Source: Propionicimonas paludicola
GTDB taxonomy: Bacteria; Actinomycetota; Actinomycetes; Propionibacteriales; Propionibacteriaceae
Assembly (NCBI RefSeq): GCF_002563675.1
Contig: NZ_PDJC01000001.1
Location: forward strand, 2,232,001-2,296,000
Length of the DNA: 64,000 nt
Reading direction: 5' to 3'
Shown here: positions 1-64,000 of the stretch, piece by piece
Position numbering within the stretch: the first letter of the stretch is position 1
How the letters are laid out: each line of letters opens with the position of its first letter
Made by a program: the position numbers and the translations under genes
Notes under the pieces: model-generated
The model's input: the letters and a program-made list of their open reading frames with translations, nothing else
The model's database searches: none
Told to the model about the DNA's origin: nothing

Positions 1-1
1 G

Positions 2-2035
2 GACATCTACCGCTCCGACCGGGAGACCTGGGTTCGCGAAGAGGACGGCACCGCGCTCTTCGAGCGAGATGCCTTCGCTTTCGCCGCTGCCAAGCGGCTG
101 GCGATCATCGACTCCGAGCATGAGGGCCTGGTCTTCGGCCGGCTCGACCACAGCGACGGCGAGATCCGCTACATCGGACGGATCGGCGTCCGCGACGACG
201 ACTACGAGCCGCTGGTGATCGATTGGCGGGCCCGGGCAGCCGAACCGTTCTACCGGGCCACGGCCAACGACCCGATGGACGTGGTCCGTCGCCGAGTGCT
301 GCGCTGCCGCAACGACATCGTGATCGGGATCGAGGACGACCTGCTGGACTCGTCCGCCGCCCGCAGCGACCTGCCGGTGATCGGTGAGGGCGCCCTGATG
401 GCCGCCCTCAAGCGGGCCCGCGGCCCGAAGATGCGCGACATCGTGGCCACCATCCAGGCCGAGCAGGACGAGGCGATCCGCGCCGAGCACTCCGGGGTGA
501 CCGTGATCGCCGGCGGCCCCGGAACCGGAAAGACCGTGGTCGCTCTGCACCGGGCGGCCTATCTGCTGTACTCCAACCGGCGCCGCTTCGAGCGTGGCGG
601 GATCTTGGTGATCGGGCCCAGCAGGCTGTTCATGGACTACATCGAACGGGTGCTGCCCAGCCTGGGTGAGGACTCGGTGACCCTGCGCGCCATCGGCCAG
701 GTGGCCGTCGACGTGCTCGGCTTCTCCTCGGCCCGGCAGGACGCCGCGCTGGCCGCCACGGTCAAGGGCTCCACCCGGATGCTGAAGGTGCTCAAGGAAC
801 TGGTGGCGTTGCCGCTGATCAGCCTCGACCCGAACCGTCCGGCGGTCTGGGCATCGGTCAAGGGCGAGGTGCTGAAGCTCTCGGTGGCCCAGGTGGACCG
901 GATCCGGCGCGACATCCTGGCCCGGCTGCGTCCCAACCAGGCGCGCGGCGAGGCGACCGCGGCCATCCTGGGGGCGTTGCGCCGCCAGGTGCCCGACGGC
1001 TGGGACCTGGACGACGAGACTCTGGACGATCTGATCGGCTCCCAGCCGATCGTCCGCAACTTCCTGACCGAGTGGTGGCCCGACCTGCTGCCGGCCCAGG
1101 TGCTGCGTCGGCTGGCCGATCCGGATGTGGTCGAGGCGGTTGCGTCCGGCACCCTGGACGCCGCCGAGCGGGCCGCCCTGGCCGAGAGCTACCAGCCCTC
1201 GGACTTCTCGGTGGCCGACATCGCCCTGCTCGACGAGCTGGTGGCTCTGCTCGGCCCGATCCAGGTCGCCGAGGAGACCGACGAGCTGGTCTTCCTCAAC
1301 GAAGGCTCCCGGATGCAGGAGCTGGTCACCGTGGCCGACCAGCTGCGCAACGTCCGCGAGATCGATCCGCAGGCCGACCCGCAGGACACCTTCGCGCACC
1401 TGCTGGTCGACGAGGCCCAGGACATCACCCCGATGCAGTGGCGGATGCTGCGTCGCCGCGGCCCAGCGGCCAGCTGGACGATCGTCGGCGACCCGGCCCA
1501 GAGCTCCTGGCCGGACGTGGCCGAGACCGAGCAGGCCCTGGTCGACCTGATCGGAGTGGCCCCCAACCGCCGGTTCCGGCTGTCCACGAACTACCGTTCG
1601 CCGGCCGAGGTCTTCGATCTGGCCGCCCGGATCGTCCAGCCGCACTTCCCGAACGCCGATCTGCCCCATGCCGTCCGCTCGACCGGGATCGAACCGGCCC
1701 TGCTCACGGTGTCCTCGTCGGCCCTGGATGCCGAACTGCGTCGAGTTGTCGCCGAGGCGCTGGCCGCCGTAGAGGGCACGGTGGCAGTGATCGCGGCCCC
1801 GTCCCGGATCGGCACTCTCGAGCTGCCCGAGGATCCGCGGCTGTCGGTGGTCAGCCCACTGAACGCCAAGGGTCTGGAGTTCGACGCGGTCGTGGTGGTC
1901 GGCCCGGACGAGATCGTGGCCGAATCCCCCGGCGGGATCCGGGTGCTCTACGTGGCCCTGACCCGACCCACCCAGCGACTGGTCACCATCGACCTGGACG
2001 GCGCCGGCAGCTGGCGGGAACCGCTGGCCGACTAG
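2..2035 (+). CDS. HelD/HelR-like superfamily 1 ATPase (5' truncated by window edge)
   Basis: The reading frame is open from the first bases, so the true start lies left of the window; 677 codons are visible. A Walker A motif GGPGTGKT (nt ~509-532), Walker B DEAQD (nt ~1409), a STNYRS motif and a C-terminal LYVALTRPTQRL motif VI identify a UvrD-like superfamily 1 ATPase. The insert between the two RecA lobes and the N-terminal stretch VIDWRARAAEPFY are typical of HelD/HelR proteins. Members of that family bind RNA polymerase and release it from stalled or rifampicin-bound complexes, using ATP. It converges on metF with a 3-nt gap. Family call is firm; the HelD versus HelR subtype cannot be settled without the N-terminus. 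Confidence 0.85.
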   Translation, partial: DIYRSDRETWVREEDGTALFERDAFAFAAAKRLAIIDSEHEGLVFGRLDHSDGEIRYIGRIGVRDDDYEPLVIDWRARAAEPFYRATANDPMDVVRRRVLRCRNDIVIGIEDDLLDSSAARSDLPVIGEGALMAALKRARGPKMRDIVATIQAEQDEAIRAEHSGVTVIAGGPGTGKTVVALHRAAYLLYSNRRRFERGGILVIGPSRLFMDYIERVLPSLGEDSVTLRAIGQVAVDVLGFSSARQDAALAATVKGSTRMLKVLKELVALPLISLDPNRPAVWASVKGEVLKLSVAQVDRIRRDILARLRPNQARGEATAAILGALRRQVPDGWDLDDETLDDLIGSQPIVRNFLTEWWPDLLPAQVLRRLADPDVVEAVASGTLDAAERAALAESYQPSDFSVADIALLDELVALLGPIQVAEETDELVFLNEGSRMQELVTVADQLRNVREIDPQADPQDTFAHLLVDEAQDITPMQWRMLRRRGPAASWTIVGDPAQSSWPDVAETEQALVDLIGVAPNRRFRLSTNYRSPAEVFDLAARIVQPHFPNADLPHAVRSTGIEPALLTVSSSALDAELRRVVAEALAAVEGTVAVIAAPSRIGTLELPEDPRLSVVSPLNAKGLEFDAVVVVGPDEIVAESPGGIRVLYVALTRPTQRLVTIDLDGAGSWREPLAD

Positions 2036-2038
2036 GCC

Positions 2039-2965
2039 TTACTCGCCGTCCGTTGAGCCCACGGGCTCGGTGTGCGGCGGAATCCGGCGCAGCCTGCCGA
2101 GGATCTCGGCGGTGGCCCGAGACCGGTTCTGGGTGAAGAACTGCAGTCCGGGCGCTCCCCCGGCCAGCAGCCGATCGCACAACTCGACGGCGATCTCGAC
2201 CCCGACCTCACGGACCGCGGCCGGATCGTCGGCGACCGCGTGCAGCCGATCGGTGACCGCCCGGGGCAGGTCGGCACCGGAGAAGCCGGCGAACCGCTCG
2301 ATCTGGCTGATCGTGGTCACCGGCATGATTCCGGCGATGATCGGCAGGTCGGCGCCATGGCGTCCGGCCCGTTCGACCAGCCGGAAGTAGGCGTCCGCAT
2401 CGAAGAACAGCTGGGTGATCGCGAACTCGGCCCCGGCCCGCTGCTTGTCAGCCAGGATCCGGGCGTCCAGTTCGACGTCCTTGCGGTCGGGGTGGGCGTC
2501 CGGGAAGGCACCGACGCCGACACAGAAGTCGCCACGCGACTTCACCAGCTCGACCAGCTCGGTGGCATTGTCCAGACCGTCCGGGTGCCGCTGCCAGGGC
2601 GCGGTCGGCCCACCGGGCGGGTCGCCCCGCACGGCCAGGATGTGCCCGACGCCGGCCTCGGTGTAGGCGTCGATGGCGGCACCCAGGTCATCCACCGACT
2701 GGCTGACGCAGGTCAGGTGCCCGACGGTGATGGCGCTGGTCCGCGGGCTGATCAGCCGGGTGGCCTCGATGGTGCGCTCCCGGCTGGAGCCGGTCGCGCC
2801 ATAGGTGACCGAGACGAAATCGGGGGCCAGCGGCTCGAGAGCGTCGATGGCATCGAGCAGCGTCTGGGCGCCGGCATCGTCCTTGGGCGGGAAGAACTCG
2901 AACGACATCGTCGGGCGACCGCCGGCAGCGAGCAGCCGGGCAATGGACGGGCGTGGCGATGGCAT
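2039..2965 (-). CDS. metF: 5,10-methylenetetrahydrofolate reductase
   Basis: A 308-residue cytoplasmic FAD enzyme that reduces methylene-THF to methyl-THF for methionine synthesis. The N-terminal SFEFFPPKDD and the SVTYGATGSSRERT motif are hallmarks of the MTHFR TIM barrel, and the length matches bacterial MetF. A TAGCCT -10 box ends 7 nt before the ATG, so the mRNA is probably leaderless. It is divergent from the polyprenyl synthase gene, the two promoters sharing about 50 bp. Confidence 0.95.
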   Translation of the reverse strand: MPSPRPSIARLLAAGGRPTMSFEFFPPKDDAGAQTLLDAIDALEPLAPDFVSVTYGATGSSRERTIEATRLISPRTSAITVGHLTCVSQSVDDLGAAIDAYTEAGVGHILAVRGDPPGGPTAPWQRHPDGLDNATELVELVKSRGDFCVGVGAFPDAHPDRKDVELDARILADKQRAGAEFAITQLFFDADAYFRLVERAGRHGADLPIIAGIMPVTTISQIERFAGFSGADLPRAVTDRLHAVADDPAAVREVGVEIAVELCDRLLAGGAPGLQFFTQNRSRATAEILGRLRRIPPHTEPVGSTDGE

Positions 2966-2972
2966 GGCGGCA

Positions 2973-3011
2973 AGGCTAGGCCAACCATGCCCCGCTCGGG
3001 TGGCCTAGGCT
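2973..3011. promoter_or_regulatory. Back-to-back leaderless promoters of metF and idsA-like gene
   Basis: On the minus strand TAGCCT (2973-2978) lies 7 nt before the metF ATG. On the plus strand TAGGCT (3006-3011) lies 6 nt before the GTG at 3018. In actinobacteria this spacing puts the transcription start on the first base of the start codon. Confidence 0.65.
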
Positions 3012-3017
3012 CAGTGC

Positions 3018-4112
3018 GTGGTCACCCTGGACGCATCCGAGCCGCTGTCGGCCGACCTGATCGACGCCGTCGGCACCAGCCTGACCGACTTCCTGGACGC
3101 GGCCGTCGGCCGATTGGCCGGAGTCGGAGCTGAGCTCGACGAGCTGCGTGAGTTGGCCCACGCCTTCACCGCCGGCGGGAAGCGGCTGCGTCCGGCCTTC
3201 TGCTGTTGGGGCTACCTGGCCGCTGCCGGTGGCACCGAGGTGCCCGAGGCGGTCCTGCAGGTGGCGGCCAGCCTGGATCTGCTGCACGTCTCGGCACTGG
3301 TCCACGACGACGTCCTGGACGGCTCGCAGACCCGGCGCGGGTTGCCGGCCGCCCACGTCCAACTGGCCGCCCGGCATGCGGCCGGCGGCTGGCGCGGCGA
3401 CTCGGACGGCTTCGGACGCAGCGGGGCCATCCTGCTCGGCGATCTACTGCTGGCCTGGTCGGTGGAGTTGGCCGACACCTCCGGGGCCGAGCGGCTGGCC
3501 CAGGCGCAGCCGCTGCTGGCCGCAGTCCGGGCCGAGGTGGCCGCCGGGCAGTACCTGGACGTCACTGCGCAGAGCCGGACCCTGGCCGACGTGCTGGCCG
3601 CGCCGGCATCGGTGGACGAGCAGATCCGCCGGGTGGTGGAGTTCAAGACCGCCCGCTACACGGTGATCCGCCCGCTGCAGATCGGAGCGGCGCTGGGCGG
3701 CGGCTCCGCCGAGCTGCTCGAGCTGCTGGGCCGGTTCGGCTCGCCGCTGGGCCGGGCCTTCCAGTTCCGCGACGACGTGCTGGGCGTGTTCGGCGACGCC
3801 GAGGTCACCGGCAAGCCGGCCGGGGACGACCTGCGCGAGGGCAAGCTGACCGTGCTGGTGGCCAACGCCATGGCCCGGGCACCCCGGGACCAGGCCGAGC
3901 GCCTGGCCGGGCTGCTGGGCCGTCCGCTCAGCCCTGAGGAGGTCGACCAGGCCCGGGCCATCATCGTCGACTCCGGGGCGCTGGCCGCCGCCGAAGCCGA
4001 GATCGCCGACGCGGCCCGGGTGGCGTCCGCCGTGCTGGACGAGCGGATCGCCGCACCGGCCCGGACGGCGCTGGCCCGGCTGGTCGTGTTGGCCACCCAG
4101 CGTGAGGCCTGA
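3018..4112 (+). CDS. Polyprenyl diphosphate synthase (GrcC/IdsA family)
   Basis: A 364-residue trans-prenyltransferase that condenses isopentenyl diphosphate onto allylic diphosphates to make prenyl chains for quinones or carotenoids. Both aspartate-rich motifs are present: HDDVLDGSQTRRG near residue 96 and QFRDDVLG near residue 252; the FKTARYT motif lies between them. The GTG start is supported by TAGGCT six nt upstream. Chain length of the product cannot be read reliably from the sequence. The next ~110 nt contain a palindromic repeat. Confidence 0.9.
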   Translation: MVTLDASEPLSADLIDAVGTSLTDFLDAAVGRLAGVGAELDELRELAHAFTAGGKRLRPAFCCWGYLAAAGGTEVPEAVLQVAASLDLLHVSALVHDDVLDGSQTRRGLPAAHVQLAARHAAGGWRGDSDGFGRSGAILLGDLLLAWSVELADTSGAERLAQAQPLLAAVRAEVAAGQYLDVTAQSRTLADVLAAPASVDEQIRRVVEFKTARYTVIRPLQIGAALGGGSAELLELLGRFGSPLGRAFQFRDDVLGVFGDAEVTGKPAGDDLREGKLTVLVANAMARAPRDQAERLAGLLGRPLSPEEVDQARAIIVDSGALAAAEAEIADAARVASAVLDERIAAPARTALARLVVLATQREA

Positions 4113-4116
4113 GCCG

Positions 4117-4175
4117 GACCCTTCGACAAGCTCAGGGACCGGCCCTCATCCCCGGTGGCTGAGCCTGTCGAAGCC
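4117..4175. repeat. Intergenic palindromic repeat, family 1 copy 1
   Basis: Arms CTTCGACAAGCTCAGGGACC and GGTGGCTGAGCCTGTCGAAG form an imperfect inverted repeat between the polyprenyl synthase and GNAT genes. A related copy lies at 39004-39052, and a decayed half (GGCTGAGCCTGCCGAGG) near 5047. It could also act as a bidirectional terminator for the converging genes. Confidence 0.75.
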
Positions 4176-4225
4176 TGAACCCGCCGAAGCCTGCGTCGGG
4201 GGCGACCGAAGCCGCCCCCGAACCC

Positions 4226-4843
4226 TCAGAACTGCGTGTCGGTGACGTGCTTCTCCCGCGGCGGGAAGCCCCGGTCGAACACGTCGGCCTGTTCGGTGGT
4301 GACTTCGAAGATCGAGGACTCCACCAGCCGTCCACTGACTCCGGCCAGAGCGCCGGGCTGCAGCTCGACTCCCTGGAAGGCGGCGAAGTTCGCCCCGTCC
4401 GGTGTGGTGATCTGCCACGCGGCGGCGTCGACGAAGCCGAACCGCTGGTAGTACCCGGGATCCCCGTACAGGAGTGCCCCCGGCAGCCCGAGGGCGGCGC
4501 TGCGGCGCAGCAACTCGCGGAGCAGCGCCCCGCCAATGCCACTGCGCTGCTGGGCCGGAGCCACTGCCAGCGGCCCGAGATAGCTCACGCCGGTCTGGCT
4601 GCCGTCGGCACCGATGACGGTGGCCGTGGTGGCCAGTCCGACTCCGACGAGTTCGCCGTCGAGTTCGGCGGCCAACTCCAGCCCGGGTAGGTACTCCGGG
4701 GCGGTGTGGGCAAGATCAAGGATCAGGTGCTCGACGCAGCCGGGTCGGTAGAGATCCCAGAAGGCGTCGCGCACGATCCCCGCGGCGTCGTGACGGTGCT
4801 GCGGATCGAGAGTGGTGATGATGATGTTGGACATGTTTTCCAT
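4226..4843 (-). CDS. GNAT family N-acetyltransferase
   Basis: A ~205-residue acetyl-CoA-dependent acetyltransferase. The acetyl-CoA binding motif A is clear (LAVAPAQQRSGIGGALLREL), followed by ALLYGDPGYYQRFGFVDA, which is typical of YhbS-type GNATs. I chose the ATG at 4843, preceded by a GGGAACCG ribosome site; an ATG at 4834 (MSNIII) and one at 4867 are also possible. Substrate unknown. The ~200 nt between it and the ThiE-like gene hold nothing else I can identify beyond a decayed half-copy of the family 1 repeat. Confidence 0.85.
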   Translation of the reverse strand: MENMSNIIITTLDPQHRHDAAGIVRDAFWDLYRPGCVEHLILDLAHTAPEYLPGLELAAELDGELVGVGLATTATVIGADGSQTGVSYLGPLAVAPAQQRSGIGGALLRELLRRSAALGLPGALLYGDPGYYQRFGFVDAAAWQITTPDGANFAAFQGVELQPGALAGVSGRLVESSIFEVTTEQADVFDRGFPPREKHVTDTQF

Positions 4844-5071
4844 TTCGGTTCCCGCGGCCGAGCGCACGGCTCAGCCGAGTCAGAGAGCGGGACTGTTGCT
4901 GGACACCCGGGGAGTCCGGGCCGTCCCAGGGCGCGCCAGATCACACTGACGCGCTGTGGTGTCCAGGCTCAGCGGGCGACCGGGTATCCGAAGGTCAACA
5001 TGCACTGAATAGCTTCTCAGGCCTGTGTGGTCCGAGCAACTCCGCTGGCTGAGCCTGCCGAGGTCCGCAGC

Positions 5072-5773
5072 TCAGCGACGGAACATCTTCAAAGTCAGGT
5101 CCTGCATGGCCGGATCGTCATTCCAGGCTCGGCGCAGCCGGTCCTTCAGGGCGTGCGCTGCGGCAGCGGGGTCGTCCGCCTCGGTGATAGCCCGGGAGAC
5201 CGCGACCCGGCGAGCACCGGCGGCCAGCACCTGGTCGAGGTTGTCGGCGGTGATCCCCGTGATGGCGAACCATGGCTTCGCGTCCGGGTCGGCGGGCGGG
5301 GCAGCCTGGGCGGCGTAGCGGACCAGCGCGAGTCCGGGGCCGGCGTCGGGAAAGACCGGGCCGACGGTGAGGAAGTTCACCTGCGGGTCGGCCAGGGCGG
5401 CGTCGATCGCGGACGGGCCGTGGCAGGAACGTCCGACCAGCGCGTACTCGTGCAGGAAGTCGCGGGCCTTGGCCGCGGACATTCCCCGCTCGGGCAGCTG
5501 CAAGAGGTCGGCGTCGAACCGCTGGGCCAGATGGCCGGATTCATAGGCGCTGACCAGACCCTGGTAGCGGTAGGCGACCGCGCGCAGCGCCTGCAGACAG
5601 GCCAGCAGCTCGTCCTCCTCGGCCCCGGTCTGGCGCAGCTGCAGCAGGTCGACGCCACCGGAGAAGGCCGCGTCGGCAAAGCCGGCCAGGTCGTCCGGCC
5701 CGGACCTGGTACCGGTGATCAACAACAATCGGGCCAGTCCCAGCCGGGTGGCCAACCCCATCAGCGCGGTCAC
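5072..5773 (-). CDS. ThiE/TenI-like TIM-barrel protein with eroded catalytic residues
   Basis: A 233-residue protein with the thiamine-phosphate-synthase layout: LLLITGT at the N-terminus, GVDLLQLRQT, the G-S-x-H loop (GRSCHG), VGPVFPDAG and a glycine-rich phosphate loop. Two expected ThiE signatures are altered. The usual QLRxK reads QLRQT, and the NDR(V) loop that binds pyrimidine diphosphate reads SAYESGH. It may be a diverged thiamine phosphate synthase, a TenI-type protein, or an enzyme with a new substrate. GTG start with TAACCT (5780-5785) six nt upstream indicates a leaderless mRNA. Divergent from the PASTA kinase. Confidence 0.7.
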   Translation of the reverse strand: MTALMGLATRLGLARLLLITGTRSGPDDLAGFADAAFSGGVDLLQLRQTGAEEDELLACLQALRAVAYRYQGLVSAYESGHLAQRFDADLLQLPERGMSAAKARDFLHEYALVGRSCHGPSAIDAALADPQVNFLTVGPVFPDAGPGLALVRYAAQAAPPADPDAKPWFAITGITADNLDQVLAAGARRVAVSRAITEADDPAAAAHALKDRLRRAWNDDPAMQDLTLKMFRR

Positions 5774-5826
5774 CGGGCCAGGTTAGCTGCGCGGCGGGTC
5801 GCCCGGGAGCGATTCAGGCGGCGTTC

Positions 5827-5832
5827 TACAAT
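5827..5832 (+). promoter_or_regulatory. -10 box of the PASTA kinase gene
   Basis: TACAAT lies 57 nt before the ATG at 5890, giving an untranslated leader of about 50 nt. It is the closest match to TATAAT in this intergenic region. Confidence 0.5.
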
Positions 5833-5889
5833 CGCGGGTAGGTCTGGACGGCCTACTTCCCCGACTGTTCCGGAGCCGAGTAGCCGCAT

Positions 5890-7881
5890 ATGAGTAACGC
5901 TGACGCCCTGGTGGGCCATCTGGTCGACGGTCGGTACGAAGTCGTCCGGAAGCTGGCGCGCGGCGGCATGGCGACGGTCTACCTGGCCAATGACCTGCGG
6001 CTGACCCGCACAGTCGCGCTCAAGATCATGCACGACAACCTCGGCTCGGATGCCGACTTCGTCAGCCGCTTCGACCGCGAGGCCCGCTCGGCGGCTCGGC
6101 TCTCCCACCCGAACGTGGTGGCGGTTTTCGATCAGGGCACCGACGCCGGACGTCCCTACATCGTGATGGAGTACGTCGAGGGCTCCACGCTGCGCCATGT
6201 GATCAGCCGTGAGGCGCCGATGCCGCCGCAGCGGGCCCTGGACCTGATGCTGCCGATCGCCGCTGCGGTCGCTGCCGCGCATGAGGCCGGGATCATTCAC
6301 CGCGACCTCAAGCCGGAGAACGTGCTGCTGTCGGTCCGCGGGCAGCTGAAGGTGGCCGACTTCGGGCTGGCCCGGGCGATCACCGCACACACCGCAACCG
6401 CGCAGGGGATGCTGATCGGGACGGTCTCCTACATCGCCCCTGAGCTGGTCACCCACGGCCGCGCGGACGCCCGCTGCGATGTCTACGCCCTGGGTGTGGT
6501 GCTCTACGAGATGCTCACCGGGGCCAAGCCGCACACCGGCGACACCCCGATCCAGGTGGCCTACAGCCACGTCCACAATGATCTGCGAGCGCCGTCCACC
6601 GCGGCCCCCGAGCAGTGGCGCAACACCCGGCAGGCGATCCCGGACTACCTGGACGCCCTGGTGCTGGCCGCCGCCGCCCGGCAGCCGGCCGATCGTCCCG
6701 CCGACGCCTCGGTGCTGCTCGACCACCTGCGCCAGGCCCGAGCCGCGCTGGAGTCCGGGATCACCTCCGACCCGGCGCTGGCCGCCCGGATGCAGGAGAC
6801 CTCGCTGGATCCGAACACCCAGCTGACCGCCCAGGTTCCGGTGATCGGGGTGCCGGCCGACGTCCAGCGGACCACGACCATGCGGTTCACTCCGTCCACT
6901 CCGCTGAGCCCGGGCCAGCCCGGCGCCACCGACGGGATGCCCTACTTCGACCGCCCGGTGATCTCACCGGCCGCGGTCCCGCTGGCGCAGCGCCAGGTGA
7001 AGCGGCGCCGGCGCGGACTCATCACGCTGATCGTCTTCCTGGTGATCACCGCCCTGCTCGGGGCGAGTAGCTGGTACTGGTTCAGCGGACGGTTCACCAC
7101 CACTCCGGACTTCGGGAACATGACCCAGGCCGAGGCCCAGGCGCTGGCCACGAAGAACGGCCTCAGCATCAAGGTGGCCACCGACTACAGCGAGGACGTG
7201 CCGGTCGGCCAAGTGATCAGCACCGACCCGAAGGCCGGTGACCAGATCCTGCACGGTGGCGAGGTCATCGTGGTGATTTCCAAGGGCCCCGAGCGATATC
7301 CGGTGCCGTCCCTGGTCGGACGATCGGTCGAGGATGCCCGGCTCGCCCTGGAAGCCAACCACCTGACCCTCGGCAAGACCACCGAGGTCTACGACGATTC
7401 GGCTCCGGCCGGGCAGGTGATCACGGCGTCCCTGCCCGCCGACCGGATGGTGAAGCGGGACACCCCGGTGGATCTGAAGGTCTCCAAGGGCCCGGCGCCG
7501 GTGAAGATCGTCAGCTATGTCGGCAAGCCGTTCACCGACGCCCAGACCTACTACCAAACCGCCGGACTGATCGTTCAGCGCGGCGAGGATGCGTTCTCCG
7601 ACAAGGTGCCGGCCGGATCGGTGGTGTCGCAGGACCCGAAGAAGGGCAACGTCGAGAAGAACTCGACGATCACCTTCGTGGTCTCGAAGGGCCCGGAGTT
7701 CACGGTGGTGCCGCCCGTCCGCGGGCTCAGTGGCGAAGCCGCTACCGACAAGCTCGTCTCGCTCGGCTTCAAGGTGAGCGTGCAGAGGCAGGGCTGGTTC
7801 GGCAACCTCGCCCTGGGTACGAAGCCGGGCGAGGGCAAGAAGGCCAAGACCGGCTCCGAGATCATCTTGGTGATCGGCTGA
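5890..7881 (+). CDS. Serine/threonine protein kinase with four PASTA domains (PknL/PknB type)
   Basis: A 663-residue membrane kinase. The N-terminal Hanks kinase domain (residues ~15-280) has the glycine loop LARGGMATVY, VALK lysine near 53, HRDLKPEN and DFGLARA, and an APE motif. A proline-rich juxtamembrane stretch leads to one transmembrane helix (residues ~376-398), then four extracellular PASTA repeats (about 402-463, 468-531, 538-600, 601-663) that in this family bind peptidoglycan fragments or lipid II. Position near metF, idsA and aroG argues for the PknL group rather than PknB of the division cluster. Length is similar to PASTA-containing PknL of corynebacteria. Confidence 0.92.
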   Translation: MSNADALVGHLVDGRYEVVRKLARGGMATVYLANDLRLTRTVALKIMHDNLGSDADFVSRFDREARSAARLSHPNVVAVFDQGTDAGRPYIVMEYVEGSTLRHVISREAPMPPQRALDLMLPIAAAVAAAHEAGIIHRDLKPENVLLSVRGQLKVADFGLARAITAHTATAQGMLIGTVSYIAPELVTHGRADARCDVYALGVVLYEMLTGAKPHTGDTPIQVAYSHVHNDLRAPSTAAPEQWRNTRQAIPDYLDALVLAAAARQPADRPADASVLLDHLRQARAALESGITSDPALAARMQETSLDPNTQLTAQVPVIGVPADVQRTTTMRFTPSTPLSPGQPGATDGMPYFDRPVISPAAVPLAQRQVKRRRRGLITLIVFLVITALLGASSWYWFSGRFTTTPDFGNMTQAEAQALATKNGLSIKVATDYSEDVPVGQVISTDPKAGDQILHGGEVIVVISKGPERYPVPSLVGRSVEDARLALEANHLTLGKTTEVYDDSAPAGQVITASLPADRMVKRDTPVDLKVSKGPAPVKIVSYVGKPFTDAQTYYQTAGLIVQRGEDAFSDKVPAGSVVSQDPKKGNVEKNSTITFVVSKGPEFTVVPPVRGLSGEAATDKLVSLGFKVSVQRQGWFGNLALGTKPGEGKKAKTGSEIILVIG

Positions 7882-7933
7882 GCCGACGGCCCATGGCCGT
7901 CCGCCGCAGAAATCTCACAGAGAATTCTGGACC

Positions 7934-7961
7934 TTGCGTCATCGAGACGGCGAGCTAGTGT
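7934..7961 (+). promoter_or_regulatory. Candidate sigma-70-type promoter in the intergenic region
   Basis: TTGCGT (7934-7939), a 16-nt spacer and TAGTGT (7956-7961) form a plausible promoter downstream of the kinase gene. No good plus-strand CDS follows until 9070, so it may drive a non-coding transcript. Confidence 0.4.
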
Positions 7962-7967
7962 CTTAAT

Positions 7968-8226
7968 TGGTGAACGGGCCACCTGGTGGCTCGGGCCGAC
8001 AATGCTCGCGCGGGGGTGTCGAGGGTCGGTCACTGGAGTCGCAGTAAGGGGATCCTGCGGCTCGCGGCGGGAGGGGTTTTGGGGACCCGAACGCTATGGA
8101 TGGGATCGATTCGGGGGGACTGATCCGATCCGGCCCACGCCGACACCGGCTGGCGGGCAGGTATGGCTCTAGGCCAAGAGGGGCCCGAGCATCGTTGGCG
8201 GCCGAGCCTCGTCTCGGCCGCCAACT
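7968..8226 (+). ncRNA. Candidate structured non-coding RNA, family unknown
   Basis: The 477-nt gap 7882-8358 has no convincing CDS. After the promoter at 7934-7961 the sequence is rich in short complementary blocks, such as GGATCG/CGATCC near 8100-8135. It ends with a perfect 12-bp hairpin TTGGCGGCCGAG / CTCGGCCGCCAA (8195-8224). I do not recognise tmRNA, RNase P, SRP, 6S or 6C signatures. The rest of the gap (8227-8358) carries inverted CGCTACCG/CGGTAGCG motifs. This is a proposal from context only. Confidence 0.3.
8195..8224. terminator. 12-bp perfect hairpin, possible terminator
   Basis: Arms 8195-8206 and 8213-8224 pair perfectly around a 6-nt loop CCTCGT. There is no U-tract, which is common for actinobacterial terminators. 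Confidence 0.5.
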
Positions 8227-8358
8227 CCTGTTTCGGACGCCGCCAGAACGTCCCCCAACCCAGCTCGCGCTACCGAACGCAACCCGCGCTACCGGAATCT
8301 CGGCAGCAAGAGTGACAGTCGGTAGCGGGAACCATGAGGACGGACGCCACGCGGCGAA

Positions 8359-9003
8359 TCAGGCGGACGGGGTCCAGGGCTGGCCGGCACGCAGATCGAC
8401 CGGCTGAGTCGGGGTCATGTCCCCGATCCGGCCGAAGATCAGGCCCCAGCCGCGCTCACTGAGCAGGCCCTCGTGGATCAAGAAGCCCTGGGGAGCCGCT
8501 ACGGCCCGGGCGAAGTCGACGGTCTCCTTCATCGCGGCCCACGGCCCGTAGGCGGGCACCCCCAGCACGTCCACCCCGGACGGCACCGCGGCCAACGAGT
8601 CGCCGGGATGGAAGAAGGTCGGCTCACCCTCGGCACTGATCACCATTCCGACATTGCCGATCTGCGGGATGTCCCGGTGAATGACGGCGTGCAGTCCGCC
8701 GACCGCAGCCACGGTCACCCCGCCCCGGCTGATGCTGGTGTCGGCAGTGATCGGCTCAGCCCGCTCCAGGTGATGAACCTCGATCACGCTCGGCTCGACC
8801 AGCACCCGGGCGTCCGGATTGGCCGCGATCAGGGCCGGGACGTTGGCCGGATCGACATGGTCGGGATGCAGGTGGGTGATCAGGATGGCGTCCAGCTCGG
8901 TCAGTCCGTGCCAGGCGGGAGAGAAGTTGCCCGGGTCGAGCAGCAGCCGCAGTCCGTTGACCTCGACCAGAACGGCCGAATGCCCAAGGTGGGTAAGTTG
9001 CAT
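8359..9003 (-). CDS. MBL-fold metal-dependent hydrolase (UlaG-like)
   Basis: A 214-residue metallo-beta-lactamase-fold protein. HLGHSAVLVE at the N-terminus, the metal-binding THLHPDHVD, then HPGDS and FLIHEG match the L-ascorbate-6-phosphate lactonase-like (UlaG) branch. The substrate is unknown; there are no sugar genes nearby. TAAAGT (9010-9015) six nt before the ATG suggests a leaderless transcript. Divergent from the ClbS/DfsB-like gene. Confidence 0.85.
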   Translation of the reverse strand: MQLTHLGHSAVLVEVNGLRLLLDPGNFSPAWHGLTELDAILITHLHPDHVDPANVPALIAANPDARVLVEPSVIEVHHLERAEPITADTSISRGGVTVAAVGGLHAVIHRDIPQIGNVGMVISAEGEPTFFHPGDSLAAVPSGVDVLGVPAYGPWAAMKETVDFARAVAAPQGFLIHEGLLSERGWGLIFGRIGDMTPTQPVDLRAGQPWTPSA

Positions 9004-9069
9004 ACGTCGACTTTACGCGAGTCGGCGCCCGGAAATCGGGCCGACCGAGCCAATGGAGGACTGTCGAGA

Positions 9070-9576
9070 ATGCCCCGTCCAACCACCGCCGCAGCACTCA
9101 GCGAGGCTAGTCAGCGCAACTTTGCCGCCCTCTTGCAGCTGGTGGACGGGCTCAGCGAGGAGCAGCGGACCGCGGAGTTCACGTTCCCCGACCGGGACCG
9201 GAACGTCCGCGATGTGCTCGCCCACCTGCATCACTGGCATCTGATGATGCTCGGCTGGTACGCCGACGGGAGCGCCGGACGTCCGGTACATGCCCCCGCG
9301 CCCGGCTACACCTGGCGAACCCTGCCCGCCCTGAACGCCGAGATCCGGGCGCAGTACCAGGACGTCCCGCTGGACCAGGTCCGCGGCCAGTTGCATGCCA
9401 GCCATGACCAGCTCCAGGCGTTGATCGACGCCCAGCACGACCCCGAGTTGTTCGAGAAGAAGCACTACGCCTGGACCGGATCCACCTCGCTGGGTGCGTA
9501 CCTGGTGGGGTCCACCTCAAGCCACTACGACTGGGCCATCAAGAAACTGCGCAAGCACCAGCGCAGTGCGTTCTAG
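9070..9576 (+). CDS. ClbS/DfsB family four-helix-bundle protein
   Basis: A 168-residue protein. [30 protein letters not shown] and the C-terminal [15 protein letters not shown] are typical of the ClbS/DfsB (DUF1706) family in the DinB-like superfamily. ClbS in E. coli protects DNA from colibactin by opening its cyclopropane warhead; most homologues have no known substrate. I chose the ATG at 9070 because a GGAGGA ribosome site lies about 10 nt upstream and the family motif begins there. The stop overlaps the convergent aroQ by 4 nt. Confidence 0.85.
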
Positions 9577-10019
9577 TCGCCGGCGGTGCCCAGCGCGGTG
9601 ATCACGTAGTCCAGCGCCATGGTGTAGCCGTAGACGCCGAAGCCGGTCATCACCCCAACGGCCAGGTCCGACAGGTAAGAGTGGCGCCGAAACTCCTCGC
9701 GGGCGTGGACGTTCGAGATGTGCACCTCGAGGAACGGGACGGCCACCGCGGCGAACGCGTCCCGGATCGCCACCGACGTGTGGGTGAAAGCACCGGGGTT
9801 GATGATCACGAAGCGGGTGCCATCGGTGCGCGCGGCATGCAGCCGGTCGATGATCTCGCCCTCGTGGTTGCTCTGGAAGGTATCCAGGCTGAGCCCGGCT
9901 GCGGACGCCTGGGCGCGCAGCCCGTCCTCGATCTCGGCCAGCGTGGTGCTGCCATAGATCTCGGGCTCACGGGTGCCGAGAGTGTTCAGATTGGGCCCGT
10001 TGATGACCAGCACGTCCAT
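9573..10019 (-). CDS. aroQ: Type II 3-dehydroquinate dehydratase
   Basis: A 148-residue enzyme that forms dodecamers in this family and converts 3-dehydroquinate to 3-dehydroshikimate, step 3 of the shikimate pathway. [17 protein letters not shown] carries the catalytic Tyr/Arg lid, NPGAFTHTS the substrate loop, and [17 protein letters not shown] the catalytic histidine. Full length for the family. The fused aroE-aroK gene is 1.2 kb away on the same strand. Confidence 0.97.
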
Positions 10020-10066
10020 GCGTCCAACTCTCCCACAGGCCGGTCGGCGGCGGCCGTACGGCGCGG

Positions 10067-11098
10067 CTAGCGGCCCACGAAGGCCACCAGACCACCCAAC
10101 AGCAGGACGACCAGAGTGGCAGCGGCGGCCAGAACCACCGGACGGGTGCCGGTGCGGCGCAGCACGCTGGCGTGCACCGAGGTGCCCAGGGCGAACATGG
10201 CCGCCCCCAGCAGCCAGGCCTGGGCCAGCTTGGCGATGTCGATGACCACCGGCGGCAGCACGCCGAGACTGCGAACCGCCACCATGGCGATGAATCCGAC
10301 CACGAACAGCGGTACCAGCGGTGGACGGGCCGCACCCGGCTCCAGCCCGGCCGAGCGCTGCCGGAATGAGATCACGGCCAGCACCGGAGCCAACATCAGC
10401 ACCCGGGCCAGCTTCACCAGCACGGCCACGGTGAGCGCGGCCGGCCCGATGATCCCGGCTGCGGCCACCACCTGGGCCACCTCATGGGTGGACGCTCCGG
10501 TCCAGATCCCGGCGGTCCGCGGATCCAAGTGCAGCGCGAAAGCCAGCGTCGGCATCAGCGCAATCATCAGCGTCCCGAAGACCACCACGAGCGCCACGGC
10601 CGTGGCCGCCTCCTCGTCCTTGCGCTTGGCCAGCACCCCGTCGATGCCAGCCACCGCCGCGGCCCCGCAGATCGAGAAGCCGCCGGCGATCAGCAGGGTC
10701 TGGGTGGCACCGATCCGCAGCAGCCGGCCCAGCGCCAGGGTGGCCGCCAGGGTGCCGGCCACGATCACCACCACCCCGACCACCGTGGGCCATCCCAAAG
10801 CCAGGATGTCGCCCAGCACCAGTTGCAGCCCCAGCAGGACGACGCCGGCCCGGAGCAGCCGACGAGCCGAGATGGCCAGGCCCGGACGAGCGGCCACCAT
10901 CAGCCGGTGATCGGTCGGCAGCAGATTGGCCAGCGCCGCGCCGAGCAGGATGGCCACCAGCATGGCGCTCAGCCCGGGGACGAGCAGGCCCACTCCCCAC
11001 GAGACGCCGGCGGCCGCCACGGACAGGCCGATCCCGATCCAGATCGAGGGCTGGACGCCCACAGCAGGTGGGACGGGGTTGGCGGCAGTCTCGGTCAC
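10067..11098 (-). CDS. YeiH/UPF0324 family putative sulfate exporter
   Basis: A 343-residue integral membrane protein with about ten hydrophobic segments. The [16 protein letters not shown] and [17 protein letters not shown] blocks and the [17 protein letters not shown] stretch are characteristic of the YeiH family, assigned as a putative sulfate exporter. No sulfur genes are nearby. GTG start with TAGGCT (11105-11110) six nt upstream, again leaderless. The 152-nt gap to the aroE-aroK gene has no feature I can name. Confidence 0.85.
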
Positions 11099-11250
11099 CG
11101 GGTCAGCCTAGATGCGGTCGATGATCTGAGGTGACCCCGATCCGGCCAACCGGGGCGTGCTGACCGATGTCGGTCAGCCTCAGGCGTCCGGCTGCGATGG
11201 TGGGACGGATGCGACGAACTCCATACAGGAAGCTCCGGCGGCGCCGAACC

Positions 11251-12552
11251 TCAGGCCAGCGCGGCAAGGACTCGCGAGGTGAGCTGATCGGCCAGCTCCT
11301 GGTGGGTCTGGCCGGGCTCGCCGGTCGAGGGAACCGTCACTGTGGCCACCTCGCGGTAAAGCTGCTGACGGGCCGCGTACAACTCGGGCAGGTCCGGACG
11401 AGCCAGCACCGGACGCCCGGAGTCGGCTCCCACCCTGGCCAAGGCTTCGTCGTAGCCGACGTCGAGGAAGACCACCCGGTGCCCGGTGAGCGCTTCGCGG
11501 ACCGCGCGGGTGCCGACCGCTCCCCCACCCAGCGACACCACGGCCGGGGCACCGGTGAGCACCTCGATGATGGCCTCGGCCTCCAGCCGCCGGAAGAACT
11601 GTTCCCCGTCCTCGGCGAAGATCTCGGCGATGCTGCGTCCGGCCGATGCGGCGATCAGCTCGTCGGTGTCGACGAAGGGGCGACCCAGCCAGGACGCCAG
11701 AGCCCGGCCGACCGTGGTCTTGCCGGCCCCCATGAAGCCGACCATGACGATCTTGGGCTCGATCGCCGCAGCCAGTGCCCGGCGTAGCACCTCGGTATCG
11801 GGCCGGACGCCGGTGAACTGCTCGAACTGCAGCAGCGCCTGGGCCAGCAAGAGCTCGGCGCCGCCGACCACCGTCCGTCCGGCGGACGCGGCGGCCCGGG
11901 CCAGCGGGGTCGGCCAACCGGCGTAGACGGCGTCGAAGACCAGGCCGCCACCAGGGGCGATACCGGTCCCATCGATCGCGCCGGCCGGCAGGGTGGAGAT
12001 CACGGCCGGCTCGCCGCCGGCGGCCCAGCTGCCGAGGTCGGCCGCGGTGACCCGCAGCCCGGGCGTGGCCGTGGCCGCCCAGCAGATCAGGTCGTCGGCC
12101 TGCGCCGGACGCCGCGCGTAGACGGTCACCGCGGTCACCCCGAGCTCGTCCAAGGCCAGGATCGCCGAGCGGGCGGTGGCCCCGGCACCCAGCACGGCCG
12201 CGGACGTCCAGCCGCCCCAGGACGGACGCAGCGCAGCCACCAGTCCGGGGATGTCGGTGTTGTCGGCACGCCAGCCGGTCGGCGTGCGCACCAGGGTGTT
12301 GCCGGCCCCGGCCCGGGCCGCCAGCGCGGTCACCTCGTCGGCCACTTCGAGGCAGGCCTGCTTCAGCGGCATGGTCAGGCTGAACCCGCGCCACGACTCG
12401 TCCAGCCCGGCCAGGAAGCTCGGCAGGTCGGCGGCGGTCAGTTCGAAGCGCTGGTAGCTCCACTCGTCCAGGCCGAGGGTGGCGTAGCCGGTGCGGTGCA
12501 GCAACGGCGACAGCGAGTGCGCGATCGGGGAACCCAGGACGGCAGCTTTCAC
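11251..12552 (-). CDS. Fused shikimate dehydrogenase (AroE) - shikimate kinase (AroK)
   Basis: A 433-residue two-domain enzyme. Residues 1-~262 are AroE: GSPIAHSLSPLLH, the catalytic-lysine segment SLTMPLKQ, ADNTDIPG with the catalytic aspartate, and GAGATARSA for NADP binding. Residues ~263-433 are AroK: P-loop GFMGAGKTTVG, FVDTDELI, FRRLEAEAI, SLGGGAV and the arginine lid SGRPVLARP. The fusion would carry out steps 4 and 5 of the shikimate pathway (dehydroshikimate to shikimate 3-phosphate) on one chain. Both sets of catalytic residues look intact. There is no stop or frameshift between domains, so this is not two misjoined genes. GTG start. Confidence 0.92.
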   Translation of the reverse strand: MKAAVLGSPIAHSLSPLLHRTGYATLGLDEWSYQRFELTAADLPSFLAGLDESWRGFSLTMPLKQACLEVADEVTALAARAGAGNTLVRTPTGWRADNTDIPGLVAALRPSWGGWTSAAVLGAGATARSAILALDELGVTAVTVYARRPAQADDLICWAATATPGLRVTAADLGSWAAGGEPAVISTLPAGAIDGTGIAPGGGLVFDAVYAGWPTPLARAAASAGRTVVGGAELLLAQALLQFEQFTGVRPDTEVLRRALAAAIEPKIVMVGFMGAGKTTVGRALASWLGRPFVDTDELIAASAGRSIAEIFAEDGEQFFRRLEAEAIIEVLTGAPAVVSLGGGAVGTRAVREALTGHRVVFLDVGYDEALARVGADSGRPVLARPDLPELYAARQQLYREVATVTVPSTGEPGQTHQELADQLTSRVLAALA

Positions 12553-12619
12553 GGCTCACATGCTGTCACATGGCCCTGGCCGGGACTGGTCCGGCCGTGA
12601 CCGTGGGAAGATCGGCGAC

Positions 12620-12853
12620 GTGATCGACGAGCAGACCCTGCAGACCTGGTGGGACGGGCTGAGCCCGGAGCTTCGCTCGCGTGCCGCCGAGATCGCGGCT
12701 CGTCCGGCCCCGCGCGGGATGGCCGTGGATGACCTGGCCGCCTCGATGATCCGGGCCGGACTGCCGACCGCCCGTCAGGTGTGGACCGGCCAGCCCGAAC
12801 ACCTGGTGGAGATGCTGGACGAGGTCGCCGACTTCGTCCGCGCCGCCGGCTGA
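12620..12853 (+). CDS. Small conserved-looking protein of unknown function
   Basis: A 77-residue acidic protein starting at GTG 12620, with a GGGAAG ribosome site upstream. It contains WWDGLSPELRSRAAEIAARP and ends in a predicted helix (EHLVEMLDEVADFVRAAG). The short length, divergence from aroE-aroK and typical codon use favour a real gene. No function can be assigned. Confidence 0.6.
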   Translation: MIDEQTLQTWWDGLSPELRSRAAEIAARPAPRGMAVDDLAASMIRAGLPTARQVWTGQPEHLVEMLDEVADFVRAAG

Positions 12854-12856
12854 GGC

Positions 12857-13882
12857 TCAGGCCGCGAGGATCCCGCCGAGGATCTGTCCGGCGCTGGCCG
12901 CCTGATCCAGGCTGATCTGCTGGTAGGTCACCGCACGCACCATATGTGCCCCGAGGGCCGAGACCAGTACCCCGGCTTCTGCAGCAGCCTTCGCCACCTC
13001 GGCCGCCGGACGGGTTCCGGTGCTCAGCACCACGATGTTGGTGGCCACGCTCGACACGTCCACCGCGTCCGGGGCCAGTGCGACGACCTGCTCGGCGAAC
13101 GCCTTCGCCGCAACGTGGTCCTCACCCAGCCGGGGCAGGTGATGCTCGAGGGCGTAGTCGGCCGCTGCGGCCAGGACTCCGGCCTGCCGCCAGCCGCCGC
13201 CCAGCCGCTTGCGCTGCACCCGCGCCTTGGCGATGACCTCGGCGCTGGCGACCAGCATCGAGCCGACCGGCGCGCCCAGGCCCTTGGAGAAGCAGACGTT
13301 GACGGTGTCGAACAGCCGCCCGTAGTCGGCCAGCGGTACCCCGGTGGCCACGTGGGCGTTCCACAGCCGGGCGCCGTCCAGGTGCAGCCCCACGCCGGCG
13401 TCGCGGCACAGCGCGGAGACCTCGACCAGGTGCTGATAAGGCTGGACGGTGCCGCCGCCGAAGTTGTGGGTGTTCTCCAGCGCCACCGCGGCGGTCGAGA
13501 CCAGGTACGGCCCGGCGTCCGGGGTGATCACCGAGGCGATGGTGGCCGCGTCAGTGACGCCGTCCGGGGAGGTCCAGGTACGCATCGTGGTGCCGTGCAG
13601 GGCGGCGTGGGCGCCCATCTCGGCCCGGGCGATGTGCGCGCGGACGTCGCAGACCACCTCCTGGCCAGGAGCCACCAGTGACCAGATGCCCAGCAGATTG
13701 CCCATCGAGCCGGTGGTGACGAATAGTCCGGCCTCATGGCCGAGCATCGCGGCCACCTTGGCCTCGAGGGCGTTGATGGTCGGATCCTCGCCGTAGACAT
13801 CGTCCCCGACCGGCGCGGCGGCCATTGCCGCCAGCATCTCCGGGGTCGGTCGGGTCAGCGTGTCGCTACGCAGGTCGATCAC
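12857..13882 (-). CDS. Low-specificity L-threonine aldolase
   Basis: A 341-residue fold-type I PLP enzyme that cleaves threonine/allo-threonine to glycine and acetaldehyde. The N-terminus IDLRSDTLTRPTPEML and GDDVYGEDPT are diagnostic of the family. The PLP lysine lies in CFSKGLGAPVGS and the Asp that contacts the PLP pyridine in HLDGARLWNA. It lies 1 nt downstream of aroG, so the two are cotranscribed. Confidence 0.93.
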   Translation of the reverse strand: MIDLRSDTLTRPTPEMLAAMAAAPVGDDVYGEDPTINALEAKVAAMLGHEAGLFVTTGSMGNLLGIWSLVAPGQEVVCDVRAHIARAEMGAHAALHGTTMRTWTSPDGVTDAATIASVITPDAGPYLVSTAAVALENTHNFGGGTVQPYQHLVEVSALCRDAGVGLHLDGARLWNAHVATGVPLADYGRLFDTVNVCFSKGLGAPVGSMLVASAEVIAKARVQRKRLGGGWRQAGVLAAAADYALEHHLPRLGEDHVAAKAFAEQVVALAPDAVDVSSVATNIVVLSTGTRPAAEVAKAAAEAGVLVSALGAHMVRAVTYQQISLDQAASAGQILGGILAA

Positions 13883-13883
13883 G

Positions 13884-15272
13884 TCAGAAGTCCTCCGCCT
13901 GGAACTCCTGCACCGGGTTCACCCGGTGGATCCGTCCATCGGTCAGCCGGTCGGCGATCAGGAAGGCCAGCTCCAGGGACTGGTTGCGGCTCAGTCGCGG
14001 ATCACAGGCGGTCTCGTAACGGTTGGCCAGGTCGGCCTCGTTCAGCTCGTCCACCCCGCCGACGCACTCGGTGACGTCGTCCCCGGTCAGCTCGACGTGG
14101 ACGCCGCCGGGCCAGGTGCCCAGCTCGTGATGGACGTCGAAGAAGCCGTTGAGCTCGTCGGCCACCTGGCTGAACGCCCGGGTCTTGTAGCCGGTGGCGG
14201 TCTCGAAGGTGTTGCCGTGCATGGGATCACAGACCCAGGCCACCTTGCGTCCGGTGGCCTCGACCGCCTCGATGATCGGCGGCAGCGCGTCGCGGACGTA
14301 GCCGGCACCCATTCGGCTGATGATGGTCAGTCGGCCAGGCTCGCAATCGGGATCCAGCCGCTCGACCAGCTCCCGGGCGTCGGCGCCGGTGGTCTTCGGG
14401 CCGACCTTCAGCCCGAGCGGGTTGCGCAACCGGCTCAGGTAGGCGATGTGGGCGCCGTCGGGCTGACGGGTCCGCTCCCCGGCCCAGACCAGGTGTGCGC
14501 TGGTGTTGTACGGGGCACCGGTGCGCGAATCGATCCGGGTCAGCGAGTGTTCGTACTCCAGCAGCAGCGCCTCGTGGCTGGAGTAGAAGTCGACCGTCCG
14601 GAACTGATCGTTGTCCACGCCACAGGCCACCATGAAGGCCAGCGCCCGGCTGATCTCGTCGGACAGCTCCTCGTAGCGGGAGTCCACGTTGGAGTTGTGG
14701 ACGAAGTCGGCGTTCCAGTTGTGCATGGCCCGCAGGTCGGCAAAACCGCCCTTGACGAAGGCGCGAAGCAGGTTCAGGGTGGCCGCCGAGTGGTTGTAAA
14801 CCTCCAGCAGCCGACGCGGATCGGGCCGGCGGGCATCGGGCTCGAAGGCCAGCGCGTTGACGGCGTCGCCACGGTAGGCCGGCAGGGTCACCCCGCCGCG
14901 GGTCTCGGTGTCCCGGCTGCGCGGCTTGGCGTACTGGCCGGCGATCCGGCCCACCTTCAGCACCGGCACCTGCGCGGCGTAGGTGAGCACCACGGCCATG
15001 CTCAGCAGCACCTTGAGCTTGTTCTTGATGTTGCCGGCGGTCACCGTCTCGAAGGTCTCGGCGCAGTCGCCGCCCTGGAGCAGGAAGGATCGTCCGGCCG
15101 CCACCTCGGCGATCCGGCCACGCAGATCGTCACACTCGCCGGCGAACACCAGCGGCGGACGGTTCCGCAACTCGGCAACGACCTTGGCGACCGCATCCGG
15201 ATCCGGATAGGCCGGCTGCTGGGCAGCGCCTAGAGCATGCAGTTCGGCCAGCGACGGAATCGGTTCGGACAC
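13884..15272 (-). CDS. aroG: Class II 3-deoxy-7-phosphoheptulonate synthase
   Basis: A 462-residue class II DAHP synthase, first enzyme of the shikimate pathway, condensing PEP with erythrose 4-phosphate. RPPLVFAGECDDLR, FLLQGGDCAETF (metal-binding Cys) and KVGRIAGQYAKPRS are characteristic. The GTG start has TATCCT (15280-15285) seven nt upstream, so the mRNA is leaderless. In mycobacteria this enzyme is regulated by aromatic amino acids and by partnering with chorismate mutase; no chorismate mutase gene is visible here. Confidence 0.95.
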   Translation of the reverse strand: MSEPIPSLAELHALGAAQQPAYPDPDAVAKVVAELRNRPPLVFAGECDDLRGRIAEVAAGRSFLLQGGDCAETFETVTAGNIKNKLKVLLSMAVVLTYAAQVPVLKVGRIAGQYAKPRSRDTETRGGVTLPAYRGDAVNALAFEPDARRPDPRRLLEVYNHSAATLNLLRAFVKGGFADLRAMHNWNADFVHNSNVDSRYEELSDEISRALAFMVACGVDNDQFRTVDFYSSHEALLLEYEHSLTRIDSRTGAPYNTSAHLVWAGERTRQPDGAHIAYLSRLRNPLGLKVGPKTTGADARELVERLDPDCEPGRLTIISRMGAGYVRDALPPIIEAVEATGRKVAWVCDPMHGNTFETATGYKTRAFSQVADELNGFFDVHHELGTWPGGVHVELTGDDVTECVGGVDELNEADLANRYETACDPRLSRNQSLELAFLIADRLTDGRIHRVNPVQEFQAEDF

Positions 15273-15277
15273 GCCGG

Positions 15278-16033
15278 TCAGGATAGCCCGCCCAGCACCG
15301 CCGGCGGCGGGGTGGCTCCATAGCCTGGACGGGGCAGGATCCGAGCGTCCGCCTCAGCCGGGCTCAGCGAGCCGCGTTTGACCGACGATCCGTAGGCGTC
15401 CACGTAGGTCTGGCCGGACAGTTCCTGGATGGCCGCCATCACCTCATCGGTCACCCAGCGCAGCAGGGCGTGGTCGTCGTGCTGGTCGGCGAAGCGGGAG
15501 AAATCCAGCGGCTCACCGATCACGATCCGCGGCCGACTGATCCACGGAATCCCCAGTCGGCGGACGGTCTGGGTATCGAACATGGCCACCGGAATGATCG
15601 GGACGTTGGCCGCCAGCGCCATCCGGGCCACTCCGGAGTGGCCCTTGTAGAGCCGTCCGTCCGGGGAGCGGGTGCCCTCGGGGTAGATGCCGACCAGGCC
15701 ACCCTCATGCAGGACGTTCAGTACCGGAGCCAGGCCTTCCAGGCTGGCCCGTCCACCGGAGCGATCCAGCGGGACCATCTTGATGGCCTTCAGGAACCAG
15801 GCGACCAGCTTGGAACCCAGGCCGCGGTCACCGCGGAACAGCTCAGCCTTGGCCGGGAAGGTGAGCTTGCGGCTCAGCATGGCCGGCAGCACGAAGGTGT
15901 CTCCGGCCGAGAGATGGTTGCTGGCCACCAACGCCCCACCGGTCGCCGGCAGGTTCTCAGTGCCGGTGATCGAGGCCCGAAAGAACCAGCGCACCAGCGG
16001 TATGAACAGCAGCGTTTTGAAGAAGTCGTACAT
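15278..16033 (-). CDS. 1-acyl-sn-glycerol-3-phosphate acyltransferase (PlsC family)
   Basis: A 251-residue membrane-associated acyltransferase of phospholipid synthesis. The catalytic HX4D motif reads NHLSAGD, and the acceptor-binding block reads YPEGTRSPDGRLYKGHSGVA. Its stop lies 5 nt before the aroG start, over the aroG -10 region. Divergent from the alpha/beta hydrolase. Confidence 0.9.
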   Translation of the reverse strand: MYDFFKTLLFIPLVRWFFRASITGTENLPATGGALVASNHLSAGDTFVLPAMLSRKLTFPAKAELFRGDRGLGSKLVAWFLKAIKMVPLDRSGGRASLEGLAPVLNVLHEGGLVGIYPEGTRSPDGRLYKGHSGVARMALAANVPIIPVAMFDTQTVRRLGIPWISRPRIVIGEPLDFSRFADQHDDHALLRWVTDEVMAAIQELSGQTYVDAYGSSVKRGSLSPAEADARILPRPGYGATPPPAVLGGLS

Positions 16034-16079
16034 CCGCGCCCTTTGCCCGTGAAACTGGCCAACAGCCTACGATGAGCGC

Positions 16080-16823
16080 ATGCAGGTCAGCGATTTCGCG
16101 CGCCCGTACCACGCCGGTACTGGCCCAGTGGGCGTCCTTTTCTGCCACGGGTTCACCGGCTCGCCGTGGTCGCTCCTGGAGTGGGCGAAATTCACCGAAG
16201 CCGCTGGCCATCGGGTGGCGGTGCCGAGGTTGCCCGGGCACGGCACCAGCTGGCAAGAGATGAACCTCACCGGTTGGCAGGATTGGTACAGCTGCGTAGA
16301 GCGCGAGTTCCTCAGCCTGCGCGCACAGTGCCAGCAGGTCTTCATCACCGGGCTGAGCATGGGCGGTGCGCTGGCCCTGCGGCTGGCCGAGCACTATCCC
16401 GATGACGTGGCCGGCCTGGTCCTGGTGAACCCGGCCGTGATGGGTCAGTTCAAGACCAACTTCGCCCCGTTCCTGTCGAAGCTCATGGCGTCGGCCAGCG
16501 CGGTCGGCTCCGACCTGAAGGACCCCACGGCCGACGAGTTCGCCTACGACCGGACGCCGCTGAAGGCGGCCGCGTCGATGCTGCGGGTGTGGGTGGACGT
16601 CCGGGCCTGCCTGGACCTGGTCAGCTGCCCGCTGCTGGTCTACCGGTCGGCCGAGGACCACGTCGTCCCGGCCTCCTCGACGGCGTTCATCATGAGCCAC
16701 GTCTCCAGCGAGGAGCGCATCGAGCGGATTCTGCTCAACAGCTACCACGTCGCGACCATGGATCACGACAAGGAGACCGTCTTCCGCGGCTCCCTGGAGT
16801 TCTTCGACGAGCATCGCCGCTGA
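16080..16823 (+). CDS. Alpha/beta hydrolase (carboxylesterase/monoacylglycerol lipase type)
   Basis: A 247-residue serine hydrolase similar to Est30-type carboxylesterases: oxyanion loop LFCHGFTGSPWSL, nucleophile elbow GLSMGGALAL, acid segment AEDHVVP and terminal histidine segment SYHVATMDHDKE. TACGAT (16068-16073) six nt before the ATG indicates a leaderless mRNA. Beside a phospholipid acyltransferase, a lipid ester substrate is plausible but unproven. Confidence 0.87.
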   Translation: MQVSDFARPYHAGTGPVGVLFCHGFTGSPWSLLEWAKFTEAAGHRVAVPRLPGHGTSWQEMNLTGWQDWYSCVEREFLSLRAQCQQVFITGLSMGGALALRLAEHYPDDVAGLVLVNPAVMGQFKTNFAPFLSKLMASASAVGSDLKDPTADEFAYDRTPLKAAASMLRVWVDVRACLDLVSCPLLVYRSAEDHVVPASSTAFIMSHVSSEERIERILLNSYHVATMDHDKETVFRGSLEFFDEHRR

Positions 16824-16841
16824 CCTCGCCGAGGGGTCGGC

Positions 16842-17909
16842 TCACCCGTCCAGGCTGCGCAGGGCCTGCCGATACCAGGTGGTCGCCTGGGCGATCTCAG
16901 TGTCACTGAGGGCCGCCCGGGTGGCCCGGGCGAAGTACGCCGGTGCAGCGGCGCCCAGTCGACGGCGCAGCTCGTCGGCAGCCACCTGAGCCAGCGCGTA
17001 GTCGGTCGGCGTACTGGGATGCTCAGGCAGCGCGGACGGCACCGGATGCGTCGCCAGGTAGTCGATCACCAGCCGGCGGTTGGCCGCAGCAGTGGCCGGG
17101 TCGGCATGTGCCGCCACAGACTCGGCCAGCCCTTCGACCGCCCAGGACAGCCCGTGCTGACACGCCGAGTCGGTGGCCGCATGGACGGCCTCATGCGTGA
17201 GGGTGGCGAACCGGACGTCGTCCGGAAACTCGCTCAGCTTCGGGCTGAGCACGATCCGGGGCGTCCCGGTGCGACAGCTGGTCACCGCCGACGAAGTGTC
17301 GGCGGTGCTGCCGGTGAGCAGCGCAAAGTCGTCGGCCGACACCGGGGCCTCCAGCACGAGCCGGCCGGTCCAGCCGTCATCGGCCACCCCGGAGGCCCGC
17401 ACGGCGGCCACAGCCTCGGTCGCCAGCGCGAGCCAGGACTTCGCCTGCGCCTCGGAGGCCGCACTCAGCACCGTCCCGGCCGGTCCGCTGGTCGCCACGG
17501 CCGGCTCGAGGGCCCACAGCGGCGTCCCTTCGGCGGCCGCCACAGTGAGCTCGCCGCGATCGGACCAGGTCAGCGTCAGCCGCTCGGTGGCGGGACGATG
17601 ATCGCCGGGCAGCGTGTCGGTCACCTGCACCTGGTCGGCGCCCAGAGCCACCAGTCGAGCCTGTGCTGGGCTGAGCAGGTCGTACCAGCGTTCGCCCTGA
17701 GCGCGGACGGCCGCGGACGCACCCAGCGCGCCGGCGAAGCCGGGGCGATCCTGGGCAGCCAGGGCTGCGGAGAGCCGTCCGGCCAGTTGCTCGGTGGTGA
17801 CCGCCGGCGCGATCGCGGGGCTACACGCAGACATGGCCAGCAGCAACGCTGCTGGCCATAGCCGAAACCGCGGGGCGGTCAGCCCAGAATCCGGCGGGCG
17901 CCGGCCCAC
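16842..17909 (-). CDS. Lipoprotein with HExxH metallopeptidase-like motif
   Basis: A 355-residue predicted lipoprotein: a basic N-terminus, hydrophobic stretch WPAALLLAMSAC and a lipobox cysteine near residue 29. The C-terminal half has THEAVHAATDSA, a zinc-binding HExxH, followed by WAVEGLAESVA, in which the glutamate could be the third ligand; this arrangement resembles peptidase MA-like gluzincins. The first half (residues ~40-150) has no motif I recognise. Its 5' end overlaps the 3' end of the NlpC/P60 gene by 31 nt, suggesting coupled expression of two surface proteins. Confidence 0.75.
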   Translation of the reverse strand: MGRRPPDSGLTAPRFRLWPAALLLAMSACSPAIAPAVTTEQLAGRLSAALAAQDRPGFAGALGASAAVRAQGERWYDLLSPAQARLVALGADQVQVTDTLPGDHRPATERLTLTWSDRGELTVAAAEGTPLWALEPAVATSGPAGTVLSAASEAQAKSWLALATEAVAAVRASGVADDGWTGRLVLEAPVSADDFALLTGSTADTSSAVTSCRTGTPRIVLSPKLSEFPDDVRFATLTHEAVHAATDSACQHGLSWAVEGLAESVAAHADPATAAANRRLVIDYLATHPVPSALPEHPSTPTDYALAQVAADELRRRLGAAAPAYFARATRAALSDTEIAQATTWYRQALRSLDG

Positions 17910-18949
17910 GGTGCCGGGTAGCTGGCCAGGCTCTGGATCACCAGATCCGAGCGGACGTTGCGGGCATGGACGATCTTGCCATTGCCGATGTACATCCCGA
18001 CGTGGTGCACCGGGTTGTACCAGAAGATCAGGTCGCCGGGCTTGAGATCGCCGCGGGCCACAGGGCGGCCCATTTGGGACATCGCCCGGGAGGAGTGCGG
18101 CAGCGAGACGCCGACGGTGCGGTAGGAGGCCAGCATCAGGCCGGAGCAGTCGAAGGCGTTCGGGCCCGACGCGCCCCAGACGTACTGGGAGGAGCCGACC
18201 TTGGACGTCGCGTACTTGATCACGGTCAGCGCCTTGGCGCTGGCCTCACCCGGAGCGAGTTCGCCCGGGTCGAAGGTGGTCGAGCCGCCATCGGCAGCGT
18301 TGAGAGCGGCCTGCTCCTGGGCGTCCAACCGGTCGTAGAGGTCCTGCGCCTCTTGGACGCTCTGGTCGATCTGCGACTTCAGGTCGGCCAGCTTCTGCTC
18401 CTGGTCGGCCAGCGCCTGCACCTCGGCGTCGAGGGCGCGCTTCATGTCGTCCAGGCTGGCCTGCTGGGCCTGCTGCTCGGCCAGGGTGCTCTCCATGTTG
18501 TCGTCGACCTTGTCGGCGGTGGAGAGCCGGGCCAGCAGCGAATCGGGATCGCCACTGGTGAAGACCTGGACGGTGGGATCGAGGTCACGGTTGCGGAACT
18601 GGATCAGCGCAATGGTCCGAGCCTCAGCGGTGAGGGCGTCGACCTTCTGCTGCTGGGCGTCGATGTCGGCCTTCAGGCTCTTCAGCCGCGCCTTGCCATC
18701 AGCCAACGCGTCGGTGGCCTCGTCGTACTGCTCGCCGATCTGGCTGGCCTGCTCGGTGAGGTCCTTGACCCGCTGCTTGGCCTCGGCCGCGGTCCGCGGG
18801 GCGGCCAGCGACTTGCTGCTGGCCGACGGGTTCGGGCTCGGGCTGGGTGTGGGCTCGGCGTTGGCCGTGCCGGCTGCTACTGCGGTTGAGATCAGCACCG
18901 TGGCACTGGCTACGGCGATCAGTGCTCGTAACCTTGAGCCTGCCGGCAT
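17879..18949 (-). CDS. Secreted NlpC/P60 peptidoglycan hydrolase with coiled coil (RipA-like)
   Basis: A 356-residue exported enzyme. A signal peptide ends at TANAEP, residues ~55-220 form a long coiled coil rich in Gln/Glu/Ala, and residues ~238-356 are the NlpC/P60 cysteine peptidase. Catalytic Cys is in FDCSGLMLASY and the histidines are in HHVGMYIGNGKIVHA. In this family it cuts peptide stems of peptidoglycan, and the coiled coil is usually autoinhibitory or a partner-binding module. A 55-nt leader with a small hairpin (GCGAC/GTCGC) and a GGGGGG ribosome site precede the ATG. Confidence 0.93.
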   Translation of the reverse strand: MPAGSRLRALIAVASATVLISTAVAAGTANAEPTPSPSPNPSASSKSLAAPRTAAEAKQRVKDLTEQASQIGEQYDEATDALADGKARLKSLKADIDAQQQKVDALTAEARTIALIQFRNRDLDPTVQVFTSGDPDSLLARLSTADKVDDNMESTLAEQQAQQASLDDMKRALDAEVQALADQEQKLADLKSQIDQSVQEAQDLYDRLDAQEQAALNAADGGSTTFDPGELAPGEASAKALTVIKYATSKVGSSQYVWGASGPNAFDCSGLMLASYRTVGVSLPHSSRAMSQMGRPVARGDLKPGDLIFWYNPVHHVGMYIGNGKIVHARNVRSDLVIQSLASYPAPWAGARRILG

Positions 18950-19005
18950 CTAGAACCCCCCAGTAGTCGCGACCTGAGAGTCGCTGAAGTAAAACTGAGA
19001 AAATC

Positions 19006-19239
19006 CTAAGGGGCAACCTCCGGAAAGACAACTCGAATGGGTGACTCAGTTCGTTCGGTGACCGTCAACCGCAGCGGAGGAAGCAGTCCCGAACCGGCCA
19101 GCGCAGCCAGGGCGGCCCGCTCCGGACCGTCCAGCAACACCTCGTCGGGCATCGGCCCCAGCAGCACCGAGATCGCGCAGTCCGCGCAGGCCGGGCCGCG
19201 CGCCCGGCAGGTCCCACAGTCCACTCGCATCACGTCCAT
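19006..19239 (-). CDS. Small four-cysteine protein of unknown function
   Basis: A ~77-residue protein from ATG 19239 (an ATG at 19230 is also possible). CGTCRARGPACADC gives a CX2C-X5-CX2C pattern that could bind zinc or an Fe-S cluster. A leucine-rich helix follows (LDGPERAALAALAG). I recall similar small proteins beside NlpC/P60 genes in other actinobacteria. Upstream of the NlpC gene on the same strand and possibly cotranscribed. Confidence 0.65.
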   Translation of the reverse strand: MDVMRVDCGTCRARGPACADCAISVLLGPMPDEVLLDGPERAALAALAGSGLLPPLRLTVTERTESPIRVVFPEVAP

Positions 19240-19301
19240 GACCTGAGCATCTCTGCCTGCACTGACATTTCTCCGACTCACGTCGCGACTAGGGTTCGCG
19301 C

Positions 19302-20477
19302 ATGAGGTTGCGGTCCGCCTGGCTGCTCTGCACAGCTCTGCTCACCACCAGCTGCACGGCCGCGCCGACCTGGCAGTCGATCGACCTGGGCTCGCTGCGG
19401 CCGGCCGGCCTGGCCGTGGCCGGAGATCGCCTGCTGGTTGGCGGCAGCACCTCCGGGGGACCGGCGCTGGCAGTGCTGAACACCACCGGCACACCAACCG
19501 CGCTCCGAGTGGCCCCGGACGGGCCGGAGGCTGAAGCCGCCGAACTGGTTCAGCTGGCCGTACGCGGAGATCAGCTGCAGGCACTGGGCACCATGATCAG
19601 CGGCGCCCACTCCAACCCGCGCTGGACGGTCTGGGACAGCTCGCTGTCCGCCGGCACCCTGACCAGCCACCCGCAGGAGTTCTTCACCTTCGGCGGCCAT
19701 GACGCCGGGCCACTGGTCGGGATCGGCTGGGTCGGCGATGCCCCGGTCGTCCTGGGCAGTCGGACCACAGCCACCGGAGCCCGGGCCGCGCTCTACGCAG
19801 AGTCCGGGACGACCTGGACCGAGGTCGCTGATCGTCCGGCCACGCTGGCCTCGAACCCGACCTCCCAACTCGGCTTCGGCGGGCAGAGCAGCGCCGGGGA
19901 TCAGCTGGTGATCGCCGGCGATGAGGTGCAGCTGACTCAGCCACTGCGACAGCGTCCGCTGGCCTGGGTGGGCCGGCCCGGCGGCGACTGGACCCGGCTC
20001 GAGCTGGCCGTGCCGGGCCAGGACGGTCCGGGGCTAGCCCGGGCCCAGGCCGTGGCCTGCCCGGCCGAAGGCACCTCGTGCTGGCTGGCCGGCTGGGTGC
20101 ACGGCCAGCTGGTGGCCTGGTCGGTGACGACGGGCACCCAGCCGTCCGCCTCCGGCCCGGAGCTGCCCGCAGGCACGACTTCGGCCGCCGTGGGCTCGAA
20201 CGGCTCCCCCGATCCGGTCCCGCAGCTGGCGCTCTGGCAGGGCCGTCCGGTGCTCGCCGGGAACGGCCCCGACTCCACGCTCCTGGTCCGCTGCGACTCC
20301 GGCTGGCGCTCCCTCCCCCTCCCGGACCGCAGGGACGGTTCCACCACCATCCGCCCTGGTCAGGGCGATTCGGAACCGTCCCCACCGATCACGGTGACCG
20401 GGCTGGCCGGCGTCGGCGCGCGCCTCTACGTCCTGCAGGGGCGGACGCTGTGGGCCATCGACCGCAGCCCCTGCTGA
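19302..20477 (+). CDS. Lipoprotein of unknown function
   Basis: A 391-residue predicted lipoprotein with signal sequence and lipobox ALLTTSC. The mature part is rich in beta-strand patterns with Gly-Asp turns (VAGDRLLVGG, LAVRGDQLQALG) suggestive of a beta-propeller, and ends with a likely disulfide cysteine. ATG start with TAGGGT (19290-19295) six nt upstream. No enzyme motif seen. Confidence 0.75.
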   Translation: MRLRSAWLLCTALLTTSCTAAPTWQSIDLGSLRPAGLAVAGDRLLVGGSTSGGPALAVLNTTGTPTALRVAPDGPEAEAAELVQLAVRGDQLQALGTMISGAHSNPRWTVWDSSLSAGTLTSHPQEFFTFGGHDAGPLVGIGWVGDAPVVLGSRTTATGARAALYAESGTTWTEVADRPATLASNPTSQLGFGGQSSAGDQLVIAGDEVQLTQPLRQRPLAWVGRPGGDWTRLELAVPGQDGPGLARAQAVACPAEGTSCWLAGWVHGQLVAWSVTTGTQPSASGPELPAGTTSAAVGSNGSPDPVPQLALWQGRPVLAGNGPDSTLLVRCDSGWRSLPLPDRRDGSTTIRPGQGDSEPSPPITVTGLAGVGARLYVLQGRTLWAIDRSPC

Positions 20478-20538
20478 AGGTCCGACACGCGGCGGCGCCG
20501 GGCCGGGGCTGTCAGTCCGGGGGGCTAGCGTCACAGGG

Positions 20539-22326
20539 GTGAGTCCGTCACCGCTCCTCCAGCCCAGCTTCGCCGATCTCGGCCAGCCGCTGGCCGACGT
20601 GACGTTCTGCGTGGTCGACCTGGAGACCACCGGCGGCGGCGACGCCGACGCCATCACCGAGATCGGGGCCGTGAAGGTCTGCGGCGGCCAGCTCGTCGGC
20701 GAGTTCCAGACCCTGGTGAACCCGAACGCGCACATTCCGGCACTGATCGCGGTCCTCACCGGGATCACCGATCAGTTGGTGGCCGATGCCCCCAAGCTGC
20801 CCGAGGTGCTGCCGGCCTTCCTGGAGTTCGCCGCCGGCAGCGTCCTGGTGGCCCACAACGCCCGCTTCGACACCGGCTTCCTGCGCCGGGCCTGCGAGCG
20901 CTACGACTACCCCTGGCCGAATCCGGCCGTGGTCGACACTCTTGCCCTGGCCCGCCAGGTGCTGCTGCGCGACGAGGTGCCCAACGCCAAGCTGGGCACC
21001 CTGGCCGCCCACTTCGGCGCCACCACCACGCCCAACCACCGCGCTCTGGACGACGCCAAAGCCACAGTCGACGTGCTGCACGGCCTGCTGGAGCGAATCG
21101 GCAACCTGGGCGCACACACGCTGCCCGAGCTACTCGAGTTCACCCGCCAGGTCTCCCCGCAGCGCCGCGCCAAGCGGACGATGGCCAAGGACGTCCCCTC
21201 GGCCCCCGGCATCTACCAGTTCATCGCCGAGTTGCCCGGCCCGGACGGCCAGCCGCGCCGCCAGGTGCTTTATGTGGGCAAGAGCCGCAACCTGCGCAAG
21301 CGGGTGGCCAGCTACTTCACCGCGGCCGAGACCCGGTCCCGGATCGACGAGATGGTCCGGATCGCCACCTCGGTCGAGACCACGGTCTGCCGCACCCCGC
21401 TGGAGGCGGACGTCCTGGAGCTGCGGCTGATCGGCGCCCACTCCCCGCGCTACAACCGGCGCTCCAAGTTCCCCGAGCGGCAACTGTGGCTCAAGCTCAC
21501 CGACGAGCCCTACCCCCGGCTTTCCATCGTCCGCACCGCCGGCGACGGCGCCACCTATCTGGGTCCGTTCCGGCGCAAGGAGGCCGCCGAGCAGGCCATG
21601 CTGGCCATCTACGACGCGTTTCGGCTGCGGCAGTGCTCAGCCCGGCTGTCGACCCGGAAGGCCAGCCCGGCCTGTGCTCTGGCCGGCATGGGACGCTGCC
21701 CGGCGCCCTGCCAGTTCACGATCGGCCGGGACGAGTACGCCGAACTCGTCGAGGACGTCCGGGCCTGCCTGAGCCGCGACTTCCGGCCGCTGGTGGCCGC
21801 GCTGCGGCCGCGGCTGGCCCAGCTGGTGGCCGCCGAGCGCTTCGAGGAGGCCGGCGCCCTGACCGAGCGCCTGGAGAGCTTCGGACGGGCCGCAGCCCGG
21901 CATCACCGGCTGGCCAGCCTGGCCGGCTGCGCACAGATCGTGGCCGCCCGGCGCACCGACGACGGCTGGGAGATCCACGTGATCCGCCATGGACGCCTGG
22001 TGGCCGCCGCCCTGGCCCGGCCCGGTGAGGTGCCCCAGCAGGTGGCCCGGGACGCCGTGACCACCGCCGAGTGGGTGGCGGCACCGTCCGGCCCAGCCCC
22101 GGCGGCCATCATCGAGGAGACCGAGCGGATCGCCGACTGGCTGGAGCTGCCCGGCGTCCGACTGATCGAGATCGACGGCGACTGGTGCTGGCCGCTCGGC
22201 ATCGGGCCGAGCGCAGGCGAACAGCTGCGGGCCGCGTCGCTGGTCGGCGGAGCCGATGGATCCCAGCCGGAAGCCGAGGGGCCGGACCCGGCGACGTCCG
22301 ACTCGGCCGCACTCGCGACGGCCTAA
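20539..22326 (+). CDS. DnaQ-like exonuclease fused to UvrC-like GIY-YIG nuclease
   Basis: A 595-residue two-domain nuclease. Residues ~15-190 are a DEDDh 3'-5' exonuclease: VVDLETTGGG, AHNARFDTGFL and NHRALDDAKAT. Residues ~210-300 are a GIY-YIG endonuclease: APGIYQF ... VLYVGKSRNLRKRVASYF with the catalytic Arg and Glu (LEADVLELRLI). The remainder resembles UvrC central sequences, including CALAGMGRCPAPC. Same architecture as the mycobacterial Rv2191 protein; a role in DNA repair is expected. GTG start with TAGCGT (20526-20531) seven nt upstream. Confidence 0.9.
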   Translation: MSPSPLLQPSFADLGQPLADVTFCVVDLETTGGGDADAITEIGAVKVCGGQLVGEFQTLVNPNAHIPALIAVLTGITDQLVADAPKLPEVLPAFLEFAAGSVLVAHNARFDTGFLRRACERYDYPWPNPAVVDTLALARQVLLRDEVPNAKLGTLAAHFGATTTPNHRALDDAKATVDVLHGLLERIGNLGAHTLPELLEFTRQVSPQRRAKRTMAKDVPSAPGIYQFIAELPGPDGQPRRQVLYVGKSRNLRKRVASYFTAAETRSRIDEMVRIATSVETTVCRTPLEADVLELRLIGAHSPRYNRRSKFPERQLWLKLTDEPYPRLSIVRTAGDGATYLGPFRRKEAAEQAMLAIYDAFRLRQCSARLSTRKASPACALAGMGRCPAPCQFTIGRDEYAELVEDVRACLSRDFRPLVAALRPRLAQLVAAERFEEAGALTERLESFGRAAARHHRLASLAGCAQIVAARRTDDGWEIHVIRHGRLVAAALARPGEVPQQVARDAVTTAEWVAAPSGPAPAAIIEETERIADWLELPGVRLIEIDGDWCWPLGIGPSAGEQLRAASLVGGADGSQPEAEGPDPATSDSAALATA

Positions 22327-22336
22327 GATCAAGGCC

Positions 22337-22612
22337 ATGATCACCGCGATTGTGTTCGTCGAGGCCGAGGTGGCCCGCATCCCAGAGATCGCCCAGGAAA
22401 TCGCCGACCTCGACGGGGTCTCCGAGGTCTACTCGGTCACCGGCAAGGTGGATCTGATCGCGCTGGTCCGGGTGCCGACCGTGGACGCCGTGGCGGCCAC
22501 CGTTGCCGAGAAGCTGAACCGGGTGGCCGGAGTGCTCAGCACCGAGACCCACATCGCCTTCCAGGCGTACTCCAAGCTCGACCTGGAAGCCGCATTCTCG
22601 ATCGGCGGCTGA
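22337..22612 (+). CDS. Stand-alone Lrp/AsnC ligand-binding (RAM) domain protein
   Basis: A 91-residue protein consisting only of the alpha-beta RAM domain (VFVEAEVARIPEIAQEIADL ... VTGKVDLIALVRV), without the helix-turn-helix of full Lrp regulators. Such proteins bind amino acids and may modulate partner regulators. The -10 box TAAGAT (22324-22329) includes the stop codon of the preceding gene and sits 7 nt before the ATG, so it has its own leaderless promoter. Confidence 0.85.
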   Translation: MITAIVFVEAEVARIPEIAQEIADLDGVSEVYSVTGKVDLIALVRVPTVDAVAATVAEKLNRVAGVLSTETHIAFQAYSKLDLEAAFSIGG

Positions 22613-22634
22613 CCCCGCCGGTTCCCGACCGCCC

Positions 22635-23387
22635 TCAGTAGAGGGCGAGCTTCTGCGCGGTCAGCGCGGCCCGCACCGGAGCCTGCTCGGCTCGTCCACC
22701 GCCAGGCTTGGTCTCGATCTGCCGGGTGAAGGTGTCCACCGGCTTGCTGGCGTCGCGCAGGTCGTAATAGGTCTTCACGACCGCGTCGTAGCCGGCCAAC
22801 GCCTGGTGGTAATCGGCCACCTGCGGGTAGGCATCGACGGCATAGCTGAACTCCCGCGGCAGCCGCGGCTTGAGGGTCGGCTCCTGGTCGGCGTGCCCGA
22901 CCAGCAACCCGACCAGCGGGAACGTGTAGGGCGGCAGCTTCAGGGCCGTGATCACCGACTGCGGGTCGCCGCCGATGCTGCCCAGGTAGACCGTGCCCAG
23001 GCCGAGGCTCTCGGCGGCCACCACCATGTTCTGGGCGCCGATCAGGACGTCCTCGACGCCTTGCAGGAACAGCGCAGTGGACGACAGGACGCCGATGTCG
23101 ACGCCAGCCTCATCGCGGATCCTCGCGTTGCGATACAGATCGACCACGAAGATGAACAGCTCGCCGCGGTCACCGCCGACGTAGGGCTGCCCGGAGGCTG
23201 CGTACACCGCAGTCCGGACGTCCGGATCGACGACCCGGATCACCGTGCGCTGCTGATAGAAGCTGCTGGTGGCCGCGCGATCGACGGCGTCCAGCAGGAT
23301 CGAGATGACGTCCTCGCTGACCGGCTCGGGTCGGAAGGCCCGAATCGAGCGGTGCTCCAGCTGAGTGCGGATCGTCTGGTTGGGCAT
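22635..23387 (-). CDS. NfsA-type FMN nitroreductase / NADPH oxidoreductase
   Basis: A 250-residue flavin oxidoreductase. HRSIRAFRPEPVSEDV is the FMN-binding Arg-Ser block, and LGLGTVYLGSIGG is the second FMN loop. It would reduce quinones or nitroaromatics with NAD(P)H. I chose ATG 23387 (MPNQ), preceded by GGGGGAG at good spacing; upstream in-frame codons lack family similarity. Confidence 0.85.
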   Translation of the reverse strand: MPNQTIRTQLEHRSIRAFRPEPVSEDVISILLDAVDRAATSSFYQQRTVIRVVDPDVRTAVYAASGQPYVGGDRGELFIFVVDLYRNARIRDEAGVDIGVLSSTALFLQGVEDVLIGAQNMVVAAESLGLGTVYLGSIGGDPQSVITALKLPPYTFPLVGLLVGHADQEPTLKPRLPREFSYAVDAYPQVADYHQALAGYDAVVKTYYDLRDASKPVDTFTRQIETKPGGGRAEQAPVRAALTAQKLALY

Positions 23388-23502
23388 GCGGCGGCTCCCC
23401 CGAGCGGACGTGCAGTTGACAGCTGAGGCTACGCCCGTCAGCACCGCACGTCCGGTGGATGCCCGAACTGGGGACGGTGCCCTAGCCAGGCCCGGAACGC
23501 AA

Positions 23503-23540
23503 CAGTGGGACGAAAGGGAACCATCCCCTTCGTCCCACTG
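23503..23540 (-). terminator. Intrinsic terminator of the cyclophilin gene
   Basis: Perfect 12-bp arms CAGTGGGACGAA and TTCGTCCCACTG, extended by GGG/CCC, flank a short loop just downstream of the cyclophilin stop codon. Confidence 0.8.
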
Positions 23541-23549
23541 CGGGAGAAC

Positions 23550-24068
23550 TCAGGCTTCGCTGATGTCCACCGAGGAGATCACCACCGGCTCGACCGGACG
23601 ATCCATCCGGCCGGTGGCCGTGGTCGCGATCGAGTCGACCACCTGCTGCGAGGCGGCGTCCTTCACCTCACCGAAGATCGTGTGCCGACGGTTCAGATGC
23701 GGGGTCGGCGCCACCGTGATGAAGAACTGCGAGCCGTTGGTGCCGGGCCCGGCATTGGCCATGGCCAGCAGGTAGGGCTTGTTGAAGCTCAGCTCGGGGT
23801 GGAACTCGTCACCGAACCGGTAGCCCGGGTCACCAGTGCCGGTGCCCAGCGGGCAGCCGCCCTGGATCATGAAGCCGTCGATCACCCGGTGGAAGGTGAG
23901 CCCGTCGTAGAACTTGCCGGTGGTCCGGGCGCCGCTCTTCGGGTCGAGGTACTCCTTGGTCCCGGTGGCGAGTCCGACGAAGTTGTCCACGGTCTTGGGG
24001 GCCTGGTCGGCGAAGAGTTCGATCACGATGTCACCGTGATTCGTGTGCAGGGTTGCGGTCTGGGCCAT
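23550..24068 (-). CDS. Cyclophilin-type peptidyl-prolyl isomerase
   Basis: A 172-residue cytoplasmic cyclophilin. GDIVIELFADQAPKTVDNFV, FHRVIDGFMIQGGCPLGTG and NGSQFFIT are the standard motifs with catalytic Arg, Phe and Gln. ATG 24068 was chosen over an upstream in-frame codon because GGAAGG lies 6-8 nt before it. Confidence 0.95.
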   Translation of the reverse strand: MAQTATLHTNHGDIVIELFADQAPKTVDNFVGLATGTKEYLDPKSGARTTGKFYDGLTFHRVIDGFMIQGGCPLGTGTGDPGYRFGDEFHPELSFNKPYLLAMANAGPGTNGSQFFITVAPTPHLNRRHTIFGEVKDAASQQVVDSIATTATGRMDRPVEPVVISSVDISEA

Positions 24069-24186
24069 AGGGGCCTTCCTTTCTACTCGCCCCCATCGTT
24101 GCAGATGCTGGGTAGCCACCGCCCGGGGCGGGTACGGTGGTCACTAACGACAAGGCACGACTGTGCAGGCTGAGCAACGGAGGCAC

Positions 24187-25104
24187 ATGAAGACCAAGAA
24201 ACTGCTCCACTCAGTGGAAGAGGGCACCCAGGCTGCTGTTGATCGCCTGTCCCCCTATGTCGAGCAGGCCCTGCGCGAGGGCGGCGACCTGGCCGACCAG
24301 GCGTACGCGAAACTGCGCCCCGGCCTGAAGGAAGCCCAGATCCGCAGCGCCCGCTTCGCGGCCGACACCTTCGAGAAGGTCCAGCCGGCCATCGACGATG
24401 CGCTGAGCCGGGTCTCGCCGGCCGTGGACGCCACCGTGAAGAAGGTTCGTCCGGCCGTGGACGATGTCCTGGAGCGGATCCCGCCGACCGTCGACTACGC
24501 CCGTGAGCGGGTGCAGGAGGACGTCCTGCCGGCCCTGGCCGCGCAGCTGCGTCACCTGGCCGCCCAGCCGCTGGCCAAGGAGATCCAAGCCGCTGCTGCC
24601 GCGTCCGCGCTGGCCGCCCAGCTGGAGAAGGCGTCGGGCAAGAAGAAGCGCTCCGGGTGGCGGACGTTCGGACGGGTCCTGCTGGCCGGTGCTCTGCTCG
24701 GCGGCGTGTTCGTGGCCGTCCGCAAGCTGTTCGCCGACCCGGCCACCGGCTGGGAGAACCACGTGCCGAAGAACAGCACCTATGTGGCCGACCCGACCTT
24801 CGACGACGATGACCTGTTCGAGGACTCCGTGGCCGAGCCGGTGACCGAGCCCACAGTCAGTGAACCCGTCACAACCGAACCCGCCACAACCGCGGACGCT
24901 CCGGCCGAGCCGTCGGCCAGCGCCTACGGTCCGGGCTCCTACGTCGGCGACGAGCCGCCGGCAGGCTACGAGATCAAGGGCAATGACCGATCCCTGAAGT
25001 ACCACGTCCCCGGGATGGCCGCGTACGAGCGCACCATCGCCGAGGTCTGGTTCGAGAGCGAAGAGGCCGCTCAGGCGGCCGGCTTCACCAGGGCCCAACG
25101 CTGA
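24187..25104 (+). CDS. Membrane protein with helical repeats and C-terminal 'sunset'-like domain
   Basis: A 305-residue protein. Residues 1-150 are amphipathic helices with recurring LSPYVEQA / VSPAVDATV / VRPAVDDVL / IPPTVDYA units of about 13 residues. One transmembrane helix follows (residues ~162-183), then an acidic Pro/Thr/Glu-rich linker. The last ~45 residues (YEIKGNDRSLKYHVPG ... ERTIAEVWFESEEAAQAAGF) match a short domain also appended to some actinobacterial L17 ribosomal proteins. ATG 24187 has GGAGG five nt upstream. No enzymatic role evident. Confidence 0.75.
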   Translation: MKTKKLLHSVEEGTQAAVDRLSPYVEQALREGGDLADQAYAKLRPGLKEAQIRSARFAADTFEKVQPAIDDALSRVSPAVDATVKKVRPAVDDVLERIPPTVDYARERVQEDVLPALAAQLRHLAAQPLAKEIQAAAAASALAAQLEKASGKKKRSGWRTFGRVLLAGALLGGVFVAVRKLFADPATGWENHVPKNSTYVADPTFDDDDLFEDSVAEPVTEPTVSEPVTTEPATTADAPAEPSASAYGPGSYVGDEPPAGYEIKGNDRSLKYHVPGMAAYERTIAEVWFESEEAAQAAGFTRAQR

Positions 25105-25125
25105 GCTGATTTCCAACAGCACAGA

Positions 25126-25162
25126 GAATCCGGGGTCCGACTCACAGTCGGGCCCCGGATTC
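25126..25162 (+). terminator. Strong hairpin terminator
   Basis: GAATCCGGGG-CCGAC pairs with GTCGG-CCCCGGATTC around a 5-nt loop, 21 nt after the stop codon of the preceding gene. Confidence 0.75.
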
Positions 25163-25175
25163 GTCTATCTAGGGT

Positions 25176-25679
25176 GTGAGTGATGATCTGTGGGTGTTGG
25201 CGGCACCCTTCCGCGCACACGTCCGCCGCGTCCTGGACCAGACCGGCCTGCCCTGGCCGGTGATCGCCGGGGCAGGCAACCTGCCTCCGACCCTGATCCG
25301 CAATCTGCTCTTCGGCCGCGATGGACGCCACCGCACCCGGCTGCCCGCAACGGCCGCCCGCGCGCTGCTGGCACTGGATGCCGAGCGCCTGCTCGGCCAG
25401 AGCCGGATCTGGGTGCCGGCCGAGCCCGCCGCGGTCGTCATCACTGAGCTGCTCGCGGCCGGCTGCTCGCCGGCCGCGCTGGCGCGGTACTGCCGGCTCA
25501 GCGAGTCCGAGCTGATCGGTCTGCTCGACGCAGCCCTGTGCAGTCGGCTGACCGAGTTGCTCGCGCAGGCAGCCCGGCTGCAGTGGCACCGCTCACTCCA
25601 GTCGGTGCCCGGATCGCCGGCCACCACTCGTCCGCGCCGTGCGGCGGGGGTCGAGGTTCCGGCACAGGCGAGCGCGTAG
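25176..25679 (+). CDS. Protein of unknown function with helix-turn-helix character
   Basis: A 167-residue protein. LPWPVIAGAGNLPPTLIRNL and CSPAALARYCRLSESELIGL look like two helix-turn-helix units, suggesting DNA binding. The C-terminal ~25 residues are basic and disordered. GTG 25176 is the most upstream start; a TAGGGT at 25170-25175 touches it, so the exact start is uncertain. Confidence 0.6.
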   Translation: MSDDLWVLAAPFRAHVRRVLDQTGLPWPVIAGAGNLPPTLIRNLLFGRDGRHRTRLPATAARALLALDAERLLGQSRIWVPAEPAAVVITELLAAGCSPAALARYCRLSESELIGLLDAALCSRLTELLAQAARLQWHRSLQSVPGSPATTRPRRAAGVEVPAQASA

Positions 25680-25688
25680 GCTGCCGAC

Positions 25689-26354
25689 GTGCCCTGGCAA
25701 GCGATCACCCCCGCACTGCTGGCTGTGCTGCTGACCGGCCTGGTGGCCGCTCTGACCGGCCCGGTTCTGCGCTGGCTCCCGGTCCCGCCGGACGAGCCGG
25801 ACGCCCGGCCGTACGCCGAACTGCTCTCCCCCGGCTTCCGGATCACTGTGGCGGCGGCGACGCTCGCCACGGGCCTGATCGCCTTCTACCTCACCGATCC
25901 GCGACTGTGGCTGGCCTGGTCGGCGCTGGTGCTGACCGGTCCGCTGCTCGGCCTGATCGACGGACGTACCGGACTCCTGCCACTGCGGCTGAACTATGTC
26001 GGGCTGGGTATCGCGATCGCCGGGGCCGGCCTGGCCGCCTGGCTGTCGGCGGATCCGAGCATCCTGCTGTGGGCGGCTGTCGGCGGGGTTGGCTGCTTCT
26101 GCCTGTTCTGGCTGATCTGGTACTTCAGCGGCGGCCAGTTGGGGTTCGGGGACGTCCGGCTGGCCGCGGTGCTGGGCGTGATCACCGGCGCCACCTCGAT
26201 GCCGCTGTTGCTGTGGGCCTTCCTGATCGGCTCCCTGGTCGGGATGGTCTGGAGCCTGATCGCCGCCCGCGGTCGCGGCATCCCCTACGGACCTTCGATG
26301 CTGATCGGCCCGCCGCTCGCCCTGATCGTCGGCCAGTTCATCGGCTTCCTCTGA
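25689..26354 (+). CDS. Prepilin peptidase (A24 family)
   Basis: A 221-residue membrane aspartyl protease that cleaves type IV prepilin-like leader peptides. About six membrane segments are visible, and both catalytic aspartates are present: LIDGRTGLLP and GFGDVRLA. It lacks the N-terminal methylase domain of PilD, like many actinobacterial TadV/CpaA-like enzymes. No pilin gene is in this window. GTG start; the -10 box TAGGCT (25677-25682) overlaps the stop codon of the previous gene. Confidence 0.88.
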   Translation: MPWQAITPALLAVLLTGLVAALTGPVLRWLPVPPDEPDARPYAELLSPGFRITVAAATLATGLIAFYLTDPRLWLAWSALVLTGPLLGLIDGRTGLLPLRLNYVGLGIAIAGAGLAAWLSADPSILLWAAVGGVGCFCLFWLIWYFSGGQLGFGDVRLAAVLGVITGATSMPLLLWAFLIGSLVGMVWSLIAARGRGIPYGPSMLIGPPLALIVGQFIGFL

Positions 26355-26428
26355 GCTGAGCGGCCAGATCAGTGCCGAGTCGCGCGATTGACACCACCCG
26401 ACCGGCGTCGCGTCCTAGTTTTCCCTCT

Positions 26429-28300
26429 GTGATGTGGAAACTAGCGCGAGGCATCTGGGCACTCCTCGTTGTCGGAGCGGCCGGCAGTCTGCTGGTGTTG
26501 GCCCTGAACGCCCAAGGACAACCTCGCGCCTGGGCTGTGGTCGCCGTGGCAGCGATCGCGGCAGCCTATCTCGCCGGCCCGGTGCGCGCCGTGTCCAGCC
26601 CGCGACGACGGCACCGCAGCCCAGCCAGTACTCCGCCCGATGCATGGAACCCCGACCTCGCCACGTCGTTGATCGGCCAGTCCAACCAGCTGGCAGAACA
26701 AGGACGCCGAGAAGAAGCCCTGGCCGCCATCACCCAAGCCATCATCATCTACCACAACCTGGCCGACACCCGACCCCACGCATTCGCCCCCAGCCTGGCC
26801 AGATCGTTGATCAGCCAGTCCAACCAGCTGGCCGAGCTAGGACGACGAGAAGAGGCCCTGGCCGCCATCACCCAAGCCATCATCATCTACCAGAAGCTGG
26901 TCGAAGCCCGACCCGACGTGTTCGCCGACGGCCTAGCCAGATCGATGAACATCCAGTCCAACCAGCTGGCAGAACTAGGACTCCGAGAAGAAGCGCTCAA
27001 CGCTGTGACCTACGCCGTCGCCCTGCGCCGGCACCTGGTCAGCTCCCAGCCCGATGTGTTCACCCCCGGCCTGGCCAGCTCACTGACCAACGAGTCCAAC
27101 CACCTGGCAGAAGTCGGTCGCCCAGAAGAGGCGCTGGCCGCGATCAGCGAAGCCGTCGCCATCTACCAGAACCTGGCCGACACCCAACCCGATGCCTTCA
27201 CCCCCGACCTGGCCATGGCACTGACCAACCAGACTCGCCATCTGGCAAGCCTCGGCCGCCAAGAGGCGGCCTTGGCCGGCATCAGCCAGGCCGTCGCCAT
27301 CTACCAGGACCTGGCCGACACCCAACCCGACGTGTTCAACCCCAAGCTGGCCACATCGCTGAACAACCTGTCGAACTGCCTGCTGGAGCTGGGCCGCCGA
27401 GACGAGGCGCTGGCCGCCATCGATCAGTCCGTCGCCGTTTGCCGGAACCTGGTCAGCACTCGACCCGACCGGTTCGGCCGCGAATTGGCGCGGGCGTTGA
27501 GCAATCAGTCGAACTGTCTGGGAGAACTGGGCCGCCCCGATGAGGCCCTCACTGTCATCAACGAAGCCGTCGTCCTGCGCCGCCACTTGGCCAGCACCCG
27601 GTCCGACGTCGTCAACCCTGAGCTGGCCATGGCGCTGAACAACCAGTCCGAACGCCTGGCAGTACTAGGTCGGCGAGAAGAAGCTCTGGCCGCCATCGAC
27701 GAAGCCGTCGCCCTCTGCCAGAACCTGGCCGACACCCGGCCCGACGCTTTCACCCCTCACCTGGCCATGTCATTGAACAACCAGTCTGAGCGTCTGGCAG
27801 AACTGGGCCGCCCAACTGACGCATTGGCCGCCAGCATCCCCGCCGTGACCCTCTATCGAGAACTCGCCCAGACCAGGCCTGATGCGTTCACCGCCGGACT
27901 CGCCGACGCGCTGGCCAATCAGGCCACCTGCCTGGCGGCCCTGCGCCGCCAGGAAGACGCTCTCGTCGCCAGCAACGAAGCGGTCACCCTCCGCCGACAG
28001 CGAGTCACCAGCAGACCCGTTGCCGCCGCCCCGGACCTCGCCGACTCACTGACCAACCAGGCCCACCGGCTGGCGGAACTGGACCGAACGGCCGAGGCTC
28101 AGCGGGCCATCGATGAGGCCATCACCCTCTACGAGGGACTGGCCGCACGGTGGCCCGCACGGTTCGAGACAGCGCTGGGCACGGCACGCCAGACGGCCGC
28201 GAGCTGGCTGGGCCAGACCGGCCTCAGCTCGATCGACAGCCGGGAGAACCCCGAACAGCAGGGCCCTAAGTTGCAAGGCCCGCCGTCGGCTCAGGCGTAG
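26429..28300 (+). CDS. Membrane-anchored TPR-array protein
   Basis: A 623-residue protein. Two hydrophobic helices (residues ~5-27 and ~35-50) are followed by 11 full and one partial repeat of about 44 residues with the pattern RPDxFxPxLAxSLxNQS-xLAELGRREEALAAIxEAVxIYxNLADT, a tetratricopeptide-like array. I chose GTG 26429 over an ATG 57 nt upstream because TAGTTT (26416-26421) lies exactly 7 nt before it and the hydrophobic segment begins there. Probable protein-binding scaffold; partner unknown. The high repeat identity suggests recent expansion. Confidence 0.8.
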   Translation: MMWKLARGIWALLVVGAAGSLLVLALNAQGQPRAWAVVAVAAIAAAYLAGPVRAVSSPRRRHRSPASTPPDAWNPDLATSLIGQSNQLAEQGRREEALAAITQAIIIYHNLADTRPHAFAPSLARSLISQSNQLAELGRREEALAAITQAIIIYQKLVEARPDVFADGLARSMNIQSNQLAELGLREEALNAVTYAVALRRHLVSSQPDVFTPGLASSLTNESNHLAEVGRPEEALAAISEAVAIYQNLADTQPDAFTPDLAMALTNQTRHLASLGRQEAALAGISQAVAIYQDLADTQPDVFNPKLATSLNNLSNCLLELGRRDEALAAIDQSVAVCRNLVSTRPDRFGRELARALSNQSNCLGELGRPDEALTVINEAVVLRRHLASTRSDVVNPELAMALNNQSERLAVLGRREEALAAIDEAVALCQNLADTRPDAFTPHLAMSLNNQSERLAELGRPTDALAASIPAVTLYRELAQTRPDAFTAGLADALANQATCLAALRRQEDALVASNEAVTLRRQRVTSRPVAAAPDLADSLTNQAHRLAELDRTAEAQRAIDEAITLYEGLAARWPARFETALGTARQTAASWLGQTGLSSIDSRENPEQQGPKLQGPPSAQA

Positions 28301-28312
28301 CGCCGGGCTCGA

Positions 28313-29203
28313 TCAGGAGGCGCAGGCCACCGAGTCGTCCAGCAGTTCGAGAAGGTGAGTCGCCGACACCGAGCCCGAGCTGCGCTGGGCGGAGACCGCC
28401 GAAACCACCCAGTCGGCGGTGCCTGCCGGCAGTTGCAGCTGGGTGAGCACGGCAGCCTCGGGCTTGTTGGCGATGTTCTGCGGCACCAGCGCCAGTCCCA
28501 ATCCGCGCTTGACCAGGTCGATCAGGGTGTGGACGTCGTTGACCGTGCAGCTGACTCGCCGGTGGATGCCGTGGCTGCGGGCCAGCCCGTCGTTGAGCTG
28601 CCGAACCGCCCAGGACTCGTGCAGGTCGACGAAGTCGGCCCCGTCCAGATCGGACCAGCCGACCCGGGTCATTCCGGCCAGCCGGTGGCCGGGCGGGCAC
28701 AGCGCCACGATCGGACGGCGTCCGATCTCGATCCGCTCCAGGCCACCCAGGTGGTCGGTGGTGGCCACGAAGGCCACGTCCAGCTCTCCGGCCCGCAGCT
28801 GATCCAGCTGTTCCAGCGATCCGGCCTGAGTGAACCGGATGGTCACGGCCGGGTAGCGGCGATGGAAGCGTTCCAGCAAAGCGGGGACGTCGATGGCCCC
28901 CAGGCACTGCTCGGCACCGACCCGCAGCTGCCCGGACAGGGCCCGGGTCACCCGGACCACGGCGTCCCGGCCGGCACTGGCCTGACTGAGCAGTTCCCGC
29001 GCGTAGGGCAGCAGGGCCAGCCCGGCGTCAGTGAGCTCCACCCGCCGGGTCGTCCGATGGAAGAGTTCGGTGCCGAGCTCGCCTTCCAGAGCCCGAATCG
29101 AAGCCGACAAGCCGGACTGGGTGACCCCACAGACCGACGCGGCCCGGGTGAAGTGCTGCTCGTCGGCCAAGGCCAGCACGTACTCCATCTGACGCAGATC
29201 CAT
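28313..29203 (-). CDS. LysR family regulator (OxyR-like subgroup)
   Basis: A 296-residue regulator. The N-terminal winged HTH reads MDLRQMEYVLALADEQHFTR ... TQSGLSASIRALE, followed by a periplasmic-binding-like effector domain. It is divergent from two aldo-keto reductase genes, which are its likely targets. Effector unknown. Confidence 0.88.
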   Translation of the reverse strand: MDLRQMEYVLALADEQHFTRAASVCGVTQSGLSASIRALEGELGTELFHRTTRRVELTDAGLALLPYARELLSQASAGRDAVVRVTRALSGQLRVGAEQCLGAIDVPALLERFHRRYPAVTIRFTQAGSLEQLDQLRAGELDVAFVATTDHLGGLERIEIGRRPIVALCPPGHRLAGMTRVGWSDLDGADFVDLHESWAVRQLNDGLARSHGIHRRVSCTVNDVHTLIDLVKRGLGLALVPQNIANKPEAAVLTQLQLPAGTADWVVSAVSAQRSSGSVSATHLLELLDDSVACAS

Positions 29204-29320
29204 TTATGCCACGTCCTTCTGAAATAGATCGATGCAGCTTGTTGGACTTCTAGATTATCCGGTGCCTATGGTGGGCCTCAGATGGTCCGAAACCGGGGCC
29301 CAGGCAGGAGGCACGTCGCA

Positions 29321-30181
29321 ATGAAGTACCGCAACATCGGCCCGCGCACGGTCAGCGCCATCGGACTGGGCGGAATGCCGATGTCCATCGAGGGGCGTCC
29401 GGACGAAGAGCGCTCGATCGCCACCATCCACGCCGCCCTGGACGCCGGGGTGACCCTGATCGATACCGCCGATGCCTACCACTTGCTCGCCGGTGAGGTC
29501 GGCCACAACGAGGAGCTGATCGCCAAGGCGCTGCGCAGCTATGGCGGCGACACCTCCGAGGTGCTGGTCGCTACCAAGGGCGGCCACCTGCGCCCCGGTG
29601 ACGGCAGCTGGACCCAGAACGGCGACCCGGCCTACCTGAAGGAGGCCTGCAAGGCGTCGGCCAAGCGGCTCGGCGTCGAGGCCATCGGGCTGTACCAGAT
29701 GCATCGGCCGGACCCGGCCGTCCCCTACGCCGACTCGATCGGCGCCATCGCCGAGCTGCTGGACGAAGGCTGGATCCAGCTGGCCGGCATCTCCAACGCC
29801 AGCGTGGCCCAGATCGATCAGGCCAACCAGATTCTCGGCGGACGCCTGGTCTCGGTGCAGAACCAGTTCTCGCCGCGGCATCAGGTGACCCGGCCCGAGC
29901 TCGACCACTGCGCGAAGCTCGGCCTGGCCTTCCTGCCGTGGAGCCCGCTGGACGGGATTCGCGGCGCCGCAGCGGTCGGCGAACGTCACCAGGCGTTCGG
30001 CGAGATCGCGGCCGCTCACGGGGTCAGCCCGCAGCAGGTCGTCCTGGCCTGGGAACTGTCCTTGTCCGACACGGTGATCCCGATTCCGGGCGCGTCCCGT
30101 CCGACCAGCATCACCGACTCGGCCGCGGCCACCGAACTGGTGCTGACCGCTGACGAGCTGGATCGGCTGTCGGCCCGATGA
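29321..30181 (+). CDS. Aldo/keto reductase
   Basis: A 286-residue NADPH-dependent TIM-barrel oxidoreductase: LIDTADAYH carries the catalytic Asp and Tyr, and the catalytic Lys (VLVATKGG) and His (YQMHRPD) are present. Start at ATG 29321, with GGAGG about 9 nt upstream. The stop overlaps the next gene start (ATGA), so the two reductases are translationally coupled. Physiological substrate unknown. Confidence 0.9.
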   Translation: MKYRNIGPRTVSAIGLGGMPMSIEGRPDEERSIATIHAALDAGVTLIDTADAYHLLAGEVGHNEELIAKALRSYGGDTSEVLVATKGGHLRPGDGSWTQNGDPAYLKEACKASAKRLGVEAIGLYQMHRPDPAVPYADSIGAIAELLDEGWIQLAGISNASVAQIDQANQILGGRLVSVQNQFSPRHQVTRPELDHCAKLGLAFLPWSPLDGIRGAAAVGERHQAFGEIAAAHGVSPQQVVLAWELSLSDTVIPIPGASRPTSITDSAAATELVLTADELDRLSAR

Positions 30182-31113
30182 AGACGTTCCCGCTCGGTAC
30201 CAGCGACCTGCAGGTGCCGGCCGTGGTGGCCGGCATGATGCGGATCGAGGAGCTCTCCGACGCCGAGGTGCGCGCCCTGTACGACGCGAGCCTGGCCGCC
30301 GGAGTGACCCTCTTCGACCACGCCGACATCTACGGCTCGGCGCCGGCGCATGCCTGTGAGGCCCGGTTCGCCGAGGCGTTGCGGCTGAGTTCGTCCGAGC
30401 GGGAACAGATCGTCCTGCAGTCGAAGGCCGGCATCGTGAAGGAGGGTCCGTACTTCGACTTCTCCTACGAGCACATCATCGAGGCGGTCAACGGGTCGCT
30501 GACCGCGCTGCGCACCGACTACCTGGACGTCCTGCTGCTGCACCGTCCGGACGCCCTGGTCGAGCCGGAGGAAGTGGCTCGGGCCTTCGACGAGCTGTCT
30601 GCGTCCGGCAAGGTGCGTCACTTCGGGGTGTCCAACCACACCCCGGCTCAGATCGAGCTGCTGAAGCGCTACGTCCGACAGCCGCTACTGGCCAACCAGC
30701 TGCAGCTGTCGATCACTCACGCCGCGATCATCACCCAGGGCCTGGCCATGAACATGAACGGGGCCGACCAGTCGATCAGCCGCGATCTCGGCATCCTGGA
30801 CTACTGCCGACTAAACGACCTCACGATTCAGGCCTGGTCACCGTTCCAGGCCGGCTTCTTCACCGGCGTCTTCCTGGGCAACCCGGCCTACCCCGAGCTG
30901 AACGCCGTGATCGACCGCTTGGCCGGTGAGTACCAGGTGAGCCCGGAGGCGATCGCCACCGCGTGGATCCTGCGGCACCCGGCGAAGATGCAGGTGGTCC
31001 TCGGAACGACTAACCCGCAGCGGCTGACCGCTGCGGCGGCCGGCGCCGAGGTCGAACTCACTCGGGCGCAGTGGTACGAACTGGCCGTGGCCGCCGGGCA
31101 CCTGGTGCCCTGA
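30178..31113 (+). CDS. Aldo/keto reductase (YdhF-like)
   Basis: A 311-residue oxidoreductase of the YdhF group. LFDHADIYGS holds the catalytic Asp and Tyr, QSKAGI the Lys and LLHRPDAL the His; GVSNHTPAQIELL and VLGTTNPQRL are family blocks. Coupled to the preceding reductase and divergent from LysR. Confidence 0.9.
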   Translation: MKTFPLGTSDLQVPAVVAGMMRIEELSDAEVRALYDASLAAGVTLFDHADIYGSAPAHACEARFAEALRLSSSEREQIVLQSKAGIVKEGPYFDFSYEHIIEAVNGSLTALRTDYLDVLLLHRPDALVEPEEVARAFDELSASGKVRHFGVSNHTPAQIELLKRYVRQPLLANQLQLSITHAAIITQGLAMNMNGADQSISRDLGILDYCRLNDLTIQAWSPFQAGFFTGVFLGNPAYPELNAVIDRLAGEYQVSPEAIATAWILRHPAKMQVVLGTTNPQRLTAAAAGAEVELTRAQWYELAVAAGHLVP

Positions 31114-31134
31114 GCCGATCCGGCCGGGTCGAAC

Positions 31135-32181
31135 TCAGCTCTCGCGGGCGGCCTGGCTGACTCGGATCCAGCGCTCCAGCGTGGCCGCAGCGGCACCGGA
31201 GTCGATCGCGGCCTGGGCGGCCTCGAGCATCGGGGCCAACTGGGCGGCCACCGGCTGGTCCAGTACCGGGCCGGCGTAGGCCAGGGCGGCTGCGGCTGCG
31301 TTCAGGGTGACGATGTCACGGATCGGGCCGGGCTCGCCGGCCAGGACCGTCCGGACCACCTGGGCGTTGTGGGCCGAGTCGCCGCCGACCAGATCGGACG
31401 GACGCGCCGGCGCCAGGCCCAACTCGGCAGGGTCGAGGCTGGCCTCGGCCACCTGCCCGTCCCCGATCAGCCAGACCTGCGAAGTTGTCGTGGTGGTCAG
31501 CTCGTCGAGCCCGTCGGTGCCGTGGAAGACCAGACCGCGGTGACCGCGGCCGGCGATCACGCCGGCCACCAGGGCGGCCATCCGGGCGTCCGCCACGCCG
31601 ACGGCCTGGGCCTTCGGCTGAGCCGGGTTCGCCAACGGGCCGAGGAAGTTGAAGGTGGTGGGCACCCCGAGCTCACGCCGAGCCACTGCCGCATGGCGCA
31701 GCGAGGGGTGATAGAGCGGGGCGAACAGGAAGACGATCCCGGCCTCGGCCAGCACGCCGGCCTGGGCGGCCGGCGGGACGTCCAGGGCGACCCCGAGGGC
31801 CTCCAGGCAGTCGGCGGTGCCACAGGCGCTGGACGCGGCTCGGTTGCCATGCTTGACCACGGGGACGTCCATGGACGCGGCCACGATCGCGGCCATCGTG
31901 GAGACGTTGACAGTGTTGGCCCGGTCGCCACCGGAGCCGACGATGTCGACGGCGTCGGTGTTCACCGACAGCGGGGTGGCTCGGTCGAGCATGGCCTGGG
32001 CCAGGCCACTGATCTCGGCCACGGTCTCGCCCTTGGCCCGCAGCGCGATCGCGAAGCCGGCGATCTGGACGGCGGTGAGTTCGCCACCGAGGATCTGGTC
32101 CATGGCCCAGCTGGCCGCTTCGGGCGTCAGATCACGCCTGGCGACCAGATCGGCCAGTAGTTGGGGCCAGGTCAGGCTCAC
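31135..32181 (-). CDS. trpD: Anthranilate phosphoribosyltransferase
   Basis: A 348-residue enzyme that transfers the phosphoribosyl group of PRPP to anthranilate in tryptophan synthesis. VGSGGDRANTVNVSTMAA binds PRPP, KHGNRAASSACGTADCLEALG is the family signature (read in two halves) and NFLGPLANPA is conserved. It stands apart from other trp genes here. Its start overlaps the stop of the upstream receiver-like gene by 4 nt. Confidence 0.96.
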   Translation of the reverse strand: MSLTWPQLLADLVARRDLTPEAASWAMDQILGGELTAVQIAGFAIALRAKGETVAEISGLAQAMLDRATPLSVNTDAVDIVGSGGDRANTVNVSTMAAIVAASMDVPVVKHGNRAASSACGTADCLEALGVALDVPPAAQAGVLAEAGIVFLFAPLYHPSLRHAAVARRELGVPTTFNFLGPLANPAQPKAQAVGVADARMAALVAGVIAGRGHRGLVFHGTDGLDELTTTTTSQVWLIGDGQVAEASLDPAELGLAPARPSDLVGGDSAHNAQVVRTVLAGEPGPIRDIVTLNAAAAALAYAGPVLDQPVAAQLAPMLEAAQAAIDSGAAAATLERWIRVSQAARES

Positions 32182-32597
32182 GCCTGGGCCTGCTCAGCCA
32201 CCCGGCTGCGCAAGAGCCCGGCGGCGGCCACGGGCAGGCGCAGCGGATCGATCGGGTAGGACGCGATGGCGTCCGCCTCGGCCCAGGTGGCCAGCCATGC
32301 GTCGGCGACGCGGGCGACCAGCAGCAGGATCGGCGGGCAGTCGAGCAGCTCGTTCTTCAGCTGGTGGCTCAGACCGATGCCACCGGAAGGCACGGTCTCG
32401 CCGTCGAGGATGATCAGGTCGAAGCCGCCGGCGTCCAGGGCCCGCAGGACCAGGGGCTGGGTGGCCACCTCGACGAACTCCAGAGGCGGCAAGTCGGCGG
32501 CCAGCCGCTCACCAAGGGCCAACCGCACCTGCTCACGCACGGTGCGATCGTCGGAGTACAGCAGCACCCGCGCGGTGCCGGTGCGGTCTTCGCTCAT
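32178..32597 (-). CDS. Degenerate response-regulator receiver protein
   Basis: A 139-residue stand-alone receiver-like domain. The acidic pair (YSDD) and the phospho-acceptor position (IILDGE) remain, but the conserved Thr is replaced in LLLVARV and the invariant Lys before Pro is Tyr (ASYPIDP). It therefore probably does not signal by normal phosphorylation. Coupled to trpD by a 4-nt overlap, an arrangement I believe is conserved in actinobacteria. Confidence 0.75.
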   Translation of the reverse strand: MSEDRTGTARVLLYSDDRTVREQVRLALGERLAADLPPLEFVEVATQPLVLRALDAGGFDLIILDGETVPSGGIGLSHQLKNELLDCPPILLLVARVADAWLATWAEADAIASYPIDPLRLPVAAAGLLRSRVAEQAQA

Positions 32598-32733
32598 CGG
32601 TTCGTCCTGTTCACTTCAGCCGGTCCCGTCATCGTAGCCGGTTCGCCCGGCCAGCCCCGAGCCGTCCCTCGCCACGGGCCTCGCCTACTGACTTCTCCAC
32701 CCTTTTCGAGCCGGCCTAGTGGCCACCCGGTAA

Positions 32734-34188
<1,455 letters not shown>

Positions 34189-34217
34189 CCCCGTCCGTCC
34201 GCTTCCGCTAGCGCAAG

Positions 34218-34320
34218 ACGGCCCGGTTCCCGTCGTCCACTCCTATGACAAGGAGTGGCGCGGAAACCGGGCCGTGCGGCGTTGCGGGCTCAGCGACGGG
34301 AGAGGCGCCCGTCGCTGAGC
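34218..34320. terminator. Two consecutive hairpins between convergent genes
   Basis: The first hairpin spans 34218-34275 with outer arms ACGGCCCGGTT / AACCGGGCCGT and inner arms CCACTCC / GGAGTGG. The second spans 34288-34320 with 13-bp perfect arms GCTCAGCGACGGG / CCCGTCGCTGAGC. Together they probably terminate guaB1 and the convergent cytochrome b5-domain gene. Confidence 0.75.
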
Positions 34321-34323
34321 GGC

Positions 34324-35148
34324 CTAGCTGAGGGTGCCGATCTCGAAGCCGGCCAGCTCCTTCTCGGGACGGGCCTGGCCGCCGTGCTGACCGTTGAACG
34401 CATCGGAGGCGTCCTTGCCACACATGGCCAGGATCCGACGCGGGCCACCCGGGTGCTGGTTGATCCACTTGGTCAGGTCGTAGACCTTGCCGTTGACCGC
34501 AGACCAGCAAGAGTTGGCGTCGGCGTGCTTGGCCACCTCGGCCAGGCTGTAGCTGCCTGCGGTGGCGCCGGACGATGCCGTCGGGGACGCGGTCGGGCTG
34601 GCCGACGTCGAACCAGCAGCCGATGCGGACGGGCTGTCAGCCGGGGCAGGAGTCTCTGCCGGAGCGGCTGCCTCAGCCTCGACATCACCCCAGGCGGCCT
34701 GGGCGCCGGTATGGCCAACCGCAACGGTCAGGCCGGTGACCCCCAGGGCAAGCACCGCGGCCAACGCACCGGCCACGATCACGCCGGCGGTGCGGCCCCG
34801 TCCGGCCTTGGCGGCGCGGCGGTGCAGGATGAACCAGCCCACCGCCACCAGCAGCAGCGCAACTGCCAGTGGCGGCAGCCAGTCTCCATAGGTCGCGTGA
34901 GCGGCCGGCTCCCCGATCTTGGCGGCGAGCGCTTCCCCGGACTCTTTGGCCACGAATGCCGCTGCCGTACCCCCGGCCAGAGCGGCAAGGGTGACCCATC
35001 CGAAGCGATCAGCCCAGCGCGGGACGATCACCAAAATCACGAGGGCCAGCGCGGCCAGGGGCAGCAGCACCACCGCGAAGTGCACCACGAGCGGGTGCAC
35101 CGGGAGGCCTGCGATGGAGTCAAAGAGGTTCAGGTCAAGTGTCGTCAC
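34324..35148 (-). CDS. DUF2231-like membrane domain fused to cytochrome b5-like domain
   Basis: A 274-residue membrane protein. Residues ~15-150 contain four transmembrane helices starting with GLPVHPLVVHFAVVLLP, typical of DUF2231. A Ser/Ala/Pro-rich linker (~165-200) leads to a C-terminal cytochrome b5-like domain: VYDLTKWINQHPGGPRRI has the first axial His and FNGQHGG the likely second. Two cysteines (NSCWS, AMCGK) could form a disulfide if the domain is outside the cell. Likely an electron-transfer protein; partner unknown. GTG start with TAGGCT (35155-35160) six nt upstream. Confidence 0.82.
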   Translation of the reverse strand: MTTLDLNLFDSIAGLPVHPLVVHFAVVLLPLAALALVILVIVPRWADRFGWVTLAALAGGTAAAFVAKESGEALAAKIGEPAAHATYGDWLPPLAVALLLVAVGWFILHRRAAKAGRGRTAGVIVAGALAAVLALGVTGLTVAVGHTGAQAAWGDVEAEAAAPAETPAPADSPSASAAGSTSASPTASPTASSGATAGSYSLAEVAKHADANSCWSAVNGKVYDLTKWINQHPGGPRRILAMCGKDASDAFNGQHGGQARPEKELAGFEIGTLS

Positions 35149-35213
35149 AGCCTGAGCCTAGGAAGACCCACCTCAAGAGAACCTCAAGCGTCGGCTAAGT
35201 CCTCGCCCACAGC

Positions 35214-35588
35214 TCATCGGTGCTGGAATTGTGGCGCCCCATCGACGCAACGGACGATCAGGTAGACGTCCGATCCGCCCTGAGTACCTTCGAACTCCAA
35301 CTCGAGCCGCACCGGGCCACGGTTGTAGAACTCCGCGGTATAGCCGGGCTGCGGCACCACGGTGCCGATCGAAATGTCGTCGCCCTTGCAGGTGGCGGTC
35401 ACTCGTCCGACGGCTCCGCGCCAGTAGCCGGGCACTGCGGTACCGTCGGGGTCGGCCGGCGCAGAAGCCACCATCGCCGTGTTCCCACCGCGCAGCCCGG
35501 CGACCGAGATCACCGTCCAGACCAGGGCCGAGGTGCCGGCGACGGTGGCGATCCAGAGCAGTCCGATCAACACCCAGCGTCCGCGCAC
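35214..35588 (-). CDS. Small membrane-anchored protein of unknown function
   Basis: A 124-residue protein with one N-terminal transmembrane helix (VLIGLLWIATVAGTSALVWT) and an exported domain with two cysteines (ATCKGD, IVRCVD) likely disulfide-linked. Divergent from the two-component system at 35637; could be its target or sensor accessory. Confidence 0.65.
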   Translation of the reverse strand: MRGRWVLIGLLWIATVAGTSALVWTVISVAGLRGGNTAMVASAPADPDGTAVPGYWRGAVGRVTATCKGDDISIGTVVPQPGYTAEFYNRGPVRLELEFEGTQGGSDVYLIVRCVDGAPQFQHR

Positions 35589-35636
35589 GAGGCCATGATC
35601 CCATCTCCTACCGATGGGTGGGGGTAGCTTTCTGCT

Positions 35637-36329
35637 GTGACGCGGGTACTGGTCGTCGAGGACGATCCGAACATCGGACGGCTACTGCAGCGCACACTCA
35701 CCGATCGTGGTGATGTGGTCAGCTTGGCCCGCACCGGTGCGGACGGCCTGACCGCGGCCATCGGCGAACAGCCGGAGATCGTCCTGCTCGACCTGGGCTT
35801 GCCGGATCTGTCCGGACTGCAGGTGCTGAGCATGCTGCGGGCGGTCAGCAGCGTCCCGGTGATCGTGGTCACCGCCCAAGACGACGACAAGACCGTGGTT
35901 CAGGCCCTCGACTCGGGCGCCGACGACTACCTGGTCAAGCCGTTCGCCAGCGAGCAGCTCGGCGCCCGGATCCGGGCGGTGCTGCGCCGCGCCGGAGCGT
36001 CCGCCGAGCCGGGGGCATCGCTGGTGATCGGCGGCCTGTCAATCAACCCGGCCAACCGCGAAGCGGAGTTGGACGGAGTCGCACTCGAGCTCACCCGCAA
36101 GGAGTTCGATCTGTTGTGGACGCTGGCCAGCCGGGCCGGCGAGGTGGTCACCAAGCACGAGCTGCTGGCCGAGGTCTGGCACCAGCCTTACGGCGGCGGC
36201 GATCGGACTGTGGACGTCCATCTGAGCTGGCTGCGCCGCAAGCTGGGCGAGACGGCCGCCGAACCGCGCTACCTGCAGACCGTCCGCGGCGTCGGGCTGA
36301 AGCTGGTCGCCCCGGAACCCGAGGCCTGA
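35637..36329 (+). CDS. OmpR-family response regulator
   Basis: A 230-residue regulator: receiver domain with VEDD, phospho-acceptor LLDLGLPD and VKPF, then a winged helix DNA-binding domain (DRTVDVHLSWLRRKLGE). GTG start with TAGCTT (35625-35630) six nt upstream. Followed 1 nt later by its histidine kinase. Confidence 0.93.
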   Translation: MTRVLVVEDDPNIGRLLQRTLTDRGDVVSLARTGADGLTAAIGEQPEIVLLDLGLPDLSGLQVLSMLRAVSSVPVIVVTAQDDDKTVVQALDSGADDYLVKPFASEQLGARIRAVLRRAGASAEPGASLVIGGLSINPANREAELDGVALELTRKEFDLLWTLASRAGEVVTKHELLAEVWHQPYGGGDRTVDVHLSWLRRKLGETAAEPRYLQTVRGVGLKLVAPEPEA

Positions 36330-36330
36330 C

Positions 36331-37608
36331 GTGCGGCGCCGGATCACCGCCATGGTGGCGATCATCAGCACCGCCATCGTCGCCTCATTCGTGATTCCGC
36401 TGCTGATCCTGGTGCGGACCAGCGCCGAGGATCGCGGCATGTCGCTGGCCCGGCAGCAGGCCAGCCTGGTGGCGACCACCGCCGCCGGGCTCCAGGAGAA
36501 CCCGAAGCTGGCCCAACTGCTGGCACCGACCATCGCCGGATCGGCGGCCAAGACCAGCGTGGTGCTGGCCGACAAGACCGTGGTCGGCGCCGCCTGGCCG
36601 TCCGTGGCCACCGATCCGGACTACCTGCGCGCCGCGGCCGGAGAGGCCTTCTCGGTGCGGGACGCCGCCGGTGGGCGGGCCTATGCGCCGGTGATCGTCG
36701 AGTCCGGCGTGTTCGTGGTCCGGGCCACCATGACCGACGCCCAACTGAACGCAGGAGTCAGCCTGGCCTGGGGAATCATCATCGCGCTCGGCCTGGTCCT
36801 GTGCGCGGTGGCCATCGGCGTGGCCTCGCTGGCCGGACGCAGCATCAGCCAGCCGCTGGTCGCAGTGACCGCCACCGCTCATCGGCTCCGCGAAGGTGAC
36901 CTGGCCGCTCGAGCGCCGCTGGCCGGCACCAGCGAGACCGTGGAACTCGGCGCGGCCCTGAACGGCCTGGCCAACCGGATCGAGCAGTTGCTGGCGGCCG
37001 AACGGGACAATGTGGCCGGCCTGGCGCATCGGCTGCGCACCCCGGTAACGGCGTTGCGCCTGGAAGCCGAGCAGGTCTCCGACCCGCAGAGCGCAGCCGC
37101 CCTGACCGGATCGATCGGTGAACTGCAGGACGCCATCGACGACGTCGTCCGCCGGGCCCGGCAGCCGCTGCGCGAAGATCTGCCCGGCGGCTGCGATGCC
37201 CGTGCCGTGGTGGCCGAGCGGATCGCCTTCTGGACGCCGCTGGCCGAAGATCAGGGCCGGGCCCTGAACGTCCGGCTGCCGGCGGGCCGGCTCCCGGTCC
37301 CGCTGAGCGCCCTGGCTCTGGGCGACGCCGTGGACATCGGCATCGACAACGTCTTCGCGCACACTCCCGAGGGCACCAGCTTCGCCGTGGAGCTCACTGC
37401 GGAAGCGACCCAGATCCTGCTCACCATCACCGACTCCGGCCCCGGCCCGGTCAGCGAGGAGCCCGAGCCGCGCCGCGGTACCTCTGGCCAGGGCCTGCGG
37501 ATCCTGCAACGGTTGGTCGCCGATGTCGGCGGGCATGCCGAAGCCGCCCCGGTTCCCCAGGGCGGCTTTCGGGTTCAGATCAGCTTGCCGAGGACGAGCC
37601 TCGGCTAG
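36331..37608 (+). CDS. Sensor histidine kinase
   Basis: A 425-residue membrane kinase. Transmembrane helices at residues ~8-28 and ~145-168 enclose a ~115-residue extracytoplasmic sensor, followed by HAMP (~170-222), the H-box GLAHRLRTPVTAL with the phospho-accepting His, and an ATPase domain with IDNVFAHTPEGT, TDSGPGP and GQGL. The usual Glu after the H-box His is Arg, a variant seen in other actinobacterial kinases. Signal unknown. Confidence 0.9.
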   Translation: MRRRITAMVAIISTAIVASFVIPLLILVRTSAEDRGMSLARQQASLVATTAAGLQENPKLAQLLAPTIAGSAAKTSVVLADKTVVGAAWPSVATDPDYLRAAAGEAFSVRDAAGGRAYAPVIVESGVFVVRATMTDAQLNAGVSLAWGIIIALGLVLCAVAIGVASLAGRSISQPLVAVTATAHRLREGDLAARAPLAGTSETVELGAALNGLANRIEQLLAAERDNVAGLAHRLRTPVTALRLEAEQVSDPQSAAALTGSIGELQDAIDDVVRRARQPLREDLPGGCDARAVVAERIAFWTPLAEDQGRALNVRLPAGRLPVPLSALALGDAVDIGIDNVFAHTPEGTSFAVELTAEATQILLTITDSGPGPVSEEPEPRRGTSGQGLRILQRLVADVGGHAEAAPVPQGGFRVQISLPRTSLG

Positions 37609-37635
37609 TCGCGTCCGCTGTGGCCGGGGTTCGGC

Positions 37636-37983
37636 TCAGTGGAAGCTGTCGCCGCAGGCGCAGGAGCCGGTGGCGTTCGGGTTGTCGATGGTGAAGCCCT
37701 GCTGCTCGATGGTGTCCACGAAGTCGATCGTGGCGCCGATCAGGTAGGGCGAGCTCATCTTGTCGGTGACGACCTCGACGCCGTAGAACTCGCTGACGAT
37801 GTCGCCGTCGAGCTTCCGGTCGTCCAGAGCCAGCTGGTAGCGCAGGCCCGAGCAGCCGCCGGGAGCGACCGAGATGCGCAACTGGAGATCGGCGTTCTCT
37901 TCGCCGGCCGACAGCGCCTTGACCTTGCCAGCAGCGGCCTCGGTGAGGGCGACGCCGGTGGTGGGCTTGGCATCAATAGACAT
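37636..37983 (-). CDS. HesB/IscA/ErpA-type iron-sulfur carrier
   Basis: A 115-residue A-type carrier that transfers [Fe-S] clusters to apo-proteins. The three ligand cysteines are in GGCSGLRY and GSCACGDSF. ATG 37983 has GGAAGGA at good spacing; an upstream in-frame ATG at 38004 is less likely. Corresponds in position to the mycobacterial Rv2204c gene. Confidence 0.93.
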   Translation of the reverse strand: MSIDAKPTTGVALTEAAAGKVKALSAGEENADLQLRISVAPGGCSGLRYQLALDDRKLDGDIVSEFYGVEVVTDKMSSPYLIGATIDFVDTIEQQGFTIDNPNATGSCACGDSFH

Positions 37984-38064
37984 GGGCAGTTCCTTCCGCA
38001 TCACAGATGACGACCAGGAAAACCCCTGCTCGGGGCCTGGTATTCCGCCTTCGGTGCGATGAGT

Positions 38065-39069
38065 CTACGCGTCAGCGGCAGCCCCACCGGCCCACCCGGA
38101 CGCCACCCGCGCGGCCAGCGCGGTGAGCTGCTCGGAACTCGGATCAGGGTCCAGGGAGTAGGCCGCTTCAATGCCGAAGGTCCGTAATTCACGCCGTGAC
38201 AGGGCATCACCGGTAGTGAATGCCAGGCAGGGGCGCAGAGCCTCCCCTGCCCAGGCAGCCACTTGGGCCACCACCGGACCGCCGCGCTCCAGGGCACCGA
38301 TGCTGGTGGTTCCGGTCACCACCAGGTCCGATGCGGCCATCGTTTGCCCTAGTGAGGCCAGTTCGTGGCAATAGTGCTGACCGGTGACGATCCGTCCGTT
38401 GAGACCGAGGACGGCCAGGGCCACCCCACCGGCCGCTCCCCCGCCGGCACGGGTGGCCAGCCCCTCGCCCAGACTCTCGGCCCAGGCGCGCAGCCGGGCG
38501 TCCGCGGCCAGCACGTCGGCGATGTCGGCACCGGCGGCGTAGGCCCGCTTGGCATGCCCTGAGTTGATCCCGGTGGCCGGCAGGTCGAGGTCCTCGGCGT
38601 CCACGATGCCGATCACGTCGCGTCCAGCCAGGGCGTCCCGGGCCTCTTCGAGCAGTCCGGCGCCGCCATCGGCCGCGCCGAGCCCGGTCAGGTCGAGGAC
38701 GACCCGGTGCGCATCGCCGACGCCGGCCGCGACCCATCGCCCGAAGCCGGCCGAGTCCGGATCGGTGTCGCGCTGCCCGAACAGGGCCAGCGTGGACGTC
38801 CGGACGCACCAGCGATCGCGGTCGACCTCCGCTTCGGCACCGGTCAGCGCGGCTACGGCCGCCGCCAGGTCGGGCCCACCGGCGGCCAGCGGCACCACCG
38901 CCACCGTGGCGTGATCGGCGAACCCCCGGGCCAGCGCCGTCCCGGCCGCCAGGGAGTCCAGCGCCCCGATCCGGTCGGTGGCCACCAGTACTCGCAGCCG
39001 TCCCTTCGACACGCTCACCGACCGGCCTTCAGGTTGGCCGAGCCCGTCGAAGCCGCCGGGCGTGCTCAC
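38065..39069 (-). CDS. Glycerate kinase-like protein
   Basis: A 334-residue protein distantly similar to type I glycerate kinases: VVPLAAGGPD, GLGAADGGAGLLEEA and ASDLVVTGTTSIGALERGGPVV mark the fold. The canonical catalytic sequences are only partly kept, so substrate and activity are uncertain. GTG 39069 overlaps the upstream stop (GTGA), which supports coupling. However, the first 17 codons consist of a palindromic repeat, and GTG 39018 would start directly at the conserved VSKGRLRVLVA. Confidence 0.7.
   Translation of the reverse strand: MSTPGGFDGLGQPEGRSVSVSKGRLRVLVATDRIGALDSLAAGTALARGFADHATVAVVPLAAGGPDLAAAVAALTGAEAEVDRDRWCVRTSTLALFGQRDTDPDSAGFGRWVAAGVGDAHRVVLDLTGLGAADGGAGLLEEARDALAGRDVIGIVDAEDLDLPATGINSGHAKRAYAAGADIADVLAADARLRAWAESLGEGLATRAGGGAAGGVALAVLGLNGRIVTGQHYCHELASLGQTMAASDLVVTGTTSIGALERGGPVVAQVAAWAGEALRPCLAFTTGDALSRRELRTFGIEAAYSLDPDPSSEQLTALAARVASGWAGGAAADA
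39004..39052. repeat. Palindromic repeat, family 1 copy 2
   Basis: Inverted arms beginning CTTCGACACGCTCACCGACC and ending GCCCGTCGAAG match the element at 4117-4175 in both arms with a shorter loop. It lies inside the 5' end of the glycerate kinase-like gene. Confidence 0.7.
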
Positions 39070-39407
39070 TGTGCCTCCTGGAACGGCGGCTGCTCGAAGT
39101 GACCGGCTTCCAACTCGGCCTCGGCGACCTCGATCGGCTCGTAGTCGGCATCGGTCAGCCGACGCAACAGCTGACGTTGCGCCTCGGCGTGGGCACGCAA
39201 CTGGGCGATCTGCGAGGTCAGATCCTCAATGTGTGCGCCGAGCGCGGCCTCGGATCCGTCGGTCTCGGTCGCGGCGAGGCGGCGATCCAGGTGCTGACGG
39301 CGCAGCCGGGCCGAGGCGGACGCCAGCGCAGCCCGGGCCTCGTGCAGAGCCACCAGCCGAGCCTGGTACTCCCGCTCGGCGGCGGTGACCGCCTGCTCGT
39401 CCGACAT
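39066..39407 (-). CDS. Small coiled-coil protein of unknown function
   Basis: A 113-residue protein, almost wholly alpha-helical with heptad character (ALHEARAALASASARLRRQH; IEDLTSQIAQLRAHAEAQR). Upstream of and coupled to the glycerate kinase-like gene. A GGAG ribosome site precedes the ATG. Confidence 0.7.
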   Translation of the reverse strand: MSDEQAVTAAEREYQARLVALHEARAALASASARLRRQHLDRRLAATETDGSEAALGAHIEDLTSQIAQLRAHAEAQRQLLRRLTDADYEPIEVAEAELEAGHFEQPPFQEAQ

Positions 39408-39476
39408 CGCTGAACTCCGTCCGCTCTGTGCCCACTAGGATGTTGCGGACATCGTCGCACCACACCGAGGTTTGAA

Positions 39477-40055
39477 GTGGGATTGTTCCGCCCCTACGAG
39501 CGGTCTGAAGAGGCCGCCGAGCCGACTAGTACTGACGCCGGCGCCGCCCCTCAGGCTGCCCAGCCAGCCAAGAAGGACGCCCCGACGCCGTCCCGCAAGG
39601 AGGCCGAGGCGGCACGTCGGGAGCGGCTGCACCCCAGCCTGACTCCGGCGCAGCAGCGCAAGGCCGATCGGCAGGCCCAGGCGGCCGCCCGGCAGCGCTC
39701 CTTCGTCGAGGCTGACAACGAGCCCGGACGCGTGCTGATGCGCGACTTCATCGACTCCCGCAAGGGCTTCGCCCAGTGGTCGATGCCGGCTCTGATGATC
39801 AGCCTCGCAGTCTCGCTGGCCTTGGTCTACGTGAACACCCAGCTGGCCACCATCGCGGCCTTCCTGCCCTACGTGGTCATCTTCGCGATCATCGGTGACC
39901 TGTTCCTGATGTGGGCCGGCTACAAGAAGCTGCACGCTCAGCGGCTGCCGCGGGTCCCGCTGAAGGGCCTGCTCGCCTATGGGATCAACCGCTCGATCAA
40001 CTTCCGTCGGTTCCGGGTGCCGGCCGCCCGGGTGAAGCCGGGCGACGAGATCTGA
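39477..40055 (+). CDS. DUF3043 membrane protein
   Basis: A 192-residue protein with a charged, Ala/Pro-rich N-terminal half (SRKEAEAARRERLHPSLTP is diagnostic of DUF3043), then two transmembrane helices (residues ~102-120 and ~124-145) and a basic C-terminus. Conserved in actinobacteria; function unknown. GTG start. Confidence 0.85.
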   Translation: MGLFRPYERSEEAAEPTSTDAGAAPQAAQPAKKDAPTPSRKEAEAARRERLHPSLTPAQQRKADRQAQAAARQRSFVEADNEPGRVLMRDFIDSRKGFAQWSMPALMISLAVSLALVYVNTQLATIAAFLPYVVIFAIIGDLFLMWAGYKKLHAQRLPRVPLKGLLAYGINRSINFRRFRVPAARVKPGDEI

Positions 40056-40056
40056 G

Positions 40057-40254
40057 ATGGCCTACTCCTGGGCGCTGTTCCCGGAGCCGATCGACGATGC
40101 CGGCCTGAACCTGAACGTCGACTTCGCCGACCAGAGCGCGGCCGAGACCTGGCTCACCGAGCACTACCTGGAGCTGGACGACCTGGGCGTCCGCGAAGTC
40201 TCCCTCTACGAAGAGGGACGTCTGGTCTACGGCCCGATGAGCCTGGACGCCTGA
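40057..40254 (+). CDS. Small acidic protein of unknown function
   Basis: A 65-residue protein, 1 nt after the DUF3043 stop, so cotranscribed. It has an alternating strand/helix pattern (LNLNVDFADQSAAETWLTEH, VREVSLYEEGRLVYGPMSL). No known motif. Confidence 0.7.
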   Translation: MAYSWALFPEPIDDAGLNLNVDFADQSAAETWLTEHYLELDDLGVREVSLYEEGRLVYGPMSLDA

Positions 40255-40298
40255 GAACCCTCCGGCAGCGACCCAACTCCGCCGCCCCATCCCACAGT

Positions 40299-40340
40299 CT
40301 GTGAGTTGCCCGGCGATGTCGCCGCCAAACTCACAGCTTG
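40299..40340. repeat. Palindromic repeat, family 2 copy A
   Basis: Layout CTGTGAGT - 4 nt - CGGCGATGTCGCCGC - 3 nt - ACTCACAGCTTG. It lies just downstream of the ABC-F gene. Copy B at 42123-42164 is identical except in the variable spacers. Confidence 0.85.
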
Positions 40341-40353
40341 TGCACCTGCAGGC

Positions 40354-42096
40354 TCAGCGGACGCGCTGGACCCGGGTCTCCTGCCAGACCGGCTCGTCGG
40401 CTTCGTAGACCGAGCCGTCGGAGCCGAACACCACGAAACGGTCGAAGCTGCGGGCGAACCAACGGTCGTGGGTGACCGCCAGCACCGTCCCCTCGAAGGC
40501 GGCCAGACCCTCTTCGAGCGCTTCGGCGGACTGGACGTCCAGGTTGTCGGTGGGCTCGTCGAGCAGCAGCATGGTCGCCCCGGATAGCTCCAGCAGCAGG
40601 ATCTGGAACCGGGCCTGCTGACCGCCGGACAAGGTCTCGAAGCTCTGCTCGGCCGCAGCCGACAGCTCATAGCGATCCAGCACCCGACTGGCCTGCTCGC
40701 GTCCCATGCCGGCCCGTCCGCGGCCGTCGGGGGTGAGATCACCGCGATGCAGGATCTCCAGCAGCGTCCGTCCGATCAGCTCGGGATGCTCATGGGTCTG
40801 CACGAACCAGCCCGGACGCACCCGCGCGCCCAGCTTGGCCCGTCCGGTGTGCGCCACCGGGGCCAGTGCGGTGGCATCACCGACCGGCTCATGCTCCAGG
40901 TCGGGCAGGGTGCCGCCGCGGGCCAGCAGCCGCAGGAAGTGGGACTTGCCCGAGCCATTCGAGCCCAGCACGGCCACCCGTTCGCCGAACCACACCTCCA
41001 GGTCGAAGGGCTTCATCAGCACCTCGGACGCTGCCGCGCCGGCCGGCAGCCGCAGCTCCAACTGCTCGCAGACCAGAGCCCGCTTGGCCGTCCGTCCGCC
41101 GCGCAGGCGGATCTTGACCTGTTGCTCCAGCGGCTGCTCGGTGGGTGGGCCGGCCTCCTCGAACTTGCGCAGCCGGGTCTGGGCGGCCTGGTAGCGGCTG
41201 GCCATGCCGTCGTTGAAGGTGGCCTTCTGCTTCAGGGTGAATACCAGCGTCTTGAGCTTGGCGTGCTCCTCGTCCCAGCGGCGGCGCAGCTCGTCGAAGC
41301 GCGCGAACCGGTCCCGGCGAGCCTGGTGATAGCTGGCGAAGCCGCCTGGATGCGTCCACACCCGGTTGCCCTCGGCCCCGAGTTCGACGGTGACCACCGC
41401 GGTGGCGGTGTTGGCCAGCAGCTCGCGGTCGTGCGAGATGAACAGGATCGTCTTGGCCGACTCGGTGATCCGCTGTTCCAGCCAGGTCTTGCCCGGGACG
41501 TCCAGGTAGTTGTCCGGCTCGTCGAGCAGCAGCACCTCTTCGGGTGAGCGGAGCAGGTACTCCAACACCAGCCGCTTCTGCTCACCACCCGACAGCGTCC
41601 GCAAGGAGCGGTATTTGGCCTTGTCGTAGGGCACGCCGAGAGCTGCGGTCGTACACACGTCCCAGAGCACTTCCAGGTCGTAGCCGCCGGCGTCGGCGAA
41701 CTCCGACAGCGCCTCGGCGTAGGCCATTTGGACCGACAGCTCGTCGCCCTCCATCAGGGCCAGCTCCAGCTCGTCGATCTTGGCTGCGGCGTTGCGAATG
41801 CGCTCGGGAGCCACCGACAGCAGTAGCTCAGCCACCGTGGGGTCTTCGCTGCCACCTTCGACGACGCCCTGGCCGACGAACTGGCGCATCACTCCGAGCC
41901 CGCCGGAACGAGTCACCGCGCCGGAATGCGGGGCGAGATCGCCGATGATGATCCGCAGCAGAGTGGTCTTGCCGGCACCGTTCGCGCCGACCAGAGCGAC
42001 CTTGGCGCCGTCGCCGACCCGGAACGACACCTCATCGAGCAGCACGCGCCCGTCCGGCAGCTGGTAGCGCACCCCGGCGACGTCCACATGACCCAC
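40354..42096 (-). CDS. ABC-F family ATPase
   Basis: A 580-residue cytoplasmic protein with two ABC ATPase domains and no membrane segments. The first has Walker A GANGAGKTTL, signature LSGGEQKR and DEPDNYLD; the second has GSNGSGKSH, LSGGQQARF and DEPTDNLD. A charged linker (residues ~240-330) lies between. ABC-F proteins act on ribosomes as translation factors or antibiotic-protection proteins. GTG 42096 is preferred because TACGGT (42104-42109) lies 7 nt upstream; a GTG at 42105 overlaps that box. Confidence 0.9.
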   Translation of the reverse strand: MGHVDVAGVRYQLPDGRVLLDEVSFRVGDGAKVALVGANGAGKTTLLRIIIGDLAPHSGAVTRSGGLGVMRQFVGQGVVEGGSEDPTVAELLLSVAPERIRNAAAKIDELELALMEGDELSVQMAYAEALSEFADAGGYDLEVLWDVCTTAALGVPYDKAKYRSLRTLSGGEQKRLVLEYLLRSPEEVLLLDEPDNYLDVPGKTWLEQRITESAKTILFISHDRELLANTATAVVTVELGAEGNRVWTHPGGFASYHQARRDRFARFDELRRRWDEEHAKLKTLVFTLKQKATFNDGMASRYQAAQTRLRKFEEAGPPTEQPLEQQVKIRLRGGRTAKRALVCEQLELRLPAGAAASEVLMKPFDLEVWFGERVAVLGSNGSGKSHFLRLLARGGTLPDLEHEPVGDATALAPVAHTGRAKLGARVRPGWFVQTHEHPELIGRTLLEILHRGDLTPDGRGRAGMGREQASRVLDRYELSAAAEQSFETLSGGQQARFQILLLELSGATMLLLDEPTDNLDVQSAEALEEGLAAFEGTVLAVTHDRWFARSFDRFVVFGSDGSVYEADEPVWQETRVQRVR

Positions 42097-42122
42097 GTCA
42101 GCCACCGTAGCGGCTTCACAAG

Positions 42123-42164
42123 CTGTGAGTGAGGCGGCGATGTCGCCGCGTGACTCACAGCTTG
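42123..42164. repeat. Palindromic repeat, family 2 copy B
   Basis: Same layout as copy A, with GAGG and GTG as spacers. It lies upstream of the ABC-F start, between that gene and the thioesterase stop, so the two copies bracket the ABC-F gene. Confidence 0.85.
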
Positions 42165-42181
42165 CGAGGATCGGGAGGGGG

Positions 42182-42622
42182 TTAGGAGCGGGTGAAGAAC
42201 TCCGGGTTGTCCGGAATCATCCGGGGCGCGCCCTCGGCATCCACGGCCACGTAGCGGAAGACGGCCTCGGCCACGAAGTCGCGCTCCGGCTCCCAGCGGT
42301 GCACCAGGTCGCGAGTCCAGACCTCCAAGCGGATGTCCATCGAGGAGCGTCCGACACGAAGCAGTTCGGCATAGATGCACACGGTGTGACCGACGATCAC
42401 CGGACGATGGAAGACCACCCCGTCCACGGTCACTGTGGCCGAACGACCCTGGGCCACTTCACCGGCCATCAGTCCGGCAGCCACGTCCATCTGGGACAGA
42501 ATCCAGCCGCCGAAAATGTCCCCCCACGGGTTGGTGTCCCGGGGCATGGCCAGCGTGCGAAGAACCAGGACGCCACGAGGCTCCCGGTCGTCGGACTGCG
42601 GTTCGGTGTGATCAGCTTCCAC
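42182..42622 (-). CDS. Acyl-CoA thioesterase (YciA-like hotdog)
   Basis: A 146-residue hotdog-fold thioesterase. DTNPWGDIFGGWILSQMD contains the active-site Asp/Asn region of the YciA group, and DGVVFHRPVIVGHTV follows. GTG start immediately after the iclR stop codon, so the two are cotranscribed. Confidence 0.88.
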   Translation of the reverse strand: MEADHTEPQSDDREPRGVLVLRTLAMPRDTNPWGDIFGGWILSQMDVAAGLMAGEVAQGRSATVTVDGVVFHRPVIVGHTVCIYAELLRVGRSSMDIRLEVWTRDLVHRWEPERDFVAEAVFRYVAVDAEGAPRMIPDNPEFFTRS

Positions 42623-43366
42623 TCAGCGCAGCCTAGCTTCGATGGTGGCCACAGTCGTCCGCAGCCGGTCGAGCACCACGGCCACGTCCACCTCCAGCGG
42701 CGACTGCCAGGTGACCGCCACCGCGGCCAGATTGGACGGCGAGTCCAGCCGGATCGCCACCGAGGCGAAGCCCTCGGTGACCTCGGAATCCTCCTCGGCC
42801 CAGCCGCGGTGCCGGGTGGCGGCCAGCAGCCCGCGCAACTCGGCCAGCGTCTGCGGACCGACCTCGGTGCGGCGGACCAGGTTCGTCCGGCTCGGATACA
42901 GCGCTCGGACCTGAGCCGGCGAGAGCCCGGCCAGGATGGCCCGCCCGGACGCGGTCAGATGCGCGGGCAGCCGCACCCCGACGTCGGTGACCAGCCGGGC
43001 ACGTCCGGCGGCCCGCTCCTCGACCAGATAGACCACCTCGGAGCCGAGCAGAACCGCCAGATGGGCCGAAAGCCCTAGTGAGTCCACGAGACGCGCGATC
43101 GGCAGCCGAGCCAACCGGGTCAGCGGCGCCTGCCGGGTGTAGCCCTGGCCCACCTCCCAGGCGGCCACCCCGACCCCCCACAGCTGGTCGTCGGGGTAGT
43201 GCACCACGAACGATTCCGCGGCCATGGCGACCAGCAGGTGGTAAGTGGTCGAGCGGGGCAGACCGAGGTCGGCGGCGATCCGGGCCGCCGGCACCGGGCT
43301 GGTCCGCTCGGACAGATAGCGCAGCACCTGCAGGGCCGCGGTCGCTGCGGGAACCGGACGAGGCAT
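42623..43366 (-). CDS. IclR-family regulator, probable histidine-utilisation regulator
   Basis: A 247-residue regulator: N-terminal winged HTH (IAADLGLPRSTTYHLLVAMA) and C-terminal GAF-like effector domain (LTASGRAILAGLSPAQVR). Divergent from hutH1, with a GTCTCG...CGAGAC palindrome 8 nt upstream of its own start that is shared with hutU. It therefore probably controls the Hut genes and itself. Inducer (urocanate or histidine) is inferred only. Confidence 0.85.
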   Translation of the reverse strand: MPRPVPAATAALQVLRYLSERTSPVPAARIAADLGLPRSTTYHLLVAMAAESFVVHYPDDQLWGVGVAAWEVGQGYTRQAPLTRLARLPIARLVDSLGLSAHLAVLLGSEVVYLVEERAAGRARLVTDVGVRLPAHLTASGRAILAGLSPAQVRALYPSRTNLVRRTEVGPQTLAELRGLLAATRHRGWAEEDSEVTEGFASVAIRLDSPSNLAAVAVTWQSPLEVDVAVVLDRLRTTVATIEARLR

Positions 43367-43374
43367 GGGTCAAG

Positions 43375-43390
43375 TCTCGCATCCGAGACA
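43375..43390. promoter_or_regulatory. Candidate HutR (IclR) operator, iclR-hutH1 intergenic
   Basis: TCTCGCATCCGAGACA, within GTCTCG-CATC-CGAGAC. It matches the site before hutU (53877-53894) at all but one of its 16 positions. Confidence 0.75.
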
Positions 43391-43443
43391 GCACCACGTC
43401 CCAGGTTGTTCAATCGGCAACCGTCGCTGGCTTGAATGGCGCC

Positions 43444-44961
43444 ATGGCACAGATCGCAGTCGGAACCGTCCCCCTCACTCGCGCGGACGTGGTCGCGGTG
43501 GCCCGCCACGGAGCTCAGGTCCGGCTGAGCCCCGAGGCCGAGGCCGAGATCAGCGCATCCCGAGCCCACATCGACGCCCTGGCTGCGGCCGGCGACGGCA
43601 TCTACGGGGTCTCCACCGGCTTCGGCGCACTGGCCACCCGGAGCATCCCGGTCTCCGAACGCGCCCGGCTGCAGCGCAGCCTGATCCGCTCCCACGCGGC
43701 CGGCAACGGCCCGCTGGTCGAGCCCGAGGTGGTCAAGGCCATGCTGCTGTTGCGGCTGAAGACCCTGGCCAGCGGACGAACCGGGGTCCGACTGTCCACG
43801 GCACAGGCCTATGCGGCGCTGCTCAACTCGCCTCTGGTGCCGGCCGTCCACGAGTACGGCAGCCTGGGCTGCTCCGGCGATCTGGCTCCGCTGGCCCACG
43901 CCGCGCTGGCCCTGATCGGCGAGGGCGAGGTGCTCGAGGACGGGCAGCTGCGTCCGTCCGCCGAGGCGCTGCCCGCGCACGGGCTCACCCCGGTCGAGTT
44001 GGCCGAGAAGGAGGGCCTGGCCCTGATCAACGGCACCGACGGGATGCTCGGCATGCTCGTCCTGGCGTTGGCCGATCTGGAGCAGCTGGCCGAGGTGGCC
44101 GACCTGGCCGCGGCCATGAGCGTCGAGGGCCAGCTCGGCACCGACCGGGTCTTCGCCGCCGACCTGATGGCATTGCGTCCGCAGCTGGGCCAGGCCGCCA
44201 GCGCGGCCAACCTGCGCCGCTTCCTGGCCGGCTCGCCGATCGTGGCCAGCCATCGGCACGGGGACGGCGTCGTCCAGGACGCCTACTCGCTGCGCTGCAC
44301 CCCGCAGGTGCACGGCGCCCTGCGCGACGCCTTGGGCTACGCGTCCATGATCGCCGAGCGCGAGCTGGCCGCCGCCATCGACAACCCCTCGGTGCTCGCC
44401 GACGGACGGGTGGAGTCCCACGGCAACTTCCACGGCGCCCCGATCGCCCACGTGCTCGACTTCCTGGCCATCGGGGTGGCCGATGTGGCCAGCATCTCCG
44501 AGCGGCGCACCGACCGCTTCCTGGACGCTACCCGCAACCGCGGCCTGCCGCCGTTCCTGGCCGACGACCCCGGCATCGACTCCGGCATGATGATCGCCCA
44601 GTACACCCAGGCCGGCATCGTCTCCACCCTCAAGCGGCTGGCGGTTCCGGCCAGCGTCGACTCGATCCCGTCCAGCGCCATGCAGGAGGATCACGTTTCG
44701 ATGGGCTGGGCGGCGGCCCGCAAGCTGCGCACCGCCGTGGACGGGCTGGCCCGCGTCCTGGCCATCGAAGTACTCACCGCAGCCCGCGGGATCGACCTGC
44801 GCGCTCCCCTGCAGCCCGGTGCAGCCACCGGTGCGGCCATCGCCGCCCTGCGCGAGGTGGTGGACGGCCCCGGCCCCGACCGCTTCTTGGCCCCCGACAT
44901 CGAGGCCACCCGCCAGCTGATCGTCAGCGGTGGCCTGCTGGCCGCCGCCAATCACGCCTGA
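43444..44961 (+). CDS. hutH: Histidine ammonia-lyase 1
   Basis: A 505-residue MIO-dependent lyase converting L-histidine to urocanate and ammonia. The cofactor triad is Cys143-Ser144-Gly145 in GSLGCSGDLAPL rather than Ala-Ser-Gly, a variant I recall from other actinobacterial HALs. Active-site motifs are present: YGVSTGFG, LINGTDGM, QDAYSLRC, HGNFHG and AMQEDHVSMGW. The substrate-selectivity pair is Ser-His (RSHAAGNG), as expected for histidine. ATG start; the iclR operator lies ~55-70 nt upstream. Confidence 0.96.
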   Translation: MAQIAVGTVPLTRADVVAVARHGAQVRLSPEAEAEISASRAHIDALAAAGDGIYGVSTGFGALATRSIPVSERARLQRSLIRSHAAGNGPLVEPEVVKAMLLLRLKTLASGRTGVRLSTAQAYAALLNSPLVPAVHEYGSLGCSGDLAPLAHAALALIGEGEVLEDGQLRPSAEALPAHGLTPVELAEKEGLALINGTDGMLGMLVLALADLEQLAEVADLAAAMSVEGQLGTDRVFAADLMALRPQLGQAASAANLRRFLAGSPIVASHRHGDGVVQDAYSLRCTPQVHGALRDALGYASMIAERELAAAIDNPSVLADGRVESHGNFHGAPIAHVLDFLAIGVADVASISERRTDRFLDATRNRGLPPFLADDPGIDSGMMIAQYTQAGIVSTLKRLAVPASVDSIPSSAMQEDHVSMGWAAARKLRTAVDGLARVLAIEVLTAARGIDLRAPLQPGAATGAAIAALREVVDGPGPDRFLAPDIEATRQLIVSGGLLAAANHA

Positions 44962-44962
44962 G

Positions 44963-44999
44963 AGAACGCTCTCGCCGAATCTGGCGAATGCGTTCTTTC
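44963..44999 (+). terminator. Intrinsic terminator after hutH1
   Basis: Arms AGAACGC and GCGTTCT with inner CGCC/GGCG pairing, followed by TTTC, directly after the hutH1 stop. Confidence 0.65.
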
Positions 45000-45090
45000 A
45001 CGACAGCCTTGTCCTGTAACGTATCTGTAGAGCCACCTCGCAAGGGCGTTCGCAGCGTGCCCGCCCGCCGAGTTGGGCGGAAGGACGAGC

Positions 45091-45960
45091 ATGAGCGACG
45101 AGGTCGGACTCCAGGTCGAGAAGTCGAGCGCGGGCGCTGACCTGCTGGTCGAGCTGGTGCGCTCGGTCCACCTGACGCCGACCCAGCGCAACATCGTCCG
45201 CACTCTGATCCGGCACTCCGATCGCGCCGCCTACCTCTCCGCCACCGAGGTGGCCGAGCTCTCCCAGGTCAGCCAGCCGTCGGTGACCCGGTTCGCGGTA
45301 GCGCTGGGCTTCGAGGGCTACCCGCAGCTGCGCGCAGCCATGCGCGAGGCCGGCCGGGCCCCGGGCCACGGCGACTCCCAGCCGCGCAATGAGTGGCAGC
45401 GATCGATCGATTTCGAACTGGCCGCCATGGCGCAGGTCCGCGAGTCACTGGCCAAAGAGGACGAGATGCGCGAGGTGGCCGCCATCCTGGCCAGCAGCCG
45501 CCCACTGGTGGTGGCCGGGTTGCGCGCCGGGGCGTCCGTGGCCCAGTACTTCGCCTACTGCGCGTCCCAGTTCCTCGACGACGTCCGGCTGGTCCCGTCC
45601 TTCATGGGCGGCGACGTGGACGTTCTGATCCAGGCCCGCTCGGCCGGTGCCACCGCAGCCCTGATGATGGTCTTCCCCCGCTATGCCGAGGACGCCCTCG
45701 AGCTCATCGACAAGGCCAAAGAGGTCGGGCTGACCGTGGTCTGCATGACCGACAGCGTGGCTTCACTGGCCGCCGGGTCGGCCGACCGGCTGCTGATCTC
45801 GCCGGTGGACTCCTCACTGCCCTTCGACTCCTATGCCGTGCCGATGATCGTGGCCAATGTGCTGCTCTCGGCCATGACCGAGGTGGACGTGGCAGCCGCC
45901 CATCGCCGGCTGGAGGCCTACGAGGCCGCCGCCGAGGCCGCCGGGATGTACCGAGCCTGA
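45091..45960 (+). CDS. RpiR/MurR-family regulator with SIS domain
   Basis: A 289-residue regulator. The N-terminal HTH (LSATEVAELSQVSQPSVTRF, ALGFEGYPQLRAAMRE) is typical of RpiR, and the C-terminal SIS domain (residues ~135-265) would bind a small ligand. ATG 45091 has GGAAGGA upstream. It directly precedes cassette 1 and is the best candidate to bind the shared TTACRTG motif found before three units of this locus. RpiR proteins usually sense sugar phosphates, so the ligand here is open. Confidence 0.88.
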   Translation: MSDEVGLQVEKSSAGADLLVELVRSVHLTPTQRNIVRTLIRHSDRAAYLSATEVAELSQVSQPSVTRFAVALGFEGYPQLRAAMREAGRAPGHGDSQPRNEWQRSIDFELAAMAQVRESLAKEDEMREVAAILASSRPLVVAGLRAGASVAQYFAYCASQFLDDVRLVPSFMGGDVDVLIQARSAGATAALMMVFPRYAEDALELIDKAKEVGLTVVCMTDSVASLAAGSADRLLISPVDSSLPFDSYAVPMIVANVLLSAMTEVDVAAAHRRLEAYEAAAEAAGMYRA

Positions 45961-45966
45961 CCCACG

Positions 45967-46010
45967 TTACGTGTTTGTGAATCATTCATTACCGAGCTGG
46001 CATGAATGAT
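45967..46010. promoter_or_regulatory. Candidate operator before cassette 1
   Basis: TTACGTGTTTGTGAATCATT followed by CATT at 45967-45990 matches the sites at 47073 and 51332. It also overlaps a perfect inverted repeat ATCATTCAT / ATGAATGAT (45981-45989, 46002-46010). Confidence 0.6.
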
Positions 46011-46056
46011 CCCATGCGGGATACTGAGGCGGTAACGCGCCTACGAAAGGACCCGC

Positions 46057-46545
46057 ATGTCACTAGTCCACGACGTGATCGCCGAGCTGGATGCCGAGCG
46101 AGAACGGATCTGGCTGACCCTGCCTGAGGACGTCCGAGACCTCGGCAACGGGATCATCCCCCGGCTCACCGGACCCAAGAAGCAGTACTTCACCTCGCTG
46201 CTGTACGCCGACGGCGAAGCCCGCACCCTGGCCGATGAGGTGCTCTGGGGGCTGATCGAGATCAGCCGCAAGCCGGGGGCCGATCTGGACACCCTGAAGA
46301 TGGTGGTCAACCAGATCGTCGACTACAAGGCCGACTTCTTCGACTTCGTGGGGCTGCCACTCATCTGCAAGTGGACGCACCGCTACGCCGAGGGCGCCCG
46401 CGCCGCCGAGAGCCTCGAGGAGTTCCGCGAGGTCACCGGCGCCGCTCTGTCCTACATGAACCGGGTGCATATGTGGATCCAGAGCGTCTTCCCCTGGGGA
46501 ATCGCCAGCGCGTTCCCCCGTGCCGACGCCCGCCAGACCGCCTGA
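46057..46545 (+). CDS. Cassette 1 protein A: helical protein, cucumopine-synthase C-domain-like
   Basis: A 162-residue all-helical cytoplasmic protein. It shares with the A proteins at 51399 and 60361 the blocks VIAELDAERERIW, PRLTG, ADGEARTLADEVLWG, YKADFFDFVG and YMNRVHMW...FPWG. From memory this pattern resembles the C-terminal helical bundle of cucumopine/mikimopine synthases, which join histidine and 2-oxoglutarate. No catalytic residue can be assigned. ATG start with GAAAGGA upstream; protein B follows after 19 nt. It could instead be a subunit of an unrelated enzyme. Confidence 0.55.
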   Translation: MSLVHDVIAELDAERERIWLTLPEDVRDLGNGIIPRLTGPKKQYFTSLLYADGEARTLADEVLWGLIEISRKPGADLDTLKMVVNQIVDYKADFFDFVGLPLICKWTHRYAEGARAAESLEEFREVTGAALSYMNRVHMWIQSVFPWGIASAFPRADARQTA

Positions 46546-46564
46546 ACACCCGAGAGGAACCTTC

Positions 46565-46993
46565 ATGATCATCGACTTCATCGTCGACGGCACCCAGACC
46601 TGCGCCATCCGGATCTTCGAGGACGTCGTCCCCGAGACCGCGGCCAAGCTGCGGGAGGCACTGCCGATGACGACCCGCCTGCAGCACGCCACCCTGGTCG
46701 GCGACCAGCTCTTCGCCGTCCTGCCCATCGTGATGCCGATGGAGAACCCCATGCTCACTCAGGACATCGGGGATCTGCGCCGCAAGGAGAAGGGCACCGT
46801 GGCCGGCACCGTGGTGTTCTACGCGCCCCGGCAGGTCTTCGGCGTCACCTACAGCGACGATCTGGCCGTTGAGCCGCTACTCAACAGCTACATCGGCGAG
46901 GTCATCGACGGCATGACCGAGCTCGCCCTGGTCGGCGAGCAGGTCTGGCGTAAGCAGGACAAGGTGGTTGAACTCCGGCTCCGAGCCGACTAG
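46565..46993 (+). CDS. Cassette 1 protein B: cyclophilin-like (DUF3830-like) protein
   Basis: A 142-residue beta-rich protein. The start (IRIFEDVVPETAAKLREALP) follows the cyclophilin-like pattern of DUF3830 and cucumopine synthase N-domains, followed by LQH, MEN, YAPRQ and SYIGEVIDG, all conserved in the three B paralogues. True cyclophilin catalytic residues are absent, so prolyl isomerase activity is unlikely. Probably works as a complex with protein A. GAGAGGA ribosome site. Confidence 0.6.
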   Translation: MIIDFIVDGTQTCAIRIFEDVVPETAAKLREALPMTTRLQHATLVGDQLFAVLPIVMPMENPMLTQDIGDLRRKEKGTVAGTVVFYAPRQVFGVTYSDDLAVEPLLNSYIGEVIDGMTELALVGEQVWRKQDKVVELRLRAD

Positions 46994-47008
46994 TCCGCAC
47001 ACCGCGAT

Positions 47009-47038
47009 GGGGCCGTCTGGAGACTTCCGGACGGCCCC
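47009..47038 (+). terminator. Terminator after cassette 1
   Basis: Arms GGGGCCGTCTGG and CCGGACGGCCCC (one G-U pair) around loop AGACTT, 15 nt after the B stop codon. Confidence 0.75.
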
Positions 47039-47072
47039 TCGCCGTCCCCGGCCCCGTCCATTACGCCGCAGT

Positions 47073-47094
47073 TACATGTATGTAAACCATTCAG
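47073..47094. promoter_or_regulatory. Candidate operator before the amino-acid ABC importer
   Basis: TTACATGTATGTAA (itself palindromic) followed by ACCATTCA, the same layout as at 45967 and, inverted, at 51332. A separate inverted repeat CCATTCG / CGAATGG lies at 47118-47151. Confidence 0.6.
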
Positions 47095-47219
47095 CAGACT
47101 CTGGCCACGAAAGAGTCCATTCGTCAATACTCGAGTCAGGCACCGAATGGCGCGACCCAACTCCTCGCGCATCACCCCTGATCCGGACCGCCACAGCCCA
47201 CCGTCGCACAGGAGTAAAC

Positions 47220-48116
47220 GTGACCCGTCCCACCACCTGGCTAGCCGCTCTAGCCACCGCCTCGCTGCTGATCACTGGCTGCAGTGCGAACACCGCAGCC
47301 AGCCCGGCCGCATCCAGCTCGGCGCCGTCCAGCCCGGCCGCGTCCAGCGCTGCCGGCAAGGTCGTCACTCTGGCCACCGATGCCAACTACCCGCCCTGTG
47401 AGTCGATCGAGGCGGGCTCGGAGACCATGATCGGCTTCGAGCCGGACATCTGGAACGCCATCGCCGCCAAGATCGGCGTCACCTTGAAGGTCGAGAACAC
47501 CGACTTCGACAGCCTGATCCCGGGCGTCCAGAGCGGACGCTACGACCTGGCCATGGAGTGCATCTCCGACCGCGAGGCCCGCGAGAAGCAGGTGACCTTC
47601 CTCGACTTCATCTACGCCGAGATCTCGGTGGTGACCACCGAGAAGTACGCCGGCCCGATCAACGACACCGACCCGCTGAGCGTCTGCGGCGAGACCATGG
47701 GCGCCCAGACCGGCTTCGACACCGTGGACCTGATCAAGAACGAGATCAACCCCGAGTGCGTGGCTTCCGGCAAGAAGGAAGTGGAGATCAAGGAGTTCCC
47801 GGACGCTCCGGCCACCTACAACGCGCTCTACGCCGGCCGGGTCGACTTCGTCGTCCAGGACACCGCGGCCGCAGCGCTGCTGAACAAGACCGCGCCGGTG
47901 AAGCTGGTCATTCACGAGAACTCCAAGCTGCCCAAGCTGTACCTCGGAATGATCTTCAACAAGGACAACGCGGCCACCATCGCCGAGTGGCAGAAGGGCC
48001 TGGAGGCGATCATCGCCGACGGCACCTACGCCGAGATCCTCAAGAAGTGGGACATCAGCTCGCTGGCCCTGAACGAGCCGGGGATCAACCTGGCCACCAC
48101 CCGGCCGATCAAGTGA
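47220..48116 (+). CDS. Polar amino acid/opine-type ABC transporter substrate-binding lipoprotein
   Basis: A 298-residue lipoprotein: signal sequence with lipobox LLITGC, a low-complexity Ser/Ala/Pro linker, then a type II periplasmic-binding fold (VVTLATDANYPPCESIEAGS, SLIPGVQSGRYDLAMECISD) of the family that includes histidine, octopine and nopaline binding proteins. GTG 47220 has GGAG upstream. Given the surrounding hut genes, histidine or a histidine conjugate is the likely cargo. Confidence 0.88.
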   Translation: MTRPTTWLAALATASLLITGCSANTAASPAASSSAPSSPAASSAAGKVVTLATDANYPPCESIEAGSETMIGFEPDIWNAIAAKIGVTLKVENTDFDSLIPGVQSGRYDLAMECISDREAREKQVTFLDFIYAEISVVTTEKYAGPINDTDPLSVCGETMGAQTGFDTVDLIKNEINPECVASGKKEVEIKEFPDAPATYNALYAGRVDFVVQDTAAAALLNKTAPVKLVIHENSKLPKLYLGMIFNKDNAATIAEWQKGLEAIIADGTYAEILKKWDISSLALNEPGINLATTRPIK

Positions 48117-48160
48117 GCATCCGGTAACCACATCCGTCCCTGAGTAGAAACGACACGAGC

Positions 48161-49063
48161 ATGGCGAACCCGGCCCATCTGCAGGCCCTGCCGATCACAC
48201 CGTTGAGGCACCCCTGGAGGTGGGTCGGGATCGCTGTGATCGCCCTTCTCATCGCCACTGTCGGGCACTCGTTGGTCACCAACGAGCGCTTCGAGTGGAA
48301 CGTGGTCTTCGAGTACCTGTTCTCGAAGCCGATCCTGTCCGGCCTGGCCATGACCATCGCACTGACCGCCGCAGCGATGGTCATCGGCCTGGCTCTCGGG
48401 GTGATCCTGGCCGCGATGCGGGTCTCCCAGAGCCAGATCTTCCGCAGCACCAGCTCGGCCTACATCTGGTTCTTCCGGGGGACGCCGATCCTGGTCCAGC
48501 TGGTCTTCTGGTACAACCTCGGCTACCTCTACCCCGAGTTCAGCATCGGCCTGCCGTTCGCTGAGCCGTGGTTCTCGACCAACATCAACGACATCATCAC
48601 CCCGCTCACCGCGGCGCTGCTCGGGCTCAGCTTGAACGAGGGCGCCTACCTGGCCGAGATCGTCCGGGCCGGCATCCTGGCGGTGCCACCGGGCCAGGCC
48701 GAGGCCGCCTCCTCACTGGGCATGACCCGATTCCAGGCGTTCCGCAAGATCGTCCTGCCACAGGCCATGCGGATCATCATCCCGCCCACCGGCAACGAGA
48801 CCATCGGCATGCTGAAGACCACCTCGATGGTCTCGGTGATCGCGCTGGCCGATCTGATGTACGCCGCGCAGAGCATCTACTCGCGCACCTTCCAGACCAT
48901 CCCGCTGCTGATCTGCGCCTCGATCTGGTACCTGCTGCTGACCTCGCTGCTGTCCTTCGGCCAGGGCTTCATCGAACGGCACTTCGGTCGCGGCGATCAA
49001 GGCGCCTCGGCCCGCCGCAGCCCGTTCCGGTTCGTCCGCACCACCTCGGAGATCGCCTCATGA
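48161..49063 (+). CDS. Amino acid ABC transporter permease
   Basis: A 300-residue HisMQ-type permease with about five to six transmembrane helices and the EAA loop EAASSLGMTRFQAFRKIVLP that docks the ATPase. Only one permease gene is present, so it probably functions as a homodimer. Its stop overlaps the ATPase start (ATGA). Confidence 0.92.
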   Translation: MANPAHLQALPITPLRHPWRWVGIAVIALLIATVGHSLVTNERFEWNVVFEYLFSKPILSGLAMTIALTAAAMVIGLALGVILAAMRVSQSQIFRSTSSAYIWFFRGTPILVQLVFWYNLGYLYPEFSIGLPFAEPWFSTNINDIITPLTAALLGLSLNEGAYLAEIVRAGILAVPPGQAEAASSLGMTRFQAFRKIVLPQAMRIIIPPTGNETIGMLKTTSMVSVIALADLMYAAQSIYSRTFQTIPLLICASIWYLLLTSLLSFGQGFIERHFGRGDQGASARRSPFRFVRTTSEIAS

Positions 49064-49833
49064 AGCCGCACAGCCATTCGGTCCAGATCCGCAACGTCTC
49101 CAAGCGGTACGGCAGCCTGGAAGTGCTGCGCCAGGTGTCGCTGGATGTCGAGGCCAACACCGTCACCTGCATCCTGGGCCCGTCCGGCTCAGGCAAGTCG
49201 ACGCTGCTGCGCGCGATCAACCACCTGATCAGCATCGACTCCGGAGTGATCCGGGTCAGCGACGAGGTGATCGGCTATGAGCAGCGCGACAACCGGCTGT
49301 TCGAACTCAGTGACCGCGATCTGTGCCGCCAGCGCAGCCACATCGGGATGGTCTTCCAGTCGTTCAATCTGTTCCCGCACCTGACCGTGCTGGAGAACGT
49401 CACCTGCGGGCTGATCACCGTCCGCCGCGCACCGAAGGCGGACGCGATCGCCACGGCCCAGCACTTCCTGGATCGGGTCGGCCTGGCCCACAAGGCAGGC
49501 GCGTATCCGGCCCAGCTGTCCGGCGGCCAGCAGCAGCGAGTCGCCATCGCCCGCGCCCTGGCCATGCAGCCGCGGCTGATCCTGTTCGACGAGCCGACCT
49601 CGGCCCTCGACCCGGAGCTGGTCGGCGAGGTGCTGACAGTCATTCGCGAACTCGCCGAGAGCAGCGACACCACCATGATCGTGGTCACCCACGAGATCGG
49701 CTTCGCCCGTGAGGTGGCCGACCAGATCGTCTTCATGGACGAGGGACGGGTGGCCGTCGCCGGCAGCGTGGCCGAAGTGTTCGGCTCCGACTCCCCCCGG
49801 ATCCGCGCCTTCCTGGACGGAAACCTGAAGTGA
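49060..49833 (+). CDS. Amino acid ABC transporter ATPase
   Basis: A 257-residue GlnQ/HisP-type ATPase: Walker [11 protein letters not shown]-loop [11 protein letters not shown], signature LSGGQQQR, Walker [15 protein letters not shown] and switch VTHE. ATG 49060 overlaps the permease stop; its own stop overlaps the next gene start (GTGA). The whole unit from the binding protein to the second SDR is therefore one operon. Confidence 0.94.
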
Positions 49834-50564
49834 GCCGGGTGCTGATCGCCGGCGGCAGCGGGCCGCTGGGCAGCGCGATCGCCGTCGAACTCAGCCGGCG
49901 CGGCTGGTCGGTCTGCGTCCAGTACCGCAGCCGCGTGGACGCCGCCAAGACCGTCTTGGGCCGACTGACCGCCGGACGGCACTGCGTGCTTCCGGCCGAC
50001 CTGCTCGACCCCCAGGAGGCGGCCAGCCTGGTCAGCCGGGCCGAGGCCCGGCTCGGCGGAACCCTGGACGCCGTGGTGAACTGCGCGTGGCCGAGCCACG
50101 CCAGCGCTCCGATCGCCGAGGCCGACCCGGCCCTGCGGGAGTCGGCCCTGGACGGCCTGCGCACCCAGCTGAATCTGGCAGCGGCCTGCGTGCCCAGCCT
50201 GCGGCAGAGCGCCGGCTCGTTCGTGATGCTCGGCGGCGCCCTGGCGCACCGCCGCCACCCCGGGCTCGGCCTCTACTCACTGAGCAAGGCCGCCGCCGAG
50301 AGCGCCTGCCTGACCATGGCGCTGGAAGAGGGCCCGCACGGAGTCCGAGTCAATGTGATCGCCCCGGGCCGGGTGCGGGTCGAACCCGACCTGGCCGAGA
50401 CCGACCCGGGCTTCGCCGCCCTGGAGGCGATCGCCGTCCAGCGGCGGAGCAGCCCGTTGCCCACTGCGGATCAGATCGCCGACCTGGCCGCCTTCCTGGT
50501 CGGCCCGGACGCCACCGCCATCACCGGGCAGGTGGTCTCGGTCACCGGAGGCGAGCAGTGGTGA
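49830..50564 (+). CDS. Short-chain dehydrogenase/reductase 1
   Basis: A 244-residue Rossmann-fold SDR: nucleotide loop [16 protein letters not shown] in place of NNAG, catalytic YSLSK and the usual C-terminal [10 protein letters not shown]. Coupled to the transporter ATPase and to the next SDR by 4-nt overlaps, so it likely acts on the imported compound or a product. Substrate unknown. Confidence 0.88.
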
Positions 50565-51328
50565 CCGGCCTGGCCGGACGGGTGGTCTGCATCACCGGTG
50601 CCGCCGAGCGGGCCGGCGCCGAGTTCGCCCGCCGCTACGTCCAGGCCGGGGCCAAGGTGATGATCAGCCACCTGCCCAGCCAGGCCGCCCAGGCCGAGGC
50701 ACTGCTGGCCGAACTCGGTTCGGCCGCAGCCGCCTGCGCCGGCGACATCACCGACCCGGCCCAGGGTCGCGAGCTGGTTGCCGCCTGCTGTGACCACTTC
50801 GGGCGGCTGGACGTCCTGGTGCACAACGCGTCCACCTTCGCGCCCCGCCCCTGGCTCGAGGTGGACGAGGCCGCCTTCGACTCCGCGCTCGGAGTGAACC
50901 TGCGCGGCCCGTTCTTCCTCAGCCAGGCCGCCGCGAAGGTGATGCTGACTCAGGGCGGCGGCAACATCGTTGCCCTGGTCGGCAACTCGCTCAGCGAGGC
51001 CTGGCCGGAGTTCATCCCGCACTCGGTGGCCAAGACCGCGCTGGCCCGGCTGATGGAGCAACTGGCGGTCGCCTTGGCGCCCACCATCGCCTGCAATGCG
51101 GTCGCGCCCAGCCAGTTCTTCCGCTCCGACGACGGGTCCAACGACCGGCTGCGCCAGGCCCGCGGCGAGGCCGCGCCGTCCGGGCAGACCGCGCAGGTGC
51201 GTCCGGGCCTCTGGATCCGAGAGGCCGATCTGGATGCAGTCTTCGCCGCACTCAGCTACCTCAGCACCTGCACTCCCCAGGTCACCGGGACCACGCTGCG
51301 GGTGGATGGGGGCAAGGCTCTGGCCTGA
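50561..51328 (+). CDS. Short-chain dehydrogenase/reductase 2, catalytic Tyr replaced
   Basis: A 255-residue SDR resembling pteridine-reductase-like members: CITGAAERAGAEFAR, HNASTFAPRPW, and C-terminal VTGTTLRVDGG. The YxxxK motif reads HSVAK, so the catalytic tyrosine is histidine. It may be a non-catalytic partner of SDR 1 or use altered chemistry. GTG start overlapping the SDR 1 stop. Confidence 0.85.
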   Translation: MTGLAGRVVCITGAAERAGAEFARRYVQAGAKVMISHLPSQAAQAEALLAELGSAAAACAGDITDPAQGRELVAACCDHFGRLDVLVHNASTFAPRPWLEVDEAAFDSALGVNLRGPFFLSQAAAKVMLTQGGGNIVALVGNSLSEAWPEFIPHSVAKTALARLMEQLAVALAPTIACNAVAPSQFFRSDDGSNDRLRQARGEAAPSGQTAQVRPGLWIREADLDAVFAALSYLSTCTPQVTGTTLRVDGGKALA

Positions 51329-51331
51329 TTC

Positions 51332-51353
51332 GTGAATGTTTACATTCACGTAA
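51332..51353. promoter_or_regulatory. Candidate operator before cassette 2
   Basis: GTGAATGTTTACATTCAC followed by GTAA; 7-bp arms GTGAATG / CATTCAC. On the minus strand it reads TTACGTGAATGTAAACATTC, the same pattern as at 45967 and 47073. Confidence 0.65.
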
Positions 51354-51398
51354 TGGAGTTGGTGTATACCTAATGACATCAACCCAGATGGAGGACCA

Positions 51399-51875
51399 AT
51401 GAGCCTGGTAACCGAGGTGATCGCAGAGCTGGACGCCGAGCGGGAACGGATCTGGCTGGACTGCCCACAAGAAGTGACCGACATGGGGCGGGGCCGAATC
51501 CCGCGCCGCACCGGCAGCCACGGGCAGTACCTCACCACCCTGATCTTCGCCGAGGGCGAAGCCCGCACCCTGTCCGATGAGTTCCTGTGGGGAATCATCG
51601 AGCTGTCCGAGACCGAGCAGCTGGACCTGCACACGCTGCAGGCGATCGTCCGTCAGATCGTCGGCTACAAGGCCGACTTCTTCGACTTCGTCGGCATGCC
51701 GCAGGCTGCCGGCCTGGTCCACCGCTACGTCCAGGCCACCCAGGTCGCCGAGAGCCTCGACGAGTTCCTGGCCCTGACCCGGGCTGCCATCAGCTACGTG
51801 AACAAGCTCCACATGTGGGTCGACGCGGTCTTCCCGTGGGGCGTAACCAACGGCTTCAAGCGCGTCGACGCGTGA
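51399..51875 (+). CDS. Cassette 2 protein A: helical protein, cucumopine-synthase C-domain-like
   Basis: A 158-residue paralogue of the protein at 46057 with an almost identical N-terminus (VIAELDAERERIWL) and YKADFFDFVGMP, YVNKLHMWVDAVFPWG blocks. GGAGGA ribosome site before ATG. Protein B follows after 16 nt, then hutH2, giving an A-B-hutH2 operon. Confidence 0.58.
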   Translation: MSLVTEVIAELDAERERIWLDCPQEVTDMGRGRIPRRTGSHGQYLTTLIFAEGEARTLSDEFLWGIIELSETEQLDLHTLQAIVRQIVGYKADFFDFVGMPQAAGLVHRYVQATQVAESLDEFLALTRAAISYVNKLHMWVDAVFPWGVTNGFKRVDA

Positions 51876-51891
51876 GGACAGGAGAACCACA

Positions 51892-52323
51892 ATGCGACTG
51901 ATCATGTCCGTCGACGGAGTCGACACCTGCACCATCCAGGTCTTCGAGGACAAGGTGCCCGGAATCGCCAAGGCACTGCGCGAGCAGCTGCCGCAGCGCA
52001 GCATCCTGCAGCACGGCAAGATCATCGGCGAGATGGTCTTCTGGACCATGCCGATCGTGGCGCCGTGGGAGAACGTCATGCGCACCGAGGAAGTGGGTGC
52101 CCTGCGTCGCAAGGAGCTCGGCCACGCCCGCGGCTCGGTGTGCTGGTACAACCCGCGCCAGCAGTTCTGCGTGGTCTACGGGGACGACCTGGCCGACGAG
52201 CCGCTGCGGATCAGCTACATCGGCGAGGTCATCGAGGGTGAACTGGAGCTGGCCCTGGCCGGCCACCGCAACTGGCTGCAGCAGGGCCAGGTGGTCGCGC
52301 TGCGGGTCGAGGACGCCGCATGA
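51892..52323 (+). CDS. Cassette 2 protein B: cyclophilin-like (DUF3830-like) protein
   Basis: A 143-residue paralogue of the B protein at 46565: IQVFEDKVPGIAKALREQLP, LQHGKIIGE, WEN, YNPRQQF and SYIGEVIEGE. Its stop overlaps the hutH2 start (ATGA), so B2 and histidine ammonia-lyase 2 are translationally coupled. This is the most direct link between the cassettes and histidine chemistry. Confidence 0.62.
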   Translation: MRLIMSVDGVDTCTIQVFEDKVPGIAKALREQLPQRSILQHGKIIGEMVFWTMPIVAPWENVMRTEEVGALRRKELGHARGSVCWYNPRQQFCVVYGDDLADEPLRISYIGEVIEGELELALAGHRNWLQQGQVVALRVEDAA

Positions 52324-53870
52324 GTCAGACCGTCGATACCGACGTGATGATCGGCGCCGAGCCGCTCAGCCTGGAGGTGGTGGTGGCGGTCGCCCGCCAC
52401 CACCACCCGGTCGGGCTGGCCGAGCAGGCACTGTCCGAGGTGGACCGGTCGGCGGCAGTGATCGCCGGCCTGGCCGCCGATGAGCGTCCGCACTACGGGG
52501 TGAGCACCGGCTTCGGCGCGCTGGCCACCGTGCGGATCCCGCCGGAGCGCCGCGTTCAGCTCCAGGAGTCGCTGGTGCGCAGCCATGCGGCCTCCAGCGG
52601 CGATCCGATCGAGGACGAGGTGGTCCGGGCCACTCTGCTGCTGCGGCTGCAGACCCTGGCCACCGGACGCACCGGCGTCCGCCGCCAGACCGTCCAGGCC
52701 TATGCCGATCTGCTGAACTCCGGGCTGACTCCGGTGGTCGGCGAGTACGGCAGCCTGGGCTGCTCGGGCGACCTGGCTCCGCTGGCGCACTGCGCACTGG
52801 CCCTGATGGGCGAAGGCGAGGTGCGTGCTCCGGACGGGGAGATCCTGCCAGCCGCGGCCGCGCTGGCCCTGGCCGGGCTGACCCCGATCTCCCTGGTGGA
52901 GAAGGAGGGCCTGGCCCTGATCAACGGCACCGACGGCATGCTCGGCCAGTTGGCCTTGGCCATCCACGACCTGAACCAGCTGGTCGACCACGCCGACCTG
53001 GCCGCAGCCCTAAGCGTCCAGGCCCTGGGCGGCTTGGACGGGGTCTTCGCCGATGACCTGCAGCAGCTGCGTCCCCATCCCGGTCAGGCCGAGTCTGCGG
53101 CGAACATCCGCCGGGCGCTGGCCGACTCGCCACTGATCGAGGCCAATCGCCGCGACGGCGCGATCCGCGTCCAGGACGCCTACTCGCTGCGCTGCGCACC
53201 GCAGGTGCACGGCGCCGTCCGGGACACCATCGCCCACGCCCGGCTGGTCGCCGAGCGAGAGCTCCGCTCCGCAGTCGACAACCCGGTGGTCACCATCGAT
53301 GGACGGGTGGAGTCCAACGGCAACTTCCACGGCGCCCCGCTGGGCTACGTGTTGGATTTCCTGGCCATCGCCGTGGCCGACCTGGCCAGCATCAGCGAGC
53401 GGCGCACCGACCGGCTGCTCGACCCGGCCCGCAGCCGCGGCCTGTCGCCGTTCCTTGCCGACGACCCCGGCGTCGACTCCGGCCACATGATCGCCCAGTA
53501 CACCCAGGCCGCCATCGTCAGCGAGCTCAAGCGGCTGGCCACCCCGGCCTCGGTGGACTCGATCCCGACCTCGGCCATGCAGGAGGACCACGTCTCGATG
53601 GGCTGGTCGGCTGCCCGCAAGCTGCGCAGAGCCCTGGACGGACTACGCCGGGTGGTGGCCATCGAGATCCTGTCCGCGGCCCGAGCCATCGACCTGCGCG
53701 CGCTGCCGGCCTCGGCGGTCAGCCAGGCCGTGATCGACCAGCTGCGCACCCGAGTGCCGGCCCCCGGCCCGGACCGCTACCTGGCACCGGAGATCGCCGA
53801 TGCCGTGGCCATGGTGGGCAGCGGAGTGTTGCTGGCCGCCGCGCGGGATGCGGCTCCGTCCGCCGCCTGA
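52320..53870 (+). CDS. hutH: Histidine ammonia-lyase 2
   Basis: A 516-residue second HAL with triad Cys148-Ser149-Gly150 (GSLGCSGDLAPL). YGVSTGFG, LINGTDGM, QDAYSLRC, NGNFHG and AMQEDHVSMGW are all intact. The selectivity pair is again Ser-His (RSHAASSG), but the following residues differ from hutH1 (GNGPLVE there, SSGDPIE here), so kinetics or substrate may differ. Coupled to cassette 2. It may handle histidine released by the cassette or a histidine analogue. Confidence 0.92.
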   Translation: MSQTVDTDVMIGAEPLSLEVVVAVARHHHPVGLAEQALSEVDRSAAVIAGLAADERPHYGVSTGFGALATVRIPPERRVQLQESLVRSHAASSGDPIEDEVVRATLLLRLQTLATGRTGVRRQTVQAYADLLNSGLTPVVGEYGSLGCSGDLAPLAHCALALMGEGEVRAPDGEILPAAAALALAGLTPISLVEKEGLALINGTDGMLGQLALAIHDLNQLVDHADLAAALSVQALGGLDGVFADDLQQLRPHPGQAESAANIRRALADSPLIEANRRDGAIRVQDAYSLRCAPQVHGAVRDTIAHARLVAERELRSAVDNPVVTIDGRVESNGNFHGAPLGYVLDFLAIAVADLASISERRTDRLLDPARSRGLSPFLADDPGVDSGHMIAQYTQAAIVSELKRLATPASVDSIPTSAMQEDHVSMGWSAARKLRRALDGLRRVVAIEILSAARAIDLRALPASAVSQAVIDQLRTRVPAPGPDRYLAPEIADAVAMVGSGVLLAAARDAAPSAA

Positions 53871-53876
53871 GCCAAC

Positions 53877-53894
53877 TGTCTCGAATCCGAGACA
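53877..53894. promoter_or_regulatory. Candidate HutR (IclR) operator before hutU
   Basis: Perfect palindrome TGTCTCGAATCCGAGACA (7-bp arms, AATC centre), matching the iclR-hutH1 site. It lies 78 nt before the hutU ATG, between hutH2 and hutU. Confidence 0.78.
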
Positions 53895-53972
53895 CCAGCA
53901 GCCCTGCAGGCGGTAGCCGAGGGCGCGGATCCGTCCTTCAATGGAACCGCTGAGACAATCCGAGGAGAACCG

Positions 53973-55622
53973 ATGACCCACGAGTCCGTCCGCGCCCCCC
54001 GCGGCACCACCATCTCGGCCAAATCCTGGCAGACCGAGGCCCCGCTGCGGATGCTGATGAACAACCTCGATCCCGAGGTGGCCGAGCGTCCCGAAGACCT
54101 GGTCGTCTACGGCGGCACCGGACGGGCAGCCCGCTCCTGGGCGGCCTTCGACGCCATCGTCGACACCCTGCGCGACCTGGAGGCGGACGAGACCCTGCTG
54201 GTCCAGTCCGGCAAGCCGGTCGGGGTGTTCCGCACCCACGAGTGGGCGCCGCGGGTGCTGATCGCCAACTCCAACCTGGTCGGCGACTGGGCCACCTGGG
54301 AGCACTTCCGCAAGCTGGAAGCCGAAGGCCTGATGATGTACGGCCAGATGACGGCCGGCTCGTGGATCTACATCGGCACCCAGGGCATCCTGCAGGGCAC
54401 CTTCGAGACCTTCGGTGCCGTGGCCCGCAAGCGCTTCGGCGGCACCTTGGCCGGAACCCTGACCCTGACCGCCGGCTGTGGCGGGATGGGTGGAGCCCAG
54501 CCGCTGGCAGTCACCATGAACGAGGGCGTAGTGCTGATCGTGGACGTGGACGCCACCCGGCTGGCCCGCCGAGTCGAGCACGGCTACCTCGACGAGTACA
54601 CCGACGACTACGCCTCGGCCGTGGCGAAGGTGACCGCGGCCAAGGCCGAGCGGCGTCCGCTCTCGGTGGGCCTGGTCGGCAATGCCGCCGAGGTTTTCCC
54701 CCGGCTGCTGGCCGACGGCGTTGAGATCGACGTGGTCACCGACCAGACCAGTGCCCACGACCCGCTGAGCTACCTGCCGATCGGCATCTCGGTCGAGGAA
54801 TGGCACCAGGCTGCCGCCGCCGACCCGGTCGGCTTCACCGAGCGGGCCCGCGCATCGATGGCCGCTCACGTCGAGGCCATGGTCGGCTTCCTGGATCGCG
54901 GCGCCGAGGTCTTCGACTACGGCAACTCGCTGCGCACCGAGGCCGAGTTGGGCGGCTACGAGCGAGCTTTCGCCTTCCCGGGCTTCGTGCCGGCCTACAT
55001 TCGTCCGCTGTTCTGCGAGGGCAAGGGCCCGTTCCGCTGGGCCGCGCTGTCCGGCGACCCGGCCGACATCGCCGCCACCGACGAGGCCATCTTGGAGCTG
55101 TTCCCGCACGACGAGCAGCTGCGTCGCTGGATCACCCAGGCCTCCGAGAAGGTGCACTTCGAAGGTCTTCCGGCCCGGATCTGCTGGCTCGGCTACGGCG
55201 AACGCCACCTGGCCGGACTGAAGTTCAACGAGCTGGTCGCCTCCGGCAAGGTGTCCGCACCGATCGCCATCGGCCGCGACCACCTGGATTCGGGCTCGGT
55301 GGCGTCCCCGTACCGGGAGACCGAGGCCATGGCCGACGGATCGGACGCCGTGGCCGACTGGCCGCTGCTGAACGCCCTGCTGAACACCTCCTCGGGCGCC
55401 ACCTGGGTGTCGATCCATCACGGCGGCGGGGTTGGCATCGGACGCTCGATCCACGCCGGCCAGGTGATCGTGGCCGACGGCACCGAGCTGGCCGCGCAGA
55501 AGATCGCCCGGGTGCTCACCAACGACCCGGGCACCGGCGTGATGCGCCACGTCGACGCCGGCTACGAGCGGGCCCGTGAGGTGGCTCGCGAGCGCGGCGT
55601 CCGGATCCCGATGGAGAGCTGA
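53973..55622 (+). CDS. hutU: Urocanate hydratase
   Basis: A 549-residue NAD-dependent urocanase that converts urocanate to 4-imidazolone-5-propionate. [46 protein letters not shown] and the C-terminal [15 protein letters not shown] are family motifs. AGGAG ribosome site precedes the ATG. First gene of the hutU-M20-hutF-hutI operon under its own operator. Confidence 0.97.
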
Positions 55623-55623
55623 G

Positions 55624-56805
55624 ATGGGCGCCAACCAGCTCCTCGCCGAGCTCGAGAGGGTCGGACGCACCCGCGGCGGCGGCTACACCCGGCTGGCCTG
55701 GGACGACGCCACCATGACCCTGCGGGAGTGGTTCGCCGGACAGGCGGCCGCGCTCGGCCTGGAGCTCACCGAGGACGGCAACGGCAACCAGACCGCCTGG
55801 TGGGGCTGCGGCTCGGACGCGCTGCTAGTCGGCTCACACCTGGATTCGGTGCCCGAAGGCGGACCGCTGGACGGCCCGCTCGGGGTGGCCTCGGCGCTGG
55901 CCGCCGTGGCCCGGCTCAAGGCGTCCGGGTGGACGCCGAGTCGTCCGCTGGGCGTGGTGAACTTCAGCGACGAGGAGGGCGGACGCTTCGGCGTGGCCTG
56001 CCTGGGCTCGCGGCTGGCCACCGGGGCCATCACCCCCGACGCCGCGCTCGCGCTGCGCGATGCCAGCGGCACCAGCCTGGGCGAGGTGATGCGTGCCCGT
56101 GGACGTGACCCGCGGGCTGCCGGACGGTCGGACTGGTTGGGTTCGGTGAGTCAGTACGTCGAGCTGCACGTCGAACAGGGCCGCTGGCTGGCCCCGCACG
56201 GAACCGCGGTCGGGGTGGCCTCGGCCATCTGGCCACACGGCCGCTACCGCTTCGAGTTCTGCGGCGAGGGCAACCACGCCGGCGCCACCGCCATGGCCGA
56301 CCGGCACGATCCGATGCTGGCCTACGCGGCCACGGTGCTGGCCGCCCGCGAGCTGGCCACCAGCTCCGGACAACGGGCAACGCTGGGACGAGTGCTGGTC
56401 GAACCGGGCAGCACCAACTCGATCCCGTCCAAGGTGGTGGCCTGGCTGGACGCCCGGGCCGACGCCGAGCCCGCCCTGGAGGCCCTAGTCAACGGGATCG
56501 TCCGGCGGGCCAAGGCCGCGGCCGAGTTCGACGGCACTCAGGTGAACTTCCGGGCCGAGTCGACCACCGGCGCCGTCGAGTTCGACCACGCGCTGCGGCA
56601 TCGGCTGGCCGCCCTCCTGGACGCCCCCGCGCTGCCCACCGGAGCCGGTCATGATGCCGGCATCCTGGCCGCGAAGCTGCCCACGGCCATGCTGTTCGTC
56701 CGCAACCCCACCGGCATCTCGCACGCCCCCGAGGAGACCTCGACGCCCGAAGACATCGAGGCCGGCGTGGACGCTCTGACTGCCGTGATCCGGGACCTGG
56801 GATGA
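55624..56805 (+). CDS. M20-family amidohydrolase (allantoate amidohydrolase-like), probable Hut step
   Basis: A 393-residue di-metal hydrolase of the AllC/N-carbamoyl-amino-acid hydrolase group: GSHLDSVPEGGPLDG, SDEEGGRFG, ELHVEQG and GAGHDAG carry metal ligands and the catalytic Glu. It sits between hutU and hutF, an arrangement I recall from streptomycetes. No canonical HutG deformylase is visible, so this enzyme probably hydrolyses N-formyl-L-glutamate (or another late intermediate) to glutamate. ATG 1 nt after the hutU stop. Confidence 0.85.
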   Translation: MGANQLLAELERVGRTRGGGYTRLAWDDATMTLREWFAGQAAALGLELTEDGNGNQTAWWGCGSDALLVGSHLDSVPEGGPLDGPLGVASALAAVARLKASGWTPSRPLGVVNFSDEEGGRFGVACLGSRLATGAITPDAALALRDASGTSLGEVMRARGRDPRAAGRSDWLGSVSQYVELHVEQGRWLAPHGTAVGVASAIWPHGRYRFEFCGEGNHAGATAMADRHDPMLAYAATVLAARELATSSGQRATLGRVLVEPGSTNSIPSKVVAWLDARADAEPALEALVNGIVRRAKAAAEFDGTQVNFRAESTTGAVEFDHALRHRLAALLDAPALPTGAGHDAGILAAKLPTAMLFVRNPTGISHAPEETSTPEDIEAGVDALTAVIRDLG

Positions 56806-57893
56806 CCAGCGTCCCGGCGTTCGCGAACTGCCACTCGCACGCCTTCCACCGATCGCTGCGGGCCCGGACCGTCGGCGGCGCCGACTTCTGGGGCTGGCGG
56901 GACCGGATGTACGCCGTGGCCGGGCTGCTGGACGCCGACCGCTACCACCGGCTGGCCAAGGCCACCTTCGCCGAGATGCGGCTGGCCGGCTACGCCAGCG
57001 TCGGCGAGTTCCACTACCTGCACTCCCCCGACCTGGCCGAGGCCGTGATCGAGGCCGCCCGCGCGGTGGGCCTGCGGATCTGCCTGCTGTCCACCCTCTA
57101 CGAGCGGGCCGGTTTCGCCGATGAGCCGCTGCACCCGGTTCAGCAGCGCTTCGTGCTGCCGCTGGAGGTCTGGCAGAGCCGGGTCACCGGCCTGGCCGCC
57201 CGCTATGCCGACGATCCACTGGTGGTGATCGGCACCGCCATCCACTCGGTGCGCGCTGTGGCGCCCGAGCATCTGGCGGCGGCCGCCGCCACCGTGCCGG
57301 ACGCGCCCCTGCACGTCCATGTCTCCGAGCAGCCGGCCGAGAACGCCGCCTGCCTGGCCGCCACCGGACGCACCCCGGTGGAACTGCTGGCCGAGGCCGG
57401 AGTCTGGGGCCCGCGGACCACCGCCGTCCACGCCACTCACCTGACCAGGGGCGATATCGAGATCCTGGGTTCGGCGGGCAGCTACGTGTGCTTCTGCCCG
57501 TCCACCGAAGCCGAACTGGCCGACGGCATCGGGCCGTCGGTAGCGCTGCGCGAGGCGGGCGCCCGGATCACCCTGGGCTCGGACTCCAACACCGTGATCG
57601 ATGGCTTCGCCGAGGCCCGGGCACTGGCCATGCACGAGCGACTGGCCACCGGCTCCCGGGACGGCTGGACCACCGAGCAGCTGTGGCGGGCGGCCAGCGC
57701 CGACGGCCACGCCTCGCTGGGATTCTCGGTCTCCGACACCCTCACCCTGCGCCCTTCGGTGCAGACTGCCGGCATGACCGAACCGCTGTGGGCCGCCGGC
57801 GCCACCGACGTGCTGCCGCCGCCCGACCTGGATCCGGCCGAGGTGGCCGCCGAGCTGTCCGACGTGATCGACGAGCTGTGGAGCTTGGCGTGA
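56802..57893 (+). CDS. hutF: Formimidoylglutamate deiminase, short form
   Basis: A 363-residue amidohydrolase converting N-formimidoyl-L-glutamate to N-formylglutamate and ammonia. [13 protein letters not shown] has the metal-binding Hx[13 protein letters not shown] the third ligand region, HATHL the fourth and [16 protein letters not shown] the Asp and substrate loop. Usual HutF has ~450 residues; here the N-terminal ~45-50-residue beta-sandwich portion is missing because the ORF begins at the first catalytic motif. ATGA overlap with the M20 gene fixes the start. Confidence 0.88.
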
Positions 57894-59032
57894 GCACGGC
57901 GATCACCGGGATCGGCGAACTGGTCAGCTGGGATCCCGAGCGCCCGGTGCGCAGCGATGCCGCGCTGGTGATCGAGGACGACGTGGTGGCCTGGGTCGGC
58001 GATGCTTCCCAGGTTCCCGCGGCCGATGAGGTCATCGACGCGGCCGGTGCCGCCGTCATCCCGGGCTTCGTCGACTCGCACACCCACCTGGTCTTCGCCG
58101 GCGATCGCTCGGCCGAGTTCGCGGCCCGGATGGCCGGTGAGCCGTATGTGGCCGGCGGGATCCGGACCACGGTGGCCGCCACCCGGGCTGCCGGAGCCGC
58201 CGAACTCACCCGCCTGGCCAGCGCCCGGATGGCCGAACTGCGGGGCCAAGGCACCACCACTGCGGAGATCAAGTCCGGCTACGGCCTGGACGTCGCCACT
58301 GAGGAGCTGCTGCTGCAGGTGGCCGGCACCCTGACCGAGGAGACCACCTACCTGGGCGCGCACGTCGTCCCGCCCGAGCTGAGTGCGTCCGAGTACGTCG
58401 AACTGGTCACCGGCGAGATGCTCACCCGCTGCGCGCCGCACGCCAAGTGGGTGGACGTGTTCTGCGAGACCGGCGCCTTCGACGCCGACCAGGCCCGCGC
58501 CGTCCTCACTGCCGGGATGGCCGCTGGGCTATCCCCGCGGATTCACGCCAACCAGCTCGGGTACGGACCCGGCGTCCAGCTGGCCTGCGAGCTGGGTGCG
58601 GCCGCGGCCGACCACTGCACCTACCTGTCCGACGCGGACGTGGCGGCGCTGGCCGAGACCGGCGTGGTGGCCGGGCTGCTGCCCGGCGTGGAGTTCTCCA
58701 CCCGGCACCCGTACCCGGACGCCCGTCGGCTGCTGGACGCCGGCGTGCGGATCTCGATCGCCACCGACTGCAACCCGGGGACGTCGTACACCTCGTCGAT
58801 GCCGTTCTGCATCGCGCTGGCCGTCCGCGACATGGGGCTGACCCCGACCGAGGCCTTGCGGGCGGCCACCGAGGGTGGGGCCGTCTCGCTACGCCGCACC
58901 GACGTCGGCCATCTGCGTCCGGGCGCCCGGGCCGACCTAGTGATCCTGGACGCGCCCAGCCACGTCCATCTGTCCTACCGGCCCGGCGTCCCGCTGGTCC
59001 GCCAGGTGCTCATCGGCGGCCGGGTCGGCTGA
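57890..59032 (+). CDS. hutI: Imidazolonepropionase
   Basis: A 380-residue metal-dependent amidohydrolase opening the imidazolone ring to N-formimidoyl-L-glutamate. [38 protein letters not shown] and [14 protein letters not shown] are the catalytic segments. The GTG start overlaps the hutF stop (GTGA). Last gene of the Hut operon. Confidence 0.96.
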
Positions 59033-59419
59033 CCCCGTCCCCTCGCTTCGCTACCGCTCCTGCCGCCTCGCTACCGTTCCACGGGTAGCGAAGCCACCCA
59101 ACGGGTAGCGAAGCCACCCAACGGGTAGCGAAGCCACCCAACGGGTAGCGAAGCGCGTCCCGCCACACCCGTCCCTCCACACCTGTCCCCTCGCCGCGCT
59201 ACCACTCCCTCGACGGCGCTACCCGTACCCAGGTAGCACCACGACGAACGGGTAGCGCGGCCACACAGACCAGTAGCACCGTGGACGGACGGGTAGCGCG
59301 GGCTCACCAGCGGATGGTGCCCGGACAGACGGCACGGCAGATCACGCCCGAGCTTCAGCGGCAAGGCTGAAGGTCGAGGACAGAGACACCGAGGCGGCTG
59401 TGAACGCAATCGTGGCGAG
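59033..59419. repeat. Non-coding region with short repeats, including 20-bp tandem array
   Basis: This 387-nt gap contains 3.7 tandem copies of acgggtagcgaagccaccca (59081-59154), preceded by inverted copies CGCTTCGCTACC and CCTCGCTACCG (59045-59075) and followed by scattered GGTAGC motifs to ~59300. Related CGCTACCG/CGGTAGCG elements occur at 8255-8330. It has no convincing gene. It could fold into hairpins and end transcription of both converging operons. Confidence 0.85.
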
Positions 59420-60163
59420 TCAGGCCTGCGCCCGGACCGCGGCGATCGCCTCGGCCGAGGCCCCCAGAGTCGCCGAGAGCTGCGCAGCCTGCACCGTGAG
59501 CAGCCGACCGAACCGCTGGAGATCCTCCACCGAGGTCCGGTAGCGGGGTGCGCTGATACTCAAGGCACCCACGATTCGGCAGTAGTGGTCGTAGACCGGG
59601 GCAGCGACGGCGTCCACCTCGTTCTCCGGACGGGATGAGATGGCACAACCCTCCGGCCCCAGCCGGCCGTCCAGCGCCATGCCCAGCGCGGTGTCCTGGC
59701 GCGGGATCGTCCGCCCGACCCAACCCACGGCCTGCACCAACTGGCCGGGCGCGACCACCTGACGCAGGTAGAGCACCTCATCGGGTCCCAGCGGGATGCC
59801 GAGTGAGGCGACCTCCCGGGTCGCGGCGGCCAGCGCCTCCAGGTGCGGGCCGGACGTCTCGTAGAGCGGGTCATCGCGCAACGCCGCGGCCGCGAGTTGC
59901 TTGAGCCGGACTCCGGTGCGGTAGCTGCCATCGTCCTCACGCTCGACCAGGCCGTGTTGGGCCAACGTGTCCAGCAGCCGCGATGCGGTGGACGGCGACA
60001 GCGACACCGCCCGTCCCAAGCTGCTCAGGCTGGCACCGCGGTCGGCGGCCAGGACGGCGTCCAACAGGCTGAGCGCCCGATCAACAGTGCGGGTCGAACC
60101 CGCCTCTCCCGCGGACGCTGCCGCGGGACGACCGACTCGACGATGGGCCGGTTCCTGACTCAT
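59420..60163 (-). CDS. IclR-family regulator 2
   Basis: A 247-residue regulator: winged HTH (LGRAVSLSPSTASRLLDTLA) and IclR effector domain (IPRQDTALGMALDG ... VYDHYCRIVGALSISAPRYR). GGAGG precedes the ATG. Divergent from cassette 3 and therefore its likely regulator. Distinct from the first IclR in its effector domain. Confidence 0.88.
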   Translation of the reverse strand: MSQEPAHRRVGRPAAASAGEAGSTRTVDRALSLLDAVLAADRGASLSSLGRAVSLSPSTASRLLDTLAQHGLVEREDDGSYRTGVRLKQLAAAALRDDPLYETSGPHLEALAAATREVASLGIPLGPDEVLYLRQVVAPGQLVQAVGWVGRTIPRQDTALGMALDGRLGPEGCAISSRPENEVDAVAAPVYDHYCRIVGALSISAPRYRTSVEDLQRFGRLLTVQAAQLSATLGASAEAIAAVRAQA

Positions 60164-60218
60164 GGGTACCTCCGGGGTTGGGCTGCTCGAAGTCTATTTC
60201 TCATCCAGTGGCAGCCTG

Positions 60219-60245
60219 TTTCACGGATGTTACCACCCAGTGAAA
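60219..60245. promoter_or_regulatory. Candidate operator between iclR2 and cassette 3
   Basis: Inverted arms TTTCAC (60219-60224) and GTGAAA (60240-60245), with another near-copy AAATGAAAAA at 60259-60268. AT-rich relative to its surroundings. No similarity to the other two operator motifs. Confidence 0.4.
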
Positions 60246-60360
60246 GGTAATCACACCAAATGAAAAATCGGCCATTTCGGCCCTATGGTCGAGACGCGAG
60301 CAGATGCCGCAACGACAGGCCCGGCGATCAGTCGGGCAGCGAGAGAAAGGCACGGTTTCC

Positions 60361-60900
60361 GTGGTTGCACAAGCAGAGATCCGACGGGAGGTCGGGACGG
60401 TCGCGGAGGTGATCGCTGAGATCAACCGCGCCCGGGATGCCATCTGGGAGGTACCGCCGCAGGAGGTGCTGGACCTGTGCTCAGGAGTGGTCCCGCGGGG
60501 CACCGGCGCCAAGAACAACTACCTGTCGACGATGATCTTCGCCGAGAACGAACTGCGGACGCTGACCGACGAGATCCTCTGGTTCGCCTGGGTCACCGCC
60601 ACCCGCAACTCGGACGCCGACCTGGCCACCCTGGTCTCCTACATGGACGAGATGGGCCAGTACAAGGCCAACATGAACGACTACGTCGGCCTACCCGAGG
60701 CCGGCGAGGTGATGAAGCTCTACGTGGGCGGCATCCGCAAGGCGGCCAGTCTGGCCGAGTTCGCCGATCTCACCGAGTCGGTGATGACCTACATGAACCG
60801 CGTGCACGGCTGGGTGGACATCGGCTTCCCGTGGGGCCTGGTCAACGGCTTCAAGCGAATCAATCCCCTGCGCCGGATCTCCGACGCCCAGCAGGCCTGA
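60361..60900 (+). CDS. Cassette 3 protein A: helical protein, cucumopine-synthase C-domain-like
   Basis: A 179-residue, more divergent A protein. It keeps VAEVIAEI, IFAENELRTLTDEILW, YKANMNDYVGLPEAG and YMNRVHGW...FPWGLVNGF. GTG 60361 follows a GAGAGAAAGG site; an ATG 57 nt upstream lacks one. The N-terminal ~15 residues extend beyond the other paralogues. Protein B begins 10 nt after the stop. Confidence 0.55.
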   Translation: MVAQAEIRREVGTVAEVIAEINRARDAIWEVPPQEVLDLCSGVVPRGTGAKNNYLSTMIFAENELRTLTDEILWFAWVTATRNSDADLATLVSYMDEMGQYKANMNDYVGLPEAGEVMKLYVGGIRKAASLAEFADLTESVMTYMNRVHGWVDIGFPWGLVNGFKRINPLRRISDAQQA

Positions 60901-60910
60901 GGAGGGCACC

Positions 60911-61345
60911 ATGCGCATCAAGTTCAACCTGGGCGGCGAGGACGTCGCGGTCATCGAGATCTGGGAGGACAAGGTCCCCCAGCTGGCCAAGAAGATCGCC
61001 GACGCATTGCCGTTCGCGACCTACCTGCAGCACGGCAAGCTGACCGGCGATCTGCTGCTGATGCAGACCAAGATCCTGGCCGACTGGGAGAACATCTTCT
61101 ATCCCGAGGATCTGGCTGCCGAAGTGGCCGCCAAGGGCACCGAGATCCGCGGCGCCGTCTCCTATTACGGTCCCCGCCAGCAGATCTCGATCATGTACGG
61201 CAATGACATCCCACCCGAGCCGCTGCCGGTATCGGCCATCGGCTGGGTGGTCGAGGGCGCCGAGAAGCTCGACGCGATCGGTACCCAGGCCTGGCTGGAG
61301 CCGGGCACCAGGATCTGGCTCAGTCTCGAAGAGGCCTCCGCCTAG
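60911..61345 (+). CDS. Cassette 3 protein B: cyclophilin-like (DUF3830-like) protein
   Basis: A 144-residue B paralogue: IEIWEDKVPQLAKKIADALP, YLQHGKLTGDLL, DWEN, YYGPRQQ and EPLPVSAIGWVVEG. GAGGAGG ribosome site. It precedes the peptide/opine-type importer by 79 nt and is likely cotranscribed, implying its substrate is brought in by that transporter. Confidence 0.58.
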   Translation: MRIKFNLGGEDVAVIEIWEDKVPQLAKKIADALPFATYLQHGKLTGDLLLMQTKILADWENIFYPEDLAAEVAAKGTEIRGAVSYYGPRQQISIMYGNDIPPEPLPVSAIGWVVEGAEKLDAIGTQAWLEPGTRIWLSLEEASA

Positions 61346-61424
61346 AGCCACCCAAGGGCGTCGGCCGTCGCCCCCGGCTGCGCTCCCGCACCTTCGCAAT
61401 CCGCATCAAGCGAAAGAGATGATC

Positions 61425-63005
61425 ATGGAAACCGCTTCCGCCAAGGGTGGGCTCGAGTCCGGGGCGTCCCGCGCGCGTCCGGTCCGCCTGCTCAGCCGAC
61501 TGACCGTGTTCGCCGCTACAGCCGCCCTCTTCACCGCCTGCTCAGCCGGACCGGCCGCCACCGAATCCTCCTCCCCGGCTGCGCCCACGGTCCTGCGCGT
61601 CGGCGTCGTCTCACTCAGCGACGCCGACGCACTCGACCCGGCCAAGGCCACCACCACCGGCGGCTACATCCTGTCCCGCCAGCTCTTCGACACCCTCACC
61701 GAGTACGGCCCGGACGGCGCCTGGAAGCCTCAGCTGGCCGCCTCGGTGACCCCCGGCACCACCGCCGATAAGTGGACGGTCACCCTGAACGCCGCGAAGT
61801 GGAGCGATGGCAAGCCGGTCACCGCGGCCGACGTGGTGGCCACCGTGAAGCGCTGGTTCGCCAAGAAGCTCCCGCCGGCCGGCTCGCTGCCCTTCATCGA
61901 TCCGGCCAAGGTCACGGCCACCGACGACAAGACTGTCGAGTTCAGCCTGAAGTACCCCACGGTCACCTTCCCCGAGGCGCTGACCAGCCCGACCATGGCG
62001 ATCGTCCCGGCCGACTTCGACCCGGCAAAGCCGATCGGCTCGGGGCCGTTCGTCCTGGCCAGCAACGACCCGGGCGTGCAACTGGCCTTCACAGCCAACA
62101 CCGGCTACTTCGGCGGCGCGCCGGGGGCCAGTGAGCTGGAGGTGAAGAGCTTCCCGGACTCGGCAGCAGCCGCGTCCGCGCTCACCGCGGGCCAGATCGA
62201 CGTCGACGCCAGCCTCGACCCGTCCCTGGTCGACACGGTGAAGACCGCTCCCGGCTTCCAGATCTTCGACTACGCCACCAGCGGGTCGCTGACCTGGGTG
62301 ATGAACACCAAGAAGAAGCCCTTCGACGACCCGGTGGTTCGGCAGGCGCTTCGGCTGGCCGTCGACCGGCAGCAGCTGATCGATCAGGTCTACAACGGCT
62401 TCGGCAAGCTCGGCAACGACGTCTTCAATCCCTTCGACCCGATGTACAACTCCACTCTGGCCCAGCGGACCTATGACCCGGAGGGCGCCAAGAAGCTCCT
62501 CACCGATGCCGGCTACACCCTGCCGGTGAAGGTGGAGCTGGTCGGCACCAACAACCAGCCCACCAGCGAGCGCCAGAACCAGGCGCTGGTGCAGCAGGCC
62601 AAGGCCGCCGGCTTCGCGATCGACTACAAGTTCGTCGACAGCGCCACCTTCTATGGGGACGCCTACGGCACCTACCCGCTCTCGCTGAGCTACTGGGGCT
62701 TCCTGGGCATCTTCGACCAGGCCGCGTTCACGATCACCAAGACCGCGCCGTACAACTCCTCGCACTGGACCAACGCCGAGTTCGACAAGCTGTACAGCCA
62801 GGCCATCACGACCGTCGACGACACCAAGCGCAAGGAGTTGGTCGCCGGGATGCAGAAGATCGAGTACGACAGCGGCGCCTACATCGTCCCGCTGTTCTTG
62901 AGCACCGTGGTCGGTCTCTCCGACAAGGTGACCGGAGCCCAGGCCTATCCGAACTCGGACGGCGCCTTCGGCTACAACTTCCGAATCCTCGGACTCAAGG
63001 GCTGA
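61425..63005 (+). CDS. Peptide/opine-type ABC transporter substrate-binding lipoprotein (family 5)
   Basis: A 526-residue lipoprotein with lipobox ALFTACS and the SBP_bac_5 fold: TPTVLRVG-like start, KWSDGKPVTAADVV, PIGSGPFVL, VRQALRLAVDRQQLID and NSSHWTNAEFDKL. Such proteins bind peptides, nickel complexes or opines. ATG 61425 has GAAAGAGA at normal spacing; ATG 61419 is closer to the site. Cargo unknown; a bulky histidine conjugate fits the context. Confidence 0.9.
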   Translation: METASAKGGLESGASRARPVRLLSRLTVFAATAALFTACSAGPAATESSSPAAPTVLRVGVVSLSDADALDPAKATTTGGYILSRQLFDTLTEYGPDGAWKPQLAASVTPGTTADKWTVTLNAAKWSDGKPVTAADVVATVKRWFAKKLPPAGSLPFIDPAKVTATDDKTVEFSLKYPTVTFPEALTSPTMAIVPADFDPAKPIGSGPFVLASNDPGVQLAFTANTGYFGGAPGASELEVKSFPDSAAAASALTAGQIDVDASLDPSLVDTVKTAPGFQIFDYATSGSLTWVMNTKKKPFDDPVVRQALRLAVDRQQLIDQVYNGFGKLGNDVFNPFDPMYNSTLAQRTYDPEGAKKLLTDAGYTLPVKVELVGTNNQPTSERQNQALVQQAKAAGFAIDYKFVDSATFYGDAYGTYPLSLSYWGFLGIFDQAAFTITKTAPYNSSHWTNAEFDKLYSQAITTVDDTKRKELVAGMQKIEYDSGAYIVPLFLSTVVGLSDKVTGAQAYPNSDGAFGYNFRILGLKG

Positions 63006-63014
63006 CTCGAGCCG

Positions 63015-63980
63015 ATGTCAGGATCTGCACAGGTGAGTACCCGTCTGGTGATCAGACGGGTACTCACCGGCGTGGCCATGCTGATCACCGTCTCGGTGCT
63101 CGTCTTCGCCGCCACCCAAGCCCTGCCCGGTGACATCGCTCGGACGATCCTGGGCCAGAATGCCACCGCCGAGCAGCTGGCCCGGCTGCGCGGCGAACTC
63201 GGCCTCGACCTGCCGGTCTGGCAGCAGTACCTGCATTGGGTGGGTGGGCTGCTCTCCGGCGACCTGGGCACCTCGCTGGCGTCAGGGACGCCGGTGGCCG
63301 AACTGCTCCGGGTGCGAGTGCTGAACTCGGCGACCGTGGTGCTGATCGCCTTGGTGATCACCCTGCCGCTGGGCTTGCTGCTCGGTCTGGCCGCCGCCCG
63401 CCGCGGCCCTCTGGATGTCGGCATCTCGGCCGCCGTGCAGACGATCCTCTCGCTGCCGGAGTTCGTGGTCGGCATCGTCCTGGTGGTCCTGTTCGGTGGC
63501 GGCCTGCTGCGCTGGCTGCCACCCACCTCACCGCTCGACCCACGCCAGCTGGCCTGGAACCAGCCGCGGCTGCTGATCCTGCCGATCGCGACCATGGTGC
63601 TGATCGCACTGCCGCATCTCGTCGAGGCCACCAAGACTCTCCTGCGCGAGGAGTTGGCCACTGACTACGTCCGATGGGCCCGGCTGAGTGGGCTGGGGGA
63701 CGTCCGGCTGCTGACCGGCTACGCGCTGCCGAATGTGCTCGGCCCGGTGGCCCAGGTGGCCGGAGTGACCGTGAACTATCTGCTCGGCGGTGTCGTGGCC
63801 GTGGAATCCGTGTTCGCCTTCCCGGGCATCGGCTCGGAGCTGGTGGCCGCGGTGGGCGCCCGCGACATCGTGGTCGTCCAGGTGATCGCGATCGGGATCG
63901 CCACCGTGTTGCTGATCACCTTCTTGATCGCTGACCTGATCGGCCTGCTCACCAATCCGAAGCTGCGGAGGTCCCGATGA
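63015..63980 (+). CDS. Peptide/opine-type ABC transporter permease (DppB-like)
   Basis: A 321-residue permease with six transmembrane helices: LITVSVLVFAATQALPGD, ARLRGELGLDLPVWQQYLHW, the EAA loop YVRWARLSGLGDVRLLTGYALPN (in two parts) and a final VESVFAFPGIGSELV. Its 5' end is covered by a 16-bp perfect hairpin (63032-63068), which may lower its translation relative to the binding protein. A GTG at 63033 inside the hairpin is an alternative start. Overlaps the next gene by ATGA. Confidence 0.92.
   Translation: MSGSAQVSTRLVIRRVLTGVAMLITVSVLVFAATQALPGDIARTILGQNATAEQLARLRGELGLDLPVWQQYLHWVGGLLSGDLGTSLASGTPVAELLRVRVLNSATVVLIALVITLPLGLLLGLAAARRGPLDVGISAAVQTILSLPEFVVGIVLVVLFGGGLLRWLPPTSPLDPRQLAWNQPRLLILPIATMVLIALPHLVEATKTLLREELATDYVRWARLSGLGDVRLLTGYALPNVLGPVAQVAGVTVNYLLGGVVAVESVFAFPGIGSELVAAVGARDIVVVQVIAIGIATVLLITFLIADLIGLLTNPKLRRSR
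63032..63068 (+). promoter_or_regulatory. 16-bp perfect hairpin at the binding protein-permease junction
   Basis: Arms GGTGAGTACCCGTCTG (63032-63047) and CAGACGGGTACTCACC (63053-63068) around loop GTGAT, 27 nt after the binding-protein stop and inside codons 6-18 of the permease. It could stabilise the upstream mRNA and restrain permease translation. Confidence 0.7.
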
Positions 63981-64000
63981 GCGTGCATGCCCAGCACTCG
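63977..64000 (+). CDS. Start of next gene, probable second permease (DppC-like), cut by window end
   Basis: An ATG overlapping the stop of the preceding permease opens a frame of eight codons (MSVHAQHS) to the window edge. By operon logic it should be the DppC-like partner permease; nothing in the eight residues themselves proves it. Confidence 0.6.

Follow-up and report, generated by a model that had tools for sequence, protein, structure and literature searches.

Three split opine-synthase-type gene pairs among histidine-degradation genes suggest that Propionicimonas paludicola probably feeds on histidine conjugates

Why would a bacterium keep three copies of an opine-synthase-like gene pair among its histidine-degradation (hut) genes? 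This question is raised by a 64-kb stretch of Propionicimonas paludicola DNA (the window), in which a gene for a helical-bundle protein (A) is followed three times, on the forward strand, by a gene for a cyclophilin-like protein (B). The open reading frames confirmed the adjacent pairs, and their lengths, that a preliminary description had placed at 46057-46993, 51399-52323 and 60361-61345: A1 (46057..46545, 162 aa) and B1 (46565..46993, 142 aa from the ATG at 46565), A2 (51399..51875, a 158-aa open reading frame) and B2 (51892..52323, 143 aa), and A3 (60361..60900, 179 aa from a GTG) and B3 (60911..61345, 144 aa).

The pairs sit among hutH, hutU, hutF and hutI, all on the forward strand, and the two histidine ammonia-lyases and further hut genes described earlier are real, their models scoring over curated cut-offs. 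HutH-1 (43459..44961, the matched part, with an uncertain start codon) and HutH-2 (52320..53870), both over the TIGR01225 cut-off, are the sole two hutH products of the genome, and the stop of B2 overlaps the start of HutH-2 (ATGA). HutU (53973..55622; TIGR01228, E 1.5e-272), HutF (56802..57893; NF006681, over cut-off) and HutI (57893..59032, approximate start; TIGR01224, over cut-off) follow, so that of the two possible branches of the pathway, hutF or hutG, the window carries hutF. Between hutU and hutF lies an M20-type amidohydrolase (55630..56805, approximate start) over the cut-off of the allantoate amidohydrolase model NF006770. M20-type hydrolases have a role in actinobacterial hut loci, and this one probably performs the formylglutamate step.

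Regulators of the RpiR family (45073..45960, forward strand, before A1) and the IclR family (42623..43366, divergent from HutH-1, PF01614/PF09339; 59420..60163, divergent from A3; both reverse strand) flank these genes. On the forward strand, a polar-amino-acid ABC importer with binding protein, permease and ATPase (47202..49833, approximate starts) is followed by two short-chain dehydrogenases (49830..51328) and then A2, and the binding protein and first permease of a Dpp/Opp-type importer (61203..63980, counted from the open reading frame, the true start being later) continue past the window with an OppC-like permease and ABC ATPase domains. Both importers had been called opine-type, which our data do not establish: they gave generic polar-amino-acid and Dpp/Opp/Nik family matches, and none of the specific equivalog models listed reached its cut-off.

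By profile search, all A proteins belong to the Pfam family Cucumopine_C (PF18631; E 1.3e-32 to 1.9e-47, with 1.6e-43 for A1 and 1.3e-32 for A3). The B proteins are of the DUF3830/cyclophilin-like type; B1 passes the PF12903 cut-off (E 5.3e-7) and B3 stays below every Pfam cut-off (PF04126, E 1.6e-4; PF12903, E 0.021). An NCBIfam search named none of the six (best E 0.11). Pairwise identities are 59, 44 and 40% among A1, A2 and A3 (A1-A3 42% in the three-way alignment) and 51, 39 and 35% among B1, B2 and B3 (B3 versus B2, 38%), and alignment confirmed every motif previously named as invariant among the three pairs. Over 49 split pairs, from the window and 41 further loci (L007-L047), the invariant residues are R56, T57, D60, E61, W64, Y90-K91-A92 and P146-W147 in A, and H41, E60-N61, R89-Q90 and E103-P104-L105 in B; L58, D96 and G148 of A and L39, Q40, P88, S108, I110 and G111 of B are kept in only at least 90% of them. 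A and B are encoded by separate genes in all three window pairs and in 46 of 46 relatives from L007-L047, and split relatives also occur on pRi1724, Sodalis pHS1 and Sinorhizobium pMl1.

In structural comparisons of AlphaFold models, A2 corresponds to one half of the Pictet-Spenglerases McbB and KslB and B2 to the other, and these same two enzymes are the best VIA-align matches of either half. For B2, Foldseek ranked first 3kop, a DUF3830 protein without known function, which tied with McbB in VIA-align (17.9 versus 18.5), and the B sequence profile placed AF2241 (E 1.1e-5) and TM1367 (E 0.001) ahead of KslB (E 0.0036). The interpretation given in the preliminary description, a split version of cucumopine synthase with a possible catabolic role, is supported. 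The pairs have the helical-bundle and matching cyclophilin-like domains of the McbB/KslB/cucumopine-synthase class, on two polypeptides instead of one, and judging from the models A plus B looks like a single Pictet-Spenglerase cut in two.

KslB and McbB (PDB 9ns6, 3x27), bacterial beta-carboline Pictet-Spenglerases, share both fold halves with the window pairs, and KslB uses a keto acid, 2-oxoglutarate. However, they are single-chain synthetic enzymes acting on tryptophan as the amine, whereas the window pairs are two-chain and lie in a hut and importer context. Cucumopine and mikimopine are adducts of histidine and 2-oxoglutarate with lactam forms, and their synthases are reversible. These synthases, encoded by cus and mis of Ri T-DNA, contain the same two domains as A plus B, and presumed mis and window B have a Y.P.Q motif in common (read by eye); but cus and mis are fused, while the window pairs are encoded by separate genes on the chromosome and have diverged far from them.

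Other relatives lie outside the T-DNA. In PMC4242671, riorf22 and riorf23 are described as such mis homologues, and they would be the split pair at 27055-28022 of pRi1724. Importers surround this pair and two fused proteins of pRi2659, as in the window. The two fused pRi2659 relatives also stand next to a complete set of hut genes, and over 829 bp one of them shows no difference from the gene presumed to encode the T-DNA cucumopine synthase of pRiO132. Hut genes also lie beside relatives on pAvF25c, so that a synthase-like enzyme, an importer and hut genes come together in the window as on pRi2659 and pAvF25c. No hut gene was found in the stretch of pRi1724 examined, and at the Sinorhizobium pMl1 locus hut genes and an amino-acid importer are both absent. 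A cucumopine-catabolic region of pAtAg67 has already been described (Hooykaas et al. 2022, as mentioned in PMC10745273), and searches of open-licence papers showed no further catabolic or two-subunit member beyond it and riorf22 plus riorf23.

On pRi1724, the order is B then A, on a plasmid, with an oxoprolinase pair nearby; in the window, three pairs have the order A then B. Such an oxoprolinase would serve to open the lactam form of an opine. Unlike in the Ri loci, a search of the window's genome (98.5% complete) for Hydantoinase_B (PF02538), on which we judged the oxoprolinase/hydantoinase pair, was negative, and we dropped this lactam-opening step for P. paludicola. Since the genome is without the oxoprolinase-type hydrolase of Ri loci, the most probable substrate is neither cucumopine nor mikimopine itself.

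Three split opine-synthase-type enzymes set among histidine-degradation genes and importers suggest that P. paludicola probably feeds on histidine conjugates, running histidine-opine chemistry backwards. We consider it likely that each A/B pair is a putative heterodimeric Pictet-Spenglerase that cleaves imported histidine-carbonyl conjugates, by retro-Pictet-Spengler cleavage, to feed the Hut pathway. A conjugate, a tetrahydroimidazopyridine, would enter through the polar-amino-acid importer for pairs 1 and 2 and through the Dpp-type importer for pair 3. A and B would jointly form the active site, where protonation of the imidazole carbon would let the C-C bond break, releasing histidine and a 2-oxo acid or aldehyde; HutH, HutU, HutI, HutF and the M20-type hydrolase would then drain histidine to glutamate. 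Several observations speak against this reading: the ranking of 3kop, AF2241 and TM1367 in the searches with B, the sub-cut-off scores of B3, the loci of relatives that have no hut genes, and the lack of Hydantoinase_B in the genome.

The reaction might also run the other way, with the pairs forming a histidine-carbonyl adduct, as a metabolite or a trap for reactive carbonyls, and the hut genes merely under common histidine-responsive control. The relatives with known reactions in our sources, KslB and McbB, are indeed synthetic, PMC5606197 describes cus and mis as synthase genes of the T-DNA, and a fused Paraburkholderia homologue lies behind hisG and a hisZ-like gene, that is among histidine-biosynthesis genes. 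However, in the window and elsewhere the pairs have importers, degradation genes and RpiR/IclR/HutC-type regulators as neighbours, and the annotated genes around them include no candidate tailoring gene except the two dehydrogenases, which makes this reading rather unlikely. That the pairs are non-catalytic and regulate histidine use, with B as a cyclophilin-like binding protein or chaperone that works together with A, seems very improbable given the shared enzyme matches of both halves and the invariant polar residues H41, E60, R89 and E103 of B and R56, D60, E61 and K91 of A.

The pairs could instead cleave Pictet-Spengler adducts of another amine than histidine, the hut linkage being incidental, in line with the tryptophan used by KslB and McbB and with 16 proteobacterial split-pair loci that have a different conserved neighbourhood, of a glutamine-synthetase/Rieske type, without hut genes nearby. 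Against this unlikely possibility, hutH lies within 12 kb of a split pair in 12 of 41 genomes where 0.28 would be expected, although five of the 12 have one operon in common and are not independent; in 29 it is not within 12 kb, and 27 of the 41 loci have no hut gene in the flanks retrieved, some of which are short. The hut genes of pRi2659 and pAvF25c and the overlap between B2 and HutH-2 also argue for histidine. In L007-L011, two short-chain dehydrogenases directly follow the importer and precede A1.

In a tree of 59 A domains, the window and L007-L047 supply 49 rows, which together make up one side (96/88). Clades are formed by the A1 types (96/98) and by the A2 types (100/98), and the 12 A3 types form a group (93/100, not starred); the pRi1724 lineage is on very long branches, and we claim no position for it. 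The three pairs are long-standing paralogues, each conserved on its own, and so they probably act on different conjugates.

More broadly, and with about even confidence, we propose a chromosomal, Agrobacterium-independent pathway in which heterodimeric retro-Pictet-Spenglerases let diverse Actinomycetota, Pseudomonadota and Chloroflexota eat natural histidine conjugates. Every class of paralogues would have a conjugate and an importer of its own, and the opine synthases expressed in plants would be copies of these catabolic enzymes put to a new use, as suggested by the 829-bp identity between the two copies on pRiO132. If so, a class of enzymes known from alkaloid and opine synthesis would have a catabolic branch as well, bacteria in nature would be consuming histidine conjugates that form a so far unrecognised pool, and it would become testable how histidine-opine synthases arose, by copying of a catabolic gene into T-DNA or the reverse. 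Being made of two proteins, such a Pictet-Spenglerase would also be a convenient catalyst, its halves mixable between paralogues.

A2 matched none of 50,697 phage records. Most genomes close to that of the window are without the pairs: PF18631 occurs in one of 396 genomes of a phylum sample and one of 391 of an order sample, each time the window's own. Among 60 relatives, the A profile matched four: the window's own, two weak ones with nothing recognisable around them, and G788, which carries IclR, A3 and a B3 fragment and, its contig coordinates being those of the L042 genome, is from the same assembly. Within the genus, 14 of 30 genomes contain hutH, 13 of them over cut-off, so the hut genes persist there without the pairs.

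The three adjacent A/B pairs of the preliminary description, each a helical-bundle gene followed by a cyclophilin-like gene, are present where it placed them: 19 bp separate A1 (46057-46545) from B1 (46565-46993), 16 bp A2 (51399-51875) from B2 (51892-52323), and 10 bp A3 (60361-60900) from B3 (60911-61345). They are indeed paralogous, with identities of 40-59% among the A and 35-51% among the B copies, and aligning the three A and three B proteins left all motifs listed as invariant unchanged. A profile search of the P. paludicola genome with PF18631 gave three matches, all three being the window A genes. By structure comparison, the likeness to B2 of a solved stand-alone DUF3830 protein (PDB 3kop, Arthrobacter sp. 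FB24) almost equals that of KslB. We predict that each pair is, very probably, a split Pictet-Spenglerase-type enzyme.

The locus begins with IclR (minus strand), HutH-1, RpiR, A1, B1, a three-gene importer and two dehydrogenases, continues with A2, B2, HutH-2, HutU, an M20-type hydrolase, HutF and HutI, and ends with IclR (minus strand), A3, B3 and a Dpp importer. The two HALs and other Hut genes said to surround the pairs (HutH-1, HutH-2, HutU, HutF and HutI) were thus found among them. The TGA of B2 overlaps the ATG of HutH-2, and both hutH matches of a genome-wide profile search fall within this locus. The two dehydrogenases (49830-51328), of the short-chain type, directly follow the importer, likewise in loci L007-L011 of other genomes; a carbonyl product or an epimer could be their substrate.

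By scanning a species-genome collection once with two peptide patterns, we obtained 41 loci (L007-L047), 30 with A1/A2-kind and 11 with A3-kind pairs, and split pairs occur in Actinomycetota, Pseudomonadota and Chloroflexota. The fetched stretch held a polar-amino-acid permease match in 27 of the 30 A1/A2-kind loci. For the A3 kind, DppA matched 3' of B3 in 10/11 loci, the contig ending in the remaining one, and IclR in 7/11, divergent and just upstream in 6 of these; pair 3 has its closest named relative in a Propionicimonas MAG (L042), classified in the same genus as the window. L007-L011 share the gene set of the window, rearranged (importer, dehydrogenases, A1, B1, A2, B2, HutH), with RpiR between the two pairs in L011. 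At least one hut gene lay in the fetched stretch of 14/41 loci. In whole-genome searches, hutH was within 12 kb of a pair in 12/41 genomes, whereas the number of hutH genes and the genome sizes would predict 0.28 (Poisson 3e-16, which overstates the case because one operon is common to 5 of the 12 linked genomes). Among genomes with additional, more distant homologues, hutH was as close (≤12 kb) in 3/5. In stretches around such homologues, L065 and L066 show a split B-A pair accompanied by RpiR, HutH, permeases and oxoprolinase genes; in L067 the homologue lies in two frames, and its neighbours are an importer, dehydrogenases, RpiR, HutH, HutU, HutF and HutI. Fused forms occur in L068 and L069, near HutC, HutH, oxoprolinase and importers, and in L070 and L071, near HutC and an importer.

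In a tree of A domains, A1, A2 and A3 group separately, each with other genera, and the copies are therefore older than the P. paludicola genome. Four of the 13 class-specific fixed positions of A (41, 45, 86, 89) are close to the invariant Y44 and Y90-K91, and 4/6 of those of B (42, 48, 49, 54) come after the invariant H41. This clustering, although only suggestive, would fit a shared catalytic centre with differing pockets.

Catabolic action on histidine conjugates is predicted, and we consider it probable. Counting against this are 16 proteobacterial loci (L012-L014, L016, L017, L020, L021, L023, L024, L026, L027, L029, L031-L033, L045), as hut genes were not found in the fetched stretch of any of them; either the substrate differs there or the amine is handled by another route. 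Annotating one member per neighbour family identified a type-III glutamine-synthetase-like enzyme and an aldo-keto reductase in 16/16, a MetX-like hydrolase in 15/16, a Rieske oxygenase in 14/16, a luciferase-like monooxygenase in 13/16 and a TetR regulator in most. Together with the split pair, this conserved cluster may be a degradation pathway, as yet unnamed, for some amine. The record names of several of these loci suggest trees, sap or bark beetles. Returning to histidine conjugates in the window, cucumopine or mikimopine themselves are unlikely, though putative, substrates. A PF02538 profile search found no Hydantoinase_B in the P. paludicola genome; should lactam forms be important for the Ri opines, another conjugate is therefore the likely substrate here.

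By tblastn, 19 plasmid records carry A2 relatives; 16 of these come from Agrobacterium, Rhizobium or Sinorhizobium. We examined the neighbourhoods of 7. On pRi1724, a split pair (27055-28022) has an importer and an oxoprolinase pair as neighbours; the fused gene adjacent to it lies beside rol-family genes and is presumably mis. We infer that this pair is riorf22/riorf23, named as mis homologues outside the T-DNA in PMC4242671, so a split form is in itself not novel. A cucumopine-catabolic region has also been described, on pAtAg67, according to PMC10745273. The open-licence literature searched described neither a hut locus with three chromosomal pairs nor the spread of split pairs over the three phyla. 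Sinorhizobium medicae pMl1, from a legume symbiont, bears a split pair (L053 9543-10510) very close to that of pRi1724; hut genes were not found within the stretches examined on either plasmid. On Sodalis pHS1, the split pair is accompanied by RpiR, hutH, an importer and an oxoprolinase pair. pRi2659 has two divergent fused genes with hutC, hutH, hutF, hutI, hutG, hutU, an oxoprolinase pair and importers, and pAvF25c is arranged similarly.

In L051 4655-10966 of Paraburkholderia pSYMBR3459, a fused A-B homologue comes immediately after hisG and a hisZ-like gene, and hisC is close by; here the link is to histidine biosynthesis and the role may be synthetic. The presumed T-DNA cucumopine synthase gene (cus) of pRiO132 (L054 11968-12930), a fused gene beside rol-family genes, shares 829 identical bp with a catabolic-region gene of pRi2659 (L049 11929-12876), and the sequences diverge at both ends outside them. 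Most simply, the same core protein would act in synthesis inside the plant and in degradation inside the bacterium. pRiO132 also carries an exact copy of the latter gene (94942-95889), and so bears both kinds, which would be consistent with recent duplication or gene conversion.
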